Below, piece by piece: positions 1 to 64,000 of a stretch of DNA of 64,000 nucleotides. Origin of the DNA: Mya arenaria (lineage: Eukaryota > Mollusca > Bivalvia > Myida > Myidae). The notes under the pieces were generated by a model. That model saw nothing but the letters and a program-made list of their open reading frames with translations, did not search any database and was not told where the DNA came from. Positions within the stretch are counted from its first letter, which is position 1, and each line of letters opens with the position of its first letter. The stretch lies in contig NC_069123.1 in the NCBI RefSeq assembly GCF_026914265.1, positions 53,376,473 through 53,440,472 of the forward strand. Reading direction: 5' to 3'. The position numbers and the translations under genes are program-made.

Positions 1-947
1 ATTTACTTTTTATACATTGTTCATTTCAAGCATTGACTGGATGTGACTTGTCCTTCATGAAACTTATCTATATGTATGTTTTAAATTGGAACTGACATTT
101 CTTTCTGCAAAATAGAGAGTTAAATAGAGAGTTTGAGAAATCTCTAAAGTGGTAGTGGACATAATTATAATGCCAATAGTTTACTGCTTAATTCCTGTAA
201 ATAGCTTTTTACTGATTGCTAAGAAAACTTTTCAAATCAATGTCAACGAAAATTCAATATTTGGTACTGTATATGTAATACAATGAATCAAGGGCTCATC
301 CCACTACAGATTTAACTCCACATAAAAATTGAAAGAGTTATGTCCTTTTTGCTTTGCACCATTGAATTGTGATTTGATTGATCAAGCATTGTTTAGACAA
401 AATGTTTATACATGTATATTGTATATGCTTAAATTGTAAACAACATTCCTCTAAATGTATTACCTAGTCATAATATAGGATTAATAAGCAGTGTTAAACC
501 GTCCACGGATTTGCACTAGAATTGGTGAATATTTTATTTATATTGTTAGCATCTTTGTGACCTTAAATACTCTCTCAGCCTGTGCTCAATCATTTTGTTT
601 TGTTGACAACATTGACCATTCAAAACATATTTTGCTAGTGAACTATAGTTTACATGATCATTTTGAGACTTGAAATGTTTTTAACTGAACAGTAAAATAT
701 GGTTTTGTGTGTATCTGGAGTTGGTTTCTGGTCACATTGATCAGCTCTTCCTTTCATGATCACATTTCATGTTCTAGTCCCAACTTCTTATTTGCTATAC
801 AACATACTGCAAAGTGTGTTCAATAAAACATAGATACTAGCAACAATATGAGAGAAAAAAAGAAGTTGTATCTCCTTTAATATGGCAAAGTTATGTTTTA
901 ATTCATTTATTATTTTAGCTTGTTTGTTCATCAAAGAGTCATTGTCA
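1..947. other. AT-rich non-coding stretch
   Basis: No exon with recognisable homology, no clear splice pair and no repeat structure was seen. The short ORF at 491-673 has no recognisable domain and is probably chance. Confidence 0.5.
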
Positions 948-1297
948 TGACTTAGTGCTGTCGGGTCAGCAGCACTGTCATTGCCATGACTCAGTGCTGT
1001 CAGATCAGCAGCACTGTCATTGTCATGCCTCAGTTCTGTCGGGTCGAATGCGCTGTCATTGTCAAGACTTAGTGCTTTTGGGTTGGCAGTGCTGTCATTA
1101 TCATGACTTAGTGCTGTCGGGTTGGCAGTGCTTTTATTGTCTTGACTTAGAGCTGTCGGGTCGGCAGCACTGTCATTATCATGACTAAGTGCTGTCAGGT
1201 CGGCAGTGCTCTCATTGTCATGACTCAAGTGTTGTCGCGTCGGCAGTGCTCTCATTGTCACGACTCAGTGCTGTCAGGTCAGAAGTGCTGTCATTGT
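948..1297. repeat. 39-bp minisatellite, about 9 copies
   Basis: Nine diverged units of 39 bp (one of 40 bp), each with the core GTGCTGTCGGGTC followed by CACTGTCATTGTCATGAC. Because 39 is divisible by three, both strands stay open through the array. This creates a minus ORF (788-1261) and a plus ORF (955-1188) made only of repeat peptide, which I regard as artefacts. Confidence 0.9.
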
Positions 1298-3219
1298 AGT
1301 GGAAATTGTTTTGAATTGGCCATTATTCAAAAAGCTCAAGATATGCAAAATTAATGAAACTTAGTACAGATGTTGCAAGAGTCAATATGCATATGTGTAT
1401 TAAGGCTCTGTCTTTTTTGATTTGTCAAATAATGCCCCTTTTCTCCTAAAAGTAGCAGGCCAGCATTTGCATTTCCTTCTAGGCGCTTTTGACCTTGTGC
1501 CATAACCTTCATGTGTTCAGTTTATCTCTTTTGTTTGAATGTAGTTCATTTATTACATTTTCTTAGCATAAACATGCCATCAAACATGTGTCTTCTAGGA
1601 GAGACATAGTTTTTTAAATCATTATTTAATGCACTGATTCTGATAAACAAAATATTGTACATCAGAATGTTGATATCATTGTAGGTTGTACTTTTACCGT
1701 CTTACATGTGTCAAAGTGTTGTGGCTTGTAATTGTATTAAAGCATTCAGTGTTGTGTCAATGAATGTTCAGGTTGACATGCACCCCTGTAGAACCTGGCC
1801 CCAATTTCTTGAAAATACTTAAGCACTATATTATACCCAAGCACCAATAGGAATCGCCTTGTCCTGTACGTCTGTTCTGAGACATTGGGACAATAATATG
1901 TTTTTAGATGTCGACTTCAAACTTGATACACAAATTTACTGTATTGAGGAGAATTGCTGCATATGGCATTTTTAGATTTAATGCTATTTGATTATTTGTA
2001 CACTTGTTTTTTGCTTTTGTTTTCTTCGTTCCATTAACGGCATATGTTTTTGAGGCATTGACTTCAAACTTCATACACATATTGACTGTGTTGAGAAGTG
2101 CTGTGCAAAAGAATCATTATTTTGTGTATGGTTATTGCCCTTTGATTATATTTTACTTCTCTCCATAACTACATGTTTTTGAGGTATTGACTTCAACTGT
2201 ACAAAAGACATATAAGGACCATTAAATTATGCCTTATCATCGGCATAGGGCATCAAGGAGCATACATCACTCCCAGTGATACTTCTTATTACAAGTTGGT
2301 GTGGTTGGAATATTAATCACATCCACCGATAGCTCTGGTTTCCATTAGCCAACAACTAGAAAAGTAAAGAAATTTTACCAAAACAAAAATTGTGAGCTTA
2401 GCTTGATACTCTAGCTTAAGTTTCTTTGAGAAATTGTGGCCAGATGTTAAACCTTTGCAGCACTATTGCTGCTCTGGAAAGCTATAAAATTTAAACAGTT
2501 GATGCTGAAATGTCCATGAACACTAATTTCAAACACTACAATTCAGTATTTGTCTGCATTCACAAAACTATGTGATGTGGCTTATACAGTTAACTATTGA
2601 AAGCATTATAAACAAGTTAAATCCATTTATTTTGGTAAGATTTATTGCACCTTGTTTCCATATAATAATAATGATAGTTATTGAATTCTTTTTACAATTT
2701 ACACACATTTTACTGATTATTTTTGTAATATTATGATTAAGCATGAATAAAAACTTACAAATCAAATGTGTCATGTTTTCTAGTTTCAGCCATTACCTAC
2801 AATTAAATTCTTGAGTGTCGAAATTGTATGTGTTCTTCTAATTTATTATCTTTTCTGTGAAAGGACTCTTTTTTGTTAGCAATTTATAAACACGTACAAC
2901 ACTTACCTGAAATTACATAAGTCACAACATATTTCCCTGAACAGTGCGAACAACACAATGAAGTCATTATTAAATAAGAAAATATATTTTAAATAATCGA
3001 TGGTATAAAACCATAATTAGAAAATACAAATAAGTGATGTAAAGAGAATAAAAATATCACAAAATCACAATTATAAACACCTTATCATAAATTCAATATA
3101 ATCTGTATATATTCTGGAACACAGCTTTGAAGAACATTTTCATGAATCACATCCCTAAAGGAATAGTTTCATCATTGAAAGCACATATGAAACAGCTTTA
3201 ATATCACAAAGATTTGTCC
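1298..3219. other. Non-coding; old ~125-150-bp tandem repeat at about 1890-2200
   Basis: No gene is visible. Near 1899, 2046 and 2171 a similar string recurs (TTTTTGAGGCATTGACTTCA and variants), spaced 147 and 125 bp apart, so this is a degenerate three-unit tandem repeat. The rest is AT-rich and lies downstream of the kinase gene on the minus strand, so its right end may be 3' UTR. Confidence 0.5.
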
Positions 3220-6200
3220 CTACGCCAGCATAAGGGCTATAACCATAAGCCTATCAGCGTCGTGTATCCTGTGGGCAGCCTGGAGAAGCCGCACCCCTGC
3301 ACTGAAACAGTCAGATTCTGCCCCTGGCATCCCCTCCAGGTCAGCGTTGTGAGCTGCTCCTACCAACCTGTAAAAGAAATACAGTTTATTTCTTCTCATG
3401 AACATTGTGACAAAGATGGATAAATACTAGGGATGCAAACGAATGGCAAAATAGATATTCGAATATTCGTTAATTCTTTCGATCGAATATTCGAATATTC
3501 GATTACCGAAATTCATATTTAAGAAGATGTAGTAAACTACTATTAGTATTCGTTAAAGTGATAGCCGGGACATTTAAACCCTATTTTGTCGTAGCAAGTA
3601 CGCGCGGCGGACCCTGATTTTCCTCAAATGAGGCTTTGAAATTCTTCATTTTTAGGAAGAAAAAAAGCAATACATTATAAGCAGACAAACAACAAAATCG
3701 AATTATTCAATTCCGCTGTCTTTTGTAAACAATGTGAAATTAGATGGAGTCCTATGTTTTGCGCCAATAGAAGGTCTTTCCGTAGGATGATCAGCCTCGT
3801 TCTGAGATTGACCTATAAACTGACTAAATATAACTATGCAAAAATCCAAACCAACTCGGGAATACATATAGCCCGGAATTAACATTACAGGGTTTTCCCA
3901 TGCCGGTACAAATAAAAGGTGAATTTCGAGCTATTGAAATTCGTGTAACAGTCCAATGACTCTATTGTTTCCTAAGTAACATGTGTATATTACAACGGTT
4001 TAATTCTGTTTGTACCGGAGGATTAGGTCGGAAAAACCTAGTAAAACGAACACATTAGAGAATTGGACTCATCTATTGTACACCAATAGAAGAAATATAT
4101 CCTTAAATCCATTTCAAAGCACAAAAATTGTATCGAAAGATGGAAACAGTTTAAAGCACATATATGTAACAACATTATTGAGCACAATATTACATTATTG
4201 TGGCAATCATGTCATCACCTCGATTCGCGCTATGTTGCACAACATAATTTGCAGCCAAGATAACACATTCGTGTTAAATCCGATCCCTAGCCAGTTAATG
4301 TAAAAATAGGGGGACTTTTTATAGTACCCGACGATATGTCCCTAAATGACACATGACGCGTGTCTTGTCATCACATTCACACCTCTGGGATTAGGGGCCA
4401 ATCGTAGTAAAAACAAGATAAACGAGCTTTATAAACAACACCAGTGATGAAGGCACAATGTGTTTTATTCTCTTTATCGAACTTTCTTTTCGAATATTCG
4501 AATACCGATTTTGACAATCGAATACCAAACGTTTGATCGAATATTCGAATATTCGAATATTCGTTTGCATCCCTAGTAAATACCTGATAAACAATGGTCA
4601 AGTCAGAGTGAACACCTGATAAGCAATGGTCATGTCAGAGTGAACACCTGATAAGCAATGGTCAAGTCAGAGTGAACACCTGATAAGCAATGGTCAAGTC
4701 AGAGTGAACACCTGATAAGCAATGGTCAAGTCAGAGTGAACACAGTTAATTTGGTTAAACTCTCATTATTGCAATGACATAAATGAGGCGTTGCTGAACA
4801 GATGAGACTGCTTAAACTTTCTTGAAATATAACATAAACATTGAGACCAAGTTTTGTACAGCTTGGATCATGAAAAATGGTCAAGTATAAGAGGTGAAAT
4901 TTTGACAAAGGGCAATTAATGTAAGTATACTGAAGCAATAAGGCTGGATATCTAACATGTTGAAGACATTATCATACATGGAAATTGGTCAAGTAAGAGA
5001 GTTGAAATCTTTGAAAGATTGTGCTTGCGCCTCGTGAAATCTGAATCTGCAAAAACTACTTGAGTCGAATACAACCTCCCGGATCAAAACGCAGTACTAA
5101 TAACCCTATTATATTAACTACAATATGTCCACCATGCCATATTCCTCCTACCTTCGGACAATCTCGCAGCCTGCAAAGCCAGCCATCTCTGACACAAGGT
5201 TGGCTTCATATTCCTCACGGTTCTCAACACAAGCCGTCATGTGACTCATGTATGTACTCACTGAAACAAACCACACTCGGAAATCATGGCGATGTACAAT
5301 GTCCTATATTTATCAAATATATCTCTATATAGCTAAAATGATGTCAAAAAACATACAAGAAGCATTGTTCATGTAACTTGAACTACTTTAACAAGAGCGC
5401 CTTGGAGAAAAGGCTAATGCTCATCTGTTATTATTTTTTCAGTCAAACTAGATGCATAATTCAATAATTATTAAACCCAGATGTATGGGCCTTGGTGTTT
5501 TACATGTGTATATTGCTGCTGGGAACATGTATATCAACTTAATATAGGTTATATTTAACTATCTTAAATGTTTTTTAAAAGGTTAAAACTTTCCCACAAT
5601 GGCTCTCTTAATACTTTGACTTCTTTGCTTTGAAAAACAGATCAGTTAACAAATGACAGAACAACTTCATTACTATTGTAACTGCTTCAAGATACATAAC
5701 GTTTGCAGACACATACCTGTGAACTCCTCTTAAAGAACACAAAGTTTATTCAATGATAAAAAAAAATCACTGTTGGCATTAAGTTAAAGATTGTATGTTA
5801 CTCACGTATCAAGGAAACTTGTATTTTATACTTATAGATATAAAATGATAATAGATTATAGGTCTACATGTCTAGCAACTTAGATTCAATACTGGGAACC
5901 AACCCCTGTAATGACTGCTATCAAGATGCAAAACAATTTGTTTTTGTTAAATGACTTCTATAAAGTTAAGCATGAAACAAAAATTCTAATACAGTGGACA
6001 TAAGTTAAAAAAGCCATTTGATTTTGTTAAAAACCTAACAACAGTACTGTCTAACTGATTATGTACCTAGCAGTTTGCAGACATCAACCATCTGGTAGGC
6101 GAAAGCTCTGTGCTCATCATTATTTTCCTCGATAGACATATGTCGATAGTATACAAATATAAAATTGGCAAGCAGCATTCCCACATCAAAGGCCGCTGGC

Positions 6201-9200
6201 CCCACATGAACGAATTCCACATCAAACATGCGCGAGTCTGTATCGTTCACAAGGATTGAGCCGGTGTGAAGGTCACCATGCAACAGACATTCTTTCTTCT
6301 CAAGAAACAGCTTGAGCATGCGTGCAGCTGTGTCTAGCACCTGTTGGTCCTCGTATATTGTGTGTAATTTAGCTGCCACCTGATCCGAGCAGCTATTGTG
6401 AAGGCCGTCAGGTTTAAACGGGAATGTAAACACATAGTTCTCTGTCAACTGTACCATCTCCCTATTTCTGCAGTGCAACACAAAGTAAATGTCAAATAAG
6501 GGAAAGCAAAAAGGCAAATATTCATTACTGTATTATTTATAATCATAAAATACATTACACTTATTTATTATCATTATGAAAACATCATTATCACGACCAG
6601 TTGAATATTTATAAAAGAGCAATTGAAATCACCATGTCAGCATAAGAGCAATTGGAATCACCTTGTCAGTATAAGAGCAGTTGGAATCACCATTTCAGTA
6701 TAAGAGCTATTGGAATTACCATGTTATTAGAGCAATTGGAATCACCATGTCAGTATTAGGGCAATTGGAATCACCATGTCAGTATCAGGGCAATTAGAAT
6801 CACCATGTCAGTATTAGGGCAATTGGAATCACCATGTCAGTATCAGGGCAATTAGAATCACCATGTCAGTATCAGGGCAATTGGAATCACCATGTCAGTA
6901 TCAGGGCAATTAGAATCACCATGTCAGTATTAGGGCAATTGAAATTATCATGTCATTATTAGGACAATAGGAATCAACAAATCAGTATTGGGGCAATTGG
7001 AATCACCATGTCAGTATAAGGGCAATTGGAATTGCCATGTCATTATTAGGACAATAGGAATCAACAAATCAGTAATAGGGCAATTGAAATCACCATGTCA
7101 GTATTAGGGCAATTGGAATCACCATTTCAGTATAAGAGCAATTGGAATCACCATGTCAGTAAAAGAGCAATTGGAATCACCATGTCAGTATAAGACCGAT
7201 TGAAATCGCCATGTCAGTATTAGGGCAATTGGAATCACCATTTCAGTATAAGAGCAATTGGAATCACCATTTCAGTATAAAAGCAATTGGAATCACAAAT
7301 TCAGTATAAGAGCAATGGAAATCACCATGTCAGTATTAGGGCAATTGGAAACACAATGTCAGTATATGGGCATTTGGAAACACCATGTCAGTATTAGGGC
7401 AATTGGAATTATCATGTCATTATTAGGAAAATAGGAATCAACAAATCAGTATTGGGGCAATTGGAATCACCATGTCAGTATTAGGGCAATTGGAATCGCC
7501 ATGTCATTATTAGGACAATAGGAATCAACAAATCAGTAATAGGGCAATTGGAATCACCATGTCAGTATTAGGGCAATTGGAATCTCCATTTCAGTATAAG
7601 AGCAATTGGAATCACCATTTCAGTATAAAAGCAATTGGAATCACAAATTAAGAGCAATTGAATTCGGCATGTCAGTATTAGGGCAATTGGACTCACAATG
7701 TCAGTATAAAGGCATTTGGAAACACCATGTCAGTATTAATGCAATTGGAATCACCATTTCAGTATAAGAGCAATTGGAATCACCATTTCAGTATAAGAGC
7801 AATTGGAATCACCATGTCAGTATAAGAGCAGTGGAAACTACCATGTCAGTATTAGGGCAATTGGAAACACAATGTCAGTATAAGGGCATTTGGAAACACC
7901 ATGTTAGTATTAGGGCAATTGGAATCACCAAGTCAGTATAAGGGCAATTGGAATCACCACGTCAGTATAAGGGCATTTGGAAACACCATGTCAATATTAG
8001 GGCAATTGGAATCACCAAGTCAGTATAAGGGCAATTGGAATCACCATGTCAGTATAAGGGCATTTGGAAACACCATTTCAGTATAAGGGCATTTTGGAAT
8101 CACCAAGTCAATATAAGGGCAAGTAGAATCACCATAAGGGCAATTGGAATCACCAAGTCAGTATAAGGGCAAGTAGAATCACCATGTCAGTATAAGGGCA
8201 ATTGGAATCACCAAGTCAGCATAAGGGCAATTGGAATCCCCATGTCAGTATTAGGGCAATTGAAATCACCAAGTCAGTATAAAGGCAATTGGAATCACCA
8301 TGTCAGTATTAGGGCAATTGGAATCACAATGTCAGTATAAAGGCAATTGGAATCACCATGTTAGTATTAGGGCAATTGGAATCACCATGTCAGTATAAAG
8401 GCAATTGGAATCCCCATGTCAGTATTAGGGCAATTGGAATCACCATGTCAGTATTAGGGCAATTGGAATCACCATGTCAGTATTAGGGCAATTGGAATCA
8501 CAATGTCAGTATTAGGGCAATTGGAATCACCATGTCAGTATAAGGGCAATTGGAATCACCATGTCAGTATTAGGGCAATTGGAATCACCATGTCAGTATT
8601 AGGGCAATTGGAATCACCATGTCAGTATTTGGGCAATTGGAATCACCATGTCAGTATTAGGGCAATTGGAATCACCATGTCAGTATTAGGGCAATTGGAA
8701 TCACCATGTCAGTATTAGGGCAATTGGAATCACCATGTCAGTATTAGGGCAATTGGAATCACCATGTCAGTATTAGGGCAATTGGAATCACCATGTCAGT
8801 ATAAGGGCAATTGGAATCACCATGTCAGTATTAGGGCAATTGGAATCACCATGTCAGTATTAGGGCAATTGGAATCACCATGTCAGTATTAGGGCAATTG
8901 GAATCACCATGTCAGTATTAGGGCAATTGGAATTACAATGTCAGTATTAGGGCAATTGGAATCACAATGTCAGTATTAGGGCAATTGGAATTACAATGTC
9001 AGTATTAGGGCAATTGGAGTCACCATGTCAGTATTAGGGCAATTGGAATCACCATGTCAGTATTAGTGCAATTGGAATCACCATGTCAGTATTAGGGCAA
9101 TTGGAATCACCATGTCAGTACTAGGGCAATTGGAATCACCATGTCAGTATTAGGGCAATTGGAATCACCATGTCAGTATTAGGGCAATTGGAATCACCAT

Positions 9201-12200
9201 GTCAGTATTAGGGCAATTGGAATCACCATGTCAGTATTAGGGCAATGGGAATTACAATGTCAGTATTAGGGCAATTGGAATCACCATTTCAGTATTAGGG
9301 CAATTGGAATTACAATGTCAGTATCAGGGCAATGGGAATTACAATGTCAGTATCAGGGCAATTGGAATCACAATGTCAGTATTAGGGCAATTGGAATTAC
9401 AATGTCAGTATTAGGGCAATTGGAATCACCATTTCAGTATTAGGGCAATTGGAATCACCATGTCAGTATCAGGGCAATTGGAATTACAATGTCAGTATTA
9501 GGGCAATTGGAATCACCATTTCAGTATTAGGGCAATTGGAATCACAATGTCAGTATTAGGGCAATTGGAATTACAATGTCAGTATCAGGGCAATTGGAAT
9601 CACCATTTCAGTATTAGGGCAATTGGAATCACCATGTCAGTATTAGGGCAATGGGAATTACAATGTCAGTATCAGGGCAATTGGAATCACAATGTCAGTA
9701 TTAGGGCAATTGGAATTACAATGTCAGTATTAGGGCAATTGGAGTCACCATGTCAGTTTGAGATAAGATAATGAAATATAATTGGAGGAATGGGAAGGTT
9801 TTCTTTATGTATTGATTATCATGTAAAATGTATTAAATGCTAACTACTATATATGTCTAATGAACATTATCCAAGAAAGTGCCATTTAATGCTTAAACCA
9901 CATAATGACATTGAAAGGAAACATTGGGTAACATCTGTAAAGAATTTATTATACAGATATGGTTTGGTCTTGTTTGGCTAAGTCAGAAAGTTGGAAATGT
10001 TTGCGATTTTTTAATATCATTTAAACAAAGGTTAGTCGATTGTAAAAGACAAAACTGGTTCGAAAATGTCAGAGACTCTACACGATGTGACACATATAAG
10101 CATTTTAAAACTCTGTTAGACCAAAAAAATAACTATGTATTAATTTACCATTTTATGTGAGGAATATGTTAGCGAGATTTCGATGTTCTAGCCATGTATT
10201 GTTCATTGAGACTCAACATTTAGGTATCACAAGGGAAAAGCGAGTGTGTAGATATTGCTTAATTAATTTTGATGTTAGATGATTGTGTAGAAAATGAATT
10301 TAATGTATTCTTTCAATGTAACAAATTCAGACAAGAAAGGCAATTTTTTATCTGATGGCAAGACTTCCAAAACTTCACTAAAGTCTAAACAAAGACAGAA
10401 TAAAAAATATAGCATTCTCTGTAAATGTAATACTAGAACAAAACGATAAAGAATAATGACTGTCAATAAAACTAGAAATGTGTCCATAGGACACGGATGC
10501 CCCCACTTCGATTTTTTGTCACAGAAAATAAGCCATAATGATTATTCAGGATAATCTCAAGTCTTTTTTTGCAAATAAAGGGCCGTAACTCCTAAATGAC
10601 AGAAGCGATTTCCATGGCTATCGAACTTGATCAAGATATTATGGTCACAATCATGTATGTAAAGTTTGGTGAGGATTGGACACATACTTTTCAAGAATTA
10701 GATTGGAAACATATATTTTTGAAGTATTTTTGGCAAAAAAGGGCCGTAACTCCTAAATGACTAAAGCGATTTCCATGACTATCGAACTTGATCAAGATAT
10801 TATGGTCACAAACATGTGTTTAAAGTTTGGTGAGGATTGGACAAACAGTTTTCAAGAATTAGATCGGAAACAATCTTCGGGACGTACGTACGTACAGACA
10901 GACAGACGTACGTACGGACAAGGGCAACCCTATATGCCGCCACTTTGTGGGGGCATAAAAACACAACTCTATTAACTTTATGTTTTGTATTGTTTATGTT
11001 GTATTATGGGCCAGAGGCTTTTCTTTACAAATAAAATTTGACTTGACTTGTAATAGCAATTATATTTAATTTTGTGTTAAACACAAATCATAGGTATGAA
11101 ACAAATGTTACAAAACACGCATAACAGATGTATGTTTCAGATCTGCAGTTACTGTTTATAGCACAAATTGAACTCATGTCCTAATAAACGCTTTGCTATT
11201 ATCTCTAAGTAAGAAAATAAACAGTTCATGATATATGTTTAAAAACCCATGACTATTTTAAGAATTCATACTACACTTAGTATACGTCATTCTTTATTTT
11301 GTTTATCTACAATCAATATAGCAATTGTATCCATACTTGACAAGTTGCCAACATCTACATGTACCAACAACATTACAAATGTTAACCTCACTAGCAAATA
11401 TTTTTGAAAAGTTGATATTATTTATCTATATTTTGCAAATGCAGATGTTGAATCATTCAATAAAAGCTTTTAGTATTTCAAAATACATAAGTGTTCATAA
11501 AATTATTCATTAAAGAATATTATTTAAAGAAATGACATGTTCTAGTTTATGTTACAGAAAAAGTCCATATAATTTATAATTTATCTATAGATGGCTTGTA
11601 CCTCTGATTAGATAGTGTATGATATTGTACAATACCACAAAGTGATATATGAGAATATGACCATGTTTCATTTTTAGAGTAAAATGGATTTTTATCAGCT
11701 AATATGCTGAAAAAGATTCACTGATAAGCCCTAAATATTCATTTATCCATTACATTTACACTAGGTTAATTATGGATATAGGATCTAAATTTTCAATAAA
11801 AATCTTTTTGTGGACAAACCCATTATTACCGGTATAACAATGTGTTTAAATGACACAAGTTTTGCTGTCAAAAGATTTAATGAAAAATATATTTTGAAAC
11901 CTTTTCCTTTCAAAAATCTATGTTAATAAATCTAAACAAGTACCGTAGTGACTGTGATCTGTGATTGAAATACTTTACTTTTGTATATGACAAACATGAT
12001 GAATGTTAGAAGATTTTAGGGTAAATAAGGGCCTACAATATACATACTTGCAACTCAGGATATAAATTACGAAATATTTAACTGTTGAAATGCCTACAAG
12101 CATTAAGGATGTAAACATTCATCCTTTTCTTTTATAGTAGGAACACAATTGAATGTTATCACATTTCACTTTACATTGGTAACTGTGTTAATTATTCTAC

Positions 12201-12569
12201 TTCCAGGCCAACACATACATGTAGAGAGCTGCATTTACAATAGAATCAGTTTATTTCTTAAACAAAAATGTCAATTTCATAACAATAAACATGGAAATTA
12301 GAGTGCAGTTTACAGGCTGATGTAGACTAGATATGAAGCCCAAACTGAGTAATTAAAAACAAAGACATCAATGTATTAAGTTAGCAAATCAGCACATATC
12401 TTGGATTAATTAAGTTATTATTATTGATATATATATATACAGTTGTTGTTTTAATTGGTTGTTTAATATATAATATATCTTATTTTAGAAAGCTGCATTT
12501 CTGCAGTGGTGAAGGTGGTGGTGGTGCCAGTGGTGGTGGTGGTGGTGGTGGCAGTGGTGGTGGTGGTGG

Positions 12570-12630
<61 letters not shown>

Positions 12631-13934
12631 AATCCCTCCTATACATTCAAAGCTGTGCAATGACTACAAGTTTAAAAGTTGATCCGCAAATGGCTAAATT
12701 AAAACTTGCTATAAATAAATAAATAAATGTTACTATTATTTATAATATTTTCAATTGTCCACATTTTAAGAACCTAATTATGATATCAAAGAAAATACAA
12801 ACTCAAACTGTTTGACAAGCAGCGCCATGTTGTCTGGCCCGATGTTCGCTACATGTGTTTGTGTATGGACCTGAGCCAAATGCTGGGCAACACTTTCTAC
12901 GATGTTGGCTGGACAACAACCAGCAATCAGCTCTTCCCTCATTACACGGTACCCGTAGAGGTCTTCCATAAACACTTAAGTTTTGTAGATGTAGATGATA
13001 AAAGTATTCATAGATTTGAGCATTTTATCATTTTGATAATTATTTTGTAGTACTGTAAATCAATATCTTGAGTAATATTCTTTGTTTTTTTTTTCAATTT
13101 ATATATTTAAGAAAATTTAAAAAAAAATTACTTGTCCAACAGTCCTTTTTAACTAAAAGCAATTCCTTCCAATCAATTCCATTTTATAAGTTTAAAAAGT
13201 ATAAATCAGTTTGTTTTTATTATAACATGTATATGATCAACTTTGCTCCTAAAAAATATAATATTTTAATAGATATATATAAGCAATACTACATATGATG
13301 GTTAACATGGAGAGTTAGATTAGATTTCTGACTGGTTAGTAGCTGTTATTGATGCTACTTACAGGAATGGAGTGTTTGGTCATAAATGTATGGACGGGGC
13401 ACAGAGCCTGGAGAGAGCGAGTGGAACTTCTCAAGGGTACAGAACTCGATCCTGGTCCGCTCCTCTGTGCAAGGGAAGTCAGGACCAAGGCACTGCAAAC
13501 ACACATGAACAGCTGCATGTTTATACCTATAAATAGGCACCAGAAATTGCCCATCGATGGTTTAATTAAGGTTCTTCTCTTTCACCAATACTGCATGAAA
13601 CATGGATGTTTTTAACTACCACTGATATTCCTTAAAACAAAGGCTGAAAAATTACAGATAAATATCTTTTATCAGATCTTTTAATTTCAATTTCTACATC
13701 AGAATTTTGAGCCAAAGTTCAGGCAGTTCACATCTTATAATCTTTTCTTATGGCCTAAGTCTTCACTATCAAAAAGAATGAACAGATGCCTACTTTGACA
13801 TATGGCAAGGAATGTTTGACAATGATGCTGCTCTTTTTCTCCCCCTTGACATTTTTTGTGAAGAGGCGGGCAACATCATTCAAATTTCCATCACCAATCT
13901 CGTCAACAAAAACTTCATCTTCATCACAAAATCC
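3220..13934 (-). CDS. Methylthioribose kinase (MTR kinase), six exons identified, 5' coding exon uncertain
   Basis: ATP-dependent kinase that phosphorylates 5-methylthioribose in the methionine salvage pathway, expected in the cytosol. Exons in transcript order on the minus strand: 13794-13934, 13363-13492, 12803-12974, 6067-6467, 5152-5260 and 3220-3367 (TAG stop at 3220-3222). All junctions are GT-AG and phases agree throughout. The first exon carries DEIGDGNLND, the nucleotide-loop motif of MTR kinases, then IVKHSLPYVK. The next has TEERTRIE and the third MEDLYGYRVMREELIAG. The fourth has the catalytic loop LLHGDLHTGSILV and DVEF in place of the usual DPEF. The fifth and sixth have MAGFAGCEIVRR and LVGAAHNADLEG. 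The product reads about 333 residues without its N-terminus, against about 400-420 for plant and bacterial enzymes. Vertebrates lack this enzyme. No Met lies in frame in the 13794-13934 exon, so an upstream exon must exist; a weak candidate is listed separately. Confidence 0.9.
3428..4575. mobile_element. hAT-like non-autonomous TIR element (MITE), 1148 bp
   Basis: The ends are inverted copies beginning TAGGGATGCAAACGAAT, followed inward by runs of TATTCGAA. The flanks carry an 8-bp direct repeat with one mismatch, ATAAATAC (3420-3427) and GTAAATAC (4576-4583), as hAT transposons make. No transposase similarity was seen inside; the ORFs at 4010-4303 and 4377-4601 have no recognisable domain. 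It lies in the last intron of the MTR kinase gene. Confidence 0.8.
4577..4742. repeat. 32-bp minisatellite, 5 copies
   Basis: Unit CACCTGATAAGCAATGGTCA plus AGTCAGAGTGAA, exactly 32 bp, repeated with one or two substitutions per copy. The array starts at the right target-site copy of the neighbouring hAT-like element, so the element landed at or beside its edge. Confidence 0.9.
6598..9757. repeat. 29-bp satellite-like array, about 109 units, in an intron of the MTR kinase gene
   Basis: Head-to-tail units of AGTATTAGGGCAATTGGAAT plus CACCATGTC. The left half (6600-8300) is diverged, with variants such as TATAAGAGCA. The right half (8400-9750) is far more uniform, consistent with recent homogenisation. 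Plus-strand ORFs at 7901-8086, 8503-8718 and 9547-9771 translate only repeat (GQLESPCQY, GNWNHHVS, RAIGITMS are the three frames of one unit) and are not genes. Confidence 0.97.
9905..10478 (+). mobile_element. LINE remnant (3' end of a reverse-transcriptase ORF)
   Basis: A decayed plus-strand reading shows FKQRLVDCKRQNWFENVRDS and, in a shifted frame, LGITREKRVCRYC, then FNVFFQCNKFRQERQ. This is the usual tail of mollusc LINE ORFs, with a Cys-rich segment. It is broken by several stops and frame changes. The tail resumes after an inserted repeat and ends near 11050 with AATAAAATTTGACTTGACTT. Confidence 0.6.
10480..10962. mobile_element. MITE-like repeat with GGATGCCCCCAC/GTGGGGGCATAA ends, inserted in the LINE remnant
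   Basis: Inverted ends (GATGCCCCCACTTCG on the left, CACTTTGTGGGGGCATAA on the right) enclose two internal units about 161 bp apart, both starting GGGCCGTAACTCCTAAATGA. A short palindromic CGTACGTACGTACAGACAG tract lies near the right end. This is the common bivalve 'gggccgtaactcc' repeat class. Flanking LINE sequence resumes on both sides. Confidence 0.65.
11050..12410. other. AT-rich intron sequence, nothing recognised
   Basis: Intron of the MTR kinase gene. No coding potential, inverted repeat or tandem array was noticed. Confidence 0.5.
12508..12629. repeat. Compound microsatellite (GGT)n(GAT)n
   Basis: About 60 bp of mostly GGT passes directly into about 60 bp of GAT. The overlapping Gly/Asp-rich plus ORF and Ile/Thr-rich minus ORF are products of the repeat. 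Confidence 0.95.
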
Positions 13935-14222
13935 CTGAAAAACAGATGTATGTAAAAACTGAAAAGCATTTCACATTAACCTAGGACAGTCATACCAACA
14001 CAAACTGTAATCACTATAAAGTTTTGCCATAATACAGTGAAGTTTTCCAACATATGGAGTATATAGTAAAGTATCTAAATAATGCATCTCCTCTTACAGT
14101 CTTCAATTTTGAAACCCTTTTAGAAATTATGCTCATCAATCAGAAATAGAAAAGAGAGATCTTCTTTTCCAGAAGTATACTGATAGTTACAATGATTTTA
14201 TTGCGGATTGATATTCAATGAC

Positions 14223-14576
14223 TAAAGCTGCACTCTCACAGATATACCATTTTTACACTTTTTTTTGTCTTGGAAAGAGCAAATTTTTGCGTAAATATCT
14301 GCAAACCAACGATATATGATTACTGACAAAAAATCAGATCATAGATTTTCATATTTCCGTTAGAAAATTAATGTTTTATGCCTTAAACTGTTACTAGCAG
14401 TTTAAGAAAAATGCATAAAACATCAATTTTTGAACTTAAATTTAAAAATCTGCAATCTAATTTTTGTCAGCAGTCTTATATAACTGGTTTCCATGGATTT
14501 TCGCAAAAATTTGCTCGTTCCAAGACAAAAAATAAAAAAGTTGTCAAAATGTTCAATCTGTGAGAGTGCAGCTTTA
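14223..14576. mobile_element. Foldback MITE, 354 bp
   Basis: Both ends read TAAAGCTGCACTCTCACAGA in opposite orientation. Inverted similarity runs almost to the centre, where ACTGTTACTAGCAGT forms the apex. No coding capacity beyond chance ORFs. Confidence 0.85.
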
Positions 14577-14708
14577 AAACAAGACACAATAATTGTACAC
14601 ATCAATACTGTCAAACTAAACTGTATGTATTTGCATGACCATATGCAAAAAGCAACATTTGTGTATACCTGAAATACATTAAGTGACATTTAACCTGAAA
14701 TTATCTAT

Positions 14709-15633
14709 TTTTATGCCCCCTTTTGAAAAAAGTGGGGTATATTGTTTTGCACATGTCGGTCGGTCGGTCGGTCGGTCGGTCTGTCTGTCTGTCGGTCGGT
14801 CGGTCGGAATACCAAATGGTTTCCGATCAATAACTTGAGAACGCTTTGACCGAGGGACCTCATACTTGGTATGTGTATTGGTCATCACCAGCAGATGAAC
14901 CCTATTGATTTTGAGGTCAGTGGGTCAAAGGTCAAGGTCAGTGTGACCTTTACATGAAAAACGGTTTCCGATCAATAACTTGAGAACGCTTTGACCCAGG
15001 AACCTCATACTTGGTAGGTGTATTGGTCATGACCAGCAGATGAACCCTATTGATTTTGAGGTCAAAGGTCAAGGTCAGTGTGACCTTAACATGAAAAACG
15101 GTTTCCGATCAATAACTTGAGAACGCTTTGACCCAGGGACCTCATACTAGGTAGGCTTATTGGTCATGACCAGCAGATGAACCCTATTGATTTTGAGGTC
15201 AGTGGGTCAAAGGTCAAGGTCAGTGTGACCTTTACATGAAAAACGGTTTCCGATCAATAACTTGAGAACGCTTTGACCCAGGAACCTCATACTTGGTAGG
15301 TGTATTGGTCATGACCAGCAGATGAACCCTATTGATTTTGAGGTCAAAGGTCAAGGTCAGTGTGACCTTAACATGAAAAACGGTTTCCGATCAATAACTT
15401 GAGAACGCTTTGACCCAGGGACCTCATACTAGGTAGGCTTATTGGTCATGACCAGCAGATGAACCCTATTGATTTTGAGGTCAGTGGGTCAAAGGTCAAG
15501 GTCAGTGTGACTGTAAGCTGAAAAAAGGTTTTCTGATTGTCCATATTTTATTTTCTTATATAGTAGACAGTAGAAATTTATATGTCACTAAATGCATGAG
15601 TTGAAGTATCAGTTTTCAGTGAACATCTAGTTT
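14709..15633. repeat. 'tatgccccc' bivalve repeat with five internal 145/137-bp units
   Basis: It begins TTATGCCCCCTTTTG, then a CGGT/CTGT microsatellite, then units with GAACGCTTTGACC at 14839, 14984, 15121, 15266 and 15403. Spacing alternates 145, 137, 145, 137 bp because every second unit lacks 8 bp near GGTCAGTGGGTCAAAGG. The higher-order unit is therefore a 282-bp dimer. Each unit contains AGGTCAAGGTCAGTGTGACC. Confidence 0.85.
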
Positions 15634-15636
15634 AAT

Positions 15637-15897
15637 TATGCCCCCCTTCGAAGCAGAGGGGTTATATAATTGCTTTGCACATGTCGGTCGGTCTGTTGGA
15701 AGACCAAAGCTTGTCCGAGTGATAACTCAACAATTCCCGGACCTATGGTCATCAAACTTGACATGAAGATTAGGTATGACCAGTAGATGACCTGCCTCAT
15801 ATGCATCCAATGACAAATCAGCTGTCATTTCAGTCCATGCATATTTCATTCAATTGTCCAAATATTTCTGGCAACTTGGCGCTCAGGGGGCATAATG
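15637..15897. mobile_element. Short related 'atgcccccc' element with inverted ends
   Basis: It starts ATTATGCCCCCCTTCG and ends CTCAGGGGGCATAATG, giving short inverted ends. It contains GCACATGTCGGTCGGTCTG like its left neighbour, so it looks like a related single-unit copy. Confidence 0.6.
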
Positions 15898-16118
15898 TTT
15901 GACAAACATCTCTTGTTTTGTTCAGATTTATTAAAGGGGTCACTCCTTCCAACAATCTAGCATATAATAGCTATTATTATATATAGTATACATGCATATG
16001 TTGTTAAAGCATCTTGGAAAATGGAATGCAATATTAGGCCAATGCTTTTTGCATTGACATTAGTGTCAGAGTTAAAAATATAAGCTTGTGATATACTGTT
16101 CATTACAGGAATACCAGG

Positions 16119-18125
16119 GATTTATAGTCATTTTGTACCCTGACCATTTCGTACCCTCAGATTATTGGTCATTTCGTACCCAAGCTATAGTCATTTTGTA
16201 CTCTATATTTTATTTATATTTTTTTTCATATGAAAAACAATAATGGAGTGAATAATTCAATATAGACTCAATTAGTTAACATATATATGAAAAAATATTA
16301 ATCTGGTACGAGTCTTAACACTTCTCAGATTTTGATAATGGATGCTTTAATGAGCTGCTAATTGAGTTGCTAAACAACTTTAATTTGGACAGGTTTTAAA
16401 TTATCAAGACGTGTGAAGTTCTTTGTGTATTTCTGGTAAGTGGTGGCACTTGTTTAATTTTCTTCGATACTTCTGAGGTAACAATTTTACTTTTTAAAGT
16501 GACAATTACGAGGTGCAGTCAAAAAGTTCCCGGACTGGTTATATTTTGCACACTTTTGACGTCTGACTATGACGCTACTTGTCACACATATATCCTAACA
16601 ACATTTTTACATTTTGCAAGCAGAATTAATTACATAGCATCCATATTTTGATAGAGAAATATGTTCATTGTAGTATATAACCTACGCTACGGATCACTTT
16701 GAATTATCACCGATTACGAAATTGTTTTCACTGTTATTAACGTTAGAAATGCAATATTTTGGTGCCGTTTCATCATGTAAATTTACATGACGTCTCACTA
16801 ACGTCTTTTCTAAGCACACGTCCAAAACAAACATCATCGCTTACAAATTATTGAATAAGTATGCATTGTCTGAAGCCATGAAAGACATCGCCGGTGTGGA
16901 AACGTCAACGTCATCCGAGCGAACAGAGCAACGAACAGTCATTAACTACTTGGCGAGAGCGGGAATGACACCAAATGACGCATGGAAATTTATAAATCTG
17001 GTAGATGGTTTACGTAAATGTTCCCGGACACTCATATTGGACTGGCACAAGCATTTCCGGGACGGTCGTGACGACATAACTGACAATAATGGAACAGGAT
17101 AGTGGCAGTTCGACAAAATGCAACGTGTCATTTTCGTAGATCGGCGGAAATCGATCAATGTAATAGCTGATGTGTCGGATTTAGCCATGGGAATATACAC
17201 ATCATCTTGACAATTATTTATTTATTATTTATTCCAGGCATTTCTTATGATATGAATTCAGTTCACATTGAGTTAACATATGTTTGTGACATTTAAGACG
17301 TGTAGAGACATCTTACAAACTCATGGGAAAGAAACGCCCGGACTGCGAAATTAGATCTTTCATCAAGACAATGCTCCTGCACTTCTGGCTGAAGACTCAT
17401 TACTTACAATAGATTTTTGGGGGTATGAGAGACTGCATTATCGGACTTGTAGTGTCGACCTAGCGCCTTTGGACTACTGTGTATTTCCAAGATTAAAGGC
17501 CGACTTACGAGGTGGCAGATTTGAATCAGCAGAAGAAATGAAAATTGGCCTCAGATCGGCGGTTATGAAGCAACTGCGAAAAGGGGTGGTACGCAGATAT
17601 TTTTGAAAATGGGTAGATTGGCACAGAAAATGTATTGAATTTCAAGGGCAATATACTTTGAACACATTGACTAGCATACAAGCGCCTACATTGACGTAAT
17701 TTCATTAGTGAACGTCAACATTGCGTCATTTCTGTACTAAGTGATCCGTACAGTGTGAGTTATGTTAATTTGCTATGTAAAAAATGATTGTTTTATGTGT
17801 GATTAAAGGGTAATATATGTACAGTCATGTAGAATATAAATTCTGCTTTAGTTTGATGCAATTTTATTTTTTCAAATCCCAAAAATGACAACAGTACAAA
17901 GGCAGTCCGGGAACTTTTTGACTGCACCTCGTATAACAAACAGTATATCAAATATAATATAATTTATTTAAATATAAGATTCATATATGTGTTAATACAA
18001 AATGTCTTTATTCATTTAAGCTTCGTATTTCAGGACAAAAACCAAAATAAAAAATAGGGTTAGAAATGACTATAGGTCGGGTACAAAATGACCAAAAATA
18101 GGGGGGTGCGAAATGCCTAGTTCCC
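16119..18125. mobile_element. TIR element (MITE, ~580 bp) split by a nested mariner
   Basis: Imperfect terminal inverted repeats of about 70 bp: TTGGTCATTTCGTACCCAAG on the left matches TTGGTCATTTTGTACCCGAC in the reverse complement of the right end. Flanking direct repeats ATACCAGG (16111-16118) and ATACTAGG (18126-18133) give an 8-bp target duplication with one mismatch. Without the mariner it is about 580 bp with no coding capacity, so it is non-autonomous. Confidence 0.75.
16509..17931 (+). mobile_element. Degenerate mariner-family DNA transposon (DD34D), nested
   Basis: Perfect 29-bp terminal inverted repeats starting CGAGGTGCAGTCAAAAAGTT, flanked by TA on both sides (16507-16508 and 17932-17933). 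The plus strand encodes a helix-turn-helix N-terminal part (16851-17102: EQRTVINYLARAGMTP ... LILDWHKHFRDGRDD). Further on, in one frame from about 17360, come HQDNAPA and SVDLAPLDYCVFPRLKADLR, with exactly 34 residues between the two Asp, the mariner DD34D signature. A stop follows the N-terminal ORF and the middle of the transposase is not readable, so it is inactive. The identical TIRs argue against great age. Confidence 0.9.
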
Positions 18126-18276
18126 ATACTAGGACTCTGCATCACTTTGTGGATCCAAACACTTCCGTCATTTTATGTTTGTATACAAACAAGTATTGCA
18201 TGTATCAATTTAGTAATTTTGAACATATTTCTTTTTGTTAAAGCATCTTGGATCCATAGAATAAACTGTACATTAC

Positions 18277-18324
18277 AGGGATATCGGGGCAGTGCTTCAC
18301 TCGGTTGATCCAGACTTCTTTCAT
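18277..18324 (-). CDS. Candidate first coding exon of the MTR kinase gene (weak)
   Basis: On the minus strand an ATG at 18322-18324 opens the 16-residue reading MKEVWINRVKHCPDIP. An in-frame TAA lies just upstream and a donor-like GTAATG follows in phase 0, matching the phase-0 acceptor of the exon at 13794-13934. The peptide has no diagnostic motif and joining directly would give a short N-terminus, so another exon may intervene. It lies about 540 bases from ATF4 uORF1, in head-to-head orientation. Confidence 0.3.
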
Positions 18325-18860
18325 TATTTGGCTTAAACTTTGTGAATTTTATACGGTGCAAATACAATTTCTCATCGACAAAACGGTCCACCCGGAAGAG
18401 GTTGTTCCCAAAACTGTATGCGTCTGCGTGAAACATATGACGCACATGTGGTACTATATTTAGACACTCATTTTCTGGAGGTGTGTCAATGTCAGCCAAT
18501 AAAAGCTCAAAAGTGTAATTACGTCGACCTCTGGATATTTGCCAATTTTCTGATGCAATTTTCAAACCACAAAACTTCAATATGTCTACGCGACCAAAAA
18601 AATATTCCTTCAAATCGATTGTTCTTCTGCAAGCGCAGCATTCATTAAATATTAAAAAATCGTGATTAGCTCAAATTTTAGTATTTGCTATGATAAATAA
18701 GGAAAAAAGGATTTATATTTTCCCTACAACTTTTAAAATAAGCCACTAACGCGCATTTATATCAAACTACTTTTTAGCAAAACGTGCTTTGGCAGAACGT
18801 GCGCCATTCAACATTGACCAAGCGACGAAGATACATGCGAAGAAGACAACAAGCTGAAAT

Positions 18861-18872
18861 ATGGCAGCGTGA
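18861..18872 (+). promoter_or_regulatory. ATF4 uORF1, ATG-GCA-GCG-TGA (3 residues)
   Basis: A three-codon upstream ORF in the first exon, followed 62 nt later by the start of uORF2. Mammalian ATF4 mRNA also has a 3-codon uORF1 that lets ribosomes resume scanning. That the 5' end of this mRNA lies upstream of 18861 is an inference. Another ATG at 18835 would open a roughly 54-residue uORF ending just before the main start if included in the transcript. Confidence 0.65.
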
Positions 18873-18934
18873 TTGTGGCAACAGAACACGTGCAAAAGCA
18901 TTGCTTTGCACTAAAAACAACACTTATTTTCACC

Positions 18935-19548
18935 ATGGCGTAAGTACAGACTTTTAATTTAAAGTTTACTAACCGTATTGTAAAGTTATTGGTTTTAAAA
19001 TCATGCTGTTGATAAGCGACGACGTGGCACCTGCTCGTTACCATATTAAATTCTATCTGAATCTGAGCTGGTCCTAGATAACATGCAAGTATTTTAGTGT
19101 GTTTTTGTGTACGTACCAGCTGCCTATTATGGTTGGTTTGGTGAGCGCCTTGGTGGTTGTGGGTTCGAACCCTACAAGGGGGGTGGGGGGGGGCGGGGCG
19201 GTAGGCAATTCCTCCATAGGGAACCTTTATTTTAATGACGTCTGTATAAAAACGGTTTGTCAGAAGTGTAGTTAGTGTTGATTGGATTCTATTAGCAAAA
19301 TTGTGTCAACAGTAACGCTCCAACTAAGCGAACATGAAGCCAATTAGTTTGTAAGTTTCAACATTATTAACTTCCATTTCAGGTTCCCCAACGTGTACTT
19401 GTTCCTGGCAATAGCCTCATACATCGGATATACAGAATTTGAAGACTATGTCGAGTCAGAGTCTATACAGCAGCATGGAGTTCTCCCTGCAGTTGGAGAG
19501 CTCCCTGGACGAGATGTTCGGTCTGTCGGCAGATGTGTATGCCGCTGA
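18935..19548 (+). promoter_or_regulatory. ATF4 uORF2, spliced, 56 residues, overlapping the ATF4 start out of frame
   Basis: ATG in a good context (CACCATGGC) at 18935. After five coding bases the exon ends at a GTAAGT donor (18939/18940), and reading resumes at 19383 after TTTCAG. The frame (MAFPNVYLFLAIASYIGYTE ...) ends at TGA 19546-19548, beyond the main ATF4 ATG at 19448, an overlap of 101 nt (74 nt from the in-frame ATG at 19475). Vertebrate ATF4 uORF2 is 59 codons and overlaps in the same way, blocking ATF4 translation unless eIF2-alpha is phosphorylated. Confidence 0.75.
19141..19175 (+). other. tRNA B-box-like motif in ATF4 intron 1
   Basis: GTGGGTTCGAACCCTAC contains a good RNA polymerase III B box (GGTTCGAACCC), preceded by GAGCGCCTTGGTGG. 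No A box at proper spacing and no cloverleaf was found, so it may be a SINE scrap rather than a tRNA. A G-rich tract follows. Confidence 0.3.
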
Positions 19549-20899
19549 CCTTGGGACGGAGGGAGGCATTCTTGATCTCGGCCTAAATGGGGGTCTTAAA
19601 CCACATCAGCTTGACCAGCAGGCTGTCCAGGCATCACTGGAGGATTTCATTCTTCCAGAAACACCTGGAGGTATGTTGAATGTGATTGTACCGGCTCTCT
19701 TATAGGTACATGTGCGCAGTTGAACTGGTTTACCTCTGTCTTATTCGATGTGCGATCCAAAAGGTGACTTAAAAAAGTTGGTATTAAAAAGATAAATATG
19801 AAATTGTACATTTTCTAAATGTTACCAAATGTGTTGCTGGTTTTAAATGCAAAGCTATAGTTTGATTTCTATTTCAGATCTACTTGATGACTGGATGGAA
19901 ACACTTGATATAACATCTCTTCTTGATACAAGCAATGCCCCTACAGTAACTCATTCATCAGCACCATTAGTTCAGCTCCCCAGTGTCAACAAACCAGTGG
20001 TCTCCCCAGCCACACGGATAGTTTCTTATACAACCAACAAAGGTGATGACGAGCCGAAAAAAGAGGGCATGAAGATTGCTGCATTTGAATTACTCAAAGC
20101 ACTACTAACAGATAATCAAAAGCTCGTTCAAAGCAGTGAAGCAGAAATTGCTAAAGTTGAACCTGTCATGATGCCTGTACAAAGAGTATTCCTAGAACCA
20201 GTTGAATCACCAGAAGCTGAAGTTCCAAATCTTGACTTCTCTGCATTCATTGAGGAAAATGTTTCTTTTGACATTAAAGATGAAAATGACGGTGATCAAT
20301 CACACACCTCATTTCAAGATTTGCTTGAAATACAGCCTGTTGTATCCTTTGACAATGGTGATGTTGCTGAATTTCAACCTGAATATGACAGTGCCTTAAT
20401 TGCCAGTATTGAACCTTTGACAAATTTAGGCGTTTCTTACACTGCAAAGGTCTGCTCAGCAACCCCACCAAAGTCACCTAAATCAGAAACATTTTCCGAG
20501 CCTTCATCTCCAGAGTACTCCAATGACATTAGCACTATTGACACCAGTTACCTCGATGACAGCAGCTGGTCTAGTTCAGTTAAAAGCAGTCAAGTGTATG
20601 ACCATGAGTTTACTAAAATTAAATCCAAAAAAAAGAAGTCAAGGTCAGATCCATATGATGCTGATTTTGATCATATTTCTGATAAAAAACTGCGAAAAAA
20701 AATGCAAAACAAGAATGCCGCCACTCGTTATCGTGTTAAGAAACGATCAGAGAAAGAAACACTTCAGGAACAGGAATTGCGTCTGTCTGACAAAAATAAA
20801 GAAATGCGAGAAAAAGTAGAATCTTTGCAACGTGAAATAAAATACATGAAAGAACTCATGAGTGAAATAAACAAAGCTAAAAAGCAATCTAAATACTGA
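19448..20899 (+). CDS. ATF4: ATF4-type bZIP transcription factor
   Basis: CREB/ATF family activator that directs amino-acid synthesis, transport and redox genes in the integrated stress response; nuclear. Coding exons 19448-19670 and 19878-20899 (intron GTATGT...TTTCAG, phase 1) give 414 residues; human ATF4 has 351. The C-terminal bZIP (about residues 340-410) has the basic region KLRKKMQNKNAATRYRVKKR, with the NxxAAxRYR core typical of ATF4/ATF5, then leucine heptads (LQEQELRLSDKNKEMREKVE). The N-terminal half is acidic and has DLLDDWMETLD, like vertebrate ATF4 activation segments. The start at 19448 is the first in-frame ATG; 19475 (AGCATGG context) is an alternative. A non-coding first exon ends at 18939 and carries uORF1 and the start of uORF2. 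Distinguishing ATF4 from ATF5 rests on the uORF layout and length. Confidence 0.9.
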
Positions 20900-22560
20900 A
20901 ATTTGCAAAAATATTCATCCCAGGTTTTTGATCTTTAAGTGATTTTTTCTTGTGTACAAAATCATGATATTGATACTGTGACTCATTGTACATTTTCATT
21001 GATAAAATTTGTAAAATAAATGAATATCCATGGTCAACTACCTTGTTTTGCCATAATATCGACCACCTATCCAAGATTGTGTGTAGAGAAATATTTTATA
21101 ATTTGTATTATATGAATAGACCCAAGTTGTGTAAAAATAGCAGTTAAACTAGAAGAATGAGCTCTAATTGCCAAAATAGAGGATATTTGTTTTGTATCAG
21201 AATAGTATGACAACACTTGTGGTTTCTGGATCAACTATTGATCTAATGTGGTATGAAATACTAAAATCTTGGTCCTATTTTTATTAAGTCGAGGGTTGTA
21301 AAAATATTAATGCTTGTCCAAATTCGAAAACAGATTTTTTTTTGGATCGTTATTTGAGAGCAATGGTAATATTGGTCATTTCAACATCTAGAACAATGTC
21401 AAATATCAACACAAAATATAGTGTAGTGTCACTACTTTCATAAATTTGATGGTATTGATCCAGTCCAAGAAAATCGTCAGATTTCTCAACATAATTTTAG
21501 GACCAGTGTGTTTATGCATCATCCCGGTTAATAAACAAGGTCGTATCATTGTGAATGCGTGAGCGTCTTAATAACACACTTGTTAAAAACAGTGACTAAA
21601 TGGAGATTTGGTGGTTGTTTCCTGATTGATGTATGTTTAGGTGTTGTCTAAAAAATCGAACGTGAATATGTCTGGCAATCCAACAAGTCTAGATATGAGC
21701 CAGAACAATAAAATTCAATCCCGTTATGGGAGTTTCAATTATTATCCATTACACACTATCAATGAATGCTTTCTGTGAAAAAAGCAGAGGATTTAATAGA
21801 TCTTAACGGAATTGTATTGAAAACTGTCTAAATGTATGAATGAGATACCGTAGTTGGTGAATTGGGATACCACTGTATTGATGCAAACTGCTTTAACATC
21901 AATTTCATGTGTATGCACACAATTGCACTTCACTTCTTAAATCAGTTGGAGAGTTTATTTCAAGATGATTTGTTATGTACTGCAGATGCAGTTTGCTAAT
22001 TAATTGACACCCCTACAAAACACTATTTTTCAGTAAATGAGGTAGTGGTATGGATGGGTTATTTGACATACTGTAAGTCAATTGTAGTTTTCAGTCATAT
22101 AAACAGCAGAGAACAAATTCATTTTAAGATTTTCTGTTGAAAACAAGAGAAGCCTGCTCTACTTGAACCTGACAATGCAGCTGTGTTATATTGAGTTAAA
22201 AGGCTCACAGTTTTGGTTGATGCAACATTTTTTCATGCATTATCCTGTTGACTCATTTGACTAACATGATCAAAACCAAAAAAAGCTTACAATTGAGGCA
22301 AGATAAAAAGTTTGTTTATATAAGCAGATATCTTGGTGCTTTTTCAATTGTGAAATTTGTGGCCAAGTAGATATAAATTCAAAATCATTTATTGAAATAG
22401 TAAACGTTTGGAACGGCAATATGTATTTTTAGGTTCAAAGCTCTGTGCACCCGACCACAACAGTATTATTCCTTATGTCTTGCCTCAACAATACTTTATA
22501 TATGAACTGCTTTCAAACTTCCTAAGAACATAGCTCTGTGGTATATTTCAATACAAAGAG
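20900..22560. other. ATF4 3' UTR and intergenic AT-rich DNA
   Basis: Probable 3' UTR after the ATF4 stop. AATAAA-type signals occur near 21015 and 21707. Nothing else coding or repetitive was recognised. Confidence 0.45.
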
Positions 22561-22599
22561 TCAACAAGAGCTGTCACAGCATGTTATGAATGGGACATT

Positions 22600-23290
22600 G
22601 ACCTTTGAACAATGTCAGTTCATAAAAAAGGGAAAAAAATTGCAACGAAATGTCCATTATGTCTAACCAATATTGCTGGTGCATTTGCAAGACCACATGG
22701 CATTACGTTTGTGCCATAGGATTGAAACTCCTCTATCCTTTATGCGTAACAACAATACAGCGTGGGTCTATTGCCTTTATGTGTCAAATACATTTAAAAA
22801 AAATTGCCTCTAAAAATACCACCAGGACACAACCAACTATTCTCGATGACCTTATATGCAGCATTCCATAGTAAATAAATTCTAAGTGTGACCTTGACGT
22901 TAGATGTATGGACACGGGTCTTGCGACATGTCAACTTGGTATGTGAAACACGTGTGGCAAGTTATTTGAAAATTTGTCCATACATGAGAAAGTTACAGCC
23001 TGGACATGACCACCTATACACTAGGTATGTCTTATTTGCAGCATTTCTTACTGCATTCATACACTAAGTGTGACCTTGACCTTTGAGGTAGGGATTTGGG
23101 TCTTGCAGGCAACACATCCTCTATATATGCCAAACACAATCATGTGGCAAGCTATTTTAAAATCTGTCCTTAACAAGAGAAAGTTACAGCTGGGACAAAA
23201 GAAGTTGAGCCATACTAACGGATAGACAGATCGACAGACGGTGCGATTTTAATATTCCCACCTTCCGATGCATATAAACACGCCGGGTAA
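22600..23290. repeat. Bivalve dispersed repeat, about two diverged ~185-bp units
   Basis: Two related units (about 22845-23020 and 23030-23210) share TAAGTGTGACCTTGAC, GTGGCAAG and GAGAAAGTTACAGC. The same family recurs at 46150-46450. The right end has a polypurine/GACAGA stretch and a short CCTTCCGATGCATATAAAC tail. ORF 22650-22871 falls here and is not a gene. Confidence 0.7.
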
Positions 23291-23299
23291 TCATTGGAG

Positions 23300-23890
23300 C
23301 CATAACATTTTGTTATGTGTTGAAAATGCTCCAACGCGTCTTCCATTATAGTGCCAATGAGTGGAATATGGATGTAAACTGTGAGTATGGTTTCTTATTT
23401 TTCATTTTTAGAGGTTTATACGATTAAATTCAAAAAATTGAGAATGTAGTTCAACAGAGGAATGGCCACGAGTTGTTCTACTGGTAACCTACAATGCTGG
23501 ATAAACAACAGAACTTTTAAGTCCAGTCAATTTCAATCCATGTGAAGGAGAAAGTTTAAATCAACAGTTCATATTTTATGCCAAAAAAGTAATCGATTCA
23601 TCTTCATAAAAAGCCACATACCATTATTATTTAAAACATATAACCATTAGTCAAGCATCAGAGGGATGTAGGTTAATAAATATGTATAGTGCCTTGAAAA
23701 TAATGACAAGATTTTCACACCATTTTGCATGAAAACATGTATTTCACCAAGGTATTAAAATACAGATCGACCATTCATTTTTCTAGTAAAAATTGAACAA
23801 TGTACCATTTGCAGTCTACAATTCACTTTGTATAATGTTTTTAACCAATGCACTGTTCCCTGAAAACTAATTTGCCATGTTCACTATATA
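23300..23890. other. Non-coding stretch before the COX10 3' end
   Basis: AT-rich with no exon or repeat recognised; the right part is probably COX10 3' UTR. Confidence 0.45.
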
Positions 23891-26800
23891 TCACAACGAA
23901 GGAACCAATGCAGATTGTGGATTTGTTGACTGAAGTTGCTCTGGTTTGTTCTCTCCTCTTTTCTTGCATGCAATCATTAACACCATAAGTATTGGTATAT
24001 GAGCTAGAGTGAATCTAAACAGTTTTCTTGAAGAGTTACTGTCCCCTTTTCTGTAGAAGTTCCATGCCAGGTATGACATGTACACATTCAGGGGTAGTGA
24101 ATATGCCACAAAGGTCCATGTGGTGAGATCTACAAGCGGGGCCACCCCACAGAGTCCAATCATTCCAATGCTGTGACGTAGAGCAACTCGCTTGCACATG
24201 TCTGGTCTCACCACGCTCGACATGCGGTAGCCCCCACGGGAGTAGTCTGGACGGAGGTTCCAGGACAGAGAGTTGAAGTGGGGGAACTGCCATGCATAGA
24301 GAATTGCTGCCAGCAACCATGCTCCTGAACATATAGAAGTATATTATACTTTTTACTCTTGATAGCTTAAACTAAGTCCCTGTATTTTCAATTGATTTAT
24401 TAGTATTTATTCACTACTACCCGGTAGTAGTTGCAGAACTGTAGATAAATATAAACAATAAGAATTAAATTTCCTACACAAATTGTCATTATGAACATCA
24501 ATGAAATATATGTACATAAAATTAAGTGGACATCTAGAGCAAGTTTTATTCTTGGCCAAGTAACTACATGCATGACCAATACTTTAACAATATTACAACA
24601 ACAAACAGATGAGTGAATAAAAGATTGTTCCATTGACAATCAATGCTTCAATATCTTTAAAGTATGTTACTTTTAAACTTTGATAGGTCAAAAGTAAGTG
24701 TACAATATACATGAGACTGAAAAGATTTCAAGATCAAAATTTTGTTTGATGAGAACTCTATATAAAACAGATTTCCTGTCATTTTCCTCCTTTCTATCTT
24801 TTCTTTATTTTTCAATATAAGACATTACCAAACATTGAACAAGGTCAAGTTTTAACTCAACTTTTGAGACATTTACTGATACCAGGATAAACAATGGGTC
24901 ATGATGACCTGATTTATGACCTTGTTGTCTCCTATCTCCACTACATAACTGGACATTTACCTGGCTCAAGGCCCCCAGTGCAGGCAGCCCAACCCATCAT
25001 AGGCGGGATGGCACCAACCACAGACCCAACCCATGTGTTTGCGATGCTGTACCGCTTCATGGGCGTGTACACCATAGTGTACAGCCCGAGGTTGAAAGCC
25101 CCCAGCGCAGCTGTTACAGGGTTTACCCCTGCAGCCAGGATTCCAACACCCATTGTACCAGTTATCACAGAAAACGTAGCAGCATGCAGGGGACTGCAAT
25201 AAAAAATTATAACATTCTTTAGCTCTTACTGTCAGACAAATGTATAAAATGTTGTTTATAATTCATAGTTCTGTACACCAGTAAATACTTTCCAAATAAT
25301 CTAACCTCAAATGACCCCTGACAAGGACTCTGTTCTTTGTTCTGTTCATCTGTGCATCAAAGGGCACTTCAAAGAACTGGAAAAGAAAACAATCTATTCA
25401 ATCCCTGTAATTCATCATTTTATGCAGTATATTAACACCAAATGTAGCACGGGCATTTTACTTTTCAGTTAAGTTTTTTGCTTTGAAGATTAAACATGAA
25501 ATGTTTCAAACACAAGGAAGACAGATATTTTATAGCAGTTACCGGTATGTTTTAACTCTTATGATCTGTGTGAATAGTTCTAGACCCTATTTGACATTTT
25601 TTTTTTATAACCAGTGGCATAGCTTCCTATAGGCCGCGGCCTACACAATTTTCAGTAAAACAATAATAAAAATGCCAAATCTGCAATAAAAACTTAATTA
25701 ATATATCGGAAACCAGGTATTTCAAATCTATCGTTTTCCTTTTCACTAAAATACACATTCATACGACATGAATGTTACGTATATAATTTGTCGTAATTTG
25801 CATACCAGTAGTCTGCGCTTTGACGCTGTTTATTACATAAAACATTTATTTAAGGTAAAACATATTGATATCGTTACTCTCATTAATGTTTTTACAACAA
25901 AGAATTATACGCTAAAACGCACCCAAGACCACCTAGCTAAAACGAAATCCCAAGGATGCATGCCCTTGTGCCCCCCCCCCTCAGAGAGTGGCCTACACAT
26001 ATACGTCAAGCTACGCCCCTGATAACCAAATGTATTTTTGAGATAGTTTTACCAAAAGTATGCCAAAACTGCTTGTCAGTTTTTGTTTGCCAAAGTAGTG
26101 TCTAGTAAAATTATTTTATTCAACCTATGAAAACTAAACCATTTTGTTTAAATAACAGTTACCTGATTGATGGAATTAGCTGAGCAGGATGTGAGGGCTG
26201 TCCCAGCAGTACACAAAAGAAATGTGCTTAACATGAAAGGGTCAGGCGCCATGGCGTACCCAGCCATTGTGGTGATTACTACCAAACCTGCAATTATATA
26301 CCGAAATCCACATAACTTATAACATACCATATGATACTCTAAAAAGCAATTATAACATCATGGCAATGGTATTGCTGCTAAACTACATATTAAAGCCAAA
26401 AGCTGAACAAAACAAAACTGAAAACAATAAACATACTAACCAATGACAATTATAAGTTATTTTGCAAAAAAACCCTTATATTATAGAGAACATCATTCTC
26501 CATGGAGGAAATTAAAGGATATTCATACAATGTCATGAACATTCAATGCTGTCAGAATTTATCCCAAATGTACAACTAACAAAAAAGATCCTTTTCTTAC
26601 CTGTCAGTCTGATTTTTGAAAGTTTCATGTAGTATTCAGGTAGCTTGTTGTAGTCCAGTTTCGTTTCCCGCCACAATACCTCAGTGATGGATTCAATATT
26701 TTGAGCTGGGTTTGTGTTATCCATTTCCAGTTCCTCCACGTAGTCAAGATTGATTTCCAAAGTCTCATCTCTGTCTTTAACGTTCACTTCTATTGGCTTA

Positions 26801-29800
26801 CTTGATGATTTGTTTATATCAACTGTCACCGAGCTCTTTTTAAAATATAAAAACAAATCATCATCAAAAGTAGAGTCCTTATCAGTGGCTGAATTGGGAA
26901 TTATGTCATTTTCCTGTTTGTCTACATAGAGCAGCTGTGGCTGTGTAATCTTGCTGCGGATGTTTTTAGGAACCCTGATGTTCAGCTGCTTTCTCTTTAA
27001 TCTGGGTCTTTCCAAAGCTTGATTGTGAGAAGACCCATTATGTCCATGGTCACATTCATCAGTTAGAACTTTCGGTTTAGTTGCAAACTGAAAGATATAA
27101 ATGAAAGGAACTAGAAACCTACTTTACAACAAGAATTCTATACGCTACAAACCCCGATATCTGTTTTGTTATCATCATAACAGAACATACAGATATTGAT
27201 ATACTTATATATACGGTATCAGCTATCAGATCCAACAATAGCTGAGTGAATTATCATTTATAACTATCAACTTTCCAATCAACTCTAACTACTGTGTTAA
27301 AAATATTCATGCAGAGGTCTGATTTCTGAATATTTCACATGTCAAATGTGTGAATTTATAACCAGGCAAAATGGACAAACACCATCATTTATTTAAGTTT
27401 ATATGTGTGCCATTCATTATTTGATAGTGGAACATTTAACGATTTTCTATACATATATTTTCTCTCAGTATACTGTAGATTCAGCAACATTTACACTAGA
27501 TTGTTAACATTGTTTCAGTCTGCGAAACAAAAAAAATAAGCATAGGCCATTTGGGCCTATAACCTTAACAAATCCATAGGCCCGACACATATTTCATAGG
27601 CCCAAAGAAAAATAACAAGTTTGACCACTTCATAGAGTATTTAATGCTATTCTCTTGTAAAAAGGACAACAAAGAAAACACACGGTCCTTGGCCATCTTT
27701 ACATCATCATCATCAGCATCTGAATCCTCTGAGTCAAAGCTGTCAATTGTTGTCCTCCGAAACATACATATTTATTACATTGGACGATTCAATGATTTCA
27801 GTACCATATACCGTTCAAGTATGTAGGTTATTTTATAAAAAAATCTATCTATTGCCATTTGCTTTGGTGCAAGTCGAGGCTAAGCATCTTAGCAAATGCC
27901 AAAGATACGAAACAAAACTACCATCTATTAAGTTATTACAGAATTTCCGTTAGCAAATCAGTGCACGGCATAGTGAAATCGGAACATGATGATGAGTTGT
28001 AGTGATCGTGAAGGTCAATGCATCTGGAATATTGATTATTTAATATAGCACAAACAAACCATGATATCTACCAGTAATTGATGCGAAGGGTGACAATGAA
28101 ATCACCTGGTCAAATATGTGAAAGTTATTAAAATTATTTATTGTTCCACATGAAGTAGTTTAGCTGCAATAGATCAACTCTGTGTCCTTTTCACTTCAAT
28201 GTCAGTCATTTGCCAGGTCACAGTTCATTATAGCCAGCTACATGGCTTTCAGGAACACATTTAAATTATGTTTTGCAGCAAACAGAAGAATACAAACATG
28301 AAAAAATAACAGCTCTTATATTTAGATATGTGTCAAATTTCATACTATAACATTAAAATAGTGTTTGCAAACACATCTTCGCGACTGGGCTTGATCAATG
28401 TTCAATTCTAAACAATCACGAAAGTCGCGAAAGTATGTGACAAAACGATTTTCTAAGTCGAGGCGCGGCAATTTTGATTAATTTATACGAATTATGTTTT
28501 CTGCATAAATAAATTAATGTTTTTTAAAGACATGAAGTCTGTTCTGTACCTAATATCGCATTCCATCGCTGAAAATTGATCAACTGGTTCTGTTATCGGC
28601 TATTCCATCGTGACGTCATCAAATGGCAGATAATTTAAAAAACGGTTAAATGTATTTGAGAGTGTATACGGTGAAGCATTGTAATGCAATCACACACTTT
28701 ATGATTCATTTTTGTGGACACGAAAAAGAAAATCGATTATTTGTGAAATTAAGCAAGTATTCGTCCATAAAAAATGATAGGCCTGCCGGGCGTACTCTCT
28801 GCCGATTTTGACAGGCCCGACGGATTTTTTTATACGCCACGGGCATCGGGCGTGTGGCTTATATCGCAGACTGTTATTTTGACATTTGATCTAGGGACCA
28901 TCATTCTTTTTTATATCCCTTTTTATATGAACTTGACCTAGATTTTATAAACCCTCATTCTAGTCCAAATAATTGTACGTTGACGGATTTTTTTTAGATT
29001 TTTGATATATGGCAAATCCTTCACTTACAAATTGTTTAGTATCAAAAGTATTAAAGTAGTTGTTCCGATCAGGATTCCGAGTTAAAGCATATAGCGTCTG
29101 TAAAATATCATAAAAACAAGAAATATTACCAGATAATGTTATTTTATATTAGTTGCGTACACAAAATATAAATATCCAACTTATAATTATGAGTTTGACG
29201 GCTTTTCTTCTTTTCATTCTGTCAAAACATAACGATATATACATGACGGGCACCTGCAAGGCTTCAGGGCACAGTTTTAAATCACTCGGAACATTTTGGC
29301 CATGGCCGAGTTGTTACGATTGTATAACGAGGTCTACCTCGAAGCTTTGTCGGAGGAGGCCGAGTTATTACGATTGTATCGAGTTGTTCCCCTTCGCATA
29401 ATTGTTTTCTGTGTCAGTCAACTTTCGTTTTATTGGAAAGGTAAACAACTTGTTTTAATGCATTAAATGCTTGTTTAGTGCAAAATTATAGCATTTCACT
29501 TACATGGAAAATATGAATATAACTCTTTATGATCAATTTCAACCATAAAATACTTTTCAATATTTTTAAAACACCCCCGTTTTTTGCACATTTGCACATT
29601 CCCGTTTAGACGTTAGGGATTGGAAGAATCCCGTAAAACACGTCTATTATTTTAGACTAACCCTCATTCCAACCAAGTTTCATAAGGTTTCATTTAAAAT
29701 GTCAATATAAAGAAAAGAATGGCCTCTAGAAATTAAACAATATTTGCTTGTGGACAAGTTATCAAACAAGACTATATGCTATAGACAAAATCAATCTTGA

Positions 29801-32046
29801 ATTCTTAGAAGCACACAAACATTCTGGCCCGAGTTTCATAAAGAAAAATAAATTGGATAAAATCTTTGGCAGGGTCTCAGATTTAAAAGATTTGAGTGAG
29901 TTTAAAATTGACCCAGATTTCATTTATAAAGTCTTCTTTTTTTTAAAGATTTTGTTTAAAAATGTGCCAAGAGTGTTTTCAGTTGTTGTCTTTTTCCATT
30001 ATTTGACCCAATGGCAATGACCTTCTTTATGGTCAAACATGATGATCTATGACTAAACTTGCAAAGATTGATTTAGATTCTATGGGTAGAATTTCTGTAA
30101 GAAAATGTTGATGCTACAGTGCATACAAAATATTGACCATGCACAAGTTGCAGACAGGTGGAATAATTGCCTATTTTTTAACCAAGCGTCATATGGAACT
30201 TAAGGAAAATCATCTGTTTTAAACATTTCTGGTTTATCAGTATCCCACCAAGTAAGGCATTACTTTCCCTTATGAAGAGGCATCAGATAATACAATAACC
30301 AAGTTCTATCTTACACAATAAACAAGTTCTATCTTACAAGCAAGCACAATTTTATTTCGGAAGTCTTATTCAACTATTACATAATGACTTTGTGCCATTG
30401 TTATGCTTCTTTTGCATTGATTTACACTATGAATTTGATGTCAATGTTGACCCTAACAGTGATGTTAATTAACTTCTGCAACTGAATCTGGCAATGTCAT
30501 TTTGAATTACATTAATGGTTGACAATGCTTTTTTTCTGTGAGCGCATCTGCAGCATTGTCTGTTTAATTGGTAATTTGCATTTACAGTCAGTCACATTAT
30601 AGTAATCATTAGTTCTGGCTTCCATAACTTTAATGTAGCTATTCATTTTTTTATGTTTACTCAGACAACGCGAAAACTTTTTTTTTACAGGACATTGCGA
30701 CAGGTAAACACTGAAAGTTTACCTGTCGCACCAAATTTTTACCTGTCGCAATGTTACAAACAGTATTCAGTTACATCAGCCTAAACCTTGATTTTAAGCC
30801 TCTTTTTTAAATAAGTTTTGTAATTCCCCATTATAACAGGTTTAGATCTTTTTGGTTAGATTTGTCCTACAGTACTATAATAAATTACAAAAAAAGCCAA
30901 ACATCATGTAAAAAAAATCAATATTCGAATCTTATAAATGTCATAATTTTTTCTTTCCTTGCCTCCCAAAAAACTCATATCTGGTTCGTCTACCCATGGA
31001 ACTTGCTCTTTTAATTCATCTTTAAATTAAAGATACAGTACGGTTATAAAATGTAACAAATTGTACTACAAGTCAAACTCAGGCACAACATTTATGCAAT
31101 ACCGAAAGTAGAGTTCTTGTTATTGGCAATGTTAAATGGAGCGGAAAGAAAGTCAGCTCGGTATATTAATCATCATATTTAAATTAACACGATTGCCGGG
31201 AACCACTTCGCCGAAAATAAATACATACGGAATTTTGTAATTTCCGAACATTTCCGTAAAATAAAAGTATTAGATTACGAGCTGAAATCGGAACCTTACG
31301 CATTTTATCGGCTTTTACGGAAACATGTCGAAACAGGGTTTACAAATAGTGATACACGGATCAACACGCTGATTAATCATGATATAATAGTTAAAAAAAA
31401 CTCTGAACATTTATTTAGAAACTGAAAGTAAATTTTCCGAAAATTAAACGGTGCTGACTTTAATTTTTCACCGGACATTGTGACCGACCAAAACAAAAGT
31501 TTCGTCGGTCAAAATGGAAATATACCGGACATGTCCGACTGTCAGACGGACATTAGCATTGTCTGGTTTACTACACATTAACACAGTTAAACACATACCA
31601 AAAGGTAATATGTAATGTGTTCTTGAGCTGAGTAATCATATGCATTAAAGTCATTGGCAACATCCAAGAAGATGGCCATTTTATTTAGTTTGACCAGCTT
31701 GAAAACAACCAAGAAGTCTAGTCAACGTCACTGATCTGTCATCGTTTATCAGTGGTCTAATCATTTTTAACAGTTTAATTAGTGTTGTTGTTTTTTTCAA
31801 ACTGTTTTGTATGGCTACGTTAACTCTTTAAACCTCCAGTTCACTTTGAATTTGAAAAATGTATATAAGAATACTTACCCACTTGGTTAAGTAAACATTT
31901 TTGATCAGACAATTTGGGTCGAGACAATTTCTACATAACGTTGGATTCTTCACAGGAGTTATTCCAGATAAGCCGCTGTATAAACGTTTTCCGTTTACAA
32001 TTGGTGAGCTGGCTTTCCGTAGATACTTTGCTTGAAAAAATGACAT
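23891..32046 (-). CDS. COX10: Protoheme IX farnesyltransferase, mitochondrial (COX10)
   Basis: Inner-membrane UbiA-family prenyltransferase that adds farnesyl to heme b to make heme O, the precursor of heme A for cytochrome c oxidase. Six minus-strand exons: 31879-32046, 26601-27087, 26163-26287, 25306-25376, 24961-25193 and 23891-24324, all GT-AG with matching phases, giving 505 residues (human 443). Exon 1 ([20 protein letters not shown]...) is basic and hydroxylated, like a mitochondrial presequence. Exon 2 holds a poorly conserved acidic region and ends at LSKIRLTG. Then come [20 protein letters not shown], the first Asp-rich prenyl-diphosphate motif, [17 protein letters not shown], and [20 protein letters not shown] with the second Asp region. 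Several hydrophobic membrane segments are visible. The start is the first ATG of the exon-1 frame after a GTG; the extra length lies in exon 2. Confidence 0.95.
25612..26021. mobile_element. hAT-like MITE with CAGGGGCGTAGC-type ends, 410 bp
   Basis: Left end CAGTGGCATAGCTTCC and right end, reverse complemented, CAGGGGCGTAGCTTGACG. ATAAC abuts both ends (25607-25611 and 26022-26026) as a short direct repeat. CAG(G/T)GGC(G/A)TAGC ends are common on animal hAT-type MITEs. It lies in a COX10 intron and has no coding capacity. Confidence 0.7.
27516..28873. mobile_element. Putative TIR element, 1358 bp, in COX10 intron 1
   Basis: Ends are inverted copies of CAGTCTGCGA. Both subterminal regions are rich in GGCCC/GGGCC: 'ataggccca' recurs on the left and 'gcccgacgg', 'gggcgt' on the right. 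A minus-strand ORF (27565-27765) has an acidic Ser/Asp stretch ([14 protein letters not shown]) but no recognisable transposase. A clear target duplication was not found, so the boundaries are less certain. Confidence 0.5.
28874..30661. other. COX10 intron 1, no gene recognised
   Basis: AT-rich. Near 29290-29390 the string GGCCGAGTTGTTACGATTGT recurs about 55 bases later with changes. ORF 29748-30020 (90 codons, Lys-rich) has no recognisable homology or splice context. Confidence 0.45.
30662..31565. mobile_element. hAT-like TIR element, 904 bp, with 7-bp target duplication
   Basis: Ends CAGACAACGC and, inverted, CAGACAATGC. GTTTACT lies directly outside both ends (30655-30661 and 31566-31572). 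Just inside the left end are local inverted copies (AAAGTTTACCTGTCGC against GCGACAGGTAAACACT) that could form a hairpin; the right end has ACCGGACATGTCCG. No transposase is seen. Confidence 0.7.
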
Positions 32047-32169
32047 TGTCGTTAACGTTTTTATCACATATTTCAGCGTTTTATAGTATCAACAAAAGTA
32101 AGAAGTTCTGTTCCATGGGCGCAGCCATTTTGTCAAGGTTAGGTCTGATGGAACCCAAAGTCACCAATT

Positions 32170-32875
32170 AATGGCAAGAAAATTTCGGACTAGATTATGT
32201 TGCAATTTTTCATTTATTGAGTGCTGTAAAAAAACTTACACTTTGATCGTGTTACGCCTCGCATTCCACGAAAAAAACATTTGGTTTTATTTATTTCTAT
32301 TTGAGTTATTTTAATACAATAAGTGCCAGTTTTCAATCCCCTTTCCTTTTTGACCAATTTCAATTAAATTTGAAATATAAACCCTTCATGAGGCACTTCC
32401 AATATGTATACACAAAATAACAATTATTAATTTAAACAAATCAGTTGTGAGTGTAGTTCACGTTTTTAGTGGATTCCTGTATCACCCCGCACCGGGCCGT
32501 GACGCCATCACCGTGACTTAACTTATTATGTTGTTGTTTTTAAATGCTTTTAAATAAAGTGGCATACCATATATTAGTGACTGCAATTCACAATCGGCAA
32601 ATCCAGACATAAGTAGGGCTGAATTAATAAAAACTCCGATGTTTCAGTACTTTTTGAGTTAGTGTGCGGACAAGCAGCTTCCTTACTAATGTCTTGGGCC
32701 CTCAGCGCCTATTATCTATAACTAAATATGAATGACTGATACTATTATTGTGGTTTTGGGTGACAAATTAAGGTATGCCCGACGGGCGCAACCTTGGACG
32801 GATAGACAAAGCGGCGACTGCATGCGCTCTTTTCAAAGTAGCATAACAACAAGCTTTCATGGCTTGTTCCATCAG
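32170..32875. other. Intergenic AT-rich DNA upstream of COX10
   Basis: No exon recognised. The bases just above 32046 on the minus strand should hold the COX10 promoter and 5' UTR; no TATA or other definite motif was identified. Confidence 0.4.
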
Positions 32876-33455
32876 ATGTGCAAGAGTCAAGTATCAATGC
32901 TACTGTTGTTATTATACAAATGGTTTTAAAAGTGCAGTGCAATGCTCATGTCTTCATGTAAATTGTTCAGTTATTGAACTTTATACAAGACATTAATTAG
33001 ATTTTTTTTTAAAAAAAACATCAAGTGTAACGGTCCGCTGTAGGCGGCGGATGTGCGTTCATAGTGTAACGGTCCGCTGTAGGCGGCGGATGTGCGTTCA
33101 TAGTGTAACGGTCCGCTGTAGGCGGCGGATGTACGTTCATAGTGTAACGGTCCGCAGTAGCCGGCGGATGTGCGTTCATAATAGCTTGGTTGGTAATATA
33201 CAAATTAACAAAGCCCGGGCTCTGGGTGAATAGAGGATTTAGTATATATAAAGACCAGTGGACCCCTTTAGAGTCGAGCATGCTTTTCTCTGAAGGGATT
33301 TGTTGGCCTTGTTTGACGTCGCACGTTACACAAGTATCAATGCCGTTCTTACACAAGGGTTTTAAAAATGCAATGCAATTCTCATGTCTTCATGTATATT
33401 TGTTCAGGTATTGAAATTTATATAATACCATAAATTGGATTTTTTTAAAAACATA
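32876..33455. repeat. Local duplication flanking a 39-bp minisatellite
   Basis: About 32876-33020 and 33310-33455 are diverged direct copies: both contain CTCATGTCTTCATGTA, a 'caagtatcaatg' string upstream and an oligo-T/oligo-A end. Between them lies the GC-rich minisatellite at 33024-33180. Confidence 0.7.
33024..33180. repeat. 39-bp GC-rich minisatellite, 4 copies
   Basis: Unit GTGTAACGGTCCGCTGTAGG plus CGGCGGATGTGCGTTCATA. Copies differ by one to three bases. Overlapping ORFs (33021-33356 minus, 33051-33233 plus) repeat DRYTMNAHPPPTA or CVHSVTVRCRRRM and are artefacts. Confidence 0.95.
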
Positions 33456-33539
33456 GCAGCATCTATCACATATTCATCTTAATCCGTTCTTTTATGTAAT
33501 AAAAACTTCTTCACAGTCAAAATTTTTAATTGAAGATTG

Positions 33540-33606
<67 letters not shown>
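33540..33606. repeat. (AT)n microsatellite, about 66 bp
   Basis: Uninterrupted alternating AT; the YIYIYI reading across it is an artefact. Confidence 0.98.
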
Positions 33607-33609
<3 letters not shown>

Positions 33610-33610
<1 letters not shown>

Positions 33611-34893
33611 ATAAAACTCGTTCAAAACATGTCTACAGGTCTAATTACAACAATTTACTATGACAAGGCAACAAGCTTTAAATTTCAGCAAAAGTTGTTT
33701 TTAAAGGCCGACGATGACAATTTGGCACCATCAATATTTAAAACTGCATTTGAATTATCACATTTGTAAGGTAAGATGCTGCCAGAGACATTTTTGATTG
33801 AATCTGTTTTAAGCTACATTGTATCTTTTCAGATAAAATAGCTAGATTCAACACTTCTTACTTCTTTTTAAACAACATTGATGAAGTTTATATAATACTG
33901 CAAATGATCGTCATGACTTTGTCATTGTTTTCTGAACTCTGAAAGGGTATCTCTTTAAATATGATTAAAAATATTTCTGATAGCATCCAAATTGAAGCTT
34001 CGTTCTCTGCTTGGGTCAAGCGTCGGACCCTTCAACAGATGCAATGGAGAATATTGACAATAATTTATCTATAAAGGCGGCCAACAGCGAACTGTTACCA
34101 GTTTGTGCATTAAACACTAACTGCAGTTTGCCAATAAAAATATATTCTAGTTGTTTTTACACATCTAACTGTACAATTTTGTTTGTACCAAACCGCAGTT
34201 TTATCCAGTTGTATATACAATCGCTGCTGATGGTTATGTACCAGGGTATCAAGAGATACTAAAACAATCCAGTATGATAAAAATATTCTCGTTTCTAGTT
34301 TTACCTAGGAAAAGAATATAAAGAATCATGTTTTTCGATATAGATCAACTTATTAAGCTTATGACGCACTGCAGTATATATATATTTTTTTTTAAATCAC
34401 AGTTAAATTCAATTGTATTTGCATTACAATCAACGTTAACCTGTAGATGTTAATTGATGTGAGTTTATTTCTATTTTCTGCATTACGAATAAAATATCAT
34501 TCATTTAAGTTTTACCAGGTCTATAACATGATCCATGATCGGAAATACAATTTATCTTATAGTATCCTAAACAATTATTTAAACAAGCAATAGAGTGAAA
34601 TATAAAATTATACTAGAGGTTCGCCATAAATTTAAACGATTTTTCACCTTAGTATGGTGGTGTGTAGCCGTTTCTTGTTCTTCATTGTTAGATGTGTTCC
34701 AAATTACATTACTTAGCCAATCATATGATTACAATCGTATGATCAACCAATCAAATAATAGAAAAATGGGTCATAGCCCAATATGTCACCCATCATAACA
34801 ATTGTTTGAGGAATTTCAATAAAATGCGTTTTACTTTATGCTAACATCACGGATTACTTATACAACGGCGCTTCCAAAGGTTGGACTGGACTA
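33610..34893. other. Intergenic DNA and WIPI2 5' region
   Basis: AT-rich, no exon recognised. The last part should include the WIPI2 promoter and 5' UTR; no specific element was identified. Confidence 0.4.
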
Positions 34894-37800
34894 ATGAACC
34901 TCGCAAGCCAAGCTGGGGACGATCAGTCCGACCTTCTTTTCGTTAACTTTAACCAGGATTGCACGTACGGCTGTCAAAATTTCTTTTGTTTTGTTTTGAG
35001 TTAACAGAATGATGTAGGATTGTTTTGTTGTGCAATATGTCGTGCAATAGTACGTTAAATTTAATGACAACAGGTTAAATGAGAGTTCACAGTATAAATA
35101 TTCTATGAAAATGAAACTTGGAAATAACTTGTAAGATGATACATGTCTGAGGCTTCCTCAGTGTTCAGACTTTGAAATTTTGCTACTTTGAGAAATTTTA
35201 AAATGAACATTTTGTTTGAAAACCAAAATGATGCTTGAATACCCATGTACAATAAGCAAATGTATGCGTAAGTCTTTTTTTCATATTTGATAGCTGAGAA
35301 GTCTGAAGATCTTACAGGCCAGTGACTGCTAGCTACCATAATGCACCAGTCAATTGTAACCAAGCCCCCTCCAGGTCCGGGGGTATTCCGTGTATAGCCA
35401 GGGAAATGGGCCATGTTTTTACCTTCCAGGTGGCCACGTAGTGCCGGGTGAATTCGGTGGTTTTGTCTTCGCGTCAAAAATAGCAGTGGTGGGGCCTTAC
35501 CTAGGGTCCCTGGGGTGCTGGGGCATTTGAGGGGATTTTACCAGCAGTTTGTCCTCGCAAGGCGGGAATTTTACCCGGGCGTGGCTGGACAGAAAGTCAA
35601 AGTTCCCGCTATTCCCCTGACCTGGCGGGGGGGGGGGGGGGGCAGTGGTTACAACTGACCATTGCATAATGAGGATTAGGGATCATTTTTATCATTTCGA
35701 CATTTCGAATGTATCCCTGTCTTGAGTCTGCCATACAAAAAAAACAACATCAAAAGACTTGTTGAATGTTGACGGCCATTTAGGTGGACTTGTGACTCCT
35801 CTAGATGTCATGACTGTACCATTTTGGAATTAGGACATTTTTTATCAATAGCTAGAAAGCATGTTGCAACCCAAACCTGTTTATTGCCTATTGCTTTATA
35901 CTGGGGATTAAGGGTGATGCTGCTAAGGTGGTGTGAAAGGCTTTCATTAATTAATGAAAAAATTAAAGCACATGGTGCACACGGGCATTGGAAAGAGCCC
36001 CTTGGCTTAGTTCCAGCTCTCAAAAGTGGTAGTGCTGTATGGCACGCCCCTAGAACAAAAATGCCAATCCCTCATTTTGTTACTACATTTTTTGCCTGAA
36101 CAGCTACTAACATTTATTTATGTTTAAGTATAAAGTGAGACACATTAAACTTAAATCCTCTAGTTCCACTATCCTGCCATAGAAGAACACCATAGTTGTA
36201 TCACTTAATATTGAAGAGCTAGCAACAACACTAAGGTCATTTGCTCTATATAACAAAATTAAACATACTTTACACTCCTCCCCTCTTAACTTTTGTGGCT
36301 GGAACTAAAAAAAAATAATGAACCATTCTGTTAAGGTTCCAACGCTACCTACATATCCTCAGGTATTTCAGAAATTACCTGTTTTTGTTTGACACAAAAG
36401 GAGAAAAATTCAACAGTTTTGAAGGGGGTTGAACCTTTGATCCTTAGTTCAAGAGATTGGCACCACAACTCTGTTGACTGATAAGAGTGCAACCTCAACA
36501 GAAGGACTGTTTTAAGTGCCTGATAGAGTAACACGACCTGAACTATTTCAGTATTTGTCATTTGAGCCCACTGGTTCCACCTCGTCTATTGAAAATAATT
36601 ATATGCTTGATAATTTTTTGGGTATTTGCTCATTAGGCGATATTGGTTGACACAGATGTAAGCAAAAGACATTTCTTTAAAGTATTTAACTTTACTCTAT
36701 TCAGTCTGCAGTAAGTGATTTTTAAAGGACTGGTCATTTGGGCATATGGAATAATAAGGTTCTTAGGCCCAAGGAAAATCAATTCAGAATTTAAGTGTTG
36801 TAATTTGTAAAATGCAAGAAACTATAAGCCTCCTGGCTGATAGCACTGGTATTTCAAAATGCCCAGATTTTTACAACCCTCCTGTCTTTGGGCTGGTGCT
36901 TTTCGTTATGATTGCCATTACCATTTCTGGGCCTATTCCAACTTAGCTCTCTATAAATTATACATGTAAGTTTTAGGAACTGGCAGTTTGGAATGAATAG
37001 TCACTGCTTTAAATTGTCATTCATTCTGCTCAAAGTTCCGGCCATTTACTAGCTTACAGGCTTATTGTATAGTACTAATGATGCTTTAGTTATCATGTTT
37101 TTATTTCAGGTCAGTTGCTGTTGGAACGAAAACTGGATACAAACTGTTTTCACTTAGTTCAGTTGAAAAGCTTGACCAGATTTATGATAATGGTATGTGT
37201 AAAAAAAATTCATAGAACAAAAATATCGAAGTTGTAGTGTATACTACATGTATATTAATTTACAGTTATCCATATACTACATATAATAAAAAAGATGAAC
37301 AAATTCTACCATTTCATTCAAACACCTTTTTTCATTTTAAAATCAAAGATAATTCACATTGAATTAAAAGTGTCTCTTCATGTTCTATGTGGTATCATGG
37401 TCTGACCAAGTTACTTAAAACCAAGCTCCAAACTACACAAAATAAACTTATGAGGTTTGTTTTGGATCTTGATGCAAGGTCTCACATTGGCCCAGAACAC
37501 TTTAAATTACTCAACTGGTTACCTGTCAACAACGTGTAGACCAGATTATTTTGGGTCTTGTCTTTAGAATAAAAAATGGCATAGCCCCGGACTATATGGG
37601 AGACAATTTTATCTCCCAAGATACTGTACACACACATAGGACAAGGTAATACCAGAAAGGGGCTTATGCTGTTCCAGAGGTCAAAGGTTTTGGGTTAAAG
37701 TCCTTCTTTTCTGGCATTTCCTTATGGAACAAGTTGCCATCTTGAATCGCACAGACTAAAAAATTACCTGTTTTTAAATTGCTAGTAAAGAATCTTTTTT

Positions 37801-40800
37801 TAGATAATTTGGCATAATTAGCTATGCTATTAAAAAGCTTTTTTTCATTTATTTATTCAAAGATTTTCAGTAAAGGAACTATTTTAACTTAACCTCGCAC
37901 TTTATAAGTACTACATACTGTCATATTCATACTTTAATGTGATAGTTATATGTAACTTTCTCAACTATAACTTTATGTTACTAAATTATGTAAAGTGACT
38001 GTGATACAACTACGGCAATATTAATTTTAATGCATAAAGACTAACTTTTAATGTATTTGTGCAATTTCGATTACAGCTATATTATTACTTAAATATGCAA
38101 TGCCTCCCTATGCCATGCCACCAAAACAAAGGACCACAATGGAAATAAGAGTTTTCTCTTTTTTGTGTCATCCTTGGTTCGGTGTGCCTGTCATGACTAT
38201 TGATAATATCGTGTATGTATAATATTATATATATATATTTACTATATGTACATGTTGTTTATTTTAAATGTCCATGTATGTGCATTCCTTACTGAAATAA
38301 ATCTATCTATCTATAAGTAAGAAATAAACCCATTTGAGAATTGGTTACAGCATGTGAGGACATTTGCACTGTTGAGCGTCTGTTCTCAAGCAGCCTGGTG
38401 GCCATTGTCAGCCTCTCCTCACCCAGGAAACTCAAGGTCTGTCACTTCAAGAAGGGCACAGAGATCTGTAACTACAGCTACTCCAACTCCATACTCGCCG
38501 TGAAATTGAACAGACAAGTATGACATCAAGAACTTACAGTTTTGTTTGTACATGTATTAAAAACTTTTCAAATGATGCATTGTACCTTTTTAAAATTTAA
38601 GCAATTACCCAGATTTTCAATTTCAACAAGGCAACAACCATTTTTCTATTCAACTATCATTTGGATTAAATCCAAGAATCACCTAATATTTGTCAATATC
38701 TGGATAAAGATTCTTACATGGATAGCACACTGAACACTGCTTTAATTCCTCTGTCTGAATATCCAACAGAGATTGATAGTATGTTTGGAGGAGAGCCTTT
38801 ACATCCACAACATCCGGGACATGAAGGTGCTACACACAATCAGGGACACGCCCCCCAACCCCAACGGCTTGTGTGCACTCTCAATCAGCAATGACAACAG
38901 CTTTTTGGCATACCCCGGCAGTAACACCATTGGAGAGGTCCAGATATTTGACACCATAAACCTGGTCAGTGCAAAGTTGTGTTTTTTATGTTCTAGAGAA
39001 GGAACATTGTTTCAGTATATATCATTAAAAAATCCTTTCTTGGACTAATGATAAGTCATCTCGAAATTCTGTGAGTCAGCGTTAATTAAAAGTGAATTCT
39101 TGCCACTTTTGAAACAACTGTAATGCAGTTCTGCTGTACTTCACTGCTTCTGTCTTACACCTTTATTCATAGTTTTAGTCATTGTAGGAAACCAGAGATG
39201 GTAACAATTAATGAGAAAAAAGAGTTCAACCAGATTCATATTTCACACTAGTTTCTATCAATACTTTAGATAAAAAAATATGATGATACATAACTTATTT
39301 ATGCATAAAGTTACTCTATCTAGATAAAAATCATCTGGGTGACAACCTTAAAATCTATAATTTTAGGTTTTTCTAGGGTTAGGTCCCCTACTATCACCAA
39401 TAGTTTTAATTTACATAAATTAAAATTTTCAGTGATTATTATTATACTAATGAATGAAATTTGAAATTGATGTAGATTAAAACATTAATTTATATGACTG
39501 CATTGGAAATTTGGATAATCTTATTTATGGCAGAACTCTTTATAAGCAATTTGTAATAATTCCACTTTCAGCGTGCTGTGGCAATGATCCCTGCCCACGA
39601 TAATCCTCTCGCTGCCATTGCTTTCAATGCTCAAGGAACCAAGATAGCTACTGCTTCAGAAAAAGTAACAATATGATTTGGTATAATAAGATCATATGTT
39701 TTAGCTTGTCTTTACATATATTAGTATCAGAGCCCCTTTGTTTAAAAAAAACAATCATGTCACATGGATTTAAAGTTCATGGTTGTCATCTAGGACTCTG
39801 TCTGAAGGCATCTTTTGTTAATTGACTGATGTTCAGTTCTCAATGGTGATATATGATGATCAGATACTGTGGCCACTTGAGGCCATTTCCTGAAGAATCC
39901 TAGGAGCAAATTTTTACCTAGATATGATAATTATCAGAGACTTAATAATGTCTAAAATCTCTCCTGGGCTGGGTTTTTTCCTGAAAGGCCCTTGCTATTT
40001 AAGGCAAACAAGTAACCTCTGTTTATCATAAGCCCATTAAGATGTAAATCCAATGTAATTTTTCCAGGGAACTGTGATACGAGTGTTTTCAATACCAGAT
40101 GGACAGAAGATGTTTGAATTCAGACGAGGAATGAAACGGTATTTTCATAAACTTGATATATTGATATGTACAAATATGATTTTAACTGGGAAACCATTAT
40201 GTTTTATTTTTGGATGTTCTCTAGTCTAGCCTCTTTAAGGTGAAAGTTAGTGTTCTTTATGTTCCTATAACTTTATCTGTCTTAAAGTGATAAATATTTA
40301 TTCATTTTTTTAGTTCTATATCCTTTTATCTTAATCAAAATACTTTTTTTGATCACTGGGTCCTTATTTTAAAGGCAGAATTTAAGATTGTTTGTTTTTG
40401 TATCTGTAAACGTTTCAATAATTGTTGCAATTTGTGTATTTTCAGATGTGTACATATATATGCCTTAGCATTTAGTTCAGATTCTACGTACTTGTGTGCA
40501 TCCAGTAATACCGAGACTGTCCATGTATTTAAACTTGAAACCCAAAAGGAGAGGTACAGTTTTTTGCATGTCTTAATTTTGATTGTTCAAAACTTAGAAA
40601 AAATAAAAATAAATACATTATGTAAAAGTATGGTTAATGTCTTGAAATATTATCATAAATGTCACTTACATGCCAAGTAATCAGATTTATCTACATACAA
40701 GTTCACTGCAACATGTGAAAAAGTACTTAAGTTTAAACATAATCTTATCTAGTTGTTAATTGATTAATGATGTCAGTATATTTAACAAAAATCTTAAGTT

Positions 40801-43800
40801 GTTAATGAATCCCTTCAGTGGTGGTCCTCAATTCATTTAAAAATGAAACATAGCAGAAATTTTGTGGTAAGGTATAAGTACCTATTTTTTAAAATCATTC
40901 AGTGGGAAGTCCCAGGAGGAACAGTCCAGTTGGATGGGATATTTCTCGAAGGCCCTGAAGGACTCCGCCACATACCTCCCAAGCCCCGTCACTGATATGT
41001 TCAACCAGGGCCGGGCATTCGCAATCTGTAAACTACCCTCACAGGGCCTCAAAAACGTCTGTGCAATAGCTAGGCAAGTTACTGGTGATACATGGCATGT
41101 TGTTCAGTTGATTTTCTTTCTTTAATGGCAAAGGTCACAGTGACCAAATACATGGTTAAAGAGATAAAGTGAATATAAGCAAATCTAAAGAAAAACTTTA
41201 TTTATATTTAACAAAGGTTAGATGATCAAATACAATTTTCTACATTTCCCTTATTCATAGTATATGATAGAACATAGTCTTTATTGCACATTGTTTACAA
41301 AATCTTCTTCCATTCTGTGCAGCATCCAGAAAGTTCCTCGCTTACTGGTAGCGTCCGCGGATGGCTACCTGTACATCTACAACCTCGACCCCAATGATGG
41401 CGGGGAGTGCATGCTCCTCAGACAACATAGGTACACAGCTTAGCAGATACCGAAGTTACTGATTGCTTGATTGAAGTTTAGTTTGGACTTATTTATAGCA
41501 TCATAAGACACATGGAATCTTAGATGGAACTCCTTTATAGTGTGAACTGAGTTTGCTTAACAGAAAACCAAACTATTGAGATTTTTAGAAAATCTGAAGC
41601 GTAGGTTATTTTAAATTCATGTACATCTTATAAGCTTGTTTTGCACTCCATACAATTGATGACAAGTACTTAAGTTTGTGAATAAAAGAAATGTAGCTGC
41701 AGAATTATGTCCTTTCAGTCTGGATGGTCGCATGTCGGAGGGTGGAACAGTGTCAGAGCCGCCAAGTGTCTCTGGTGACCGACCTCTCACCCAAGTGTCA
41801 AACCCTGTCAGCTACGCAGGCTTAGTAAGGAGGCCAGACTCCAGCACAGAGAACACCCCTCCCCCGCAACACACAGGTAAGCTACGCTCGAGTCCCCCTG
41901 TGTCACCATCGGACCTCCAACCTTCTACTTCTCCATGGCGACTGGAGAGTTACGCTACCATTCTCAATCAGGGTCATGGCGGTCCTCAGCTTGTGGGCAG
42001 TCAGGAAGGCGTGACCGAGATTGATATCATACTGGACGGCCGAGGTAACACTGCCCACAGTAACAGAGTCGTGCACTTCAGTCTATCCTGTAGATTTTAA
42101 CAAGATTTGTGTACCCTTATTTTGCATTCATTTTTTTCCTGATCATGACAGTTTTCAAGTCAGATAAATTCTAATATTTTGATTACCAATTACATTACAT
42201 CCAACTAATAAACTAGCTCCGAAATTCCTTGACTAGACTAGTGCTGGGTTGACTAACGATTGCTGGAATTTATTATCTTGAAATAAAAATTAAAAGAATA
42301 GTACATGTAAATAGAGATTATACCTTTTGCAAATTTTGTCTTTATCTTAATGTATGCACTTGGTCAAAAGTAAAATTCGAGTCTTTAAAAATGCACATAC
42401 AGAATTTTCTTACTTACCTTCTGATGTTTACCACTCATGCAGCTGTTCCGCAAAAATTTAATGACAGGAAAAATGAAAAAAAAACACATAAAAAACAGCA
42501 GCCTGTCATGATCAGGACATCATTTTTTTATTACCTCACCAATGAAGCTTTTAAAAGTGACTTGTTTCAAAGACAGTTTAAATGTATAAACATTGTAATG
42601 CCCCTGAAAGGCGGCATATAGTAACCAGTGCAACCTTCTGTCCCCACGGTTTCTGATAAATAACTGAAGAATACACTAGCCCAGACACCTCAAACTAGGA
42701 AGACAGGTTGATTGTGAACAGCAGATGAACCCTATTTATTTTGAGGTCAGTGGGTTTGAGGTCAATATTCAAACACAGAAGAACGCTATTGCCCAGAGAC
42801 CTCAAACTTGGTAAGCAGGTTGTTAATAACCAACAGATGAATACTAATGATGTTGACCAGTGTTAAGGTCATGTTGACCTCGTGCTGAACATTTTTTTCA
42901 AATTAATAATTAAAGAACGCTTAGGCCCATAGACCTCAAACTTGGTTGGCAGGTTTGTAATGCACAGTATATGAACTCTATGAGTTCAGTGCATCAAAGG
43001 TCAAGATAGTGGTGATCCTGAGATGAAAATCTGTTTCCAATCAGTTTCTGAAGAACACCAAGGCACAGAAACCACAAACTGATAGGCAGGTTGGTGATAA
43101 CCAGCAGATGATATCTATTGATTTAGAGGTCAGTGGTTCAAAGGTCAAGATTGTGGCGACATCATGCTAAACATCCATTTCAGATTAATTTCTTAGGAAT
43201 GCTTAGTCCCACAGACAAGTTGATATAGACTCAATTTTGCAGTGACTTTTGATATCCATGTACCATGAATATACTTTGCTCTTTAAAAATGTTACAGATC
43301 AATATTTCCAAACTTAATTGAAAGTTAGGGTAGGTCATCATGAAAATATGTGAAATACTCCATACAGAACAAATACTAGTGGTTATCTGTCCAAAGAGGC
43401 TTTTCGGGTTATTTGTCATGGTCCTGTGACAGCTCTTTTTTTCATCTGTGTCAAAGGTCATTGGTAGAGCTCTTTATTTTTTATGTATGCTTATATTGAT
43501 TGAATTATTTGATTTGTTATAATGGTGCCTTGGTTTTTACTGTGAGACAACTTTTTGCTTGTTTGTTTTCTTTAACAATTATTTGTCTTTGTTCATGTGA
43601 CTGATATAAGTAATTAGAATGGTAGGAAACTATTAGGTTGATTGCTAAAGAGAAAGAAAACATTAAGGAATTTTTCGTGTCTTTCATGTTGTCATGTAAA
43701 AGCTTTAACCTTGGCCATAAGGCATAACTAAGAATGAGTTTAAGCAACAATATGCAAATGTATAGCAAGGCCCATAACTCTAACTAAAAGAAGAACTCTG

Positions 43801-44455
43801 GTTTAAAATGTAACCTGGATGTGACACCACAACACCAGTATAAGTATGGTAGTATTTTTTAAACATCAACCCTGAAATGGTGACCAGTATTCATAACACT
43901 GTCTTTAATTTGTAATCTATAATTCAGCTTTAAATGCATGCTAATTATTCTATTTAAATCTTCTGTGCATGTTAACATTTGTCTGCATACAGAATACATT
44001 CACATACATATCCTATATGTGTAGGTTGGTTAGTTTCAGTGTCGCATTATAAGTAATTCTACTTTAAAGTGCAAATATTTATTCTTAAGATTTATTTTAT
44101 TTTTTGAAATTCAGTGTAGGAATGTATCAAATTAAGCTTCATTTAATTACAGAATTAATGCTATTTAGTTACTTTAAATATTTTACCTAGACTCATTCTA
44201 TAGTACAAAACAATATAATTCAAAAATCGCAAATATACATGTAATTGTAAAATAACATGTGTGCATTCCTGTACATGTACATGCACATCATAACCAGTCT
44301 TATCAGTTTTTTCCTCTGTTCTTTCAGACTCACAGCCATTCCAGGAGTTTGAGCAAGGGGCCATGGGACATGATGTAGTAGGTACTGCTGGCTTGAATGC
44401 CCTCCGGCTTGATGATGACAATGAGTTCCCCCCTATGACTCACAAGGTGGACTAG
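34894..44455 (+). CDS. WIPI2: WD-repeat phosphoinositide-interacting protein 2 (WIPI2, Atg18 family)
   Basis: PROPPIN beta-propeller that binds PI3P on the forming autophagosome and recruits the ATG16L1 conjugation complex. Eleven exons: 34894-34964, 37110-37192, 38351-38517, 38770-38964, 39572-39664, 40068-40138, 40446-40553, 40903-41073, 41323-41430, 41719-42044 and 44328-44455; 506 residues. Phases agree at every junction. Exon 1 ([10 protein letters not shown]...FNQDCT) matches the human WIPI2 start. [45 protein letters not shown] and [15 protein letters not shown] are near-identical to WIPI2. The lipid-binding FRRG is at residues 221-224. The C-terminus [14 protein letters not shown] resembles the acidic WIPI2 tail. 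Intron 8 starts with GC (AG|GCAAGT). Exon 10 has a second in-phase donor at 41876/41877 that would give 450 residues, near the 454 of human WIPI2. WIPI1 fits less well. Confidence 0.97.
35480..35660. repeat. GC-rich repeat-like patch ending in a 16-G tract, WIPI2 intron 1
   Basis: The local base composition differs sharply from the surrounding AT-rich intron, with runs such as GGGGTGCTGGGGCATTTGAG and a homopolymer of 16 G at about 35627-35642. The family was not identified; it resembles a piece of a dispersed repeat. The minus ORF at 35103-35477 next to it has no recognisable domain. Confidence 0.4.
35665..37105. other. WIPI2 intron 1, remaining part
   Basis: No exon recognised. ORF 35824-36099 (91 codons) has no recognisable domain or splice context. 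Confidence 0.4.
37365..38320 (+). mobile_element. CR1/L2-like LINE remnant (3' end), WIPI2 intron 2
   Basis: The decayed plus-strand reading [40 protein letters not shown] and, after a frame change, [20 protein letters not shown] is the post-RT region of a CR1-type ORF. Several stops and frame changes follow. The tail ends in AATAAATCTATCTATCTATA, a short tandem end as CR1/L2 elements have. Confidence 0.7.
42596..43215. repeat. Old 'tgcccc' repeat with ~140-bp internal units, WIPI2 intron 10
   Basis: It begins ATGCCCCTGAAAGGC and contains four or five diverged units with CAGCAGATGAACCCTAT, GACCTCAAACTTGG and GGTCAGTGG. It is the same family as 14709-15633 but much more decayed. Confidence 0.65.
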
Positions 44456-46135
44456 TCTACTCTTCCTAAAATAACCAGATGGACTGTTCCAGCCTGTGGG
44501 ACAGGCTATGATACCAATGGACTTGCCTAACATGGACTGGAGGTGGGGGGAGGGGTCAGAGAGCAGGGTGTCAGAGAGGAATGTCAGCCAGCGGTGATAC
44601 TACCTAATGTGATTACAGTTCTCTTTAGTGATTGTTTACTCTTAAATATTGTTGATGTATTAATTAACTAACAACAAATGTAAATTTGAAACTAGTTAAA
44701 AAAAAAACGTTTAAAAGTGGAACGAAAAATACTAAATCAGTAAAATATGTCAGTTCAAAGGACTTCAAACTTTTTGCCTTAAGCTTATTTATAGTAAAGT
44801 GTACGTCAATTTAATGAAAATGTTTCTTCAAAGGATTTCCAGCATTATATTTTTTAGATAATTTTGAAAGATTGGGTTAATTTCTATTGGATAGTTGTTG
44901 AAATAGTCATGATTGTTTTCATCAGAATACTTGACCATTATTATAAGCAGCTTTGGTTGTTTGTTTAAGGTTAAAGTAAGGTCCATTCTCATAGTGGTTA
45001 GGGTGTTCCAACGTTAAAGGTTAAGGTGATATAGGTGCTTGATAATAATTAATTGATGCATTATTAATTTTTATTTCGTAGAGTTTTCTTGCAAAGCAAA
45101 ACCTAGTCTATTTTAAACTTTTTTATGTGTGAAAATTGTGTAGACAGAATAGGGAAAATATGGCAGTTGTTGAAATGTATGTGTATCTGATGTTTAAGTT
45201 ATTCAATTGTAATATCTAAAGATCTCTGGTCACTTCGATGTTGTATTGCATTCTATACCCTGTTGTTCTTAAAGTATATTACATAATCTTTTAATATTTT
45301 CATCGTAATTCAAATAATTATTTTCATCAAAATAGTTTTTTTATTCATATTATTTTTACACAGATAAAAAAAAAAATGTTTTCTGTAGCTGCTTGAGATT
45401 AAAAAAAAATAATTGATTGATGGCATTGATCAGAAACCAAGAGGTGGTCAACATTGCATTTCTGTGTTGTTAACATTTATTGTAGCTTTACTGTGATACT
45501 TTTGTATGCGTCTAGCAGAACTCTGTAAACAAAAACGACAGAATTCAAGGTGATGGGGATACAATATAAGAACTACTGACAGGTATTTATGCCAATATGT
45601 CGCCTTGGGAGTAATGTAATGTCAATGAGTTTTGGACGCAAGGTTGTCTTTAACTGTATGTCCATGAAAAACGAAATGGCAGAACTAAGAATGACAGTGT
45701 TTCGAAATTGTATCAAGTGTGAAAGAACTAGCTCATACAACCAATCTACATATATAATTGTATAAAGATTAAACATGATGTACAATATCTGATAAATATT
45801 TAGAAGTCTGAAGTAAGGGGTATGGATAAATTATTATGGTATCTACATGTATTTCATTAAATGAACAGAATATAACTCTGCACAAGATGTTATTGGTATA
45901 TGAGCAACTACAGGTTTTTTAATTGGTTTGTCTGTTACTGTCTTTAATGTAAAGGTTGTTTTTCCTAAAACCCTTGTCTTAGTTTGTGTGTGACTGGAGG
46001 TGGATGCTATTTTGACTGTAGTGTATGGATTTCAACAGTCCCTACATGTATATCTGCATTGTTGTTGTTGCTGCAATTTGACCATTTTATATCATTCATA
46101 AACAAAACGCAAAATAACATGGCCTTGGATTATTT
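44456..46135. other. WIPI2 3' UTR and intergenic DNA
   Basis: Sequence after the WIPI2 stop, AT-rich; no further exon recognised. Confidence 0.45.
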
Positions 46136-46138
46136 TGT

Positions 46139-46455
46139 TTTATCCAACCGGTGAAAGGGCACGTCGTGTTGGTATGTCAAACACATGTGTCAAGTGATTG
46201 TAAAATCAGTCCATACAAGAGAAAGTTACAGCCCGGACACGACCACCTATTCTCAATGTCTTTATATGCTGCATTCCATAGAAAACAAACACCAAGTGTG
46301 ACCTTAGAGGTAGGGACACGGGTCTAGCACGCGACACGTCGTCTTGGTATGTCAAACACATGTGGCAAGTTATTTTAAAATCTGTCCATACATTATCAGA
46401 AGTTGAGCCGGACGGATGAGGAACATTTCGATTTTAATATGCACACCTTCGGGAG
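46139..46455. repeat. Second copy of the 22.6-23.3 kb dispersed repeat family
   Basis: Shares GGTATGTCAAACACATGTG, GAGAAAGTTACAGCCCGGAC and AAGTGTGACCTT with 22845-23210 and ends with CACCTTCGGGAGCGTAAA. Two internal units are recognisable. Confidence 0.7.
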
Positions 46456-46837
46456 CGTAAAAATGTGTGATACAGTTTTGTTCTTGCAATTTACCCATGC
46501 AGTGGGTTGAATCTAGAAAAAGCAATGTAAACAGCTGTGGCCTGCTGATAAGAACAATGCTTTATTACATACATGTATTATATACCGTTTGTGAGAGGCG
46601 TTGCGAAGCAATAAAGGTACGCATGGACTGATCTTTTAGTGCTACGTCATGAAATTGTAAAGCTTCAAAGGTGTTACCTACGTCATACATGTGTGTCTGT
46701 GCTCGTGCAAGATTAACGGTAATATCATCACACAATCACAAGAAAGGTGTGATATCTGACAGTCCGGGTCTGCAGACCTGTACAATAAGTGAACATTAGA
46801 GATTTGACACCACATGGCTCCAGCTGCAACTTTTATT

Positions 46838-47080
46838 TGCACTAGTGGATTCAGTGGTTAGAGGCCCCCTCTTTAATTCTTATTTCATTATAGGAGAAAA
46901 AAAGTAATAAAATACACCCAAAATACACTATTTCGGACTATATATTTTCTTTCAGAAGTACCCTCGAATCCCCGCCAACACCAAACTAATTTCGGTTCTG
47001 ATGGAGGGGCGCAAGTCAAAAGGTTACGCGCCCTAAGTCACGCCCCCTCTAACTTTGAATCATGGAGCCGCCTCTGCTTT
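46838..47080. mobile_element. Possible short MITE with CAGAGGCGGCTCC-type end
   Basis: The right end, reverse complemented, reads CAGAGGCGGCTCCATGATTC then TAGAGGGGGCG. The left end has CTAGTGGATTCAGTGG and TTAGAGGCCCCCTC, a diverged inverted counterpart. Boundaries are uncertain and no target duplication was confirmed. Confidence 0.4.
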
Positions 47081-48885
47081 GTACGGGAGTTACACGTACA
47101 CAGGATAATTGAAGTTGTGGTTGGCACCTCTCCATAGCTTCAACCCTGTTATGCCGGTGCTAGATTGTCGGAAAGCGCGTTAAAATCAGGACTTCAAAAT
47201 GATTTTATATTACTTGTCCTTCATTTTAGCCGCTTGAAGGACATGCCAGTTCTGACCTTATAACGAGTATACACATGGGTTTTGAATGACTGTCTCTACG
47301 TTTATGAGTACCGTACAAGTAAAAGTTGCAGCTGTACTTGAAATTCGTTTGTGAATCTATGTACGTGTAGACTCACGGGCGTCAACAAAATTGCTCTCCT
47401 CGTTAATTGATGCATTTCATTACCGTTGTTTCACTGTTTTAATATGATACATTGAGAACGTGCTTACATCAACCTGATCATAACCTCACGTGTATCCACG
47501 TTTTACCAATCACAACTTCTCGACAATATTCGCATTGGTTCGCATATTATTTCCGAGGTGTATTTTAAAAATTCGATGCCCACGACGCTACAGCTACACG
47601 CTTCAAACTTGTGACATAGTACATATTTTCATAACGATATCTGACATGACCACGTACACTCTACATGATGAATAGGGAGAACATTGCCTTTTAATAAAAC
47701 AACTTTTACCTTCCGGGTCTTTCACAAAATTTAAGAAACATTTCATTTAGATTAAGTATAGAACCACAGGTTTAGTTTCAAGCAATAATGCAACCATTTA
47801 GGGTGAGCAGAGCTTTATAAACTCTTAACCAATAATCGCAACAAAACACCACCACCTCTAGTAACGTACGTGCAACTTATCGTGGTGTTTGCCCGTTAAT
47901 CTATGATATACATGTTTTCTACGATATAACGTACTAATATTGAATCATCGATTAAGTGATAGCCATACCACGAACAGATAGTTCTCTGTCTGGATGCTTG
48001 TTGAAATAAACGGGCTATAGTTCTGCATAAGTGAATGATTCGGTTGACATGCAATACTGGTGGGATTTTTTAAAAGGACTGAGTTGTTTTTTTCTAACGT
48101 ATTGATTGAAAATTGTGCCTGCCACGCTATTTTTCGATTTCTTTAAAGATATATAGTATGAAATGAGCAAAGTATTTGTCTTACGATAAGCAAAGGTAGG
48201 TTCAGTCAAATATTTCAAATTCATTATTTTCCTGAATTAAATTTAATTCCGTGCGGAATAAATAAAATTATATACGAAAAAGTATTATTGATGGTTAATC
48301 GATATTCAATACCTTCTCTCAGCTGAAGGACTGAGAGAAGATAATTTGGAAGTTTCTCATGAGTGTCGCTTCGTTTTTGGAGTGGAGTTAAGTTCAAGAT
48401 AAACATTGTTAATTCTTTAACATTAAGCGGAAATGAAAACTGTTGACCGAAGATTGTTTGTTATATTATACTGTCATGTTGAAAGAATACAATCAATATA
48501 CTTAATTGAGCATTGCGATCAGAGATAGTCGGATATCAAATACCACTTAAAGAAATCGAGTGTAAAAAGTGTGATATTCAATTCATTTTATTCAAAATGA
48601 CTAAAATTGTGAATGAACATTATAAGCAAACTTGTTAAAAGGGTGAAAGTGCATTATTTGTGAACTGTATATTTCTTTTGAAACGTGTGCCGTTCTCATG
48701 CACGTGGACTTTATACTACAAAACCAAACATGAATAAATCAAACGTTTTGCGAAATGGCTATGTAATAAGTGAACGCCCTTGCATCGGACGACCATAGGA
48801 GCCGTGAATGCTTCAAGAGTCAAGTATAGTCTGAACGTGAAGGATTCAAAAACGAATCCTTCAGTGGCTTTGAAAGTTGACTTAC
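47081..48885. other. Intergenic DNA upstream of the death-domain gene
   Basis: No exon or repeat recognised. The promoter of the downstream gene must lie in or near its right end. Confidence 0.4.
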
Positions 48886-51800
48886 ATGACGACGAACGCA
48901 CGGCCACCAGCACCAATGAAGCGGGGCAAATCGGCGGGTGCCCCGGCTACAGTGGCCTCCAAGGAGTCCGTTGAAGGTCAGTACTTCAACTACAGGCCGA
49001 AACTTGGAAAGATTGTGTCAATGTTTTTTATCACGGCTTGTTACAGCGTTCTTGACAAGGATTTTATTTCTAAATTGAATGCAGATTTTTGTTAACATAC
49101 AAGATACTCATTACTTATATATCATGACAACATGCAGGAACATGGCACACCGTAATGATCAATCAGTATATCAAAATTTATAGGTTCCCATTAAAAAAAT
49201 GTAAGCGCCATTATCTATAAAATACAACATAATCGTTTAACATGCGTAGTGAATGTAAAAGATTTGTTTGTATTTACCAATAATTGTAAATCCTGCCTTA
49301 ACGTTAAATGGTTGAGGGGACTCGTAAGTGATATAATAGGCTTACCAATAAAGGTTCTATTGATACGTCAAATCTTTCCTTCGTATTATTAATGCAATGT
49401 CAATAAGATTTATTTCGAAAATATTGATCTTTAGTGACATATTGATCATTCTCAAAAATCATAATTCAACACAGGCTCTCAATTGATAATGAAAATAGAT
49501 TCTGTTAAGCTTAAATGGTTTTCTTTTTCCGTTAATGTCAGGTTGTCAAACATTTTTTTATTCCTTCTGTAAACATTTGTAAAAATAAATTGTCAAATTT
49601 GTCAACATATTACAACTGTCACAGGAAATAATTGCCGGTAGCTGAATGGTTCAATGCCATATATATTAAAGCCACACTCTCGACTCTCAGTTTATTGTGT
49701 ATATTCACAAATAAAGAAAAAATAGCTCGTTCCACAAGGTCTCTTCTTTTTTAAGTTCTGTCAGATAGCGAAAAGTGTCGGCAAAACAGCTAACTTTTTT
49801 CAGAGACTGATCAGTTTCACTTAACCTGAAAGCATAAACATCATTTTGAATGCTTACAACTTTCGGTGTTACTACTACTGCTACTACTGCTGCTGCTGCC
49901 GCTGCTGCTGCTGCGGCTACTGATTCTACTACTACTACTACTACTTCTACAACTACTACTACCGCTGCCTATTGGTGTATAGTAATAAGTTCAGCTTTTT
50001 AAATATATATATATAAATATATGACTGTAAAAAGCAACCAACCGGACCTATGTTTGCAGAGATACGCGGTCTGTGCAGACGAGTGGCCCCTTACATGGTG
50101 CGCCAATGGCGAGAAGTGTGTTCCTTTCTTGGTGTAGCAGACAACATTCTAGATGACCTCGTCCTCGAGTACCAGGGCCGACGCAAATCAGAGCTTGCAT
50201 TTCAGGGGCTGTACCGATGGCAGGAAACGGCCGGTAGGGGCGCGCATAAAGACAAAATACTTAAAGCCCTGCAGCACGCCGGACTAAAACGAGCAGAGGG
50301 TAAGTCTTTCCTCTTACCGCCTCTCTTGCTACAAATTAACCACTAAAGTACGTTGAATGATAAAATGTAATGGTTTCTAATGGTTTTGTGTACCCGAGAT
50401 ATAAGGAACTTTTTTCCCTTTTTTCTGCGATCTTTATCAATGATAACTGTAATGTGGCCCGAATTACCGAAATGAATATAAAGAGATTTAACTAAAACGC
50501 ACCAAAATGAGTATGTCGATCACAAATGACATTGTGTTTTAGATGAATACCGGGCCATGGACACAAGTAAGCGAAAGGTGCCCTACATGGGGCGTCCGGA
50601 GAACGCAGCTGCCCAGTCGGAAACACCCGCCAACAAGCAGGCGAAGCAAAAAGGTACAACCGGTTGTGACGGGTTTATGTATTATAAATTTGCGTTTCGA
50701 AAGTATTTATCAATTGACATGTCTGCATCACTCAAACCCCAAATTCTTAAGACGATGTTCGTTATATCTGAGTTCTACTGTAATATTTGGTCAAGGAGCC
50801 ATATTGAATGATCGACTGATGAGCATCGAACCTTGGACTTGTTGGACTAAGGGGCGAACATTTATACCATATTTCGAACAAACAATCATTCCCCTATACT
50901 TGTGTCTGTAGATTAAGAAATACGAATGAGTATTCTGGGTTCATTCAAATATGTTGACTCTGTACATACATACTTTATTATAATAAGTTGCTATATCAAT
51001 TACATTAAAACAGCACAGAAATCGTAAGAACCTTTTCTCTGATTGTGCAATATTTCATTCAGCTTCATGTAGTCACATATCAAATAAGGTCAGGTAGAGC
51101 TAGACGGTGCAATGCAATGACGTCAAATAGCTTTGTTTTCATTTGTGCATGAATAATTGGAATTAATATGCAACTGTACGTAGTTATTTTCTTCTCGTTT
51201 TAAATAAGATTTCGACTACATAGTTACAGATATCTTAACAATATGACCATTGCAAAGTTAAATACTTCATACATTTCTTTTGAGAAGCATGTCTGCACGA
51301 TGAGATAACGTCGTCGTTATTCGTGTTTTTCAATTTGCTCCCGGTCGTCGTTTCGCTGATAACAAACAGCGGGACAATTCAAGGATATCTTCAAACTTTA
51401 ACATCAATCGAATACATAAGTGGGTATTGCTGCGCCCTGCATGATACTTACTTTTAAAAAGAAAACATACCATATTATAAATAAGAAAGACAATTGATGC
51501 AAAGCATCAAAGGGCGCCGTTTAATTGTTTATGCATTTGTTATATATTGAAATACAAGGAATGTCAAGGCCAACAAGCATATTATGGTGCATCGAACCGC
51601 ATCAATGAAATTCTCAAAATATTTGTAGTATTCTGCCTAACAACATAAACTAAAGCATTTAAGTTAAAGAGTTTCAAGTTGAAGATTTCATTAGGGGTGA
51701 TACATTAAATTAATGAACACGCCAGATTTAGGGTGCTTGTGCACTGTATTTTTTTTGTCCTTGACACATATCCAAGTTTTATTGCAATACCATAAGTAGT

Positions 51801-52072
51801 TTTAAAGAAAAAGCGGCAAAGGGCAAACATACTGTAATAAGCTGAAATACAGCTAAAGTTATTGTGCACTACAATTCCTCTCGTTGTGCTTTACCATTGA
51901 ATACTGAAATTCCAAACAGTAGTTTTCTAGTTATGCTCCGGACAGGAAAAGGTCCAAAGGGAGTAATCCATAAAGGGGTGATATGAAATACCAATTTAAC
52001 ATTTTCTGAAGAACTTTAATAAACATTATCATTTCGTCTGAAAGTTGCAAACATAAATAGTAACAGGAGATC

Positions 52073-52103
<31 letters not shown>

Positions 52104-55100
52104 CCCCATTTATATAGCACTTTTATCATAAAAACATACGTTCAAAAGTGCTTAACAAACAAATATAAGTATATATACAAAAACATATATAGAAAGAATT
52201 TATAAGGCAGATGCACATGATAAAAATAAACACTACTGCTACATACAACCAATCTTTAAAACTCATCAGAAGGTATTAAAAAGTATAAAAGATAAGAAGC
52301 GATACTAAAACAGTATATGAAAACAATAATCCTTAAAGGCCATTATTACTTAAACCACGGACCTATGTTTATAGGTCCGTGTTTAAACTGAATTAATAAA
52401 AGTGTAAGATTTAGGAAGTTCCCGCGAAAACATCTTATCACATGACCAACTCGACCAATCGTTTTGTGCGCACTGTGTAGTGTTCTAAAAATAAAACAAC
52501 TCGGGGGCAATCGTAATGAAATTTTACTTATGTTACATTCACCACATTCACAAATAAAGTAAGGTGAACTTTTTATTCCGATATCGATTAAATTGAAGAA
52601 ACAGCTTACCTCATGGTTTATCAATGTAGAAAACATAACAAAACAAAATAAAAAATAATTATTCCCATTCACATAAATACCGGTCCTAGTGATCCCTGAT
52701 GATACTAGACATATTGAAATAAAATAAGGTTTTTTTCTTAAATTAAAATAAAATTAGTGTACGTATTGGGAAATAATATATGCATGTTTAAGTTTATATA
52801 TATGATTGTATCTGCTAGTTGCGGCTACCATCTATTAAATATTGATTATGACACATATCTAAATTACATTGTTAATATGTATGGCCTAACACAGTTTTAT
52901 ATTTTGTCCTAATCCTATTGTTAAACGACCATCGATAGTCATCGTCTTATCAACATTACATGATTGTATACTTATTTTAACGCATTGCTGAATAATTATT
53001 TAAAGTTTAACCGTAAATGTATAACTACTTGTCCCATCTGAACGTAGTTGATTTTTTTTACAGTTCTTCAACATATGTTTTACTTATTTCTCTTTCCCTT
53101 TTTGTCTCATTACTTAGCCACACCCCAGGAAACCCTTAATATGCTTATATTTGTTTCTCTTTTGCTCCGATCGCAGGTTGTACATGTTTGTCTGTATGTT
53201 GTATTGTATCCGCATAGGTGATTGATCTTCAAGCATATAGATCTGCGATCGGACTTTTTTATTGTAAAACACAGCGCTTTCCAACGACTTCAAGTATACG
53301 AGTACATTCGCTGGGTAGCCTTGTTCTGAAACTTATATTTTATATATTATTCATAAAACAACTCCTGAGCACCTGGCTGCATATACAGGCCGTTAATATT
53401 CCCGCGTCCTTTTCAGGCATATTTGCTTTGTTTGGCACGTTGTCAATAGTAACTCGTTTTGATAACGATTTTGCGGATATGATGTATTTAAACGACCCTC
53501 TTTGCGTTTTGGTTTTGTCTGTTTCAACTGCATTATACAGGCTGCTTATTATATCTGGTGATATTGAACAAAACCCCGGTCCAGGAGACACAAACAATTT
53601 CAGCTTCTCACTTTTTCATCAAAATATCCGTAGTATACGTATTAATAAAATCGATTATGTCAGGGACAATCTGTCAGATTTTAACATACTTTGCTTTACG
53701 GAAACGCATTTATCACACGAAATTCTAAACGGAGATATTGCTCTCGAAGGATTTGATACTGTTTTTCGAAAAGACTGTTCATCGTACTCTGGCGGTCTTC
53801 TCATCTATACGTCATCGGTCTACAGACCGAAACGATTATTTGATATTGAAAATATTATACCAGAATCTATTTGGGTGCAAGTTTATGACAGATCAAGTAG
53901 TTATATAATTTGTAATGTATACCGCCAACCCAATACATCTGTTGAAATGTGGGAAAGATTACATTTAGGCATTGAGAAGGCTTACGAAATTTCGAACCAA
54001 ATCATCATCGTAGGTGACATAAATGAAGATCAACTCAATACTTCAAATCATAAATTTAAGGATATTCTTCTTTTAAATAATTTGACAAATATAATTAATG
54101 CTCCTACGCGAGTGACAAATACCTCTGCAACACTTTTGGACCCAATCGCGATAAGCAATAACATAAAACTGCATCACGCTGGCATACTTGATTCAAATAA
54201 CTCGATCAGTGATCATCTAGGTACTTTTGCATACATTGATTTTAACTTTCCGGAAAATAATACTTACCAAAGGCGAGTCTGGAACTATAAACGCGCAGAT
54301 TTTACTAAACTAAATGACCTAATTAATAATTATGATTGGTCTTCTTTACACCCGCTTGATATAAATACAGCAACACGTAAATTTACAGAAATATTCATAA
54401 ACTTAGTCAAACAATGTATTCCAAATTATTTAGTTACTATACGATCCGACGACAAACCATGGTACACAAACGAGATTCGAAAGTTTTCAAGACAACGCGA
54501 CAGGTTAAAGAAGGTAGCAACCGTAAGTGGTAAAACATTAGATTGGAATAAATACAAAACTTTTAGAAACAAAGTTAATAACATGAAAAAGTACGCTAAA
54601 ACAATTTTTTATAACAACATTGAGGAGTCTTTAAATGATTTCAAAAACAACAATCAAAAACAATATTGGAAGACCGTAAAGCTCTTAACTAAAAGCAATA
54701 CAAACTGTGACCAGAATATACCACCACTGCAAAACAATGACCAGTCATTTTCATTTACTGACACCGATAAAGCAACTACTCTTAATAATTACTTTTCGTC
54801 AATATCTACTGTTGATGATTCAACTTCTTCTCTTCCTCCATTTGCCTCTAAAACCAATTCCTCTTTTACCAATATTATTATTAATGAACAAGAAGTCACA
54901 GACATTCTTGGTATTCTGGATATAAATAAAGCAACAGGACCTGATCAAATATCTCACCGTATGTTAAAAGAAACAAAAAATACAATTTGCAAACCACTCA
55001 CAATATTATTCAACAAATCGTTAGTAGAGACCACTTTTCCTAGCGATTGGAAGTTAGCTCATGTATTGCCATTATTCAAAAAAGGTGAAAAGTATTTGCC

Positions 55101-58100
55101 CTCAAATTATAGACCAATTTCCCTAATTAGTTGTGTTGGCAAGGTTATGGAAAGAGTAATACACAAACATATCCATAATTATCTTATACAAAATAATCTC
55201 ATATTCAAAAACCAATCAGGCTTTTTACCAGGACATTCGACAATATACCAGCTCGTAGATATGTATAATCAAATTTGTAAATCGTTTGACGATAAAAAGT
55301 CAACATGTATTGTATTCTGTGATATTAGTAAAGCATTTGATAGAGTATGGCATAAAGGTTTATTATTTAAATTAAGAAAATACGGTATCAATGGTGATGT
55401 TTTAAATTGGCTTTCAAGTTACCTTCAAGGTAGATCTCAAAGGGTTTTTGTAAAATCATCATTCTCTCAAAAAATGTCAATAAATGCTGGAGTCCCTCAA
55501 GGGTCCGTGTTAGGCCCTTTATTGTTCCTTATATATATTAACGATATAGCTGATCCGTTATTAAGTATAACACGCCTCTTCGCTGATGATAGCTCGCTAG
55601 CTGTTACTTCAACTGATGTTAATTACATTGAACGTACATTGAATCATGATCTTGATAAAATACATCGTTGGGCAGAGCAATGGCTCATAACTTTTAACTC
55701 TGCTAAAACGCAAGTTATGTTCTTCTCAAGAACCAATGATAACCGTCCAACTCTTATTTTCAATAACAGCCAACTCAACTATGTTGAACACCATAAACAT
55801 CTCGGAGTAACACTTAGTGAGAATGGAAAATGGCATGAACATATTAACTCTATAATTAATTCTGCAGGCAAAGTATTGGGCTCTATGAGACTACTTAAAT
55901 ATAAACTGAAGCGGAACACTATTAACCAAATATATATTTCATACCTTCGTCCAATTCTAGAATATGGGTCAATAGTCTGGGACAATTGCACTAAATATGA
56001 GAAAGACATGTTAGAAAGAATTCAGTATGAGGCGGCAAGACTAGTCACTGGACTTACCCGTTCCGTCTCTATTAACAATTTATTAAATGAAATAGGTTGG
56101 GTATCTTTAGCTGATCGAAGAAAAATGCAAAAACTAATATTGATGTATAAATATAAGGGAGGTTACTTGCCACATTATTTAATTGACGATATGCCTCAAC
56201 TTGTTAGAAATAATACCCCATATAATCTTAGAAATAATGATAACCTTGAAACACTGGCAAGAAGAACTGAAATGTATTCTAATTCCACGATACCATCCTC
56301 AGCGAAATTATGGAATGATCTTAACCCAGAAATAAAAATGTCTGACACAATAGCAGCTTTTAGATATCAGCTTAAAAAGATGTACAAACCCTCAACAGTC
56401 CCAAACTACTACTAGCATGGTGAGAGATTAATGCAAATTCAACACACTCGAATAAGAAACAAATGTAGCAATCTTCATGCAGATCTTTTTAACAACTTTC
56501 TACGTGACGATCCATTTTGCGAATGTGGCAATAGTTATGAAGATGCTGAACATTATTTCTTCAGATGTCCTTTATATGAAAATGCGAGATTAACTTTATT
56601 TACAAAAACTAGACCCTATCACCCTTTAAGTCCTGATAAACTCCTGAATGGTATAGACAGTTTAACTGATGACGATAATAGTAAACTCTTTCAACAAGTC
56701 CAAGCCTATATTAAACATACAGGAAGATTTCACCAGCAAACTACCTAAGCGAGTATACGAAATAGTAAATAGCCATGTGGAAGCATAAGCGCTGTAACAT
56801 TTGATGTAACGCTATGTGAGGGTTGTGGTTGGGGTGTGTGCTTTTGTCTCCTTTATATGTTTTTTCTCTGTCCTTTTTTTTCTCTCGTCAGTTTCTTTTT
56901 CTTCTTCTATATCAATTCTTCATTTTCTTGTTTGATACAATGTTGTGTTTCTTCTCTTTTTTCTAATAATATAACGAATATTACTTATACACGCAAATTC
57001 ACAAATTAAATACATTATATACTTTTAGCATATTATGCATTATGCTCTTTTTAGCATATACTACTTTACATACCAATCATCTTGTTAACTCTAACGAAAC
57101 TATAAGGGGAGGGCCGTAACTAATGTTGTTGATAACTTGTGGCCCGACCCTTTTGCATACAACTTTGATAACATTTATTTCAAACTTTTCTATAAACATG
57201 TATGTAAATATTTTGACAATTGTAATAATGTTTATAACTATGCAATAAAATATTATTAAATAAATACCGGTCCACACATTTTACATTTCCGGCTCATGAT
57301 TACAGGTAACCAATCGGAAAACTTAAACGAATCGGGAACAGTTATTAAACTTATTTGTCGTTCTTCCAAAATAATGTTTTGGAGATAAATTGAAGACAAT
57401 ATATTCAACCATAAATAGCATTTTAAACACCCATCTGGGAGTAAGATTACTGATCTATTATTGGTCCCAGCACCCATGCAATCGTCATCTATTTGCAATT
57501 TTGAATCATAATAAAATAACAATAAAACCCAACTGTCAATCAAACTAAAAACCGCTCCCACTAAAATAAATTCCATTTTCATTTCATAATAGGCGCGCAC
57601 TTCAGTGCGCCGCCAATGATATTTTGTACCGTATACACATTCCTTCGATCACTCACTTCATGAATAAAAGCTTGATTCTCAGAATGGTCAGATTATTTTA
57701 CTATACGAACATTTTACCAATAATACATTAGTACATTCATGCCAAGTTTAGTAGCATTGCACGGATGCATTATGACATATATACCATTATATATTATATT
57801 GTTAAACACTAAAATATTAGCATATAACTCTATTTTTCCCCTTGTTAAATCAATCGTAAAACATCGAAAGTCAATGCATTAAATCTATCGTGCTAGCAGT
57901 ATCTTAAAAGAATACCTTTAAATAATTTAATTTCCCCACATTCTATGAGAAATTGTCAAAATCGTAAAAAAGAAAGTATACGTATGTTTTAATGGCTCGA
58001 GTACATTATATGATAGTAATTCGTTGTAAACTTGCATGCATTTTTTCCTTCCATAAAGCCTTTGCTGACCGGTTATCGCGGCCGAAGACTTCCCCTAGCG

Positions 58101-59914
58101 GCGACCAGCAGGATCCACGGAAGTCCACGAAGAAGCCTAAGTCTGCTGCGGTGGTCGCCTCTCAGACCAACCCACTTACACTTCAGGTGCCTGCCACTAA
58201 ACCCACAGACAGATGTACGTGCATAGATTATTTATAATGTGTGGTTCTCGTAGATACAAATGCGCCGATACGATGAAGCCGTAGTACAAACATCGCATTC
58301 CTTGAGATTTTAACATCGTATACTTGTAATTGATCTAGGAAGTTTTACTTGTCTGTCTCTTCGCCATATATCATTTTGCACGCAAAAATACTGTTGGCAT
58401 GTTAAACGTGATTTTTTTTTCATGTTTGATGTATACATAACTTTTATTCAGGCGAGTTGAAGTTGAAAGTGACTGTGAAGGGCGTACAGCGGCGGGGCCA
58501 GGCGGAGGTGGAGGCGACCCGTGACGACTTCCGGTCCACCAAGGACGACTATAAGCACACCTGCCACACCTTCGTCAAGCTCGTCTTGGCCAACAGGAGG
58601 TTCCACTTTCGGGAGCTGAGGCGTCTGCTCGACTTTCCAGGGATTTCTATTCAAAGACTTACCATCATTGGTTTCAACATCAACGTCTTCATCCTGTGTC
58701 ATACTCTCGGCGCTTTCGAAATACTTCACCAGACCTATGTCACTGGACGCTTGAGTGCGCTATTTCACCGCGCCCTGGTCACCCAGCTCTATCTGGATAG
58801 GTTGTGTGCCGCCCAGCTGGAACTGTCGGTAACGCATGACGAGGCGATGACAAGCATGTTCCGGAACATTCTAGTTGAGAGAAGCTACCTAGAGCGCGCG
58901 GACTCCATAGCAACAAAACATCCGGTGGACGAGTGTGACTACTTCACATGTGACACGGATGACGAGTCCGATTATGGGAAAGCTCCGAATGCAGGTATGA
59001 TTTGTTATACTTCGGTTATTTTCAACCAACTTCAGTATTAATGGTTTCTGTTTACTTCCAAACACGAGCAAATGAATTTAAACTTTGAATAACAGTAAAA
59101 CGACCATTTTTTTCTTATTATTGCAACATGTTCAAATCATTGTAGAAATCTGTATGTTCAAATTTCAGATAAAATAAAATCCTTCGATCTCAGTGCATTG
59201 AAAGAAGACTTGAATAGGTTTATAGGCGACATGAAACAGCGTTTAGACACCTACAATGAGAATATCAAAGACCTGCTTATGACGCTACGTATAGTGGGAC
59301 AGGGTAGCAGCCCCGAGATCTCGTGCCTAGATGACGTCATTGAATGCCTTGATTATCTCCGAAACAGCAAAAGTGTAGGTCAGGGCGGGAAAACGGACCT
59401 GTTCAGGGAATATCTGGCCATGGTCAACCAGATACGCCTTAAAGTGCAAGATATCAGCGAACAGGACTACCTGGTCAGCTTTGACACAAACCTTACGGGG
59501 GACGCAAGTGAAACATTCCATAAAGTTTTAAGTGAAATTGAAATAATGCTTCATCCAATATCAAAGTTTAAAGTTGACGAACAAGTTTTGAATGAAATTA
59601 CTCAAACCGGTATTGAAAAGGAAATATTTGGTGGGTTAATATGTTTCTTGCCAAAACTGTTGCAACTTATGCAAGATCTTGCCGAATCTATTGAACGTGA
59701 TGATACAAATAAGGACGAAACTGTAGACCTAGATACTGAACATAACTTTGTTGAAACTGGCGAAGAGAACAAAGAAAATGTGACTGGGGGTCAGGAGATA
59801 ATTGAAAATTCAAAGACAGAACCGGTGAATAGAACAAGCAACGCGTCCGACCAGCAGGACAAACAGCTCAGGCCTTCATCTGCTGTGAATTATGTTGAAA
59901 CATGGACACCTTAG
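48886..59914 (+). CDS. Death-domain protein with a TRADD-N-like middle region
   Basis: Not a named orthologue; probably an innate immune or cell-death adaptor, inferred from the death domain. Six exons: 48886-48976, 50060-50299, 50543-50653, 58059-58214, 58452-58994 and 59169-59914, every intron phase 1 and GT-AG; 628 residues. Residues 1-30 are basic and Pro/Ala-rich. Residues 31-111 form a death domain: VAPYMVRQWREVCSFLGVAD, then YQGRRKSELAFQGLYRWQET and ILKALQHAGLKRAE. Residues about 112-200 are a Lys/Ser/Pro-rich linker. Residues 200-345 are predicted alpha/beta, and GRLSALFHRAL...QLELSVTHDE resembles human TRADD-N. The last 248 residues are helical (LKEDLNRFIGDMKQRLDTYN), ending in an acidic, low-complexity tail. 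The uniform phase-1 introns fit domain shuffling. A LINE sits in intron 3. The start is the first ATG of the exon-1 frame. Confidence 0.8.
49868..49972. repeat. (CTA/CTG)n microsatellite
   Basis: Interrupted CTA and CTG triplets in intron 1 of the death-domain gene, 90 bases before the exon-2 acceptor. Confidence 0.9.
50654..52070. other. Death-domain gene intron 3, left part
   Basis: No exon or transposon recognised. The ORFs overlapping 50543-50911 are readings through the exon-3 donor. Confidence 0.4.
52072..52165. repeat. (ATT)n plus a conserved marine-animal repeat motif
   Basis: A TTA microsatellite leads into CCCATTTATATAGCACTTTT, then GTTCAAAAGTGCTTAACAA. The pairing AGCACTTTT/AAAAGTGCT is a short inverted repeat, and the string is of a kind seen repeatedly in marine invertebrate DNA. 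The family name is not certain. Confidence 0.5.
52687..57259 (+). mobile_element. Full-length-looking non-LTR retrotransposon (LINE, jockey/CR1-like group)
   Basis: Flanked by a perfect 14-bp direct repeat, ATAAATACCGGTCC, at 52673-52686 and 57260-57273. About 530 bp of 5' leader precedes the ORF; after it lie about 510 bp of 3' UTR and an AT-rich tail (AATAAAATATTATTAA). It is inserted in sense orientation in intron 3 of the death-domain gene. A perfect target duplication and a nearly open 3.5-kb ORF indicate a recent insertion. Confidence 0.9.
53218..56748 (+). CDS. LINE polyprotein: 2A peptide, AP endonuclease, reverse transcriptase, Cys/His tail; one in-frame stop
   Basis: The open frame begins after TAG 53215-53217; the first ATGs are 53479 and 53482, so the start is probably there. 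The short N-terminal leader is hydrophobic (PLCVLVLSVSTALYRLLIIS) and runs into GDIEQNPGP (53557-53583), an exact 2A ribosome-skipping motif (DxExNPGP). An AP-type endonuclease follows (LFHQNIRSI, catalytic Glu in TETHL near 53700, VGDIN, SDH). The reverse transcriptase has LFKKGEKYLPSNYRPISLIS, SGFLPGHST, FCDISKAFDRVWH, GVPQGSVLGPLLF and the catalytic FADD at 55579-55590. A TAG at 56413-56415 interrupts. The same frame then stays open to TAA 56746-56748 and encodes a C-x-C...H...C segment (FCECGNSYEDAEHYFFRC). Numbering from the GTG at 53218 gives 1065 codons before the TAG. Confidence 0.93.
57274..58058. other. Death-domain gene intron 3, right part
   Basis: Continues the pre-insertion intron. 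A small perfect hairpin, GGCGCGCACTTCAGTGCGCC, lies at about 57591-57610. Minus ORF 57256-57600 has no recognisable domain. Confidence 0.4.
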
Positions 59915-60787
59915 AGAACAATATATCTTTTTTCCATCCCGGTTATACTAACTAAGCCATAGAAATAAAGACATTTGCCATCACTGGCACATACAACAAA
60001 CACGGTCGTTACTAAAAGCAGTTTTAATTGTATAAAGAAAATAACATTCAAGAGGAAGGTATATGTAAATGCATGTATAATAAATACAATGTACAAATTG
60101 TATGATTGGCCAGCGTCATATACAATCTAAGCTACAAAAATATGCCATGTATTGAAGAGTTTCTTATAAAACACCTTCAAACATGCATGCTACAGTATAT
60201 TTTTACATAAAACAACATTAAAACAATAATTATTGCGGTATAAAGGCGTTTCGAAACAATAATGCTCTGACATAAAAGTAACTAAATGTGAACTAATTAC
60301 TCTATAAGAGTAAAGTGTATATCGGCAAGAAATAATATAATAACTCCCATATAAGCCCCTAAATGATAAAAAGTGCAAATAAAACTAAAATGGAATGGTA
60401 AAGCTTGTAAAAATTCAGGTTCTTTGTTGAATCCATAAAAGTGTAAAGTACCAATTAGTTTGTAGTTTACATATCTTCAAATATGAGCATATAATGCTGA
60501 GTATGCAGTGTTGGCAAAATGTTCATCTACAGGCAACAATGCCCGTTTATGAGCTTAAGCAAACTTACCAAAACAAAACAAAAATACCGGTATGGTCTGA
60601 GCATATTTATCACAAGCATGAATCAACACAACACTTTGTTACGGCATTAATACTTGGCCCATATTTCCTAGCTAATTTAACAGTCATGTTCATGGTTTTA
60701 GTTGCTGTTTAAACAAATTCATTCCATTGTGGTACACGTGTTCAGAGAGTAGATAAGAAGACGAATAATTCCATAATTCTTCGACGA
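59915..60787. other. Convergent 3' intergenic region
   Basis: The death-domain gene (plus) and the exchanger gene (minus) end facing each other here. An AATAAATACAATG string near 60079 could serve the plus gene. No exon was recognised. Confidence 0.5.
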
Positions 60788-63700
60788 TCAGAAGCTGACC
60801 TTGATAACATCCTTGACCTGCAGAGCGGTAAGTATTACATAAAACACCCACAGGAAGATAACGAACACGCCTGAGGCAATCTTAGGGCCCTGGGGACCGC
60901 CCAGCTCAGCGCGCCCGAATACCGGAAGAAAGCGGCGAAGGAGGAGGAGGCCTAGCGCTATACAAGCGAACACCGAGTACACGATCACCGTGAAGCCTAG
61001 GGAACCCGCCGGTACTTCAAAATATTCACCCTGAAGCACACACAGAAAAAAAACATACATGTATTTTAAATTTAGTAAAGAACATGTGTAACGCGGTATT
61101 TTGGTAGCGGCTAGTTTTGATTCACGAAATTCGGCCTACAGGGTACATATTAAAAGATTGGAGTCGTGCAGTGGATTTTTTGCAGTTGATGACATCATAT
61201 CTTCTCGTTTCTTCATTTGCATCAACATGATCGACTTGAATGGACGTTAAATCAATTAATCAATCAGTCTTCGTCGTTGCGCTAACCTTAATCGTTGATG
61301 GTTTCTTTACAAAAACATTTAATATTCCTTTACAAAAGTATCATTATCGATGTATGTTTTATAGTAACAAGCTGTTAGTATTTAGTTGTACTTCTCTATT
61401 TTACTGTATTTGTATTAGAAGTTTTGAATACATTTCCAAGTATATCAATAAGTTGATGTCTTAATTGCTTATTTGAATGAGCATAAAAGGGGCCACTCGA
61501 AATAGGCACAAAGGTTCAGCGGAAGTCCAATAAGTATTGACAGTTTAAATGTCTGTACTACTATGTCAGTCTACCGTCTCAATCGGAGTTTATAGTCCTA
61601 AGTCTCGACGTCCTGTGCGTCTGTCCGAAAAGTTTATGTCGCTTGATTAGCAAATACCTTTTCACTTACTGCCATGAAACTGCTTTGTTGTTGTTGTTGT
61701 TGCTGCTGTTGATGACCTTTTATTACATTCGTCTCTTTAAATGACTACCATGTTTCGGACAGTGTGTCCTTATCAACATATTTGTTTTGTATTGAATACA
61801 ACAACTCGCAGCGGTTATTAGATGTGTTATTTTCTGCCGAGTCAGTGTGGAAATTACTCCCACAACTCGTCGCTCCCAATGTTATGCGGAACACACATTC
61901 AATATCTGGACACAATAACACCCCGCACTGTTAAACAAGTTCGACCATGTAGCAAAGTAAATCCTTATGTGATAACACGTAATACCAGTAATGCATTTAA
62001 CCGTTTCAGTCTTTTTCGGTTTTATTCAATTATGTACACGCCAAAGCAGATAACACAATGGTTTAAAGCTAAATGTTGCCCAAGGCGTATATATACTTCT
62101 ACAAAGTAAATCTGACTGGTCACATCACTATACCGCCTGTATCTGACCACACAGAAATGAGCACCATTTCCACTATTTGACACTATCAAATCTACTTGTG
62201 TACAATAAATGTTCCCATGCACTTTGTTGCAACGATTTGTTTTTACCTTGACTGCCCAGTAGATGGAGGCGATGGTCCAGGGCAACCCGAGTCCCAGGAA
62301 CACGTTCACCGAGTTACTTCCGTTCACGTTCCCCACCGAGCTGTCAGCCGTCTTCTCGTTTAGCGCTGCCGTCTTACTCGCAAACGTGTCAGGCATACTC
62401 GTTCCTGAAAAGTTTAATGGGACAATTGTACATGTCAGGTGAACGATAACTTGCCTTGAAAAGCCCTTTAAATATTCTAATTAAGCCTTTGGGTTTTTTC
62501 TTTGTAGCATTTATTCAAAGTTCACATACCATGATATATAAAGTATACGCCGAAGAATTGTTTGCAACAATCGCGAACTTGTGCTAGTTTCACAAAAACG
62601 CAAATTTTAAAATGTTCCGCCTGCACTACTGTACTCCGACTTGACATTAATAATAACAATCCAATCGTAATCATTGCCTTGTTTGTTATGCGCCTTACAT
62701 TTAAAACTTCTAGTATAATCAGGGACAATTACATAACTCTTGTTTAGGATAAATTCGGCAAACCTAACACTGCTTCCCTCTCTTCCCACACATCTTTCTC
62801 TACAACTAACAGTCTAGATTATTATGTTTCCACTTAAACAATACAATATACATGTATATATTAAATTCTTCTCTTAACGCTTTTCCTTATAGAACACTTT
62901 TTCTTGGTATTTAATCTGACATTTAATAAGAGGGCCGTAAGCGATGTTGACAAAACTCGTGGCACAATCCCCTTTCATGTTTGATTGTATATTGTTTGTT
63001 TCAGTCATCGATACTCTTATTTATATTAATGAAATACTGAACGTACCAAGCGCGACGAATGTGATGGCGGTAATGGCGTCGTCGAGCCCGATGAGACATC
63101 CGAATGTGCCCGCGAGGTCGTTTATAAACGTCGTGAGGAGCCCGATGACCCCCAGCGAAATGAGGAACGTCGGCCATCCGCCCCCGTACTTTGCTGGGGG
63201 TACACACGCGAAGATTATCTGTAGAGGAAGAAGAATGAATTAAACGCATACGTATAAATGTTTATAGATGGATATGCATGTAGTTATAGGTTAACGGACG
63301 CGTTAAATGCACAAACTACATGCGAGAAGACAATTGTTTACATTTTCACAACTTATATCATAAACATCGTCGACAATGAAGAAGTTAATGAAAGACAAGA
63401 AAAGCTCGCCATCTATAGAAATTCCGATAAGCAAAAAAGTTAAAAAAACAGATCATGGTGATATGATTTATAACATCAGGTGTGCTTAACTGAGTTGGGC
63501 ATGCATCAGGCACAACTAAAGCACAACTAAGGTCATCGTCGGAATGTGGGACGAACCTTCCATCCAAAAGTGAAGAAGTGGAGGACGTAGTCGAGGAAGG
63601 TAGCGTTGTCGATATCACCGCCGTTGACGTTCATCGCTTCCTTGAACTGCTGCACCCACGTGGAGGACTCGAGCGCCATACCACCCATATTCGCCTTCGT

Positions 63701-64000
63701 CATATTCAATAGCCGACTCACGATGCCGTCAAACTCTATATGAATAAACACACGGTATATAATTATTTACTATGACGGGGATGATGAGGACGATTTGGGT
63801 AAATGTTAGCTTTAACGAGAATGATGAGGGTGGCGTGGGTGCATGTTAGCTTTGATGGGAATGATGAGGGCGATGTAGGTGCATGTAAGCTTTGATGGAA
63901 ATGATGAGGGTAGCGTGGGTGCATATTAGCTTTGATGGGAATGATGAGGGTGGCGTGGGTCCATGTCAGCTTTGATGGGAATGATGAGGGTGGCGTGGGT
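60788..64000 (-). CDS. Na+/Ca2+ exchanger (SLC8/NCX), C-terminal exons; 5' end outside the window
   Basis: Plasma-membrane antiporter moving 3 Na+ in for 1 Ca2+ out. Four minus-strand exons: 63557-63735, 63047-63218, 62247-62404 and 60788-61030 (TGA stop 60788-60790), GT-AG with matching phases, about 250 residues. They encode the end of the cytosolic loop ([16 protein letters not shown]) and the transmembrane segment starting [18 protein letters not shown]. The alpha-2 repeat follows ([54 protein letters not shown]), with the TSxPDTF ion-binding core intact. The last two helices come next ([20 protein letters not shown] and [17 protein letters not shown]). The order matches vertebrate NCX C-termini, where the last exon likewise begins just before the penultimate helix. 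The Calx-beta domains and alpha-1 repeat must lie beyond 64000. Which paralogue it is cannot be said. Confidence 0.95.
62925..63003 (+). mobile_element. LINE 3'-UTR fragment related to the 52.7-57.3 kb element
   Basis: AGAGGGCCGTAAGCGATGTT, then CTCGTGGCAC and CCCTTTCATG, aligns with AGGGCCGTAACTAATGTTG, CTTGTGGCCC and CCCTTTTGCAT at 57110-57160 in the LINE 3' UTR. Short and diverged, in an exchanger intron close to the 63047-63218 exon. Confidence 0.5.
63771..64000. repeat. 40-bp minisatellite, at least 5.7 copies, running off the window
   Basis: Unit TAGCTTTGATGGGAATGATG plus AGGGTGGCGTGGGTGCATGT, 40 bp, with a few substitutions per copy; it lies in an exchanger intron. Confidence 0.95.

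Follow-up and report, generated by a model that had tools for sequence, protein, structure and literature searches.

The integrated stress response has ATF4 as its main output. For the human gene, passages of PMC11058473 give a uORF1 of 4 codons and a uORF2 of 60 codons, and place in the middle of the uORF2/ATF4 overlap a stem-loop, SL3, that causes ribosome queuing and is highly conserved among vertebrates. In the numbering of those passages, A286 lies just past the AUG and A326 in the stem, and an AUG 17 codons in is located in the loop; reckoned from this numbering, SL3 extends over about CDS nt 44-51. Mutation of the loop AUG gave no observable effect, according to the same passages. Delayed reinitiation as the sole mechanism is disputed for human ATF4. 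Outside the vertebrates, passages of Hiraishi and others (2014; PMC4176352) report paired uORFs in Aplysia, an arrangement conserved in metazoa except nematodes, and also name the yeast GCN4 leader.

The 64,000-nucleotide stretch of the Mya arenaria genome analysed here (the window) contains an ATF4 gene with such a leader. The uORF pair itself is ordinary for an animal ATF4. Two other features give the clam leader its interest: a predicted hairpin resembling SL3, which lets one ask whether the hairpin layer shares the age of the uORF pair or is confined to vertebrates, and a predicted intron two bases past the uORF2 AUG, which would allow splicing to determine if the inhibitory uORF is present at all.

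The ATF4 gene and its leader

The coding part of the gene comprises the following features.

19448-19670 and 19878-20899, plus strand: ATF4 CDS, joined exons, 414 aa
ATF4 residues 342-400: bZIP domain (PF00170, E 9.7e-08)
19475-19477, plus strand: in-frame AUG at ATF4 codon 10, strong context AGC ATG G
19671-19877, plus strand: predicted intron 2, GT...AG

Besides the bZIP domain, the protein has a sole PDB match at E 0.001, namely 1ci6 ATF-4 (E 4.8e-10), and in this comparison, which covered Pfam and solved structures, it is a bZIP protein closest to ATF-4. The gene was called ATF4 in the earlier note, and both matches bear that name out. Its AUG (19448) has A at -3 and lacks G at +4. A search of viral contigs for ATF4 relatives returned 33 stretches that fit a pattern, none of them a true relative.

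Several other features lie in the window. Immediately upstream of ATF4 and pointing away from it, a 165-aa open frame (18173-18670, minus strand) contains most of a 260-nt run that is identical in both copies of the locus described below and is the longest such run in 15900-23500; the frame has no Pfam or NCBIfam match and is possibly a gene sharing a two-way promoter with ATF4. Neighbouring gene exons include a heme o synthase-family (COX10-like) exon at 23891-24343 on the minus strand and PROPPIN (WIPI-type) exons at 38746-40680 on the plus strand. At 6059-6532 on the minus strand lies a likely S-methyl-5-thioribose kinase-like exon of an animal genome (TIGR01767, E 4e-33; 115 bits against a whole-protein cut-off of 275). 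A LINE-type retroelement with endonuclease and reverse transcriptase domains occupies 53218-56748 on the plus strand, its open frame stopping at 56415 with a similar frame directly after. No Rfam match at gathering scores and no tRNA was detected in the window.

Upstream of the ATF4 start, the leader contains three uORFs, a small hairpin and a predicted intron.

18835-18939 and 19383-19442, plus strand: uORF0, 54 codons, weak context TAC ATG C
18861-18872, plus strand: uORF1, ATG GCA GCG TGA (MAA and stop), 3 codons, strong context AAT ATG G
18890-18913, plus strand: small hairpin between uORF1 and uORF2, 24-nt window, -9.3 kcal/mol
18935-18939 and 19383-19548, plus strand: uORF2, 171 nt, 56 codons plus stop, context ACC ATG G
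18940-19382, plus strand: predicted intron 1, 443 nt, phase 2 in uORF2 codon 2, donor GTAAGT, acceptor TTCAG

The frames and their start contexts are read directly from the DNA; for splicing and the mRNA 5' end, the sequence provides predictions. The donor GC/GTAAGT directly follows 18939 and the acceptor TTCAG/GT precedes 19383, placing intron 1 two bases after the uORF2 AUG. Given this predicted splice, uORF2 crosses the ATF4 start in the -1 frame and overlaps it by 101 nt. The distances are 62 nt from the uORF1 stop to the uORF2 AUG, 70 nt from the uORF2 AUG to the ATF4 AUG once spliced, and 132 nt from the uORF1 stop to the ATF4 AUG. As in other paired-uORF ATF4 leaders, a short upstream uORF1 (of the 2-3 codon kind) precedes a long out-of-frame uORF2, and both uORF starts are in good context. 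A 3-codon uORF1, a 56-codon uORF2 overlapping ATF4 by 101 nt in another frame, a uORF2 ATG five bases before an intron and an agreement of the pair with the vertebrate plan had all been claimed previously, and each of these claims holds at the coordinates listed above.

Chance expectation and the second copy

Could such a layout arise in any AUG-bearing 5' leader without a regulatory role? The leader was dinucleotide-shuffled with the CDS fixed, 20,000 times under each of three assumptions about the 5' end. In 26-36% of shuffles, a uORF of at most 5 codons was followed by an out-of-frame overlapping uORF, a frequency that favours chance uORFs, and the pair with a first uORF of exactly 3 codons appeared in 6-10%. 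By contrast, the pair with a purine at -3 and G at +4 at both starts was obtained in 0.2-0.3% of shuffled leaders. The layout alone is therefore not rare, whereas the layout combined with two strong starts is; the latter, together with the recurrence of this plan in other animals, speaks against chance.

A further comparison is offered by a second copy of the window, which lies on the contig that holds the window, at a distance of about 0.90 Mb (about 54.28-54.34 Mb). All four stretches searched (19.4-19.9, 38.7-39.2, 5.9-6.6 and 62.0-62.6 kb of the window) matched there at 98-100%, and the part of the window from 12.7 to 28.6 kb aligns to the second copy in four blocks at 96.4-98.3%, with differences at 216 of 14,654 aligned sites (1.5%). 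The second copy may represent an unpurged haplotype or a genuine large duplication; a leftover haplotype is possible because haplotig purging is described for the Mya arenaria reference in passages of PMC10663159.

Between the copies, none of the 225 leader sites differ (leader taken from 18780, an assumed start), in contrast to 20 of 633 intron sites (Fisher p 0.0034; another alignment of the introns gave 23 mismatches in 630 aligned columns). Conservation of the leader does not significantly exceed that of exon 3, where 10 of 1,022 sites differ (p 0.22). At the regional rate, zero leader changes would have a probability of about 0.035, and identical runs of at least 200 nt between the copies occur elsewhere in the locus too. 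The second copy retains all four AUGs, every uORF start and stop codon, both splice sites of intron 1 and the stem of the hairpin; uORF0 and uORF1 are unchanged and the uORF2 peptide is identical. Eight of the 11 coding differences alter the ATF4 protein. The unchanged leader adds to the evidence against uORFs that are there by chance and have no regulatory role, an explanation that we regard as very improbable.

The copies also differ by insertions. With like splice sites, intron 1 measures 1,325 nt in the second copy against 443 nt in the window; the second copy has an insertion of about 0.88 kb, flanked by the 10-base repeat GGTTCGAACC (window 19162-19171), that is absent from the window copy. 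The repeat lies within a sequence resembling a tRNA-type B-box, and ARAGORN found no tRNA. Conversely, about 1.2 kb of the window (14712-15908) is missing from the second copy, with a 10-base match overlap at the ends, and is likely a mobile-element insertion. A third ATF4 piece (C8:72207001-72217000, about 5247-7448) consists of 649 bp of exon 3 (98.5%) adjoining a rearranged part of the ATF4 3' flank and is apparently a captured, dead gene fragment. It had been considered as a processed copy that would prove splicing, and was rejected as such because it is an exon-3 fragment without the leader and with a rearranged 3' flank.

The second copy bears likewise on uORF0. This frame overlaps uORF1 and the uORF2 start and terminates 5 nt short of the ATF4 AUG; the earlier note leaves its AUG at 18835 out of the text, though the ribosome-profiling range proposed there begins at 18835. 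It matters only if transcription starts upstream of 18835, in which case uORF0 would overlap both uORFs and take some ribosomes. In that situation uORF0 might be a main regulator, acting through leaky scanning or start-codon stringency. Its presence and constancy in both copies, the start at 18726 of a 256-nt run identical between them, and the weak-context uORFs before uORF1 reported for ATF4 leaders in passages of PMC4176352 are in keeping with this idea. Against it stands the start context, with weak bases at both -3 (T) and +4 (C), so that most ribosomes should bypass uORF0; we consider control by this frame unlikely.

A predicted hairpin in the uORF2/ATF4 overlap

The overlap between uORF2 and ATF4, which was folded after human SL3 was already known to the analysis, contains a strong predicted local structure.

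19477-19504, plus strand: predicted SL3-like hairpin, 10 bp, 8-nt loop, -16.4 kcal/mol, CDS nt 30-57, mid-overlap

In predicted strength this hairpin equals the vertebrate queuing stem-loop, and its place is about the same. The G of the codon-10 AUG forms the first base of its stem. Between the copies, the sole exon-2 change (19494) produces ATF4 L16S, leaves the uORF2 peptide unaffected and sits in the hairpin loop, and the second-copy hairpin, with the same stem and this one loop change, is predicted at -16.7 kcal/mol.

Local tests set the hairpin apart. It is the strongest of 1,443 28-nt and of 1,437 34-nt windows of the mRNA; with 24-nt windows, CDS nt 188-190 scores better. Across the 64 kb, 3 of 31,986 28-nt windows (plus strand, step 2) are as strong, the hairpin itself included. 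Its stem pair probability is 0.66-0.98 over six leader/tail contexts. Folding of the whole 118-nt overlap region is unremarkable (z -1.0; matched by 37 of 200 shuffles). The regional fold gives the hairpin no support and does not stand out around what is otherwise a strong mid-overlap structure of the SL3 kind; the local tests do support it, except for the 24-nt windows.

The hairpin arms double as a direct repeat (GAGnnCTCCCTG twice), and for this reason a small duplication could have produced the structure. The hairpin may accordingly have no function and be a by-product of a repeated codon pattern (GAG-N-TCC-CTG twice) and high third-position GC, an account to which we give slightly less than an even chance. 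Apart from the repeated arms, it draws on the unremarkable regional fold, on the better-scoring 24-nt window and on the 14 of 3,000 resamplings with exon-2 codon usage that were as strong as the hairpin. It sits less well with the other synonymous controls, in which 0 of 1,000 shuffles, and 1 of 3,000 when the uORF2 frame had to stay open, reached the same strength. Also opposed to it are the GC-matched 28-nt windows of the 64 kb (2 of 2,647 as strong, the hairpin itself included), stem pairs at or above 0.70 in five of the six contexts (0.66-0.68 in the sixth), and a location like that of human SL3.

Codon choice in the overlap provides a further line of evidence. GC3 is 0.76 over ATF4 codons 1-34, which form the overlap; the remainder of exon 2 has 0.40 (p 0.002), and exon 3 has 0.29. 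When ATF4 was resampled synonymously 20,000 times per codon pool, 4.6-5.1% of the sequences left the uORF2 frame without a stop through CDS nt 98, and among 1,000 synonymous resamplings 58 kept it open at least to CDS nt 101. The GC3 excess is as expected if the overlap were under a second constraint, of frame or of structure; a base-composition gradient could do the same. A more far-reaching reading, which we hold tentatively and think doubtful on balance, is that a queuing stem-loop predates the vertebrates or arose twice, with the overlap selected at once for the ATF4 protein, the uORF2 frame and the RNA structure, and with an intron, set two bases past the uORF2 AUG, that supplies a uORF2 stop codon through its donor.

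Probable reinitiation, possible control by splicing, and known systems

By analogy with the described leaders, the bivalve ATF4 leader probably works by delayed reinitiation. Scanning ribosomes would translate the 3-codon uORF1, after which the 40S subunit would stay on the mRNA and resume scanning. With plentiful eIF2, ribosomes would reinitiate at uORF2, whose context is optimal and whose AUG lies 62 nt downstream, and would terminate 101 nt into the ATF4 frame; with eIF2-alpha phosphorylated, recharging would come late, uORF2 would be passed, and ribosomes would start at ATF4, 132 nt past the uORF1 stop. The overlap hairpin (CDS nt 30-57) may slow ribosomes, like SL3 in human ATF4. The transcription start and splicing on which this scheme depends, the translation and reinitiation steps and the effect of the hairpin are what we infer from the arrangement of the leader. 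An eIF2-alpha exon with the phosphorylation region (SELSRRRIRS; the phosphorylated serine is named Ser51) is present in the same genome on contig C13 near 15,062,384, and an upstream switch can therefore exist in this genome; a PF07541 match lies about 10 kb away and presumably belongs to the same gene. A profile search of the genome for the GCN2 domain PF12745 gave no match, the controls being equally silent. The earlier proposal that delayed reinitiation works here too is partly supported, by the ATF4 identity, the vertebrate-like uORF pair and the eIF2-alpha exon, and the mechanism itself is probable by close analogy.

It had also been suggested that the intron gives splicing a chance to change uORF2. 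The idea can be put more sharply, because retention of intron 1 gives ATG GCG TAA, a 2-codon uORF2 whose stop is supplied by the donor. On this basis, intron retention might replace the 56-codon inhibitory overlapping uORF2 by a 2-codon frame and thereby set ATF4 repression. The unspliced reading is exact, and the 64-kb window, taken on both strands, has a single ATG that combines A at -3 and G at +4 with a GTRAGT no more than 6 nt away, namely that of uORF2. In mammals, a review (passages of PMC13163986) describes a shorter ATF4 transcript, made by an alternative promoter or splicing, that lacks uORF2 and becomes more abundant during stress, and notes an ATF4 RNA that retains an intron when PRMT5 is inhibited; since these forms are known, the idea of controlling uORF2 through RNA form is not novel. 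That review, however, describes the mammalian intron-retaining form as nuclear and unstable, and in the clam a retained intron 1 would bring five more AUGs, with frames of 24, 4, 48, 4 and 6 codons all ending before ATF4. The stop, moreover, arises automatically in every phase-2 intron with a GTRAGT donor, for which reason we rejected it as a sign of selection. Taken together, a splicing switch of this kind appears quite improbable.

As regards novelty, the clam uORF pair is not new, since passages of PMC4176352 report it for Aplysia and for metazoa except nematodes; novelty is low for the pair and moderate for the hairpin and the intron placement. The word 'intron' is absent from the main text of PMC4176352, and no mollusc SL3-like hairpin or intron two bases after a uORF2 AUG was found in the portions of the open-licence literature consulted. 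Passages of PMC7083229, PMC10187673, PMC10441410, PMC4764583 and PMC4865139, and likewise of PMC4629278, PMC8514241, PMC12816580, PMC12839439 and PMC13163986, hold no statement on an invertebrate SL3 counterpart or on the human ATF4 intron position.

The human system comes with experimental data, whereas the clam leader is known here from sequence alone. The two nevertheless share a short uORF1 and a long uORF2 overlapping ATF4 in the -1 frame. If the human counts of 4 and 60 codons are taken to include the stop, the clam values are 4 and 57, the clam uORF2 being slightly shorter. The human ATF4 intron may interrupt uORF2 at an equivalent place. Both mRNAs have a stem-loop in the middle of the overlap (-15.4 kcal/mol for human SL3 according to passages of PMC11058473, -16.4 kcal/mol in the clam) and several in-frame AUGs, one of which touches the stem-loop; that AUG lies in the loop in human and, as codon 10, at the stem base in the clam. 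Two human features have no clam counterpart, namely a start-stop element in the leader (none from 18700 on) and a near-cognate CUG about 20 nt upstream of the stem-loop (no CTG in 19448-19476).

With the leaders of Aplysia and other metazoa, the clam shares a short permissive uORF1, a long overlapping uORF2 and a weak-context upstream AUG before uORF1. It differs from them in having neither the third short uORF that overlaps uORF2 upstream of the ATF4 AUG nor the second in-frame AUG within uORF2 seen in arthropods. The yeast GCN4 leader, in turn, has four uORFs, none of which overlaps the coding sequence, and couples reinitiation to eIF2 activity in the way proposed here for clam ATF4.
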